Shown piece after piece: positions 1 to 36,459 of a DNA stretch of 36,459 bases. Within the stretch, counting starts at the first letter, position 1, and each line of letters opens with the position of its first letter. This stretch comes from a virus. The translations under genes were made by a program, and so were the position numbers. The notes beneath the pieces were generated by a model. That model made no database searches and was not told the DNA's origin. It saw only the letters and a list, made by a program, of their open reading frames with translations. The stretch spans positions 1 through 36,459 of the IMG/VR virus record IMGVR_UViG_3300013093_000124; one strand, 5' to 3'.

Positions 1-351
1 ATCGTTAACAATTTGAATGTTCGGGAGGTGACGAGCCCATTCAACTGATTGGATATCACGTTTATCGCGATAATACAAATCATGATTGCCAGGAATGAAG
101 AAAACACGTTCAAAATTATCATTCAAATGTTCCAGTGCTCGTAGGCTGTAGTTGAGTGTGACGATGTTGATGCTGGCACGATTGTTGTGCCAATCACCAA
201 GAAACATGGCTGTCTCACAGCCCTCGGACTTGGCTTTGGCTGTGGCCCATTTAACAAAGTTCAGGCAGTCTTCGTTGTGCTGTTGACTGTTTGATTTGAG
301 TCCAAAATGTATATCGGTGAATATTGCTGCTTTTTTGAATAGGTTAGACAT
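1..351 (-). CDS. 47: gp47-type recombination endonuclease subunit (SbcD/Mre11-like), partial
   Basis: This is the N-terminal 117 residues of a calcineurin-like metallophosphoesterase; the rest lies beyond the left edge. I translated it from the reverse strand. The metal-binding motifs of the family appear in order: FTDIHFG near residues 11-17 (D-x-H), FLGDWHNN near 50-57 (GD-x-H/N), and FIPGNHDLYYR near 85-95 (GNHD). In T4, gp47 pairs with the gp46 ATPase to resect DNA ends for recombination-dependent replication; that role is inferred here from the family. The ATG at 351-349 overlaps the last bases of the preceding gene by 8 nt, which suggests translational coupling. The order gp55, small gene, gp47 resembles T4-like cyanophages as I remember them, so gp46 would be expected just beyond the left edge. 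A host-type SbcD is less likely given the neighbours. Confidence 0.85.
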   Translation of the reverse strand, partial: MSNLFKKAAIFTDIHFGLKSNSQQHNEDCLNFVKWATAKAKSEGCETAMFLGDWHNNRASINIVTLNYSLRALEHLNDNFERVFFIPGNHDLYYRDKRDIQSVEWARHLPNIQIVND

Positions 352-790
352 TAATCAATAATTCTTTTAAATCTTTTGTGTTTGTGGGAAACACATCTAG
401 ATTATAGCACTTCAAGTCCAGCGAATGCAAGTCCCTAAGCTGCATTTGAACAACTGCCTCGTTGACTATATTCAATGGTGCCCAAGCATAGTCAATACCA
501 TTTACAGTAGAATTGACTATGCTTTGAACAATTTTGTCTGTGTCTTTGTGTTTTTGGATTGCTAGCCACTGCTCGTAAATTTCTGAAAAATTGTCCGAGT
601 CTAGATATTTCCTCCAGTTGTCAATACTTAGCAAATGGGCACCTATGTATTTGTGACTACTGCCAGTATCTTTGAATGGAAGTGTGTCTGTTGCCCCGGA
701 GAAATATTTCAAACACCATTCTACAAATGTTCCATACGAACCAGCGTTGAACAAGATTGGAATGGTGTTTTGATGAGATCTAGTCGTCAT
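344..790 (-). CDS. Conserved phage protein of unknown function
   Basis: This is a 148-residue protein with no function I can assign. The N-terminal part (IPILFNAGSYGTFVEWCL, then GSSHKYIG and a DNWRKYL segment) resembles a small family I recall from aquatic T4-like phages. Family members I remember look longer, so this copy may be shortened. No membrane segment or signal peptide is visible. The reading frame is open to a TTG at 802, but I prefer the ATG at 790: it is a standard start codon and gives the family-like N-terminus soon after. Either choice overlaps the end of the gp55 gene, by 11 nt with the ATG. The stop overlaps the gp47 start by 8 nt, so the three genes form a tight operon behind the promoter at 1683-1711. 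A link to recombination or late transcription is suggested only by position. Confidence 0.7.
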   Translation of the reverse strand: MTTRSHQNTIPILFNAGSYGTFVEWCLKYFSGATDTLPFKDTGSSHKYIGAHLLSIDNWRKYLDSDNFSEIYEQWLAIQKHKDTDKIVQSIVNSTVNGIDYAWAPLNIVNEAVVQMQLRDLHSLDLKCYNLDVFPTNTKDLKELLINV

Positions 791-1658
791 GCCCACCGTC
801 AACGCTGATATAACCGCCGCCCATGCCCTGCCGTGTGTAACTGGGATTTAACCCATTCATTTCCAAAATGTCATCACGCAAGTTTTGGTTGCGTTTTTCA
901 ATGTTGAGCACACGAGTAAAACTATTGGTAACTGCTGCTGTGTAATAGGCAAACGGGTTTTGGCTCTTACTCTCATCAAATCGTAAACCAATGTAGGTCA
1001 ACTGTAGCAGGGCTTGACTACGCATTTCATCATTATAGGTGTAGCCACGCCAGTTGCTACGTGTAGCATAGCGCTCGCATAGCTTCATATACATGTTGGC
1101 CAAAGTTCTTGTGATGTTGCCGTGATCCTTGCTGAACTCGCCAGTTTCCAAATCACCACGCCAATGGCTTCGGCCAACCAGTACTGGATTGCCCTCCTCA
1201 TCCAATTTGTAGTGATGAAATGGCGGAAAGTTCACCTTGACATATTTGTTGTGTTCAGTGTCGGCCTCGTCAAATTCCACAATCAAGGGGTCAGCCTCGT
1301 CTTCAATTTCCAAAGCGGCCATACGTGCCTTGCGTGTTTTGGCATCATCAAGTGGCACATGGTCCCAACTCATGACTCTAAACACCACATCTGTATTTCG
1401 TACATCTTTGAGTTTGATTTCAAACTCGTCCAGTTTACGTTTGGTTCCGTCTGCGGTAGCTGCCTCGTGCGCCAACTTGGCCAAGCGTTCGGCACGTAGA
1501 CGCCGACCCTCCAGTGTGTTCTTTTTGTTCAACTTGCTGATGTCGGGCAAAATAATATCGTAATCAGCATATTTGGGGTGTGTGTAACTACAGTAAGTAG
1601 TCTTGCTCTTGTGGATCTCTTTTAAGATATCCTTGTTGTTGAGGTAATTGTGCTTAAT
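780..1658 (-). CDS. 55: gp55-type late-transcription sigma factor, probable AUU start
   Basis: This is a sigma-like subunit that redirects host RNA polymerase to T4-type late promoters. The C-terminal third (about residues 200-260) has NWRGYTYNDEM, then LRFDESKSQNPFAYYTAAVTNSF and RVLNIEKRNQ, matching the T4 gp55 region FSGYTQSWKQEM...[21 protein letters not shown]. The N-terminus (KHNYLNNKDILKEI) matches T4 KYNYVNNKELLQAI. That segment lies upstream of the first ATG, GTG or TTG in frame (TTG at 1550). The frame is open back to a stop at 1716-1718 and holds none of those codons. I therefore place the start at the ATT at 1658-1656, seven bases after an AGGAG. The result is 292 residues against 185 in T4; the extra roughly 155 residues sit between the two conserved parts, as I recall for cyanophage forms. 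A one-base error in the AAAA run after an upstream ATG is the main alternative. The gene lies behind a sigma70-type promoter. Confidence 0.85.
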   Translation of the reverse strand: MKHNYLNNKDILKEIHKSKTTYCSYTHPKYADYDIILPDISKLNKKNTLEGRRLRAERLAKLAHEAATADGTKRKLDEFEIKLKDVRNTDVVFRVMSWDHVPLDDAKTRKARMAALEIEDEADPLIVEFDEADTEHNKYVKVNFPPFHHYKLDEEGNPVLVGRSHWRGDLETGEFSKDHGNITRTLANMYMKLCERYATRSNWRGYTYNDEMRSQALLQLTYIGLRFDESKSQNPFAYYTAAVTNSFTRVLNIEKRNQNLRDDILEMNGLNPSYTRQGMGGGYISVDGGHDD

Positions 1659-1670
1659 TTTGCATCTCCT
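1656..1670 (-). promoter_or_regulatory. Shine-Dalgarno plus AUU initiation site of gp55
   Basis: On the minus strand AGGAG (1670-1666) is followed by a 7-nt spacer and an in-frame ATT (1658-1656). The spacing is in the normal range for initiation. An ATG touches the AGGAG directly but is out of frame and reaches TAA after two further codons. AUU starts are known for infC (IF3) and are discriminated against by IF3. Use of this one is inferred from the conserved gp55 N-terminus that follows it. Confidence 0.6.
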
Positions 1671-1682
1671 ATCACTTGAACA

Positions 1683-1711
1683 ATAATAACAAAGTTTGCA
1701 ACTGTTGTCAA
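1683..1711 (-). promoter_or_regulatory. Sigma70-type promoter for the gp55 operon
   Basis: On the minus strand a perfect TTGACA (1711-1706) is followed by a 17-bp spacer and TATTAT (1688-1683, 5 of 6 to TATAAT). The predicted start near 1675 leaves a leader of about 17 nt before the ATT. This is a host-polymerase promoter, so gp55 would be made before late transcription begins. Confidence 0.75.
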
Positions 1712-1730
1712 CCTTTTATTATATTAGCAC

Positions 1731-1748
1731 TTTATTATAAGTAATAAA
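1731..1748. repeat. Inverted repeat overlapping the late promoter
   Basis: TTTATTA (1731-1737), a 4-nt loop and TAATAAA (1742-1748) form a perfect 7-bp inverted repeat. Its right arm overlaps the late box at 1743-1750. TTTATTAT also occurs 16 bp upstream at 1715-1722. In such AT-rich DNA this may be chance. No U-tract follows, so it is not a standard terminator. Confidence 0.35.
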
Positions 1749-1750
1749 TA
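1743..1750 (+). promoter_or_regulatory. T4-type late promoter before the tail genes
   Basis: AATAAATA matches 7 of 8 bases of the T4 late box TATAAATA. It ends 21 nt before the ATG at 1772 and is followed by C and then ACGGAT. The box at 10157 has the same 21-nt spacing and the same ACGGAT, which supports both. Confidence 0.6.
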
Positions 1751-1771
1751 CTACAAACGGATACATTACTT

Positions 1772-2653
1772 ATGGCACTTTTACCATCAGCTGGTGCAAA
1801 CGATCCAACCGCTACCCGTGGCCTAGCAGGTCAAACCACAGGTGGTCCGCTGGATCAAGCACTGAACCTACTGGACCCTGGGCAAATTCGATTAAAAGTC
1901 GCAGGCCTATTCACAGGCGGCCTAAGCTCTTTGCTAAACAAAGCATCTCCTGCGGCCGTGGGAGTAAATGTAACAAATCCCACAGGCAATGCCAATAACC
2001 CATTGGGTGGCGATTGGAGAGTAAGAATCAGTCTCCCTGATGCCAGCAGCATATTTTACAAAGATCCCAATAACAAATTATTGAGTATGCTCAAACCCAC
2101 TGGTGGTGTGATATTTCCGTATACCCCAACTGTCACAGTAACGCACAATGCACGTTATCAAGAACAAGCACTGACACACAGCAACTACAAAAACTACTTT
2201 TACGAGGGTAGTGACGTCAGCGCCATCACCATAACAGGTGAATTCACTGTGCAAAATTCCGCCGACGGACTGTATCTATTGGCAGCAATCTATTTCTTTC
2301 GTAGTTGTACCAAAATGTTTTTTGGTAAAGATGACTTGGCAGGCAACCCCCCACCTATTGTTTACCTTGACGGTTACGGCGATTTTTATTTCCCACATGT
2401 CAGTTGTGTGGTCACTAGTTTTAGTCACACCATGCCGCAAGAGTGTGACTATCTTGAAATACACTACAGTGAAAGCACTGGCAACAATGCCATCAACAGC
2501 AAGACAAGTCAAAAAACAGTTAGACTTCCCACAACCAGCACCATAACATTAACAGTACAACCAGTGTACAGTCGTGCCAATGTTCACAACAACATGACGC
2601 TGGGTGAGTTCAGCAAAGGTAGATTGATTGGTGGAAAAGGAGGATTTCTATAA
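1772..2653 (+). CDS. Tail-tube-like baseplate protein (gp48/gp54 tube-cap candidate)
   Basis: This 293-residue virion protein most likely caps or initiates the tail tube on the baseplate. The core from about residue 80 (WRVRISLPDASSIF, then GGVIFPYTPTVTVTHNARY) reads like tail-tube-fold proteins. It continues with NYFYEGSDVSAITITGEF and YFFRSCTKMFFG. The first 75 residues are flexible and rich in Gly, Ala and Asn. The end is glycine-rich (KGRLIGGKGGFL); its DNA carries a strong AAGGAGG at 2637-2643 that serves the next gene. The gene is first in the rightward block, behind a late box, and directly precedes gp53, where gp48/gp54-type genes would be expected. The assignment to gp48 or gp54 rests on fold-like pattern and position, not on an identified signature. 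Confidence 0.6.
   Translation: MALLPSAGANDPTATRGLAGQTTGGPLDQALNLLDPGQIRLKVAGLFTGGLSSLLNKASPAAVGVNVTNPTGNANNPLGGDWRVRISLPDASSIFYKDPNNKLLSMLKPTGGVIFPYTPTVTVTHNARYQEQALTHSNYKNYFYEGSDVSAITITGEFTVQNSADGLYLLAAIYFFRSCTKMFFGKDDLAGNPPPIVYLDGYGDFYFPHVSCVVTSFSHTMPQECDYLEIHYSESTGNNAINSKTSQKTVRLPTTSTITLTVQPVYSRANVHNNMTLGEFSKGRLIGGKGGFL
2637..2643 (+). promoter_or_regulatory. Strong Shine-Dalgarno for gp53
   Basis: AAGGAGG lies 9 nt before the ATG at 2653, inside the end of the preceding gene. The two genes share one base (TAATG), so they are translationally coupled. Confidence 0.7.
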
Positions 2654-2952
2654 TGGCTTATTCATCATCAAGTCCCTATTACAATACAAATTTGTTTGGC
2701 AGTAAATTTTTAGATCTATTGGTATATCGTCCCATTGAAACACAGTCCGATGATGTCAGCTACACCATAGACAAAATTTATGAATATCGACCTGATCTAT
2801 TGGCTTTTGACTTGTATGGCGATAGTGGGCTGTGGTGGGTTTTTCGTGCCCGTAATCCCAACACCATTGATGATCCCATCTTTGATTTTCAAGCAGGTGC
2901 CACCATTATGATACCTAAGAAAACAACTCTAGTAGATAACTTGGGAATCTAA
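2653..2952 (+). CDS. 53: gp53-type baseplate wedge subunit
   Basis: This is a 99-residue baseplate wedge protein. The family pattern is clear: YEYRPDLLAFDLYGDSGLWWVFRA (residues 44-67), then DPIFDFQAGATIMIPKK near the end. The last part has the look of a LysM-like fold, which the T4 baseplate structure shows in gp53. T4 gp53 is about 196 residues, so this is a short form holding mainly the conserved module. In T4, gp53 helps join neighbouring wedges around the hub. The gene overlaps the previous stop by one base and ends in tandem stops (TAA TAA) immediately before the next ATG. Confidence 0.85.
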   Translation: MAYSSSSPYYNTNLFGSKFLDLLVYRPIETQSDDVSYTIDKIYEYRPDLLAFDLYGDSGLWWVFRARNPNTIDDPIFDFQAGATIMIPKKTTLVDNLGI

Positions 2953-2955
2953 TAA

Positions 2956-5900
2956 ATGGCAGCATCAGTTGAAGAAGCTAAAAAAGTAGTTCAGATATAC
3001 GAAGGTGTAGTTGCCTCGGCCCAAAAAGATTTGACTGCACAACAGAATGTGCAAACTGTTTTTCAAAACAAAGCAAATACATTAAAAGACAAAGCCGCAG
3101 GGCTGCCCGATGGATCACCAGAGCAACAAGCTGCATTAGAAAGCGCGGCCAACTATCAGACTCAAGCAGATAATCAAAAATCACGCATTACAGCAGCCCA
3201 AAGCAATCTAGATTCGGCACAGGCTAATTTGGGCGCTGCCAATCAAGATTTAGTAGACACACAGCAACGAGAGAATCAAGCATCAAGCCAAACTGCTGGC
3301 GACTCTGTGGCAAATTCAAACTCTAATGTTCCTGCTGCTACACAAAACACAGGAACACAAAGTAGTGCCCAAGTAACTGAACAACCCACTGGCTCAACCT
3401 CTAGTTCAACCACTAATACATCAGCTGCTGGAACCCCTGCAAGTGGCGCATCAACATCTGGATCTGCTAGTGGCAGTGGCACCGCACCTGCCCCTGCTAC
3501 TGCACCAACGGTAACGCAGAATCAATCTAACAAAGTTACAGACGCTGAATCAAAAAATTTAACCAACAGTAACCCAAGCAACTCTCAACCTGATGCGGTT
3601 GTAGTGGGTGGTTCGCTTTGGCCAGCATATTCCGGGGCCGGCGGCGGCCGAGGTTCCACAGCAGCGTATGCAAAGTACGATGTTGCCGCAGCGGTAAAAG
3701 CAGCTGATTTGCCCAGTGTTAAAAAAACTACACAAGTTGGCGGTCCGGCCAGTAAACAAACAGTAGCAAAAACCAATCCGTTGTCCTCTTATGCCAGCTA
3801 TACCTATGCCATCAGCTTGCATGTAATGACCAAAGATGACTACAATAAAATGGTCAAGTCTCCTGTCAATTTTCGTCCCACTAAGACTTTGATCAGTTCG
3901 GCAAACAGATACAACGGCTCGACTCGTGATGCGGCGTTCAAAGATGATTTTTACTTTGATGGATTATCAATAAACACCGTGATTGGATTAAATGCCAACA
4001 CACGCAGCACAAATGCCATTGCCATGAAGTTTACCATTATTGAACCCTATGGCATGACACTGCTTGATAGAATACTTGACATCAACAACAAAGAGTTAAA
4101 CAGTAAAAACTATTTGGACATGCCGTATCTACTGGAGTTGAACTTCTTTGGCGCAGATGATGCTGGCAAAATGACCCAACTCAAAAATCAAACCAAATGG
4201 TTTCCGATCAAGATAATTGGCTTTAAAATTCGAGCATCAGTCAAGGGTGCCGAATATCAAATTGATGCAGTGCCGTTCAATCATCAGGCCAACTTTGAAA
4301 CTATTCAAGCACTCAAGACAAGATTTGAAATCAGCGCTGGAACAGTCAAAGAGTATTTCTCAAGCCAACCTGCTGACTCAAAAGTAACAAATAATTCAGT
4401 GAATGCTGCAATAAAACAGTACAAAGCCAACGAAGATGCTGTACGCAAACAAAACAGCAACCCAGCACCTGAGGCAGCTAAACCCACATTCAATACCACG
4501 GCCGGCGGCGCCGCCACTGGAAATCCAAATGCCACAAAAAAATACAATGGTGCAAGAACTCCTGACAGTGCCAAATCGGCCGACGCTGCGGTCAAACCAG
4601 TTCCACCAGTGACATCATCAAGTTTTACAGCAGCATACAATACTTGGAACATAGTAGAAAAAAGTAATGGTAACCTTGGATTCGCTGACGAGATACAGTT
4701 CATAATAGACCCCGAAATAGAATCCAGTACCATTGTTGACAGAAAGACCAATAGTGTACGTCGCAGTGCGCCGGTCAGTGCAGCCGACTCTTCAAAATCT
4801 AAGAATGCAAATTCTGACGTGGTTAATCTAAAATCAATTGTGCATTCATTGGATCCTGGGACAACAGTGAATGATGTGATCAATTTGGTCATGCAACAGA
4901 GTAAATGGTTTATTGATCAAACCATTGATCCTGCCACCAAGGCTAAAGAAACAAACACTCAAGCCACAACCACCACAGCAAATAAAACCAAACCAACAGT
5001 GTTATGGAAAACCATTCCAAGTATTGAGTTAAAAGATTACGACGAATTTCAAAATAGCTGGGGCAAGATCATTACGTTTCATATCAAAAAATATGCTGCC
5101 TACAACAATCGTGATCCACGTGCGCCCAAGAGCGCACCGCCAGCAGCAGTGAAGAATTACGAGTATTTCTACACAGGCCACAATACAGATATTATTGATT
5201 TTGATATTGATTTTAACGCCTTGTACTATACAGCAATCAACGTTGACCGCGGCAAAACCTCCACAGTTAACGGACCAAGTCAAACCAATGACGAGGGTAA
5301 ACTAAAAGAAAAGTTAGATCATGCAGTGACTAAAGGCATTGATCCTCAAGCATATCGTGTGGTAAGTGGTACGCAACAAACTGCCGCTGGCGGCGCAATT
5401 GATACCAGCGCCAAACAAAACGCTGCCAGTGTGGTGCAGAGTTTCTATACCAGTGCTGGCGGTGACATGATTAGCTTGAAATTAAAAATAGTTGGTGATC
5501 CAGAATTTATTAAGCAAGATGACTTGTTCTACAACCCCGGCGCACTGGGCAATAATGCCAGTGACCAGTACGTTGCTGGCAGTGGCAGTTTGGCCATGGA
5601 CAATGGCGAAATTTATTGTAACCTCACTTTTAAAACTCCCACTGATTTTGATGACTCAACAGGAAAGTACCTAACCACTGGCAAATATAGAGTCAGCGAA
5701 TTCAGCGGATACTACAAAGTAATAACTGTCACAAGTGAATTTAAATCGGGCAAGTTTATACAAACGCTTGATCTAGTTAGGTATCCAAATCAAGAACCTA
5801 AAAATTCTCAAAACAAACAAACAACTTCAACTGTTGACCCCAACAGAGAAAAAGCAAAACCTGTGGCCAACTCGGCCACAACTTCTACTAGAATCTCAAA

Positions 5901-6474
5901 CAATGATGTGGCCAAACCAGTGGATGTGGTGCCAGCAGTGGGCACAAATCTGTTTGCTGGGCAAGTACCAAAAGCAGCCGATGAGCCAGCAAAAAAAGCT
6001 CCCGAGCCAGCGCCTGAAACTCCAACTGCTAATCAAGTAAACGAGGCACGTAAAGTTGGTATTGCTGCTGGAGCACCAGCGCTGCAAACCACTGCCGATG
6101 TAGTAAGTAGTGGAGAGACCAAATCAATTGACCAAGCAACCAGTGCAGATGCCAATACCACACCAGTTCAATCAACTAATGTTCCGGCAGTTACTGCCGC
6201 AGCCAATGCCGAAGAAGCTAAAACTCAAATTACAGCATTGGCCAATACCAATACTGATTTGCAAGCTCAAAACGAAAAACTGCGACAACAAAACGCTATC
6301 CTACAACGACAGGGCAATCTTGATCAAGTATTTGCCAATCAAGATATCATTGCAAAGAATAATGCAACGCAAGCAGCCAACGGTAGCAAAGCCGAGGCGC
6401 TTGCGACCAAATACAAACTTGAGCTTTCTACGATAACTAGCGATCTTGACGGCACAGTAATCAAATTAGGATAA
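2956..6474 (+). CDS. Large baseplate hub-type structural protein
   Basis: This 1172-residue protein sits between gp53 and gp5 and is probably a hub component (gp27-type role); the role is inferred from position and pattern. Residues 1-100 are a predicted coiled coil rich in Gln, Ala and Lys. Residues 105-200 are low-complexity Ser/Thr/Gly/Ala. A structured block at about 278-467 contains IIEPYGMTLLDRI, YLLELNFFG and KGAEYQIDAVPFNH. A second spans about 556-960 and includes NSWGKIITFHIKKY, NTDIIDFDIDFNALYYTAI and LKIVGDPEFIKQDDLFYNP. Residues 960-1080 are an Ala/Pro/Thr linker, and 1083-1135 are another coiled coil (LQAQNEKLRQQNAILQRQ). The alternation of folded blocks and long disordered linkers is unusual for a hub protein. 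T4 gp27 is only about 390 residues, so identity with gp27 is not established. Confidence 0.6.
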   Translation: MAASVEEAKKVVQIYEGVVASAQKDLTAQQNVQTVFQNKANTLKDKAAGLPDGSPEQQAALESAANYQTQADNQKSRITAAQSNLDSAQANLGAANQDLVDTQQRENQASSQTAGDSVANSNSNVPAATQNTGTQSSAQVTEQPTGSTSSSTTNTSAAGTPASGASTSGSASGSGTAPAPATAPTVTQNQSNKVTDAESKNLTNSNPSNSQPDAVVVGGSLWPAYSGAGGGRGSTAAYAKYDVAAAVKAADLPSVKKTTQVGGPASKQTVAKTNPLSSYASYTYAISLHVMTKDDYNKMVKSPVNFRPTKTLISSANRYNGSTRDAAFKDDFYFDGLSINTVIGLNANTRSTNAIAMKFTIIEPYGMTLLDRILDINNKELNSKNYLDMPYLLELNFFGADDAGKMTQLKNQTKWFPIKIIGFKIRASVKGAEYQIDAVPFNHQANFETIQALKTRFEISAGTVKEYFSSQPADSKVTNNSVNAAIKQYKANEDAVRKQNSNPAPEAAKPTFNTTAGGAATGNPNATKKYNGARTPDSAKSADAAVKPVPPVTSSSFTAAYNTWNIVEKSNGNLGFADEIQFIIDPEIESSTIVDRKTNSVRRSAPVSAADSSKSKNANSDVVNLKSIVHSLDPGTTVNDVINLVMQQSKWFIDQTIDPATKAKETNTQATTTTANKTKPTVLWKTIPSIELKDYDEFQNSWGKIITFHIKKYAAYNNRDPRAPKSAPPAAVKNYEYFYTGHNTDIIDFDIDFNALYYTAINVDRGKTSTVNGPSQTNDEGKLKEKLDHAVTKGIDPQAYRVVSGTQQTAAGGAIDTSAKQNAASVVQSFYTSAGGDMISLKLKIVGDPEFIKQDDLFYNPGALGNNASDQYVAGSGSLAMDNGEIYCNLTFKTPTDFDDSTGKYLTTGKYRVSEFSGYYKVITVTSEFKSGKFIQTLDLVRYPNQEPKNSQNKQTTSTVDPNREKAKPVANSATTSTRISNNDVAKPVDVVPAVGTNLFAGQVPKAADEPAKKAPEPAPETPTANQVNEARKVGIAAGAPALQTTADVVSSGETKSIDQATSADANTTPVQSTNVPAVTAAANAEEAKTQITALANTNTDLQAQNEKLRQQNAILQRQGNLDQVFANQDIIAKNNATQAANGSKAEALATKYKLELSTITSDLDGTVIKLG

Positions 6475-6477
6475 GAC

Positions 6478-9400
6478 ATGGCACAGAATAAAATAGTTGG
6501 TTCAAAGGTATCAAAAAACTACAACCGGGATGCAATCCCTGGTGTCAAGTTTGATACTGCAACACAACTTGGTATTGTTAAGGACAATCTAAGCCCTGCT
6601 CGCGACGGACGCCTACGTGTGTGGATTCCAGATTTTGGTGGTGACGAACATAATCCCAGATTTTGGCGTACAGTAAACTATGCAAGTCCTTATTATGGCA
6701 GTACTTTTCAACCAACATCAAGTCTAAACAATACCTTTACTGGTACAACACACACCTATGGCATGTGGGCAGTTCCGCCAGATATTGGAAATTACGTGCT
6801 GTGTACGTTCGTTAACGGTGACCCTGAGCGTGGCTTTTGGTTTGCCTGTGTGCCGGCCACACTCAGCAATTGGATGGTGCCCAGCATTGCCGCTGACAAC
6901 AAGATAGATCGCAATTCGCTCAGCGACGGCATCAAAAGCCGTGTGCTACCAGAATCTAGTGTACCGCCACAGTATCTACCAGCCGCCGAGTTTAATGAAA
7001 ATATTGATGGCACAGTAAATGGCACCTTTTATAACAATGCCAAGCCCATACACGAATTCCAAGCCAACATACTGTTCCAGCAGGGACTGGATCGTGACAA
7101 GACTCGCGGGGCAATCAGCAGTACCAGTCAGCGCGAAACACCCAGTCATGTGTTTGGCATCTCAACCCCGGGACGGGCATTGACCAAAGATCCAGCAGAT
7201 GATCCTGAATACGAATCAAAAGTAAACAGCGGCACAATCACCGAAGATCAATTTAGTGTACCTACACGCAAAGGTGGACACACGTTTGTAATGGACGATG
7301 GCGATGCCAGCGGTGTAGATCAGCTTATACGTTTGCGTACTGCTGGCGGCCACCAACTGTTAATGAATGATGATCAAGACATCATTTATGTTGGTAACAA
7401 AAACGGTACCAGCTGGGTAGAAATTAGCGAAACAGGCATTAACATTTACACCGCTGGTGGATTCAATATCCGAGCCGAAGATACCATCAACATGCACAGC
7501 GACAAGGACATAAATTTCCAAGCACTAGGCAGCATCAACATGGATGGTTCAACTAGTGTCAACATCAGCAGCGCACAAATAAATTTTGGTGGTAGCGAAA
7601 GCCTATTGATGTACGGTGCTAAAACCAACATTGGTGCTGGGCAAATTACATTAAGTGCAGATGGTAAACTGAATGTCAGCAGCGGTGGTGCAATGACACT
7701 GAGCGGTGGTACCATTGACATCAATGGCGGATCGGGCGGAAACAGTATTAGCTGCCCAACATTGGCCAAAAACAAACTTGCTGATACTACGTTTGATGAC
7801 AAGAAAACAAAATTATGGTATAGTGTACCGGCTAGCGTTGACAGTATAGCAACCATACTGCCAAGTCATGAGCCTTGGCCAAGAGCAGGAACTCCTGCAC
7901 CATTGACAAAACAAGCAGCCAGCAGTGATTGTGCTCCTGCCACTGGGGGTGCAGTGTCAAGTTACACATTGCCACCACCAAATGGCAACAAACTGGACAA
8001 CGGTAAAGTCAACGGACAGTCTGCACCTTGGACCACAGACACAGCGTTTATTGACAAAGTTAAAACTGTGGCTGCAGCCATCAATGCCAACTACGTTGAT
8101 GTTCTTGCTTGTATGCACTTAGAGACCGGTGGCACATTTGATCCTGCAATCACCAATAGTTTGGGCTACACCGGACTCATACAATTTGGCGAAGCATCGG
8201 GTGCAAGACTTGTGGGCACAACCACTGCTGCGCTACGTGCAATGGACCGCGTGACACAATGTGACTACGTGCAAAAATACTTTATTGCAAACAGATTAAC
8301 AACCAAAGCACCAACACCAAGATTGGTGGATTTGTATCTAACCATATTATGGCCAGCAGCAGTTGGGAAACCTGGCGATTATGTTATCTTCCCTGCAGGG
8401 TCTGCACAGTACAAAGCAAACCCAGCATTTGATCCTGGACATACAGTAGGATATATTACTGTAGATATGGTGGCCGCAACCGCAGCACAACATCTAACAT
8501 CAATTCAACAGGCATTGGCCAACGCTGGAGCAAGCAGCCAAGGGGTCGTGACCAGCGGCACCGGTGCAACAGTCACTGATGGACAAGGTAACCCAGTTAA
8601 AACATCAACATTGAGTAATACTCCAGCAGCAACTGGTAATGTTGGTATAACTAAGAGCGCCGGAGAGGCAGTGGTTGCCCCTAGCTGTCCCGCAGAATAC
8701 TTGGCTAAAACCACAACATTCAGTCCAGGCTCGGGCATTGGTAGTGATTCACCTAAATTTGCACAGACACAGGTCAAAGCAATGATGGCTGAATTGGGTT
8801 ACTTTGAAAGCCAGTTCAACTATAGCCAAGTCTCGTCAGATGGTACACGCATAGGCAAATATCAAGTTGACGCATCTTACTTGGCCGATGCTGGCTATAT
8901 CAAACCTGACGCAATCAAACAGTACGGCACAGCAACACTAAGCAAGCCAGCCAGCTGGACTGGCAAAGATGGCATTCAAAGTCAAGCAGACTTCTTTACA
9001 AATCAAGTTGTGCAAGACACCATACAGGACACTGAATTCACCAATAACTATACGGCACTAACAGCCAATGGTGGAATCACTTCAACTGACGATGTATGCA
9101 CTGCGGCTGGTATGTTGTTTGTTGCACATCAATTCCGTAGCACAGACAAAGCAAAACAATGGCGTGATAAAGGCGATATACAAGACGCACTAGGCAGAGA
9201 AGGTTCAGTATACTACAATCATGGTCGCTATGCAATTGACATTCTAGCAGCAGGTGGTGCGGTGCAGTCAGTGGCACAAACAGCTGGCCTAAGCGGAACA
9301 AACACCACTGGTATCAATCCTGATGATGTGTTTGTGTTTAGTGGAACTACTGGTAGTCGCAGCAATTTTGATCAATTAAATGGCACTTTTAAGGATGCTG

Positions 9401-9738
9401 TGCTGACCATGGCGCAGGATTTTAAAGCCAAAACAGGCAGCAAAATCACCATCACCAGTGCATATCGCAGTCCCGAAGATCAAGAGGCAATTTATCAACG
9501 ATGGTTAGCAGCAGGTGGCGGGCCAAACATGCCCACAGCTGGAGGCATTACGACTCCAGCCAAACCCGAAAGCCAAGGTGGCAAAGGCAGTCCGCACAAC
9601 GGTGGGGTAGCAATTGACAGTAGCCAATGTCCATTGATTGCACGAACTGTGGATCTAGCACAGTACGGACTGCGATGGGGCGGCACATTTACCAAACCCG
9701 ATGCTGTACACATTCAGCTGGCCAATGCTAGTCAATAA
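6478..9738 (+). CDS. 5: gp5-type baseplate spike with three peptidoglycan-hydrolase-like domains
   Basis: This 1086-residue central spike protein pierces the cell envelope. Residues about 25-130 form the gp5/VgrG-type OB domain (LGIVKDNLSPARDGRLRVWIPDFGG, then AVPPDIGNYVLCTF and DPERGFWFACV). Residues about 315-420 are short beta repeats typical of the spike helix (INIYTAGGFNIRAEDTINMH and on). Residues about 518-620 look like a lytic transglycosylase: Glu549 in HLETGGTFDP, then GYTGLIQFGE. Residues about 760-950 are a second lysozyme-like block: Glu777 in GYFESQFNY, then GKYQVDASYL. Residues about 965-1081 resemble an M15-type D,D- or L,D-peptidase, with ITSAYRS, His1040 and Asp1047 in SPHNGGVAID, and Asp1075/His1078 in DAVHIQL. 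T4 gp5 is 575 residues with one lysozyme domain, placed between OB and helix. Here the enzymes follow the helix. The start has AGGAT 7 nt upstream. Confidence 0.82.
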   Translation: MAQNKIVGSKVSKNYNRDAIPGVKFDTATQLGIVKDNLSPARDGRLRVWIPDFGGDEHNPRFWRTVNYASPYYGSTFQPTSSLNNTFTGTTHTYGMWAVPPDIGNYVLCTFVNGDPERGFWFACVPATLSNWMVPSIAADNKIDRNSLSDGIKSRVLPESSVPPQYLPAAEFNENIDGTVNGTFYNNAKPIHEFQANILFQQGLDRDKTRGAISSTSQRETPSHVFGISTPGRALTKDPADDPEYESKVNSGTITEDQFSVPTRKGGHTFVMDDGDASGVDQLIRLRTAGGHQLLMNDDQDIIYVGNKNGTSWVEISETGINIYTAGGFNIRAEDTINMHSDKDINFQALGSINMDGSTSVNISSAQINFGGSESLLMYGAKTNIGAGQITLSADGKLNVSSGGAMTLSGGTIDINGGSGGNSISCPTLAKNKLADTTFDDKKTKLWYSVPASVDSIATILPSHEPWPRAGTPAPLTKQAASSDCAPATGGAVSSYTLPPPNGNKLDNGKVNGQSAPWTTDTAFIDKVKTVAAAINANYVDVLACMHLETGGTFDPAITNSLGYTGLIQFGEASGARLVGTTTAALRAMDRVTQCDYVQKYFIANRLTTKAPTPRLVDLYLTILWPAAVGKPGDYVIFPAGSAQYKANPAFDPGHTVGYITVDMVAATAAQHLTSIQQALANAGASSQGVVTSGTGATVTDGQGNPVKTSTLSNTPAATGNVGITKSAGEAVVAPSCPAEYLAKTTTFSPGSGIGSDSPKFAQTQVKAMMAELGYFESQFNYSQVSSDGTRIGKYQVDASYLADAGYIKPDAIKQYGTATLSKPASWTGKDGIQSQADFFTNQVVQDTIQDTEFTNNYTALTANGGITSTDDVCTAAGMLFVAHQFRSTDKAKQWRDKGDIQDALGREGSVYYNHGRYAIDILAAGGAVQSVAQTAGLSGTNTTGINPDDVFVFSGTTGSRSNFDQLNGTFKDAVLTMAQDFKAKTGSKITITSAYRSPEDQEAIYQRWLAAGGGPNMPTAGGITTPAKPESQGGKGSPHNGGVAIDSSQCPLIARTVDLAQYGLRWGGTFTKPDAVHIQLANASQ

Positions 9739-9741
9739 ATA
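9734..9741 (+). promoter_or_regulatory. Late-box-like site overlapping the gp5 stop
   Basis: AATAAATA, 7 of 8 to the T4 late box, contains the TAA stop of gp5 and ends 5 nt before the gp25 ATG. Initiation from it would begin at about the ATG itself, giving an almost leaderless message. No Shine-Dalgarno is visible before gp25. The match may be chance. Confidence 0.3.
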
Positions 9742-9746
9742 CTAAT

Positions 9747-10133
9747 ATGGCAACACTATACAAAGGTTTCAGTACCATTAATCGCAGCAAGAAATTCCGT
9801 ACTACGGATATTGATTTGGTCAAACAAGACTTGTTGAATCATTTTAGTATCCGTAAAGGCGAAAAATTGATGCAGCCCAACTTTGGCAGTATCATATGGA
9901 GCCTGTTGTTTGAGCCCTTGGACGAAACCATTAATCAAACCATTGTTGACGATGTTACACGTATTGTGGGCTATGATCCCCGCATTGGCTTGCAAAACAT
10001 CACCATCACTGGCTTAGATCACGGTATTCAAATTGAGCTTGATCTGATATACATACCCACCAACATGTCAACTGCCATGTCACTGACATTTGATTCAAAC
10101 AGTGAAACACTGACCACCAGCAGTCTTTATTAA
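9747..10133 (+). CDS. 25: gp25-type baseplate wedge subunit
   Basis: This 128-residue protein is close in length to T4 gp25 (132). It is a sheath-initiator and wedge protein of the gp25/lysozyme-like family. The pattern is typical: an N-terminal DIDLVKQDLLNHFSIRKGEKLMQPNFGS (residues about 22-49), then WSLLFEPLDE carrying the LFEP form of the family's conserved E-P-R-type motif. After it come a helix (TIVDDVTRIVGYDPRI) and paired strands (LQNITITGLDHGIQIELDLIYI). The product would bind gp6 at the core of the wedge and template sheath assembly. The gene lies 8 nt after gp5, without an obvious ribosome binding site. Confidence 0.9.
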   Translation: MATLYKGFSTINRSKKFRTTDIDLVKQDLLNHFSIRKGEKLMQPNFGSIIWSLLFEPLDETINQTIVDDVTRIVGYDPRIGLQNITITGLDHGIQIELDLIYIPTNMSTAMSLTFDSNSETLTTSSLY

Positions 10134-10156
10134 TAAACTACGTAGATTTTGATTAT

Positions 10157-10164
10157 TATAAATA
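10157..10164 (+). promoter_or_regulatory. Perfect T4-type late promoter before gp6
   Basis: TATAAATA is an exact match to the T4 late consensus, in a 52-nt gap between gp25 and gp6. It ends 21 nt before the ATG at 10186. ACGGAT follows at 10172-10177, as at the 1743 box. Transcription would start near 10170, leaving a leader of about 16 nt. Confidence 0.75.
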
Positions 10165-10185
10165 CATAATAACGGATGTATTTAG

Positions 10186-13100
10186 ATGTCAACCACAACA
10201 CGTCAGACTAACTTATTGGTAAACCAGGACTGGACTGCTGTTTATCAAACATTTAAGCAGGCAGATTTCCAGAGCTACGACTTTGAGACTCTACGCAAGA
10301 CCATGATTGACTACTTGCGTAACTACTATCCGGAAGATTTTAACGACTTTACAGAGTCTAGTGAATACGTTGCCTTGATTGATCTTATTGCTTTCTTGGG
10401 ACAGAGCCTGGCTTTCCGTGGTGACATGAATGCACGTGAAAATTTCTTTGACACCGCAGAACGTCGCGACAGTATTCTCAAACTGGCACGCTTGATCAGC
10501 TATAACCCCAAACGCAATATTCCTGCCAGTGGGTATTTGAAAATTGACAGTGTCAGCACCACAGAAAATCTATTTGACAGCAACGGACTGAATCTCAGTA
10601 ACGTACAAATCAACTGGAACGATACTGCTAATCCTGACTGGCAAGAACAGTTTACTACTATATTGAATGCCACATTGGTCACTAATCAAGCCATTGGCAA
10701 TCCTGGTAACAGCAACACCATTGGCGGCATCATGACAAACGAGTACAGCATCAACTTGCCACCTGATGTACTGCCTCGATATGCTTTTACTGCACTGATT
10801 GAAGACGGTACCATGCCCATGGAAATAGTCAGTGCTTCCAGCAGTGGACAGAGCTACATCTACGAGCCTGCTCCAGTGCCCACTGGCAAGTTCAACATCT
10901 TGTACCGTAACGACAACTTGGGCAATGGCAGCAACAACACTGGTTATTTTGTGTATTTCAAGCAAGGCACATTGGCCACGGAAGACTTCAATCTAGATCA
11001 AAGCCTGCCAAATCGTGTAGTGAATGTAAACTTTGACAATATCAACAACAATGATGTTTGGCTGTATCAGTTGGATGTCAACGGAAATCCAACTACACCA
11101 TGGGCACAAGTGCCAGCAGTAGCTGGGGTCAACGTGATTTACAATCAAAGCAGCAATCGTAATTTGTTCCAAGTCAACAGCCGCACCAATGATCAAATTG
11201 ATATAGTGTTTGGTGATGGTGCTTTTGCCAATATACCACAAGGCATCTATAGATTGTTCTATAGAACCAGTAACGGATTGCAATACAAGATCACTCCCAA
11301 CGAGCTACAGACTATTTCTATTCCATTGAGTTATGTCAGTAAAAATAATCGAGTTGAAACCGTGACCATTACTGCTAGCCTGTACTACACTGTGACCAAT
11401 GCAACCACACGTGAAAGTATTGACAGTATACGTACCAATGCACCCTCAGGCTACTACACACAAAACCGTATGATCACAGGGGAAGACTATAATCTATTCC
11501 CTTATGTCAACTTCAATACAATATTAAAAGCCAAAGCTGTGAACCGTAGCAGCAGTGGTATTAGTCGCTATTTGGATGTACTTGATGTAACTGGAAAATA
11601 CAGCAGCACCAATATATTCTGTAACGATGGCTGGATTTATCAACAGCCTTCAAGCAACAGCACCATCTTTAGTTTTAATACTACCACAGACATTTACAAC
11701 GTGGTGTATAACACAGTTGTGCCGCTGCTGAGTTCAATTGATGTACGCCAGTTCTACTACGCCAAGTACCCACGTTACACCTATTCCAATGTCAAATGGT
11801 TACAGTCAACTGCCACAAGCAATAGCAGTACTGGCTACTTTGCCAATTCCTCGAACACAGTTTACCAAATTGGTCAAGGTGTAAGCAGCAATTTGAAATA
11901 CATCACAACTGGAGCCATGGTACGCTTCAACGCTGGCGTTGGAAACTACTTTGATGCACAAAATCAAATTCAATCAGGTACCGCCACATACTCAAGTCAA
12001 AAGTCTTATATTTGGGCCAGTGTTGTCAGTTACAACGTCAATTTCCCAATAAAGTTGAGTCAGAATATTCCATCAGGTGCAGTGCTGGACTCTATTATTC
12101 CTGTGTTCAAAACTGATTTACCGGGAACAGTTTTTGTCACAGAGATTGTTAACTTGATCAAGAGTTATAAAAACTTTGGCTTAAGTTACAACAACGCCAC
12201 ACAGGCATGGCAAATCATACTGCCTCAAGATCTAAATTTGGGAGCATTTAGTCTTACCAACCAAGGAGATGTCACTGGTACAGCTCAAGACTCATCTTGG
12301 ACAGTGGCATTTGCCTACAACGGTATCACCTACAACATTGCACATCGCGGACTTCAATATGTATTTGAAAGCCTGGGACAAACACGTTTCTACTTTGACA
12401 ACACAGTAAAAGTATTTGACAGTAAAACAGCACTGACTGTACATGATCAAATCAACATTTTAAAAACCAATAGTCAGCCCGACAGTGCAACGCCGTTGGC
12501 ACAGGATCAAACTTGGTATGTGTACGACAGCGTGGTCAATGCTGACGGATACATCGACAATACCAAAATATTGATCACATTCCCAGATTCCAACAACAAC
12601 GGAATTCCCGATGATCCAGATTTGTTTACCACTACTGTGGAGCCAACAGTGAATCCAAATCAAAAGTATGTGTTCTTCCAATCTGTAACAGATGCCAACA
12701 ACTTTATCAATGTTGTTCCAGTGGACAATACCACTGTTGTGACCACATACGCCACACAGTCTGCCATCAACACCAATATCAATTTGTATGTCAGTGGACA
12801 GGTGTTTTACGCCACAACTGAAGGCAATTTTTATCAATTGGCAATCAGCACCAGTGGTACAAGAACACTAAATCTTCTTTCCAATTACACCGCTGAAGTT
12901 GGAAGACAAAATTTAACGTTTCAATATCGTCATAACAGTCCTAACGATCGTCGTATTGACCCAAGCCCAAACAACATCATGGACATGTATATTTTGACCA
13001 AAGCCTACAGTCAAGACTACTTGGCTTGGATTCAAGACACCACCAATACGGTAGTAGAACCCAGTTTGCCCACAACCGATGCACTAAAAACAGAATACGG

Positions 13101-13563
13101 ATCAGGTACCACTAGTTTGGACAATTTCAAAGCACTGAGCGACACAATTATCTATAACCCAGGCAAATACAAACCCTTGTTTGGAGCCAAGGCAGATGCA
13201 AGTCTACAGGCAACATTCAAAGTGGTCAAAAACCCCAACGTCAACGTCAGCGACAATGACATCATCAGCGGTGTAGTTGCAGCCATCAATACCTATTTTG
13301 ACAGCGCAAACTGGGACTTTGGGGACACATTTTATTTCAGTGAACTCAGTACCTATCTGCACAACACGTTGGCTCCCAATGTGTCCAGCATCATCATTGT
13401 ACCAACCAGCACCAATGTTGCATTTGGTAGTTTGATGCAGATCAATAGCAACCCCAACGAAATCATGGTGAGTGCTGCCACAGCAAACAATGTACAAATC
13501 ATCAGTGCAATCACCGCAGCGCAAATTAATCAAACCTTAGCAGGATTGGGAATCGTAATTTAA
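10186..13563 (+). CDS. 6: gp6-type baseplate wedge subunit, enlarged
   Basis: This 1125-residue protein forms the ring that joins the wedges of the baseplate. The N-terminal 120 residues carry the gp6 signature: DFETLRKTMIDYLRNYYPEDF, then SSEYVALIDLIAFLGQSLAFRGDMNARENFFDTAERRDSILKLARLISYNPKR. This is the core that contacts gp25. A baseplate J-like region follows (DQIDIVFGDGAFANIPQGIYRLFYRTSNG, about residues 340-370). A later conserved part near the C-terminus (FGDTFYFSELSTYLHNTLAPNVSSIIIVP) precedes the end. T4 gp6 is 660 residues, so several hundred residues are added in the middle. They include a DSNNNGIPDDPD calcium-loop-like motif at residues 801-812. The gene has its own late promoter and a weak GGA-type ribosome site, and ends 1 nt before the giant gene. 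Confidence 0.88.
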   Translation: MSTTTRQTNLLVNQDWTAVYQTFKQADFQSYDFETLRKTMIDYLRNYYPEDFNDFTESSEYVALIDLIAFLGQSLAFRGDMNARENFFDTAERRDSILKLARLISYNPKRNIPASGYLKIDSVSTTENLFDSNGLNLSNVQINWNDTANPDWQEQFTTILNATLVTNQAIGNPGNSNTIGGIMTNEYSINLPPDVLPRYAFTALIEDGTMPMEIVSASSSGQSYIYEPAPVPTGKFNILYRNDNLGNGSNNTGYFVYFKQGTLATEDFNLDQSLPNRVVNVNFDNINNNDVWLYQLDVNGNPTTPWAQVPAVAGVNVIYNQSSNRNLFQVNSRTNDQIDIVFGDGAFANIPQGIYRLFYRTSNGLQYKITPNELQTISIPLSYVSKNNRVETVTITASLYYTVTNATTRESIDSIRTNAPSGYYTQNRMITGEDYNLFPYVNFNTILKAKAVNRSSSGISRYLDVLDVTGKYSSTNIFCNDGWIYQQPSSNSTIFSFNTTTDIYNVVYNTVVPLLSSIDVRQFYYAKYPRYTYSNVKWLQSTATSNSSTGYFANSSNTVYQIGQGVSSNLKYITTGAMVRFNAGVGNYFDAQNQIQSGTATYSSQKSYIWASVVSYNVNFPIKLSQNIPSGAVLDSIIPVFKTDLPGTVFVTEIVNLIKSYKNFGLSYNNATQAWQIILPQDLNLGAFSLTNQGDVTGTAQDSSWTVAFAYNGITYNIAHRGLQYVFESLGQTRFYFDNTVKVFDSKTALTVHDQINILKTNSQPDSATPLAQDQTWYVYDSVVNADGYIDNTKILITFPDSNNNGIPDDPDLFTTTVEPTVNPNQKYVFFQSVTDANNFINVVPVDNTTVVTTYATQSAINTNINLYVSGQVFYATTEGNFYQLAISTSGTRTLNLLSNYTAEVGRQNLTFQYRHNSPNDRRIDPSPNNIMDMYILTKAYSQDYLAWIQDTTNTVVEPSLPTTDALKTEYGSGTTSLDNFKALSDTIIYNPGKYKPLFGAKADASLQATFKVVKNPNVNVSDNDIISGVVAAINTYFDSANWDFGDTFYFSELSTYLHNTLAPNVSSIIIVPTSTNVAFGSLMQINSNPNEIMVSAATANNVQIISAITAAQINQTLAGLGIVI

Positions 13564-13564
13564 T

Positions 13565-16500
13565 ATGGCACAAATACAAACAAGTAATTTTTTACCAGAC
13601 GCATTTAGAACTGATGCAAACAAAAAGTTCCTAAATGCCACGCTGGATCAATTGGTAACACAGCCTGATTTACGAAACATAAACGGTTATGTTGGTCGCA
13701 AGTTTGCGCCAACATTCAAAAGCACAGACAACTATGTGCCTGAACCAACCGTGCAACGTCAGAATTATCAACTTGAGCCCAGTGTTGTGGTCAAGAACAA
13801 AATCACAGGCAACACTGAATTTTTCAGTAGTTACATTGACTACTTGAATCAAATTGGACACTACGGTGGCTTAACCAATAATCATAGTCGACTATTTGGC
13901 AACGAGAGTTACAGTTTCAATGGTTTGTTTGATTTTGACAAGTTCATTAACTTTACCCAGTACTACTGGTTAGAAAACGGCCCTGATGCTGTGGCCGTGT
14001 TTGGTAGCGAAATTCCAACTCAAGAGACTTTTATTGTTACCCGTAATCCAAGTACAGGAACATACCAATTCACTGGCAGCGACGGAGTCAGTAACCCAAC
14101 ACTTAGACTTGCCTATGGTGGAACTTATCAATTTGTTGTTAATCAGCCAGGCTACCCATTCTGGATTCAAACCGACCCAGGACTAAGCGGCAAAAAAGTC
14201 AATCAAAGCAACCTAAACAGTCGAGATGTGTTGGGAGTGACCAACAACGGGCTTGATGTAGGCACTGTGGTCTTTCAAGTTCCTCAGCCCACTGCTCAAG
14301 ATTTTTATACTCGCATGCCACTTGCAGGCAGTGTTGATCTAAGCACCACACTACACTACAATCAAATACAGGGACAAAGACTCAGCTCGATCAAGGCATT
14401 GGCAGAAAACGGCATTGATGGTGTATTTTCTCAAAGTCAATTGAATTTAAAGTCATTGATTTTTGTCAATAACGACGTTGATCCTAGTCTATGGACAGCG
14501 AACAATTATACTGTGCCCGTGGCACAACGATTAAATGCCTGGATCATTAGTTTGAGCTCAGACAGTGATCCCATAGTGACACTGAGTACCTCTAATCAAG
14601 CATTCAGTGTAACTGCGTTGAATCGCGTTTTTGTCAAATCAGGTACTACTCGTGCTGAATACACCTACTACACCAATGCTGATTATCTAAACTACAACGT
14701 GTACTACTTGATGCCCGACATCACCAGCGTTTTGAACACCTTGTACTATCAAGACGGTGTAGGTACGACTTTTGTTGGCGAGATCAATCTGTTACAGGTC
14801 AATGATACCACAATCAACATTGACACTGACATTGTTGGAAAGACAACATATCAAAGCCCCAATGGAGTTTTGTTCAGTAACGGACTAAAAGTAACATTTA
14901 CTGGCACAGTGAATCCATCAACTTATTATAACAACAGTTACTATGTTGAAGGAGTTGGCACTGCAATAAAATTGTTACCAGTGAGTGATTTTTTAACTCC
15001 AGAATCTTACGCCAGCAGCGGCTTGGTCAATCCAGATTATTTTACAATTAACCGTGCAAGCATCGACTTGAATGCGTGGACTCGCAGCAACCGTTGGTTC
15101 CATATTGATATAATCAATTCTACGGCGGCCTACAACGGAACTACAGCCATAATTGATCAAGCGGTGCGTGCCAATAGACCCATTATTGAATTTGAAGCTG
15201 ACTTGCAGTTATTTCAGTCGGGTCGTGTGGCAAAAACTCCAGTGGATCTACTGAATACCACTGCCAATTTTGACAGCAAAAATACCATTGAACTTGCTCC
15301 TCAAGGCACAAGCCTTGACGGCACTGTCATCACTGACGGTATGCGAATTATTTTTGCCAATGATCTTGATCCAACAGTACGCGGTCAAATTTTTGTGGCC
15401 AATATTGTGTATATCCCAAGTCTCAGCGGGCATTACATCAACTTGACTCTGGCAGCAGACTCTGTTGTGGAATTGAATCACAATGTGGTGGTACTGCAAG
15501 GTCCCAACAAAGGCACTGAATTCCACTACACCTACAGCAACGGCGGTTTGGTTTGGGTAGCCAATGGACAGCAAAAAACCAAAGTTAATCAAGCTCCCTT
15601 GTTTGACGTGGTTGACAGCAACGGTGTCAGCATCTCTACCTACTTGAACAGTACTTTTGCAGGTACACAAATATTTGGGTACAAGGTGGGAACTGGTGCA
15701 GTGGATCCTGTCTTGGGCATTGCACTCAGTTACAGAAACTTTAATCAAATTGGTGACATTCAGTTTGTAAACAATTTTGACAGTGACACTTTTGGCTACA
15801 CCACGGCAGCGGGCACTGCGGAAACCAATCAAGCTGTGAATACTGTGGGTACTCTACAGCAAAATATTGATTTAACCAGCTTTGATATTCGCAATACTTG
15901 GACCACCAACGTTGAAAAATCAAAACAGTTTCAAATCATTGCCGGGGTCTATGACGGCAATAACCCGTACTTCAAGATTGACATAGCAGCCAATTCTGCA
16001 GGTACTGTGCCCAACTTTCGAGTATATCGTAATAGTAAACAAATTACCGGGTACGAACTGGTTACAATTGGCGTATTGCAATATGTGCATGTCACTGACA
16101 GTGCGTTGACCACTGGCGATCAAATTGATATATTGATCTACAGCGATGCAGTCAGCGCCCTGGGCTATTACGAAGTACCTAAAAATCTAGACTTCAACAG
16201 CGAAAACGCAAACTTTGTAAATCTTACATTGGGCCAGTTACGCAACCACTTGACCACCATGGTTGGCAATAGCAGTAAAGTTTTTGGTGCGGTGCCTGGA
16301 AATAGTAACCTACGTGACGTGCCAGTAAAACAACAGGGCGGCAGTATTCTACAACATTCAAGTCCTGTGGTTTACGGCGAGATGTTCCTGGTGGACCCAA
16401 ACGCAAACTTCATGAGTGGTGTAGAGTTGGCACGTTACGAGTACAGCAAGGTCAAAAACAAAATACTTGAACTCAGCACAAGAACCAACGGGTTGGACTA

Positions 16501-19500
16501 CACCAACGTTCCTGCATTGTTGGACACCTTACTGCAAAATATCAACAGTGTCAAAAACAAAACATTTGCTTGGTATTATAGTGACATGGTGCCGTACGGT
16601 ACTCTTAAAAACACATTGACCTATACTGTGGTCAACGCAGAAATTGTTGACTACGAGATCAGTAATGTGTTTAGCGACACCACACTTGGCAATACTGCGG
16701 TATTGGTTTATAAAAACAATGTGCAATTGGTCAAAGGTGTTGACTACAAATTTGACACCAATCGTGCTGGTGTGACTGTTTTGACATCACTGGCAGTTGG
16801 TGATGTACTCACCATTAACGAGTACAGCAGTACTGATGGAAACTATATCCCTGAGACTCCAACCAAGTTGGGACTGTATCCTAAATTTACACCAAACATA
16901 TATCTTGATACCACGTACCAAACTCCAATCATGGTGATTCAAGGTCACGATGGCAGTATTACTCCAGCGTTTGGTGACTACCGCGACCAATTGTTGTTGG
17001 AGTTTGAACTACGCATCTACAACAACATCAAAGTTGATTACAGCAAAAACGTATTTGATATCTATAATTATTTGCCTGGCAAATTTAGAACCACTGACTA
17101 TACCAACAACGAATTCACACAGTTGTTGACCAACAGCTTTTTGCGTTGGTCTGGCAGCAATCGTGTGGACTATATTACCAATAGTTATTTTGTTGCCAAC
17201 GCACCGTTTACTTGGAATTACAATAGATTTGTTGACACCATCAACGGCGAAGCATTGGCAGGATATTGGAGAGGCATTTACAAATACTTCTACGACACAG
17301 ATCGCCCGCATACTAATCCTTGGGAAATGTTGGGGTTCAGTGAACAACCCTCGTGGTGGGAAACACGTTATGGTCCAGCGCCCTATACAGGCGGTAACTT
17401 GGTGTTGTGGGGCGACCTTGCAGCCGGTTACATCTGGAACGGCGGTAATGGCAATGACTACACCGACACACGTTTTGCTCGCCCCAACTTGTTGAGCATA
17501 ATACCAGTAGACAGCAGCGGCAATTTACGTAGTCCTGAGCAATTTGCAGTCAAGAGTTTTAACAGCAACAACGCCAGTGGCAATTACAAAATTGGCGATC
17601 AAGGTCCTGTAGAGTCGGCTTGGCGCCGCAGCAGTGATTTTCCGTTTGCCATGCAACAGGCTCTGGCATTGAGCCATCCTGCATTCTACTTTGGTAGCTT
17701 GATTGATATTGGTCGTTACTACAAAAATACCGGACTTGATCAGTATGTATTAGCGGATACACTACAACGTGTCACTCCTGGTGCAATACGCATCAACGGT
17801 ACCACGTCAGGTACAACAGTATATCGTTCAGCTGGATATTTGAACTGGATCGCTGAATACCTACGTAACCAAGGTATTGATCCTGGAACCAAGCTGTACG
17901 AATACTTGGACAATGTCAATATACAGTTGGCCTACAAAATGGCCGGGTACACTGATCAAAGTTTTATACAGGTAATCGCAGAACAAAGTAGCCCAACTAG
18001 TACCAACAGTGGTGTTGTGATTCCCAACGAAAGCTATGCCATTGAACTGTATAAATCAACCCCAACCAATAGACTGGTGTATAGTGGTGTTGTAATTGAA
18101 CGCACCGCCAGTGGATATTCAGTAAGTGGATTTGATTTTGAAACACCGTACTTTACCATTATCCCAAGTTTGGCCAACAACAATTCATACAGCATTTCGG
18201 TGCTGAACGAATCAGCAGTGATCTACAGCGACTTCCAAACTTATAAAGTCACTGTGCCCTATGGATACGAATTCACTAGCAAACAACAAGTGGTTGATTT
18301 CTTGGTCAGCTACCAACGTTACTTACAGGGCAGCGGATTCCAATTTACAGATGTTGACCCTGATCTTGGTATACAACGTGACTGGATACTAAGTGCCAAA
18401 GAATTCTTGACTTGGTCTCAACAAGGTTGGAAAACAAGTAGTGTATTGGTATTGAGTCCAACATTGGATAGAATCACACTCACCACTGCTATTGGTGTAG
18501 TGGACAAGATTCAAAATACACCTATTTCTAGTAAAATCTTAGACACCAACTACAACTACATCAAGTACAGTCAGTTGACAGTGAATCGACAGGCCTTGGC
18601 AGCTGGCAATACATTCAATGTTCAAGCCAACAGTGGGCAAACCATTGCATTGGCAGTACTGGATGTGGTTGAGTATGAACACATAATGATATTCAACAAC
18701 ACTGATGTGTTCAACGACATCATTTATGTACCTGAACTGGGCAACAGACAGTATCGTTTAAAGCTGATTGGTAAGAAAACTGGCTCTTGGAGTGGTGCAC
18801 TGAATCCTTCAGGATTTATCTATAACAGCACCACTATCGACACATGGCAACCCGATACTGACTATGCGTTTGGTTCTTTGGTGCAGTACAAGAACAATTA
18901 CTATACCGCAACTCAAAACATTGCTGGCGCCACCACATTCAACACCACATTGTGGAGCCAAGTCAAAAAATCAACATTGAAGACTGGCCTATTGCCAAAC
19001 TTCAGCTACAATGCTGAGAAGTTTAATCGTTTCAACGACATTGACAATCCTGAATCATTGGGCAACTTTGATGCTTACAGTGACAGTGCCATTGGATTCC
19101 GTTCACGCAGTTACTTGACCAACTTTGGCATTGACAATGTCACACAAGCCAAGTTTTATCAAGGCTACATACGAGAAAAAGGCACACTGAATGCAATCAC
19201 AGCGTTCACCGCAGCGGGCTTTAATAGCATCAGCAGCAACATCAGTCTTTACGAAGAATGGGGTATGCGTGTAGGCGAGTACGGTGCTTTGGACAACAAT
19301 CGCAGCATTGAGCTGATACTGACTGAGTCAACATTCAACGGAGATCCAGTAACTATCACACTATTGCCCAATGGTGGTTCAACCAGCAGCAACGGCATCA
19401 TCGGAGTACAAACATCTCAATTGTACAAACATGATTCTAAATACACTCCCAACATCTACATCAACCGAGATGCCAGCAGCATTTACGAAAATGATTTGCC

Positions 19501-22500
19501 CACTGCGGGTTATGTAAACATCAATGATGTTGACGCCACTATATATGACATTGCCAACTATTCACAGTTGAGTGCAAACATTGCAGATATTGGCATTGGT
19601 TACAAAATTTGGTGTGCCAAAGACATAAACAGCACTTGGAATGTTTATCGAGTAACAGAAACTGATATATCAGTCACCAAGATTGTGTACAGCGTGGACA
19701 ACATAGGCGTGGTCACAACCAATGGTCCACATCAATTTGCCTACGGCGACTTGATTGCCATCAAGAACTTTGATGTTAGAGTCAATGGAGTCTACCAAGT
19801 TTATAGTGTAATTGACCCCTATAACTTCAATGTTGTATTCTCTGGACAAGCAGGCGAACAAATCAAGCAGGCCATTACCATAACTGGTACTGGTACATTG
19901 TTTACTTTTGAAAGTCAACGCATTGCTAACAGCACAGACATCAACAGTCTGACACCGGCCCATGGCTGGATTGACAATGACAAACTCTGGGTTGACAACA
20001 ATAACAATGGCAACACCTGGGCAGTTTACAACAAATCCACTCCTTGGACAGGAAATGTCAGCTTCTTGAATCCAAGTATGCGTATCAATGGCAACAGCTA
20101 CATTTCCAACAGCGGATTTGGCACAGTAGTTGCTATCAACAGCAGTGGTACTTTTGCAGCAGCTGGCTTGCCCAAATTGAACTTGGGCAACGTGGCAGTA
20201 TTTGTTGCCAATGTGACCAATGGAAATGTACTTACTCAAGTGGGCAATATTGGAGCACATACTGGCAACAGCGTAAGTAACTTTGGTGCAAGCCTTGCCA
20301 CAGCAGGCAACTTGCTCTACATTGGTGACCCTGGCAATGGCACCAGCGACTATGGTCGAGTACACATTCATCAATTCAATGGTAACGCCAGTTTCCCATG
20401 GACACAGACTTTGTCAAGCCCATGGGGCAGCAACACCGGCGATGCTTACGGAACAAGTGTTGCAGCCAGCGCAGACGGCACTTGGCTATATGTCTCTGCA
20501 CCCAATGCAGGAAATGTTTATGTGTATCATGCCAACGCCACCAGCTACTACAGCTATGCCAACACTGTCACAGTGGGCAGCAGTACTTATGCACAATTTG
20601 GTTACACAGTTGGCACCACCAGCGACGGCCGTCAAATTGCAATCGGTGCACCATATGACACAGTCAATGGCATCAGTGCAGCAGGCGCAGTATATGTATA
20701 TGATCGCAGTGTAGAGAGTTTTGTTGCCACTGGCAGCACCAGTTATACAACATCATACCCTGCGTATGCAGCCAATGTCAAAATCACAGTCAACGGCAAT
20801 GTGCTGTCCGGCGGCTACACAGTCAATGGCACAACAACAGTGACATTTGCCAATGCTCCGGTAATTGGATCATTGATCACTATTGATACAAACAAAATTC
20901 AGTTACTGGAAAGACTGGTATCGCCCGCTCCATCAAGTGGTGCTGCATTTGGTGCTGTGACCAGCATTGCTGGCAATGATGCAGACATTTATGTTTCAAG
21001 CCCTGGGTACAGCACAGTTGGATATCACAGCGGCATTGTTTACCGTTTTGTGAATCAAGGAGCTGCATATGGTACCATTACTGGTACTAAATTTGCACCC
21101 AATGTCACAGTTGGTGACAGTATCAGAATCAACGGATTCAATGTTACCTTTACAGGAAACACCGCTGCAAATGTGGCAACAAATATCAACAGTGCCAATA
21201 TTCCTGGGGTAACTGCACTAGCACAAGACTTTGGTGCATTGACCATTACCAGCAATATTACTACACCTTATCAAAAGCTGGTGATTGGTGCTGGTCCTGG
21301 TACTGCTGTCAGTGATTTGGGTCTACAGGTCTACAACAACTCACAGTCATTGTTGCATCCTGCAACAGACATAGTTGATCAATTTGGATCTCAAATACTG
21401 TCCAGCCCTGACAGCAAATCTTTGGTCATCAGTGCTGATCAAGGCAGTACTTACAACCTAGTGACATTTGATAATGCAATGACCACATTTGATCAAGATG
21501 GTACAACTTTCTTTGACGTGGTATTGGGATCAGGTGTTGTTTACATTTATGGCTTAGTTGGTGGACACTTCACAGCCAATACACCAGATCAATACACTTT
21601 GGTGCAACGTTTACAGAACAACAGCTTGAATTCAAATGACCAATTTGGTTACACCATGGCCATGAACGCCAAAACCCTGTTGGTTGGTGCGCCTGGAGCC
21701 AGTGGAAACTTGTCCGTTGATCCTGTTAGCGGGGCTTATGTACCAACTCCCAACAGCGGAACATTTTACACCTATAACAATTTTGGTGGAAATATTGGCT
21801 GGGATGTGATCAGTTATCAGTTGCCGCAAGTTGATATTGACAGCATCAGTAGAATGTATCTGTACAACAGCAACACAGCTTCGTTGGTGTCTAGCTTGGA
21901 CTACATTGATCCAGCCAAAGGCAAAGTACTGGGTGTAGCACAAGCTGACTTGGATTTCATTACTGCATACGACCCGGCGGTTTATAATGCAGTGTCTGGA
22001 ATTGACTCAACTCCCAATTTGGCCAATAGTCAAGATTTCCACTGGGGTCCAGCACAAGTCACAAAGACTTGGTGGAACACTGATGCAGTACGTTATTTAG
22101 ATTACGAACAAGGCAATGTAACTTATCGTGCCAACAACTGGGGACGAGTATTCCCAGGCAGTACTATCCAAGTCTGCGAATGGGTTGAAAGCGCAATGCC
22201 GCCAAGTGCCTATACCGGCACTGGTACGCCTTTGTATCCTGACAACACTGCTTACAGCATATCAGTTAGCATAAATCCCAACACCGGTATGGCCACCAGC
22301 ACCTACTACTATTGGGTGGTCGGTAAAACCAGCTTGGAGCAGCAGTCTGTACACACCAACACAGTCAGCACCATTGCTGACATGATTGCTAACCCACAGG
22401 CACAAGGCATACCGTATGCAGCAGTACTACGCAGCGACAGCGTGAGCCTATACGGTATTTCTAACTTGCTGAGTGGCAATTCTGTGGTGTTACACTCTGA

Positions 22501-25500
22501 TTACGATGTATTGAAAAATACCAACATCATTCACAGCGAATACCAATTGGTGCAAGAAGGCAACAGCAACAGTCCAATACCCGCTAGAATCATCAACAAG
22601 ATAGTTGACAGTCTAAGTGGAGTTGACTCGTTGGGCAATACAGTACCAGATGCAACACTGGCACCACAAACACGTATTGGCCTAGGTGAACGCCCAAATC
22701 AAACGCTATTTGTGGACCGTGCTGCGGCGTTGGAAAGTTTTGTTGAGTATGTCAATGACATATTAATTCAATATCCCATTGTTGAAGAATTCAATATCAA
22801 CAATCTGTACAGTGCTGAATCAGTACCTGATACTACACAATACGATGTTGAAGTTGCTACTTACGCTGAACTAAGCTATATCGACACCACCATCATCAAC
22901 ACTGGGTATACTGCATTGGTACTGTCTGACGAAACTAGAAATTATTTCTGGTCATTGTACTCATGGAGTGGCACAGGTTGGAGTTTTGTCAAATCTCAGA
23001 GCTACAATACAACGCAATATTGGAGCAAAGTCAATTGGTACGACAGTACATATGATCCAACAGTACTGCCAACATATACTGTTGCCACTGTGGATAAATT
23101 GAGTTTGTTGAGCCCAGCGGTTGGCGACACAATCAAGGTGTTGAACAACGGCAATGGTCAATTTGTAGTTTATCGTGTCAATAGTGACGGCACCAGTAGT
23201 TTAGTGGGCATTGAAAACGGAACTATCCAGTTCAGCAGTATCTTGTATACTGGAAATGTATCTGGGCAGGAAATTCGAGTCATATTTGAAACAATCCAAA
23301 ACGATATCTTTGTTGACACACTCAAAGTAAACTTCAATGATTTGTTCTTCTTCTTGATCAATTACATCTTGTCAGAGCAGCCAAGTGTTGATTGGGTATT
23401 CAAAACCAGTTTTGTCAGCATCCTGCACAAGTTGCGTAAACTGGAACAGTTCCCCAACTACATTCAAGATAACCAAACTTATTACGAGCAGTACATCAAT
23501 GAAGTCAAGCCATATAGAACAAGTTTACGCGAGTACTTGATTGCTTATCAAGGCAACGATGAGTACTATGGTGACATGACCGACTTTGATATTCCCAGCA
23601 CATACATCACATCAGTTGGTGGATATCGCAGCCCCAACGGCAGCAATGTAACCGATGCAGCAAGTCTAAGCACTTTGCCACAGTACAGCCAATGGTATAA
23701 AAATCACAGCTACAGTATCTCATCTGTTGTAGTATCAAATCCTGGTCAAGCAAGCAATGTGCAGATCACCACATTGAATTTGGGATTTGCACCCAACATT
23801 GGTTCCAGTATTGCACACGTTGAGGTTGGAGATACTATCACTCAACCAAACTCTGGTGCCAGTGGTGTTGTCTATACTAGAAACGTGATTGATGACAATA
23901 TTGTATTGATCAATGTTTCTGGTACATTTGTTGGTAACGTGACTGGAAACGATACTGTTGCCGGAGTTGGCAACACATATCTATTCCGTAACGGTGCTAA
24001 TCTTACTGCCAATGTGGCCACTGTAAGCACAAACTATGCAGTAACTGGCTACTATACTGTGCCAACTGTTACTGTGGTAGGTGGTGGTGGCAGTGGTGCA
24101 AACATCATTGCACAGCTTGATGGCCAAGGTGGAATTGCAAGTTTCGAGGTCATCAGTCCGGGACAGGGATATACCAGCACCCCAACATTGTTTATCAATG
24201 GTACTGGTACTGGCGCAGCTGGATATCCTTTGTTGTCAAACAAATACTATATTGAGAATTTGCCCACTACCACATTGACTGCAAACAGCAATGTCATGGC
24301 GTATGTTGGTAACTTGATTACTCAACCCAATACTGGTGCATATGGCACAGTATACAGTGCCAGCTCGGGAAACATTATCACATTGACAGGTGTTGTTGGT
24401 ACATTTGCCAGCAACCAATACATCTACAGTGATGCTGCCAACTTGAATACTTACGTGACTTTGACCAACAGCTATACCCAGTTTATTAATCAAAGTTATA
24501 ACACAGTTCGCACGTTTGCAACCACAATCAACTTTGATCGCGTCAACTACTCTAGTAATGTTATTGCTTGGCAACCCAATATTGCAATACAGGCCAATAG
24601 CTGGGTCAGCTACAACGGTGCAGCTTACCAAGCACAAGGCAACGTGTACAGCACAGCAGTTTTGAGCCTGTCGGGCAACATAGCATCCAATGTGGGTGAT
24701 TATATTACACAATCCAACTCTAGTGGCAACGCAAGAGTGTTATTGTCAAATGTTACTGCAATTACACTGGGCAATATCAGTGGTGCTTTTTTACGACGTG
24801 GCGGAAATCTGTTGATCAACAATATTGATTCTGGTGTGCATCCAATGGCAGTAAACAACATTTTTGATTACACAAAGTATACTCAGCTCAATGCCAATGC
24901 GTTTGCTTCGGCTGCTGATCGTATTACAGCATATTACCAGCCAACGGTCAGCATGCCAGGCAAAGATTTGTCTCAATTGATGTCGGGTATTTCTTACCCC
25001 GGAGTAGTTGTTGCTGGACCAAAATTTGCTGCAAACACCTTGTCACTGACTTCGGGCAATGTGTTTGCGTTTGCCAACAACGGTTATGTGTATAGCGGAA
25101 ATACCTCAGTGGTAAACTTTGCCAATTTGAAGATTGTTGCAGGCCAACCATTGACCATTGTGGACAACACACAGAACAAGACCTATTATGTCAATATTAT
25201 TGAAGCCGCAGCCGGCAACTTGTTTGTCTCTAACTTGACAAGTAATATTGCCAGTGGTGCCAATGTGACGTTAAAATACTATGACTACAACAATCCTTTG
25301 TTCTTGGACAGTATCATAACCAACACCTACACCAATACTGCTTTTGGTACCAGCCCGGCTGATATCACTGTGGATGGTGGAGCGTATTTTGATACTTACA
25401 GCAGCCATGGTCCTGAAGAATTGATTCCGGGCACAATGTACGACAACTTGAACATGGAAGTGTTTACACGCAGTATATTTGCAGCCAACGGCAATGTAGA

Positions 25501-25978
25501 TCCCAATGGTACCACAGTGGGTATTCGTGTAACTGCCAACATGTCACAGAGCTTTTCTTATCACAGAATCTCAAGCGCCAACACCACAGTACTGAGTGCC
25601 AATTTGAATCTCACAGACAGTAACATACATGTCACCAACGCCAGTGTGTTGCCTGTTCCTGACTTGACTTATCTACACCCTGGCATAATTTACATCAACG
25701 GGGAAAAGATCACTTACTGGACCATTGACACAGTCAACAACGTGCTGGGACAAATTCGAAGAGCAGTTGACGGTACAGGTGCAGCAAATGTACATGTGTC
25801 AGGCTCAAGAGTGGTTGACAGCAGTTTCCAACAGTCTATTTTGTCAAATATTGCTGCAAATACCTGGATTTCACCATGGAGCGTGGGCAATGTCACTGCT
25901 GCAAACGTCAGCGCAACTTTTGGCAATTCCACAATAGTGAACAGTTTCTTAATTGCTTCACCAAGCTACACGCCTTGA
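13565..25978 (+). CDS. Giant virion structural protein with beta-propeller (gp7 position)
   Basis: This 4137-residue protein is encoded by a single uninterrupted 12.4-kb frame. It follows gp6, where T4 has gp7, so a wedge or peripheral baseplate role is inferred. The first roughly 1500 residues contain segments I recall from very large structural proteins of aquatic T4-like phages (NPWEMLGFSEQPSWWETRYGP near 1250; FTINRASIDLNAWTRSNRWFHIDI near 500). Residues 2182-2740 hold seven FG-GAP-like blades, for example DAYGTSVAASADGTWLYVSAPN and QFGYTVGTTSDGRQIAIGAP. Two short W-x5-Y-type modules like family 5/12 carbohydrate-binding modules lie near 1759-1802 and 3668-3700. Three copies of a VGD-x-ITQPNSGA module lie near 3420, 3580 and 3709. 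A Gly-rich VVGGGGSGANIIAQL...GYTSTPTLFI module lies near 3505-3552. No signal peptide or transmembrane segment is visible. The start is the ATG 1 nt after the gp6 stop. Tail-fibre identity is an alternative. Confidence 0.75.
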   Translation: MAQIQTSNFLPDAFRTDANKKFLNATLDQLVTQPDLRNINGYVGRKFAPTFKSTDNYVPEPTVQRQNYQLEPSVVVKNKITGNTEFFSSYIDYLNQIGHYGGLTNNHSRLFGNESYSFNGLFDFDKFINFTQYYWLENGPDAVAVFGSEIPTQETFIVTRNPSTGTYQFTGSDGVSNPTLRLAYGGTYQFVVNQPGYPFWIQTDPGLSGKKVNQSNLNSRDVLGVTNNGLDVGTVVFQVPQPTAQDFYTRMPLAGSVDLSTTLHYNQIQGQRLSSIKALAENGIDGVFSQSQLNLKSLIFVNNDVDPSLWTANNYTVPVAQRLNAWIISLSSDSDPIVTLSTSNQAFSVTALNRVFVKSGTTRAEYTYYTNADYLNYNVYYLMPDITSVLNTLYYQDGVGTTFVGEINLLQVNDTTINIDTDIVGKTTYQSPNGVLFSNGLKVTFTGTVNPSTYYNNSYYVEGVGTAIKLLPVSDFLTPESYASSGLVNPDYFTINRASIDLNAWTRSNRWFHIDIINSTAAYNGTTAIIDQAVRANRPIIEFEADLQLFQSGRVAKTPVDLLNTTANFDSKNTIELAPQGTSLDGTVITDGMRIIFANDLDPTVRGQIFVANIVYIPSLSGHYINLTLAADSVVELNHNVVVLQGPNKGTEFHYTYSNGGLVWVANGQQKTKVNQAPLFDVVDSNGVSISTYLNSTFAGTQIFGYKVGTGAVDPVLGIALSYRNFNQIGDIQFVNNFDSDTFGYTTAAGTAETNQAVNTVGTLQQNIDLTSFDIRNTWTTNVEKSKQFQIIAGVYDGNNPYFKIDIAANSAGTVPNFRVYRNSKQITGYELVTIGVLQYVHVTDSALTTGDQIDILIYSDAVSALGYYEVPKNLDFNSENANFVNLTLGQLRNHLTTMVGNSSKVFGAVPGNSNLRDVPVKQQGGSILQHSSPVVYGEMFLVDPNANFMSGVELARYEYSKVKNKILELSTRTNGLDYTNVPALLDTLLQNINSVKNKTFAWYYSDMVPYGTLKNTLTYTVVNAEIVDYEISNVFSDTTLGNTAVLVYKNNVQLVKGVDYKFDTNRAGVTVLTSLAVGDVLTINEYSSTDGNYIPETPTKLGLYPKFTPNIYLDTTYQTPIMVIQGHDGSITPAFGDYRDQLLLEFELRIYNNIKVDYSKNVFDIYNYLPGKFRTTDYTNNEFTQLLTNSFLRWSGSNRVDYITNSYFVANAPFTWNYNRFVDTINGEALAGYWRGIYKYFYDTDRPHTNPWEMLGFSEQPSWWETRYGPAPYTGGNLVLWGDLAAGYIWNGGNGNDYTDTRFARPNLLSIIPVDSSGNLRSPEQFAVKSFNSNNASGNYKIGDQGPVESAWRRSSDFPFAMQQALALSHPAFYFGSLIDIGRYYKNTGLDQYVLADTLQRVTPGAIRINGTTSGTTVYRSAGYLNWIAEYLRNQGIDPGTKLYEYLDNVNIQLAYKMAGYTDQSFIQVIAEQSSPTSTNSGVVIPNESYAIELYKSTPTNRLVYSGVVIERTASGYSVSGFDFETPYFTIIPSLANNNSYSISVLNESAVIYSDFQTYKVTVPYGYEFTSKQQVVDFLVSYQRYLQGSGFQFTDVDPDLGIQRDWILSAKEFLTWSQQGWKTSSVLVLSPTLDRITLTTAIGVVDKIQNTPISSKILDTNYNYIKYSQLTVNRQALAAGNTFNVQANSGQTIALAVLDVVEYEHIMIFNNTDVFNDIIYVPELGNRQYRLKLIGKKTGSWSGALNPSGFIYNSTTIDTWQPDTDYAFGSLVQYKNNYYTATQNIAGATTFNTTLWSQVKKSTLKTGLLPNFSYNAEKFNRFNDIDNPESLGNFDAYSDSAIGFRSRSYLTNFGIDNVTQAKFYQGYIREKGTLNAITAFTAAGFNSISSNISLYEEWGMRVGEYGALDNNRSIELILTESTFNGDPVTITLLPNGGSTSSNGIIGVQTSQLYKHDSKYTPNIYINRDASSIYENDLPTAGYVNINDVDATIYDIANYSQLSANIADIGIGYKIWCAKDINSTWNVYRVTETDISVTKIVYSVDNIGVVTTNGPHQFAYGDLIAIKNFDVRVNGVYQVYSVIDPYNFNVVFSGQAGEQIKQAITITGTGTLFTFESQRIANSTDINSLTPAHGWIDNDKLWVDNNNNGNTWAVYNKSTPWTGNVSFLNPSMRINGNSYISNSGFGTVVAINSSGTFAAAGLPKLNLGNVAVFVANVTNGNVLTQVGNIGAHTGNSVSNFGASLATAGNLLYIGDPGNGTSDYGRVHIHQFNGNASFPWTQTLSSPWGSNTGDAYGTSVAASADGTWLYVSAPNAGNVYVYHANATSYYSYANTVTVGSSTYAQFGYTVGTTSDGRQIAIGAPYDTVNGISAAGAVYVYDRSVESFVATGSTSYTTSYPAYAANVKITVNGNVLSGGYTVNGTTTVTFANAPVIGSLITIDTNKIQLLERLVSPAPSSGAAFGAVTSIAGNDADIYVSSPGYSTVGYHSGIVYRFVNQGAAYGTITGTKFAPNVTVGDSIRINGFNVTFTGNTAANVATNINSANIPGVTALAQDFGALTITSNITTPYQKLVIGAGPGTAVSDLGLQVYNNSQSLLHPATDIVDQFGSQILSSPDSKSLVISADQGSTYNLVTFDNAMTTFDQDGTTFFDVVLGSGVVYIYGLVGGHFTANTPDQYTLVQRLQNNSLNSNDQFGYTMAMNAKTLLVGAPGASGNLSVDPVSGAYVPTPNSGTFYTYNNFGGNIGWDVISYQLPQVDIDSISRMYLYNSNTASLVSSLDYIDPAKGKVLGVAQADLDFITAYDPAVYNAVSGIDSTPNLANSQDFHWGPAQVTKTWWNTDAVRYLDYEQGNVTYRANNWGRVFPGSTIQVCEWVESAMPPSAYTGTGTPLYPDNTAYSISVSINPNTGMATSTYYYWVVGKTSLEQQSVHTNTVSTIADMIANPQAQGIPYAAVLRSDSVSLYGISNLLSGNSVVLHSDYDVLKNTNIIHSEYQLVQEGNSNSPIPARIINKIVDSLSGVDSLGNTVPDATLAPQTRIGLGERPNQTLFVDRAAALESFVEYVNDILIQYPIVEEFNINNLYSAESVPDTTQYDVEVATYAELSYIDTTIINTGYTALVLSDETRNYFWSLYSWSGTGWSFVKSQSYNTTQYWSKVNWYDSTYDPTVLPTYTVATVDKLSLLSPAVGDTIKVLNNGNGQFVVYRVNSDGTSSLVGIENGTIQFSSILYTGNVSGQEIRVIFETIQNDIFVDTLKVNFNDLFFFLINYILSEQPSVDWVFKTSFVSILHKLRKLEQFPNYIQDNQTYYEQYINEVKPYRTSLREYLIAYQGNDEYYGDMTDFDIPSTYITSVGGYRSPNGSNVTDAASLSTLPQYSQWYKNHSYSISSVVVSNPGQASNVQITTLNLGFAPNIGSSIAHVEVGDTITQPNSGASGVVYTRNVIDDNIVLINVSGTFVGNVTGNDTVAGVGNTYLFRNGANLTANVATVSTNYAVTGYYTVPTVTVVGGGGSGANIIAQLDGQGGIASFEVISPGQGYTSTPTLFINGTGTGAAGYPLLSNKYYIENLPTTTLTANSNVMAYVGNLITQPNTGAYGTVYSASSGNIITLTGVVGTFASNQYIYSDAANLNTYVTLTNSYTQFINQSYNTVRTFATTINFDRVNYSSNVIAWQPNIAIQANSWVSYNGAAYQAQGNVYSTAVLSLSGNIASNVGDYITQSNSSGNARVLLSNVTAITLGNISGAFLRRGGNLLINNIDSGVHPMAVNNIFDYTKYTQLNANAFASAADRITAYYQPTVSMPGKDLSQLMSGISYPGVVVAGPKFAANTLSLTSGNVFAFANNGYVYSGNTSVVNFANLKIVAGQPLTIVDNTQNKTYYVNIIEAAAGNLFVSNLTSNIASGANVTLKYYDYNNPLFLDSIITNTYTNTAFGTSPADITVDGGAYFDTYSSHGPEELIPGTMYDNLNMEVFTRSIFAANGNVDPNGTTVGIRVTANMSQSFSYHRISSANTTVLSANLNLTDSNIHVTNASVLPVPDLTYLHPGIIYINGEKITYWTIDTVNNVLGQIRRAVDGTGAANVHVSGSRVVDSSFQQSILSNIAANTWISPWSVGNVTAANVSATFGNSTIVNSFLIASPSYTP

Positions 25979-25984
25979 TAAATA
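25977..25984 (+). promoter_or_regulatory. Late-box-like site overlapping the giant gene stop
   Basis: GATAAATA, 7 of 8 to TATAAATA, overlaps the TGA stop at 25976-25978 and ends 6 nt before the ATG at 25991. The geometry repeats that at gp25. A transcript from here would be nearly leaderless, so a promoter role is uncertain. Confidence 0.3.
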
Positions 25985-25990
25985 ATCTAT

Positions 25991-26692
25991 ATGGACAATA
26001 AAATGACAGCAAATATAGCACAACCAGAACGCAAACCAGATGAACTCAGCGGAATCTATGTCCGCGGACACCTCAAAATCTTTGACCCATCAACTGGCGA
26101 AGAGTTTGTCAACAAGAGCAATGCAATTCATTACGAGAATATCTCAACTGCACTGGCATATGGTTTGGCCAACAAACAACAGAATTACATCTATGCCATG
26201 CGTTTTGGTAACGGTGGAACCAGCGTTGACTCCACTGGCGTCATCACTTATTTGCCCACTAACACCACGGGACAAAACAGCAATTTGTACAGCCCAACGT
26301 ACAGCAAAGTGGTTGACAATACGGCAGCAGCCAACCAAGATCCCACTAGAAACTATATTCAAGTGCGTCATATTCCCGGGCAAGTCTATACTGACATTTT
26401 GATCAGTTGTCTATTGGACTACGGCGAGCCCGCAGGACAACAGGCATTTGACAATAGCCAAAATTTGGTTGGCGGCGCCTTAAACGAATTTACATTTGAC
26501 GAGTTGGGTCTTGTGGGACGCAGCACCGATGGTACTACTGATACACTGGTCAGCAGCACATTTACACCGTCAACTGGACCACTGTTGACACACGTGGTAT
26601 TCCACCCAGTGCAAAAGAGTCTAAACAGACTTATTCAAATTGACTACACAGTCCGAATTCAAACACTAACAAATTTGAGCAGCATAGGATAA
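25991..26692 (+). CDS. Conserved virion structural protein (gp8 position)
   Basis: This 233-residue protein has no function I can prove. It resembles a family I recall immediately after the giant gene in aquatic T4-like phages. Recognisable segments are LSGIYVRGHLKIFDPSTGEEF (residues 19-39), NAIHYENISTALAYGLAN (43-60), IYAMRFGNGG (66-75), DILISCLLDYGEPAGQQAF and LLTHVVFHPVQKSLNRLIQIDYTVRI near the end. The start could be ATG 25991 or the Met at codon 5 (MTANIAQ). T4 has gp8 at this place, but I see no clear gp8 signature. The compact all-beta appearance suits a baseplate or fibre-connector component. The gene ends 4 nt before the next ATG. Confidence 0.6.
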   Translation: MDNKMTANIAQPERKPDELSGIYVRGHLKIFDPSTGEEFVNKSNAIHYENISTALAYGLANKQQNYIYAMRFGNGGTSVDSTGVITYLPTNTTGQNSNLYSPTYSKVVDNTAAANQDPTRNYIQVRHIPGQVYTDILISCLLDYGEPAGQQAFDNSQNLVGGALNEFTFDELGLVGRSTDGTTDTLVSSTFTPSTGPLLTHVVFHPVQKSLNRLIQIDYTVRIQTLTNLSSIG

Positions 26693-26696
26693 TTTG

Positions 26697-27902
26697 ATGT
26701 CTTATATTTTAAATCAGACCAATGGTCAATTACTAATAAATTTACTTGATGGCACAGCCGATGGTCCTGACATCAACCCCGGGCTCAATGCCAGTGATAT
26801 AAATTTATTTGGTAAAAATTATCCATTGTACGGACAATTTTTAGATGAAAACTTTGTAAGATTGTTACAAAACTTTTCCAGTACAACACCTCCAACCAAG
26901 CCCTTGCAAGGTGAATTGTGGTACGATACTGGTGCAGGATTTTTAAAAGTATATACTGGTAGTTCATTTGTACCAGTTAGCCCTGTCATTGTTTCGGCTA
27001 CACAACCCAGTACCACTCTTGTGGGCAGTCAGTGGTGGGACAATGTCAATTACCAACTGAACATGTACAACGGATCCACATGGACCACAGTGGGTCCTTC
27101 CTACAAACAACCTGATGGTAAGAGCGGGGCACTGGTAGAATCTGTCATTGACACCATGGGTGCAACACACACAGTGGTCAAATTTTACAATCAAAATCAA
27201 GTTGTTGCAATCAGCAGTTACGATGCTGCCTTTACACTGTCTGTGGGCAGTGCAGTAACTGGGTTCAGCGTGATCAATCCCGGTATCACAATGGCAACTG
27301 GTGTAGCAAATGAATACCAGCTGGTTGGGTCCGCGACCAACAGCAAAATGTTGGGCAACGTGATTGCAGCAAATTATGCTCGTACCGACATTGTGCCTAC
27401 GTTTACCAGCAATATTATCATTGCCAACGGCAACATCTCAATTGACAGCGCACCCACTGGCGCAGCACGTTACTACAACTCAGTAAACGGCGGCAATATC
27501 AGTTTGTGGCCCACTGTCAGTGGAGTCAGTACACGGGCATTTGCTATATCAGGCGCTGATGCAAGTACCAACGTCAATTACAATTTAAATGTAGTGGGAA
27601 CAACCACTATTGGCGGCGCTCTGGTGGTGGGCGGACATGTCACAATTGAAGGACAAACCAGCACTGGCTCAACTGGTACTGGCAATTTGGTATTTTCTAA
27701 TAATCCTGTGTTTGCTGGAGCTCCCACTGTGCCCACAGCAGCCCAAGGCGATGTGTCTTTGAAAATTACCAACAGTACTTTTGTTAATGCAGCCATTGCC
27801 ACCAGCAGTTATGCACCTTGGCAAGGAAGCCACCAGTATGTCAATACCTCGGCACCCAGTTCTGGACTTGGTAATGTTGGCGATTTTTGGTTCCAAATTT
27901 AA
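26697..27902 (+). CDS. Tail-fibre-type structural protein, paralogue A
   Basis: This is a 401-residue fibre-type protein. I start it at the ATG at 26697 rather than the adjacent upstream TTG, because the paralogue at 32673 begins with the same MSYIL and the first 16 coding bases are identical. The N-terminal domain (about residues 1-190) contains NYPLYGQFLDENFVRLLQNF. Two copies of an approximately 45-residue unit follow (GELWYDTGAGFLKVYTGSSFVPV and SQWWDNVNYQLNMYNGSTWTTVGP). Such W-W-D-T...L-x-V-Y-x-G-x-x-W repeats are common in phage fibre and adhesion proteins. The remainder is glycine- and threonine-rich beta sequence (VVGTTTIGGALVVGGHVTIEG), likely a trimeric shaft, ending in GNVGDFWFQI. 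It probably attaches or extends a tail fibre. The following gene starts 12 nt later. Confidence 0.65.
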   Translation: MSYILNQTNGQLLINLLDGTADGPDINPGLNASDINLFGKNYPLYGQFLDENFVRLLQNFSSTTPPTKPLQGELWYDTGAGFLKVYTGSSFVPVSPVIVSATQPSTTLVGSQWWDNVNYQLNMYNGSTWTTVGPSYKQPDGKSGALVESVIDTMGATHTVVKFYNQNQVVAISSYDAAFTLSVGSAVTGFSVINPGITMATGVANEYQLVGSATNSKMLGNVIAANYARTDIVPTFTSNIIIANGNISIDSAPTGAARYYNSVNGGNISLWPTVSGVSTRAFAISGADASTNVNYNLNVVGTTTIGGALVVGGHVTIEGQTSTGSTGTGNLVFSNNPVFAGAPTVPTAAQGDVSLKITNSTFVNAAIATSSYAPWQGSHQYVNTSAPSSGLGNVGDFWFQI

Positions 27903-27914
27903 AGAAAGAAGACA

Positions 27915-30900
27915 ATGACAACTAAAACTTACATTGTCGCTCTTAATAAAAACGTTGATTACAAACAATTTTGGCAAGAGATGGAAACTGCATCGTATGG
28001 GGTTCCGTACGTCCCGGATCGTCCAGTGTCAATTGTTGATGCAAGAGATGTTTTTGAACGCATCTGTGAATATGCCTTGACCGATGAAGAGGCAACAGCT
28101 TTACGTAAAGATCCGCGTGTGGCCGGGGTCGAAGTTCCAATTGAAGAACACCCAACTTTTTCATGGACCACCTCGTCTATTACAAACCAAGTTGGTAATT
28201 TTACCAAACCTGCTGCACCAGTTGCTTATGCCGGTGGCGAGTATAGTTGGGGCGACAACATAAACTGGGGTCTAATTAGACACAGCAACATTGAAAATCT
28301 CTACGGCGCTGGATCAACAGTACCTGATGGCACAACTTACAGTTATGATCTCGACGGCACTGGCGTAGACGTTGTCATTATTGACACTGGGGTACAAGCA
28401 GATCACCCAGAATTTCAATATGTTGGCAATTCTACATCACGTGTACAGCAAATTGATTGGTACGCCGAGACTGGCATAGCAGCGTTTCAGGGAATTGATC
28501 ACTACATTGACACCGAAGGACACGGCACAACTGTGGCTGGGGTAGTAGCAGGCAAAACATACGGCTGGGCCAAAGGCTCCAACATCTATGCTATCAAGGC
28601 CACAGGCCCCGCCCCCACTACCACTATTACTGATGCATTTGCTGGGTTGTTGACTTGGCACAACAACAAGTTCTCGTCAACCGGACGTCCTACCTCGTTA
28701 AACTTGAGTATGGCATTTACCATGCAGGCTGCACCAACACTGACTGTTGCCACCGGCGAGACAAAATTCACAGCCTGCGCTGCTACCAGCTCGCCAAAAG
28801 AAGGGGCACTACATTTTTTGGCAAATGTCACAGGTGTAAACTATAGAGGCACTGTGACTGGAAATGTTGCACCTGGTGCAACTCCGGCAACTTCTGGCAA
28901 TGTGTCATTTGATGTATTGGCATCTGCAGGCTTACAAGTTTCTGATGTTAGAAACGCCGACTACACTGCACCTGCTTGGAATGGTATCCCAATTGAGTAC
29001 ACTCCGTATGATGTCATGTTGGCAGAGTTGATTGATTCTGGTATTATAGTGTCAAGAGCAGCCGGTAACCACAGCTACAAAATAGACCTACCTGGCGGTG
29101 CTGATTACGACAACTATGTGTCAGCGCCAACTAACCCAGATTATCCCCAAGTCTCTCAATATCTATACTATCATAGGGGAGCAAGTCCAAAAGATCCAAG
29201 AATGCTGACAGTTGGTGCTCTTGAAAATATTCCGTACTCTGCAACTGTCGAACAACGTGCTGTGTTTTCTGCTGCAGGCCCTGGGGTTGATGTTTATGCT
29301 GCTGGTGTTGGTATCATGACCTCGGCAAGCAGCAATGCAACTACAAGGTTGGATCGTAACGGCAATCCCACAACAGCACCCTATTTCTTAGATGGTGGGT
29401 ATTTGCAGGTACTGGGCGAAGGAACATCTTATGCTGCCCCGCAAATTGCAGGTATGGCTGCATTGTATCTGCAAGCAAACCCGGTGGCAAGTGCTTCGGA
29501 TATCAAAGCATGGTTGGTGAGCAATGCTGCAAAATCCAGCAGCATGTACTCCACTGGGTTTGACACTGACTACTCCAATGATCGATCATTGATGGGCGGT
29601 GCTGGCTTGGTTGCATTCTTTACTGATCCCGATGGCTACTCGTTCCGCGTGGACGATGCAGTAACAATCAAATACGGACTGGGAGTAACACGTATTTTGA
29701 ATTCAAGCAACAGTTGGCAAGCTCTCAAAGGCATGTGGACCAAAACTGATTCTGCCACTTGGACTCCTGTAAAAACTGCTTGGATCAAAACAGATCCTGC
29801 AACATGGACTCGAGTGTACCCTACACCAATGGGTGTGCTAACGCCAACTCCCAATTCGTTGGCATTTCAGCCTTTCCAATTTCATAGAGATCCACAGAGC
29901 GATCCTACAATCAGTCCACCAAAACAATTGGTGATTACCAACACTGGTGATTACGATCTAGTAATCAACTCAATTACACTGTCAAATACCTCCAGTTACG
30001 CATCTTATATAACCAATGCCAATACACCCATAACACTGGTACCGCAAGGGCAGGAGCAATATGGTAACAGTTCAGTCCAAGTTGGAGTAAGAGTAGCAGG
30101 CCTGGCTGTTGGGTCTTATTCAGCCGATGTTGTTTGTGTAAGCAACGTGGGAGTATTTGGCACCAGCACCACACTGATTCCAGTTTCCATCACAGTACAA
30201 CCCGACTTCAATGGCATCACCGCAAATGTCAGTGCAGTACCAAACACAGACAAAACTGTAAGTCTTGATTACTATGTGTTAGAATCGCCGGCCCAAAGCA
30301 ATATAACCATTACCAACTCGGGCAACGGTGCCAACCTCACCATCTCAAATATAGTCTCTGCCAATGGATACTTCTCAGTATCCAATGTGCCGGCTACTCC
30401 AATCACCTATAACTTTTCAACTTATACTGGTAACTCGGCTCAGTTCACAATCACAGCAGCAAACTTGAATGCTGGAACATACTCGGACACACTGATTGTA
30501 AACAGCAATGCCTCAAACAATCCAGCATTGTCAATTCCAGTCACTATCAAAGTCACACAACCCAACGGTAGAAGTGAAGATTTTAATCAAGCCGGCGTCA
30601 CAACATTTACTGTGCCAGATCATGTGCACCGAATCAAAGTGTTTGCTGTGGGCGGTGGCGGCTCGGGCGGACCCAGTACCAATCAAGCCATCATTGGTGG
30701 TTCAGGCGGCGGTGGCGGCTCGGGTGCATACCAGTGGCAAACTGTGTCGGTTACCCCGGGCGAGGTACTATCAATCACAGTGGGCGGCGGCAACTACCCT
30801 GATAGACCCACTGCACTACGATACTACTCCTTTAGTGGTCGAAATAATTGGAGTGCCTTTATGAACAGTTATGCTGTGTGGGTCAATCCCGACGGCATTA

Positions 30901-31367
30901 GTCCAGTCAAAATACCTGTGTCGTCCGCTAGAAGTTTTTCTGTTGGATCACCTGGCACATACACAGTACGGGCCCAATCTGATGGAGCACTAGATGTGTC
31001 AATTGACGGCAACTTGGCCATAAGCGGGGCAACACTACAAAGCATCAGCAGTGCCAACGTGGTGTTGAGTTCGGGCACACATGTTATTAATTTTGTTGCA
31101 ACCAACGAAGGACAGACTGCAGGGTTTGCGGCCACGATAACCAACTCGGCCAACACCGTAGTATGGAGCACTAGAACCAACCTAGTGGTTCCCGGATCCA
31201 GCGATACCACCATCACTGGCAGTTTTGGCACTATTACTGCGGCTGGTGGACTCAGTGGTGCAGCGGCGTATGAAAGTTATATTGCACCTCAAGCCTACTA
31301 CGGCTACGACGGCGGTGGTTATGATAACGCAGGTTCAACAACCGGCCCTGGTACCGGTGATTGCTGA
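27915..31367 (+). CDS. Virion subtilisin-like protease fused to a tail-fibre adhesin
   Basis: This 1150-residue fusion starts with a propeptide-like segment (residues about 1-80: TYIVALNKNVDYKQFW ... LTDEEATALRKDPRVAGVEV), resembling the I9-type inhibitor of subtilases. A peptidase S8 domain follows with the full active site: Asp157 (VVIIDTGVQADHPEF), His203 (EGHGTTVAG), Asn385 (AAGNHS) and Ser505 (GEGTSYAAPQIAG). Residues 601-639 hold a double WxKTDxATW repeat. Two Ig-like blocks of the kind found in ASPM/SPD-2/Hydin proteins span about 646-762 and 772-886. A glycine-rich fibre-tip domain starts near 897 (TFTVPDHVHRIKVFAVGGGGSGG) and is interrupted by a beta domain at about 969-1096. There is no signal peptide, so the enzyme probably rides on the virion. 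It might mature the fibre or cut host surface protein. The C-terminus ends abruptly in a Gly-rich stretch. Confidence 0.8.
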   Translation: MTTKTYIVALNKNVDYKQFWQEMETASYGVPYVPDRPVSIVDARDVFERICEYALTDEEATALRKDPRVAGVEVPIEEHPTFSWTTSSITNQVGNFTKPAAPVAYAGGEYSWGDNINWGLIRHSNIENLYGAGSTVPDGTTYSYDLDGTGVDVVIIDTGVQADHPEFQYVGNSTSRVQQIDWYAETGIAAFQGIDHYIDTEGHGTTVAGVVAGKTYGWAKGSNIYAIKATGPAPTTTITDAFAGLLTWHNNKFSSTGRPTSLNLSMAFTMQAAPTLTVATGETKFTACAATSSPKEGALHFLANVTGVNYRGTVTGNVAPGATPATSGNVSFDVLASAGLQVSDVRNADYTAPAWNGIPIEYTPYDVMLAELIDSGIIVSRAAGNHSYKIDLPGGADYDNYVSAPTNPDYPQVSQYLYYHRGASPKDPRMLTVGALENIPYSATVEQRAVFSAAGPGVDVYAAGVGIMTSASSNATTRLDRNGNPTTAPYFLDGGYLQVLGEGTSYAAPQIAGMAALYLQANPVASASDIKAWLVSNAAKSSSMYSTGFDTDYSNDRSLMGGAGLVAFFTDPDGYSFRVDDAVTIKYGLGVTRILNSSNSWQALKGMWTKTDSATWTPVKTAWIKTDPATWTRVYPTPMGVLTPTPNSLAFQPFQFHRDPQSDPTISPPKQLVITNTGDYDLVINSITLSNTSSYASYITNANTPITLVPQGQEQYGNSSVQVGVRVAGLAVGSYSADVVCVSNVGVFGTSTTLIPVSITVQPDFNGITANVSAVPNTDKTVSLDYYVLESPAQSNITITNSGNGANLTISNIVSANGYFSVSNVPATPITYNFSTYTGNSAQFTITAANLNAGTYSDTLIVNSNASNNPALSIPVTIKVTQPNGRSEDFNQAGVTTFTVPDHVHRIKVFAVGGGGSGGPSTNQAIIGGSGGGGGSGAYQWQTVSVTPGEVLSITVGGGNYPDRPTALRYYSFSGRNNWSAFMNSYAVWVNPDGISPVKIPVSSARSFSVGSPGTYTVRAQSDGALDVSIDGNLAISGATLQSISSANVVLSSGTHVINFVATNEGQTAGFAATITNSANTVVWSTRTNLVVPGSSDTTITGSFGTITAAGGLSGAAAYESYIAPQAYYGYDGGGYDNAGSTTGPGTGDC

Positions 31368-31370
31368 TAT

Positions 31371-32330
31371 ATGGAACATGATATTCAAAAAATTGATGGC
31401 GTAATTCCTCAAGAATTATTTGATTCAATATCTCAAAAATCAAAACTTCACGGATTCAATTATGGTTGGTACAGTTCGCGAAGCGAGCCTTATGGTCATT
31501 GGAATTTCCAATATGCTAGAACCATAACAAAAAACGGTTTAGATGTTTCTCGACAATTATATCCTGATTTGCTGCTGGCTTGGCAACATGTGCAACAGCT
31601 CTATTTTCCTGACATGATATTGGCCAGATGCTACATCAGTCAACACACCTACGGCACAGATGGATATCCGCACACAGACAGTACCAGAGACAACAGCAAA
31701 ACTTTGGTGGTTTATCTGAATCAAGAATGGCGACCCGAGTGGGCTGGGGAAACTGTGATATTTCAAGATGGAGAAATAGTTTGCGCCAGTTTGCCAAAAG
31801 CCAACCGCGGTCTAATATTTCCTGGTAACCGGCTCCACGTTGCAAGATCTCCCTCAAGAGTCTGTCCAGTAGCAAGAACCACTCTCATGTTCAAGGCAGT
31901 AATACCGGACCCGCTACGTGATCGTATACAGAGATTTTTAGCAGAGCACAAAGTTGATCAAATACCACATTCGGGACGCACTCTGGCAGATCATTTATTA
32001 CAAACTTACGATCTATTAAAAAATGCAGGACAAAGTGATGCAGTTTGCAGCGCAGGAGCGCTACACAGTATCTTTGGCACAAACATATTCAAAATCGTTA
32101 CTATCCCGCTATCAGATAAACACCTGGTGGTTGATCTAGTTGGCCAAGCGGCAGCTGACTTGATAGAAGAATTCAGTCAAATTGATCGTCCTGCGCTGCT
32201 AGAATCATCAGTGATCCGTGAGCAAAATTTAGAACTTTGCACCATTGAGGCTGCAAATCTAGTGGAGCAAAACAACTTGAGTGCTTACCCAAATTTGGAA
32301 AAGTACTGGCAACAGTTAAATAAAACATAA
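31371..32330 (+). CDS. 2-oxoglutarate/Fe(II) oxygenase fused to an HD-like (DUF6817-type) domain
   Basis: This is a 319-residue two-domain enzyme. The N-terminal half (about residues 1-185) is a prolyl-4-hydroxylase-like oxygenase. Its iron ligands are His101 and Asp103 (GYPHTDS) and His156 (NRLHVARSP). Arg169 (ARTTLMFKA) is placed to hold 2-oxoglutarate, and GETVIF lies between. The C-terminal half (about 195-300) reads HSGRTLADHLLQTYDLL, then CSAGALHSIFGTNIFK (His200, His207, His232-Ser). This matches the DUF6817 pattern as I know it, a divergent HD-type fold with Ser in place of the second metal-binding Asp. It starts 3 nt after the stop of the protease-fibre gene and is followed 13 nt later by the glycine-rich gene, so the three are co-translated. 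Hydroxylation of the fibre is an attractive inference, but the substrate is unknown. Confidence 0.8.
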   Translation: MEHDIQKIDGVIPQELFDSISQKSKLHGFNYGWYSSRSEPYGHWNFQYARTITKNGLDVSRQLYPDLLLAWQHVQQLYFPDMILARCYISQHTYGTDGYPHTDSTRDNSKTLVVYLNQEWRPEWAGETVIFQDGEIVCASLPKANRGLIFPGNRLHVARSPSRVCPVARTTLMFKAVIPDPLRDRIQRFLAEHKVDQIPHSGRTLADHLLQTYDLLKNAGQSDAVCSAGALHSIFGTNIFKIVTIPLSDKHLVVDLVGQAAADLIEEFSQIDRPALLESSVIREQNLELCTIEAANLVEQNNLSAYPNLEKYWQQLNKT

Positions 32331-32332
32331 GC

Positions 32333-32337
32333 AAGGA
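32333..32337 (+). promoter_or_regulatory. Shine-Dalgarno of the glycine-rich gene
   Basis: AAGGA lies 6 nt before the ATG at 32344, just after the oxygenase stop. It supports this short frame as a separately translated gene and not a dead remnant. Confidence 0.6.
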
Positions 32338-32343
32338 ACAATC

Positions 32344-32637
32344 ATGGCAGGTGGAACAGGTGGGCAAGGCGGCAGCCCCAATGGCGTGCAAGGCAGCAAC
32401 GGAAATGATTATAGCTCAGTATCAACAGTAGACGGCGGCGGTGGTGCTGTTGTGGGTGTACAGTTAAACGACGGTGATTATTACAGCGGGGCCTACGGCA
32501 CCGGTGGGACAGGCGGTGCTGTGACCCCAACATCAACGTTTTATGGCACTCGTAACGGGCGTCCCGGCAGCGATGGCTTGGTGGTGATTACCTGGGGCGG
32601 CGGGGTTTCGGGCTACGCCGGGGTAGTACCTGTTTAA
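32344..32637 (+). CDS. Small glycine-rich fibre-tip-like protein
   Basis: This 97-residue protein is about one-third glycine (AGGTGGQGGSPNGVQGSNGN at the start, TGGTGGA in the middle). It ends in a strand-like RPGSDGLVVITWGGG. Stretches of this kind normally form the C-terminal end of glycine-rich tail-fibre tip domains. The N-terminal part of such a domain is found in the protease-fibre gene, which stops about 1 kb upstream with the oxygenase gene between them. The 97 residues may therefore be a detached tip that reassociates with the fibre, or an independent adhesin in the manner of the Gly-rich gp38 of T2-like phages. Its own ribosome site (32333-32337) supports expression. The high G+C of its Gly codons contrasts with the neighbouring genes. 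Confidence 0.65.
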   Translation: MAGGTGGQGGSPNGVQGSNGNDYSSVSTVDGGGGAVVGVQLNDGDYYSGAYGTGGTGGAVTPTSTFYGTRNGRPGSDGLVVITWGGGVSGYAGVVPV

Positions 32638-32640
32638 TAG

Positions 32641-32648
32641 GATAAATA
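32641..32648 (+). promoter_or_regulatory. Late-box-like promoter before fibre paralogue B
   Basis: GATAAATA, 7 of 8 to TATAAATA, lies in the short gap after the glycine-rich gene and ends 24 nt before the ATG at 32673. The spacing is close to the 21 nt seen at 1743 and 10157. It would let the second fibre gene be transcribed separately. Confidence 0.5.
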
Positions 32649-32672
32649 AGGTATAGGTAATCAAATTCAGAC

Positions 32673-34085
32673 ATGTCTTATATTTTAACCAACGCCGACG
32701 GATCATCTCTAGTAACCATCACTGATGGTGTAAATGACACCACCACAACCAGCCTAACTTTGATTGCCCGAAACGTTGCCAACTACGGCCAATCGTTAAA
32801 CGAAAACTTTGTCAAATTGCTGGAGAGTTTCGCTGGTGCAGCAGCCCCCTCTATTCCTTCCCGCGGGCAGCTATGGTGGGACACTGGCAATAAACAGTTG
32901 AATGTCTACACTGGCACAGTGTGGAAACCAACCAACACCAACATCTCAAGCGCATCTGCACCATCAACTCCAAATATTGGGGATATTTGGTGGGATACCA
33001 CTAATGGACTGCTGAAAGTATATTCCAGCGGAAATTGGATCCCAATTGGACCAACAACTCCTCCTGGTACACCACAGACAGCACTGGTACCAAATACTGT
33101 AACTGATTCTAGCTCAGGATCACACATTGTTGGTAACGTGGTGGTACAAAACAAACTGGCTGCAATTTTCAGCTCTGAGTCAACTCCATTCACCCCTGCA
33201 GCAACCATTACAGGTTATCCCGCCATCAATCCAGGGCTAAACGTTGCTGCCAACGTGACTGCGGGCAACATTGCAGCCAGCAGCGTGTCCGCAAGCACCA
33301 TTGCAGCCAGCAGCGTGTCCGCAAGCACCATTGCAGCCAGCAGCGTGGCCTCGGCAGGATTCTTTTGGGCAAATGGCACACCATATTCATCGTACAGCAA
33401 TGCAGCAGTTGCCAGTTATCTACCAGTATTTTTGCCCCCGTATCTTGCGGCGTACACTGGTAACATAACCGCAGCAAACTTCATTGGCGGAAATATATTT
33501 GGCAGCAGTTTAACCATCAGTGGTGCAGTTGCATTTAACGGGGCGGTATCGTTTCCAAGCAATCCCAATACTTTCTCAAATATTGGTGGCAATATTATCC
33601 CGTCAACGGGCAATGCCTACACTTTGGGAAATACCACCAATTACTGGACAACAGTTTATGCCAATACATTTACCGGAGTCTCAATTCGAGCACAGTACGC
33701 TGACTTGGCCGAACGATTTGAAGCCGATGCCGAGTACGAGCCCGGAACTGTTGTTGAGATGGGCGGAGAGAAAGAAATCACCGCAGTCTCGGTAGATTTA
33801 AGCGACGAAGTGTTTGGAGTCATAAGTACTAATGCAGCCTATTTGATGAATTCCAGTGCTGGAGATGATGCAACGCATCCACCAATTGCAGTACAAGGCC
33901 GTGTCCCTGTTAAAGTTATTGGTGCAGTTCGCAAAGGCGATCGACTGGTTAGTGCAGGCAACGGATTTGCTAGAGCAGGTTCCAAAAGTGAAATCACTGC
34001 TTGGAACGTCATTGGTAGAGCATTAGAAAATAAAACAACACTCGGCGAAGGCGTCATCGAAGCTGTAGTGAAATTGAACTCGTAA
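32673..34085 (+). CDS. Tail-fibre-type structural protein, paralogue B, with G2-like C-terminal domain
   Basis: This 470-residue protein is a paralogue of the one at 26697. It shares the start MSYIL, the segment NYGQSLNENFVKLLESF, and two repeats (GQLWWDTGNKQLNVYTGTVWKP and GDIWWDTTNGLLKVYSSGNWIPIGP). The middle contains a 10-residue tandem repeat (IAASSVSAST) coded by 33270-33347. The last roughly 150 residues (from IRAQYADLAERFEADAEYEPGTVVEMGG) continue through VFGVISTNAAYLMN and PPIAVQGRVPVKVIGAVRKGDRLV. They resemble a C-terminal domain common in cyanophage fibres and similar to the peptidase G2 autoprocessing domain. If so, it may fold the trimer and be cut off; I see no proven cleavage residue. 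Function in the distal fibre is inferred. Confidence 0.7.
   Translation: MSYILTNADGSSLVTITDGVNDTTTTSLTLIARNVANYGQSLNENFVKLLESFAGAAAPSIPSRGQLWWDTGNKQLNVYTGTVWKPTNTNISSASAPSTPNIGDIWWDTTNGLLKVYSSGNWIPIGPTTPPGTPQTALVPNTVTDSSSGSHIVGNVVVQNKLAAIFSSESTPFTPAATITGYPAINPGLNVAANVTAGNIAASSVSASTIAASSVSASTIAASSVASAGFFWANGTPYSSYSNAAVASYLPVFLPPYLAAYTGNITAANFIGGNIFGSSLTISGAVAFNGAVSFPSNPNTFSNIGGNIIPSTGNAYTLGNTTNYWTTVYANTFTGVSIRAQYADLAERFEADAEYEPGTVVEMGGEKEITAVSVDLSDEVFGVISTNAAYLMNSSAGDDATHPPIAVQGRVPVKVIGAVRKGDRLVSAGNGFARAGSKSEITAWNVIGRALENKTTLGEGVIEAVVKLNS
33270..33347 (+). repeat. 30-bp in-frame tandem repeat in fibre gene B
   Basis: Two identical 30-bp units (33270-33299, 33300-33329) are followed by the first 18 bases of a third (33330-33347). 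The unit codes for IAASSVSAST. Identity at the DNA level means recent duplication, and copy number could change without breaking the frame. Confidence 0.95.
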
Positions 34086-34088
34086 GGA
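34084..34088 (+). promoter_or_regulatory. Shine-Dalgarno overlapping the stop of fibre gene B
   Basis: AAGGA overlaps the TAA stop (34083-34085) and lies 7 nt before the ATG at 34096. It indicates coupled translation of the two genes. Confidence 0.55.
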
Positions 34089-34095
34089 ATAAAAA

Positions 34096-35052
34096 ATGGC
34101 ATATAGTCAAGGTGGATTAATTGCAGCAACAGATTACAACGGATTTGTTGGTACAAGTCCCAGTAGCACAGCAAACACAATCAACACAGTTTGGGCCGTG
34201 GGCAACGGACAATACGGCTACGGCCAAACTGCATTGAACCAAGTCAGTGCCACTGGCCTTGTAACTGCTGCACAATGGGCCAGCGCAATCAACACTCTAA
34301 ACAGTATCAAAACACACCAAACAGGGTCAGGCACAGGTATCAGCGCCCCAACAGCAGGTGGTTTGATTTCTTACTTGAGCACATTTAGCGGCGCAATTAA
34401 TACTGCATATTCAAGTCACTTGTCTTTTAACACTCAAGGATCTACTACAACAGGTTCAGGATCTAATGCCAGTTTTTCAATTGGTAGTGATGCAACATAC
34501 AATGCGGTTTACGCCAACCGCACAGTAACATTTGCCAGTGCTGATCAAGCACGTTACTTCTTCAATGCTGGCGGACAGATTAACCTGGTAATCACAGGTG
34601 TTAGTAACAACGATGGCACAAATCGTAGTACTGATGCAGTCAACACCATCGGCACTTATCTTGGCGGCGTCAGCGCATTCCGTGCAACCACAAATGGTGG
34701 ACGTACCGGCACCGGCGGTACAGCAAACACCAACAATACCAGTTTTGGTTATTACAACTTGGCAACAAGTGCAACAACCACGCATCAGGTTACTACATCA
34801 AGCGGTACATACAGTAGCGATTATGCCTATGTACAGTTTAAAACTAACTCAATTAATGGTGGCGGTAATGGCGACTATGGTAGTGTAATCACTATTAGTC
34901 TTGGATACTATTCTGCACACAACAGTACTGGATCTGATACTACTACTGTTACCAACGACACCATCAACGTTACAGTAAGTCACCGCATTGACGTTGTTTA
35001 TCCAGAAACAACCAACTTGAGCAACACCTGGGGCACAGTAACTATTGCCTAA
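34096..35052 (+). CDS. Conserved virion structural protein of unknown role
   Basis: This 318-residue protein is rich in Thr, Ser, Gly and Asn with few charged residues, typical of an extended beta virion protein. The N-terminus (MAYSQGGLIAATDYNGFVGT, then TVWAVGNGQYGYGQTAL and VTAAQWASAINTLNSIKTHQ) matches a family I recall in many tailed phages of aquatic bacteria, usually annotated only as structural. Residues about 140-318 are a beta domain with a glycine-rich loop (NGGRTGTGGTANTNN) and an end rich in strand-forming residues (NVTVSHRIDVVYPETTNLSNTWGTVTIA). It is the last gene of the rightward late block; a sigma70-type promoter follows within 6 nt of its stop. I cannot say whether it belongs to the fibre, baseplate or neck. 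Confidence 0.65.
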   Translation: MAYSQGGLIAATDYNGFVGTSPSSTANTINTVWAVGNGQYGYGQTALNQVSATGLVTAAQWASAINTLNSIKTHQTGSGTGISAPTAGGLISYLSTFSGAINTAYSSHLSFNTQGSTTTGSGSNASFSIGSDATYNAVYANRTVTFASADQARYFFNAGGQINLVITGVSNNDGTNRSTDAVNTIGTYLGGVSAFRATTNGGRTGTGGTANTNNTSFGYYNLATSATTTHQVTTSSGTYSSDYAYVQFKTNSINGGGNGDYGSVITISLGYYSAHNSTGSDTTTVTNDTINVTVSHRIDVVYPETTNLSNTWGTVTIA

Positions 35053-35057
35053 CTGGC

Positions 35058-35086
35058 TTGACATCTACGCAGTATCACGTTATACT
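35058..35086 (+). promoter_or_regulatory. Sigma70-type promoter, likely giving a leaderless message
   Basis: A perfect TTGACA (35058-35063) is followed by a 17-bp spacer and TATACT (35081-35086, 5 of 6 to TATAAT). The expected start, 6-8 nt beyond the -10 box, falls at 35092-35094, on the A of the ATG at 35093. No Shine-Dalgarno precedes that ATG. Confidence 0.75.
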
Positions 35087-35092
35087 TTGTAG

Positions 35093-35404
35093 ATGAGTAC
35101 TGAACAACTACTTTCCCAAATACGTCAAGCCACAAGCTATCAGCAGAACAAACAGATTCTGCGTGAGAAAATCCAAGCCGATTTACATTTTGTCCACAAT
35201 GGCGGCCTGTTCAAAGTCACGCCCGAACTGTTGGCATTTGTGGCAACCTGGCCCATAGACGAGCTGTATCTAGAAGACACTTACCAGAATCCCATTGAGA
35301 TTGATCGTACAGTGTTTTTGGTACAAGCACAGCAACACTACCAAAAAGTAATGAACCGTTGGCACGATGAACATGCAGAACTTCGTAAACTCCGTAAAGT
35401 CTAA
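35093..35404 (+). CDS. Small conserved phage protein of unknown function
   Basis: This 103-residue, mostly helical, charged protein has no assigned role. The pattern (NKQILREKIQADLHFVHNGGLFKVTPELLAFVATW, then DELYLEDTYQNPIEIDRTVFLVQAQQHYQKVMNRWHDEH) resembles a short protein I recall in T4-like cyanophages. It is probably cytoplasmic: there is no signal peptide, transmembrane segment or repeat. The start at 35093 is set by the conserved N-terminal pattern, although the sigma70 promoter would place the transcript start on the same base. Its last 38 nt overlap the next gene. The host-type promoter suggests early or middle expression, unlike the fibre genes before it. Codon use looks similar to its neighbours. 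Confidence 0.7.
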   Translation: MSTEQLLSQIRQATSYQQNKQILREKIQADLHFVHNGGLFKVTPELLAFVATWPIDELYLEDTYQNPIEIDRTVFLVQAQQHYQKVMNRWHDEHAELRKLRKV

Positions 35405-36182
35405 AGGTGTTGTGGTGTTTGCGTTCAACACGCACATTGACTATGTGGCTGTCGCTGACCAAACCTGTAGACTGATTGAAAAGAACTTGGGACTGCCCAT
35501 TACTTTGGTAACTGACCATGATGCCAAACCCGTGTTTGTGTACGATCAGATTGTGCGAGTTGATCCACAAGGACACACGTTTCGCAGCGAAGATGCTACG
35601 CTACAGTGGCGCAACTTTGGTCGTTATCTTGCTTACGAACTGAGTCCTTACGATGAGACCATTGTGCTGGACACAGACTATCTTGTGCTTGATGATAGCT
35701 TGCTCAAACTGTTTGACACTGAGTGGGACTACAGACTCATGCACCACAACCGTGATGAGAATGGCGTCAGCTATGAACTGATGGGCGAGACCAGTTTGCC
35801 ATTTGTTTGGGCCACTGTGGTGCTGTTTAGAAAGAGTCCAAGAGCTGAAATGTTGTTTGAATTGGTGGGCAAGATACAGCGCAACTATGAATACTATCGC
35901 CTGCTGTACAATATTCGTGAACGCAACTATCGCAATGACTATGCCTTTGCTATTGCTAACACTATCATGAGCGGATATCACGTCAATGAACAGCAGGGCA
36001 TACCTTGGCGCATGTTCACTGTGTCCAGTACGATTGAACGTATAGCAGCGACTGACACACAGATACATGTACACCTAGCCAACAAGGCCTTGGTACTACC
36101 CTATCAAAATATACACGTTATGGACAAAGCATATTTACAAACCAACAACTTCCGAGAACTGGTCAATGAGCTCACAATTTAA
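35367..36182 (+). CDS. Glycosyltransferase-like protein (GT-A type, DTD motif)
   Basis: This 271-residue protein resembles a nucleotide-sugar-dependent transferase. The N-terminus (KGVVVFAFNTHIDYVAVADQT, residues 13-33, then NLGLPITLVTD) looks like the first beta-alpha-beta unit of a GT-A fold. ETIVLDTDYLVLDDS carries the DxD-type motif (Asp102-Thr-Asp104) that binds the metal and sugar nucleotide. FVWATVVLFRKSPRAEMLF and NDYAFAIANTIMSG follow as in related enzymes. Acceptor and sugar are unknown; modification of DNA, virion or host glycan are all possible. The frame overlaps the previous gene by 38 nt. ATG 35367 or the ATG two codons on could be the start; neither has a clear ribosome site. 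A related gene follows with 17 nt of overlap. Confidence 0.65.
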   Translation: MNMQNFVNSVKSKGVVVFAFNTHIDYVAVADQTCRLIEKNLGLPITLVTDHDAKPVFVYDQIVRVDPQGHTFRSEDATLQWRNFGRYLAYELSPYDETIVLDTDYLVLDDSLLKLFDTEWDYRLMHHNRDENGVSYELMGETSLPFVWATVVLFRKSPRAEMLFELVGKIQRNYEYYRLLYNIRERNYRNDYAFAIANTIMSGYHVNEQQGIPWRMFTVSSTIERIAATDTQIHVHLANKALVLPYQNIHVMDKAYLQTNNFRELVNELTI

Positions 36183-36459
36183 AGAACAACAGGGCTTTGT
36201 GACTTTTGCAGTTAACAGTTTAGAAACCAACTATCTTGAACTAGCATATCTACAGTGCCTAAACATCAAGGCAACACAAGAACAGAACAGCTATGCTGTG
36301 ATTGTAGACCCAGCAACCAACGAACTAGTCACAGCGCAACACCGTCGAGCATTTGACTATGTGATTGTTATGGATTCCATGGATCGAGTTTTTGACGTAC
36401 CCTACGGCTTTGAGGCCACGGCTGATTACTATACTCCATTCAAAGAAACCATCAAACTG
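36166..36459 (+). CDS. Second glycosyltransferase-like gene, partial
   Basis: These are the N-terminal 98 residues of a protein cut by the right edge; I translated it directly from the ATG at 36166. GFVTFAVNSLETNYLELAYLQCLNIKAT (about residues 10-37) is laid out like the start of the preceding gene (VVVFAFNTHIDYVAVADQT). It is followed by YAVIVDP and FDYVIVMDS. The end (TPFKETIKL) leads toward the place where a DxD motif would be expected, beyond the window. The start overlaps the upstream stop by 17 nt, so the two are coupled. This is probably a tandem paralogue with a different sugar or acceptor. The class call is weaker here because the catalytic part is missing. Confidence 0.55.
   Translation, partial: MSSQFKEQQGFVTFAVNSLETNYLELAYLQCLNIKATQEQNSYAVIVDPATNELVTAQHRRAFDYVIVMDSMDRVFDVPYGFEATADYYTPFKETIKL

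Follow-up and report, generated by a model that had tools for sequence, protein, structure and literature searches.

A seven-blade FG-GAP_2 propeller as an exchangeable insert in a giant protein of a jumbo-phage baseplate gene cluster

Our computations place a seven-blade propeller of the FG-GAP_2 type in the tip of a small β-hairpin of a giant protein that is encoded in a baseplate gene cluster, and find the propeller missing from the same hairpin in relatives nested among propeller carriers. The virus record concerned (IMG/VR IMGVR_UViG_3300013093_000124) was analyzed over its whole length of 36,459 bases, which is referred to as the window. FG-GAP propellers are known from integrins, from bacterial surface proteins, and from free-standing “hemagglutinins” of jumbo phages; here, such a propeller occurs as an insert that can be exchanged within a large protein encoded in the baseplate cluster. 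A search of an open-access literature library found no report that places FG-GAP domains in phage tails. As filled, bare, enlarged, and empty alleles occur naturally, phages with different alleles at the slot can be compared to test directly what a baseplate propeller does.

Results

The Carrier Protein and Its Gene Neighborhood

The carrier, a giant virion protein of 4,137 aa, is encoded on the plus strand at 13565..25978, and its ORF matches PHROG 10938 (“virion structural protein”) with 1071.7 bits in a profile search. Directly upstream and on the same strand lie baseplate wedge genes (9747..13563), i.e., gp25 (9747-10133) and a wedge gene of the gp6 type (10186-13563), preceded by a hub/spike protein with an OB-domain and a VanY-type peptidase domain (6478-9738) and by a gene with a weak match to gp53 (2653-2952). 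T4 has the same order, 53-5-25-6-[7], and the carrier takes the place of gene 7. As hhalign comparisons of the whole carrier and of all its segments with T4 gp7 gave probabilities below 1%, the label “gp7” denotes position only. A baseplate wedge gene also directly precedes the carrier homolog in PA5oct, Atu_ph07, RaK2, and Phosso, and seven uncultured relatives have a gp6-like gene in their records. The homolog of Pseudomonas phage PA5oct comprises 3,857 aa and its annotation cites ESI-MS/MS. The parts of the carrier that flank the propeller matched 57-62 phage records, mostly jumbo phages among the matches listed. The carrier is encoded among the baseplate genes of a contractile tail in a lineage of jumbo phages, and we infer its exact place on the virion from gene order.

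Profile searches of the PDB in which the conserved regions at the N and C ends of the carrier served as queries gave no meaningful match, and a PDB fold search with the model of a homolog that has an empty slot (L045) gave no strong match except for a CBM5/12-like module. In the window protein, a CBM5/12-like module, below the Pfam cut-off by sequence, lies at residues 1760-1785 (18842-18919), and the corresponding part of the model for L045 resembles CBM-like domains of tail proteins from Agrobacterium phages Milano and 7-7-1 (Z 7.5, rmsd 1.1 Å over 45 residues).

Other ORFs of the window code for a 1,150-aa protein of the tail gene cluster with subtilase (S8), choice-of-anchor D, and glycine-rich domains (27915-31367), for a DUF6817 fused to a 2OG-Fe(II) oxygenase domain (31371-32330), and for a fiber-like protein with a weak match to the Peptidase_G2 autoproteolytic domain (32673-34085), in which a 30-base tandem repeat is present in 2.8 copies at 33265-33347.

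Seven Blades Are Recognized at the Sequence Level

A first-pass annotation made from the sequence had proposed seven FG-GAP-type units between bases 20108 and 21785, and this proposal is borne out. The two bases correspond to residues 2182 and 2740/2741 of the giant protein, and the proposed unit starts are correct within 2-3 residues when judged by the FG/YG dipeptides, which are found at residues 2185, 2240, 2295, 2345, 2462, 2607, and 2694. All blades are encoded on the plus strand. Blades 1 (20102..20218, residues 2180-2218), 2 (20267..20380, 2235-2272), 3 (20432..20539, 2290-2325), 4 (20582..20722, 2340-2386), and 5 (20933..21052, 2457-2496) were delimited by the structural model and by a leave-one-blade-out test; blades 6 (21368..21556, 2602-2664), with a conserved TTFD...TxFxD...SG lobe, and 7 (21629..21781, 2689-2739), the best match to FG-GAP_2, were delimited by the leave-one-out test. 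For this test, an HMM profile built from six blades was run against the seventh, with 500 shuffled sequences and 500 stretches taken from other parts of the protein as decoys. All seven blades scored above all 1000 decoys, six of them clearly and blade 1, the weakest by sequence, marginally (9.9 bits versus 9.1 bits for the best decoy). A strict motif occurs in five units of the protein, whereas 497 of 500 shuffled versions contained none and three contained one.

The Pfam profile FG-GAP_2 (PF14312, cut-off 23) matches the whole protein (E = 9e-9, 35.8 bits) and the propeller fragment (E = 3e-12, 46.8 bits) as well as every member of the propeller alignment (17/17, the window and 16 relatives), whereas the classic FG-GAP profile (PF01839) has no match in the window and is found in only 3 of 73 related inserts. 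The calcium-binding DxDxDG loops of classic FG-GAP repeats are likewise missing from the window propeller, whose only D-x-D-like stretch is DQDGT at residue 2643. The absence of both features argues for an FG-GAP_2 propeller with an integrin-like fold and not for an integrin. When the propeller was used as a query, no match was obtained at E 1e-3 among 50,697 records of cultured phages, and a sequence search of the PDB returned only a weak match, integrin alpha-6 (E 0.006).

Superposition Indicates a Closed Seven-Blade Ring in the Predicted Model

An AlphaFold2 model of the propeller, predicted from 17 natural sequences, has a mean pLDDT of 78.5 and a pTM of 0.83, and integrin alpha chains are its top PDB matches in Foldseek. 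With VIA-align, the model superposes on integrin alphaM over 347 residues (Z 34.1, rmsd 2.8 Å) and on the seven-blade WD40 protein Ciao1 over 322 of 328 residues (Z 31.5). Ring closure was judged by superposition of the predicted model and, since nearly all of the closed seven-blade Ciao1 is covered, the model appears to close with seven blades, as the first-pass annotation had expected of an integrin-type propeller. A closed seven-blade propeller with an integrin-alpha-type fold is therefore strongly supported for the predicted structure. In a fold search of a library of predicted viral proteins, the best match was a protein of another uncultured phage, followed at lower ranks by FG-GAP proteins of giant viruses and by the Atu_ph07 “hemagglutinin.”

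Two Small Domains Are Inserted Between Blades

Two inserted domains, announced in the first-pass annotation and placed there correctly within a few residues, interrupt the window propeller, i.e., a β domain between blades 4 and 5 (plus strand, 20723..20893, residues about 2387-2443) and an α/β domain between blades 5 and 6 (plus strand, 21053..21337, about 2497-2591). Relatives carry bare propellers of about 395 aa at the same site, with neither of the inserted domains. In a profile-profile comparison, the bare family aligns over its full length to the window protein (E 2.6e-58), and the alignment skips about 2387-2443 and 2497-2591 of the latter. Presence of inserts was scored by local matches together with profile alignment; hmmalign was rejected because, as a global method, it imposed coverage on some of the bare propellers. 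Within the slot, variability is highest in the first inserted domain (48% mean identity), and the second resembles the flagellin hook IN motif, with weak Pfam matches in some relatives. Extra modules matching YHYH, CBM_X2, or Flagellin_IN occur in the inserts of some relatives. In L014 (10001-12154), a dockerin-type-I-like stretch (DVNNSGTVSPLDALAYN; Pfam E 0.033 only) follows propeller blade 2.

A Hairpin Slot With Filled and Empty Alleles

The propeller sits at the tip of a small β-hairpin of the carrier, WAVY...GWDVI, as an insert. Its N-side strand WAVY (plus strand, 20018..20029, residues 2152-2155), after which the insert starts, is defined by the alignment with empty sites and by model strand E2-7; the slot with the propeller follows (plus strand, 20036..21799, 2158-2745), and the insert ends, again by alignment with empty sites, at the C-side strand WDVISYQ (plus strand, 21800..21820, 2746-2752), which is followed by the conserved motif VDIxSIxRxYxYNxxT...DPxKGK. 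A search with the conserved stretch that directly follows the propeller recovered 80 loci. Slot lengths were determined for 90 proteins with both flanking anchors, including the window and some near-duplicates. The slot holds 382-1,365 aa in 85 of the 90 proteins and 97 aa in one, and is empty (4-6 aa) in four. The filled slots fall into lengths of 382-403 (n = 14), 435-513 (n = 8), 581-617 (n = 26, the window type), 630-697 (n = 22), 734-873 (n = 7), 967-971 (n = 3), and 1275-1365 aa (n = 5). All 73 distinct filled inserts are matched by FG-GAP_2. The slots of 1,275-1,365 aa, which are found in the giant proteins of L072, L086, L087, L088, and L107, are long enough for two propellers or for one with very large inserts.

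In the four empty-site proteins (L045, L048, L055, and L089), the chain runs straight through the hairpin. One of them reads WAVYTYNGSTWTRTRQQSPSVDI where the filled version reads WAVYNKSTPW, the insert, and GWDVISYQLPQVDI; L045 reads ...WVNADTQSGATGWAVYTYNGSTWTRTRQQSPSVDITSI... where the filled version reads ...WVDNNNNGNTWAVYNKSTPW, the insert, and GWDVISYQLPQVDIDSI.... An independent model of L045, of modest local confidence, shows the empty slot (493-497) flanked by two strands, 488-493 and 498-504. By eye, PA5oct and SCTP-2 show similar short joins at the slot.

A tree built from the region downstream of the propeller nests the empty sites inside the clade with bare propellers, where L045 pairs with L048, L055 is placed next to L054, and L089 stands apart; the cultured outgroups lack the propeller. 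This tree is a quick, midpoint-rooted one with moderate support (82-97) at some of the relevant forks, and the nesting suggests that the propeller may have been lost two or three times or may have been replaced by an empty allele.

Free-Standing Propellers in Related Jumbo Phages

Atu_ph07 encodes a separate propeller of 393 aa that matches the bare family in a profile comparison (probability 96.7, E 4e-10). Its relative Phosso has 64 matches to FG-GAP_2, most of them in two ORFs of 3,702 and 3,182 aa, so that strings of many propellers apparently exist in one phage. In the record of Sinorhizobium phage Phosso (PV764938.1), the FG-GAP_2 regions extend over about 48,000-69,000 and 92,000-94,500, partly within L123 and L124, and further matches lie in ORFs of 429 and 398 aa. 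Phage AP-J-162 is reported to possess the hemagglutinins gp213 and gp214, of which gp213 was modeled as similar to the human integrin 3VI3, and a separate structural protein of 4,455 aa that adjoins its wedge genes (PMC11242549). This kind of domain is thus known as a free protein from related jumbo phages, and its insertion into the carrier is the feature described here.

Discussion

In the arrangement that we propose, a closed seven-blade FG-GAP_2 propeller with its two small inserted domains has been built into the hairpin tip of a giant protein of the baseplate cluster. As its N and C termini lie together, the propeller could enter or leave the hairpin with the carrier undisturbed, and the natural empty-site proteins indicate that such an insertion or removal has happened. 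Most likely, it would stand out from the baseplate, serve as an accessory platform for binding, and contact a glycan or a protein of the host surface, with the propeller face and the inserted domains as the probable contact surface. As a whole, we hold this explanation to be rather probable.

The bare, decorated, enlarged, and missing versions at exactly the same spot suggest an optional binding module on the virion; for a dispensable domain at the tip of a hairpin, an accessory platform for binding is the simplest reading. The clean presence or absence among relatives is compatible with such an optional module, be it accessory or for binding, and names no ligand. It was also suggested in the first-pass annotation that a propeller on a virion would be a good candidate for binding a receptor or polysaccharide. 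The virion assignment agrees with gene order, PHROG 10938, and the ESI-MS/MS note for PA5oct; for the binding part, which is plausible, neither a convincing match to a catalytic or lectin family nor hypervariability came forward. Identity across the propeller blades is 55-68% by segment, compared to 43-75% for the rest of the giant protein, i.e., the propeller is about as conserved as its surroundings and lends no such support to a role in host range. The C-terminal segment (3700-4137) is more variable (43-50% identity) and would be the first place to look for a host-range determinant. Among the records of relatives, N-terminal domains of T7 tail fibers gave sub-threshold matches only. PA5oct, RaK2, and the four empty-site phages do without the propeller, which shows that adsorption does not generally depend on it.

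Instead of contacting the host, the propeller might serve as a docking or bracing platform within the virion, holding a tail fiber, a spike, or a neighboring wedge. Its location in a structural protein of the baseplate cluster, a moderate degree of conservation much like that of the remaining protein, and the weak resemblance of the second inserted domain to the Flagellin_IN motif of another structural assembly are in line with such a role, but an obligatory contact is hard to reconcile with absence in nested relatives and with very different sizes at the same site, unless the partner was lost as well. We therefore judge docking to be rather unlikely and rank contact with a receptor or glycan above it. 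An enzyme acting on host polysaccharide, similar to lactonases, sialidases, or depolymerases, seems unlikely to a much higher degree. Many propellers are enzymes, and 9 of the 73 inserts have weak matches to Pfam Lactonase (best E 3e-5), besides single weak matches to Kelch, NANM, and arylesterase; however, these seem to reflect a similarity shared by propellers in general, integrin heads and WD40 scaffolds rank highest among the structural matches, and no catalytic motif was identified in the propeller.

It might also be argued that no propeller exists and that the repeats reflect chance or a low-complexity pattern in a β-rich structural protein. The whole protein is indeed generally β-rich and rich in Gly, Ser, Thr, and Asn, and blade 1 is weak by sequence. 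Against this stand the profile statistics and the leave-one-out test, a confidently predicted structure that matches closed propellers by superposition, and the independent conservation of the bare version. Model and statistics already refute chance repeats, to which we assign a negligible probability.

Returning to the accessory binding platform, one may go a step further and think of the hairpin tip as a dedicated plug-in site at which this jumbo-phage lineage swaps, decorates, enlarges, or deletes propellers and thereby changes the surface that the baseplate recognizes, a parallel among prokaryotic viruses to integrin heads with inserted ligand-binding domains. We offer this as a tentative idea that is more doubtful than the platform itself. 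In integrins, the I domain is a whole domain inserted in a propeller loop. The integrin alpha head (alphaM, PDB 7usl) shares with the phage propeller the seven FG-GAP-type blades and the insertion of whole domains in propeller loops. However, identity between the two is 17-21%, the phage propeller belongs to FG-GAP_2 and not to classic FG-GAP, it stands in no integrin context, and its inserts lie between blades 4/5 and 5/6. The “hemagglutinins” of Atu_ph07 (393 aa) and AP-J-162 (gp213/gp214) are FG-GAP_2 propellers from related T4-like jumbo phages, but they are separate small proteins and not parts of a giant baseplate-cluster protein.

Seven-blade propellers on jumbo-phage baseplates are also represented by gp131C of phiKZ (PDB 4GBF), which is located at the baseplate periphery and whose function is unconfirmed (PMC4901313). 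In contrast to the propeller described here, it is the C-terminal domain of a smaller protein and not a hairpin insert, and between phiKZ gp131 and the window propeller no sequence or profile similarity was detected. The receptor-binding protein of S. aureus phage phi11 likewise contains a propeller in a baseplate protein and serves in receptor binding (PMC4901313), but it is trimeric, has five blades instead of seven, and recognizes GlcNAc of teichoic acid. The closest counterparts of the carrier itself are its PHROG 10938 homologs RaK2 gp465, PA5oct gp355, Atu_ph07 gp180, and SCTP-2 gp140, with about 24-31% identity in the N and C parts and, in annotated relatives, the same placement after a gp6-like gene, but none of the four has an FG-GAP propeller at the slot. 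The slot is near-empty in PA5oct and RaK2, and in Atu_ph07 gp180 it is occupied by an unrelated β-repeat sequence. In Salicola phage SCTP-2 (L020), a LamG-like stretch (concanavalin fold, residues about 2120-2350) was noticed by eye just before the equivalent hairpin.
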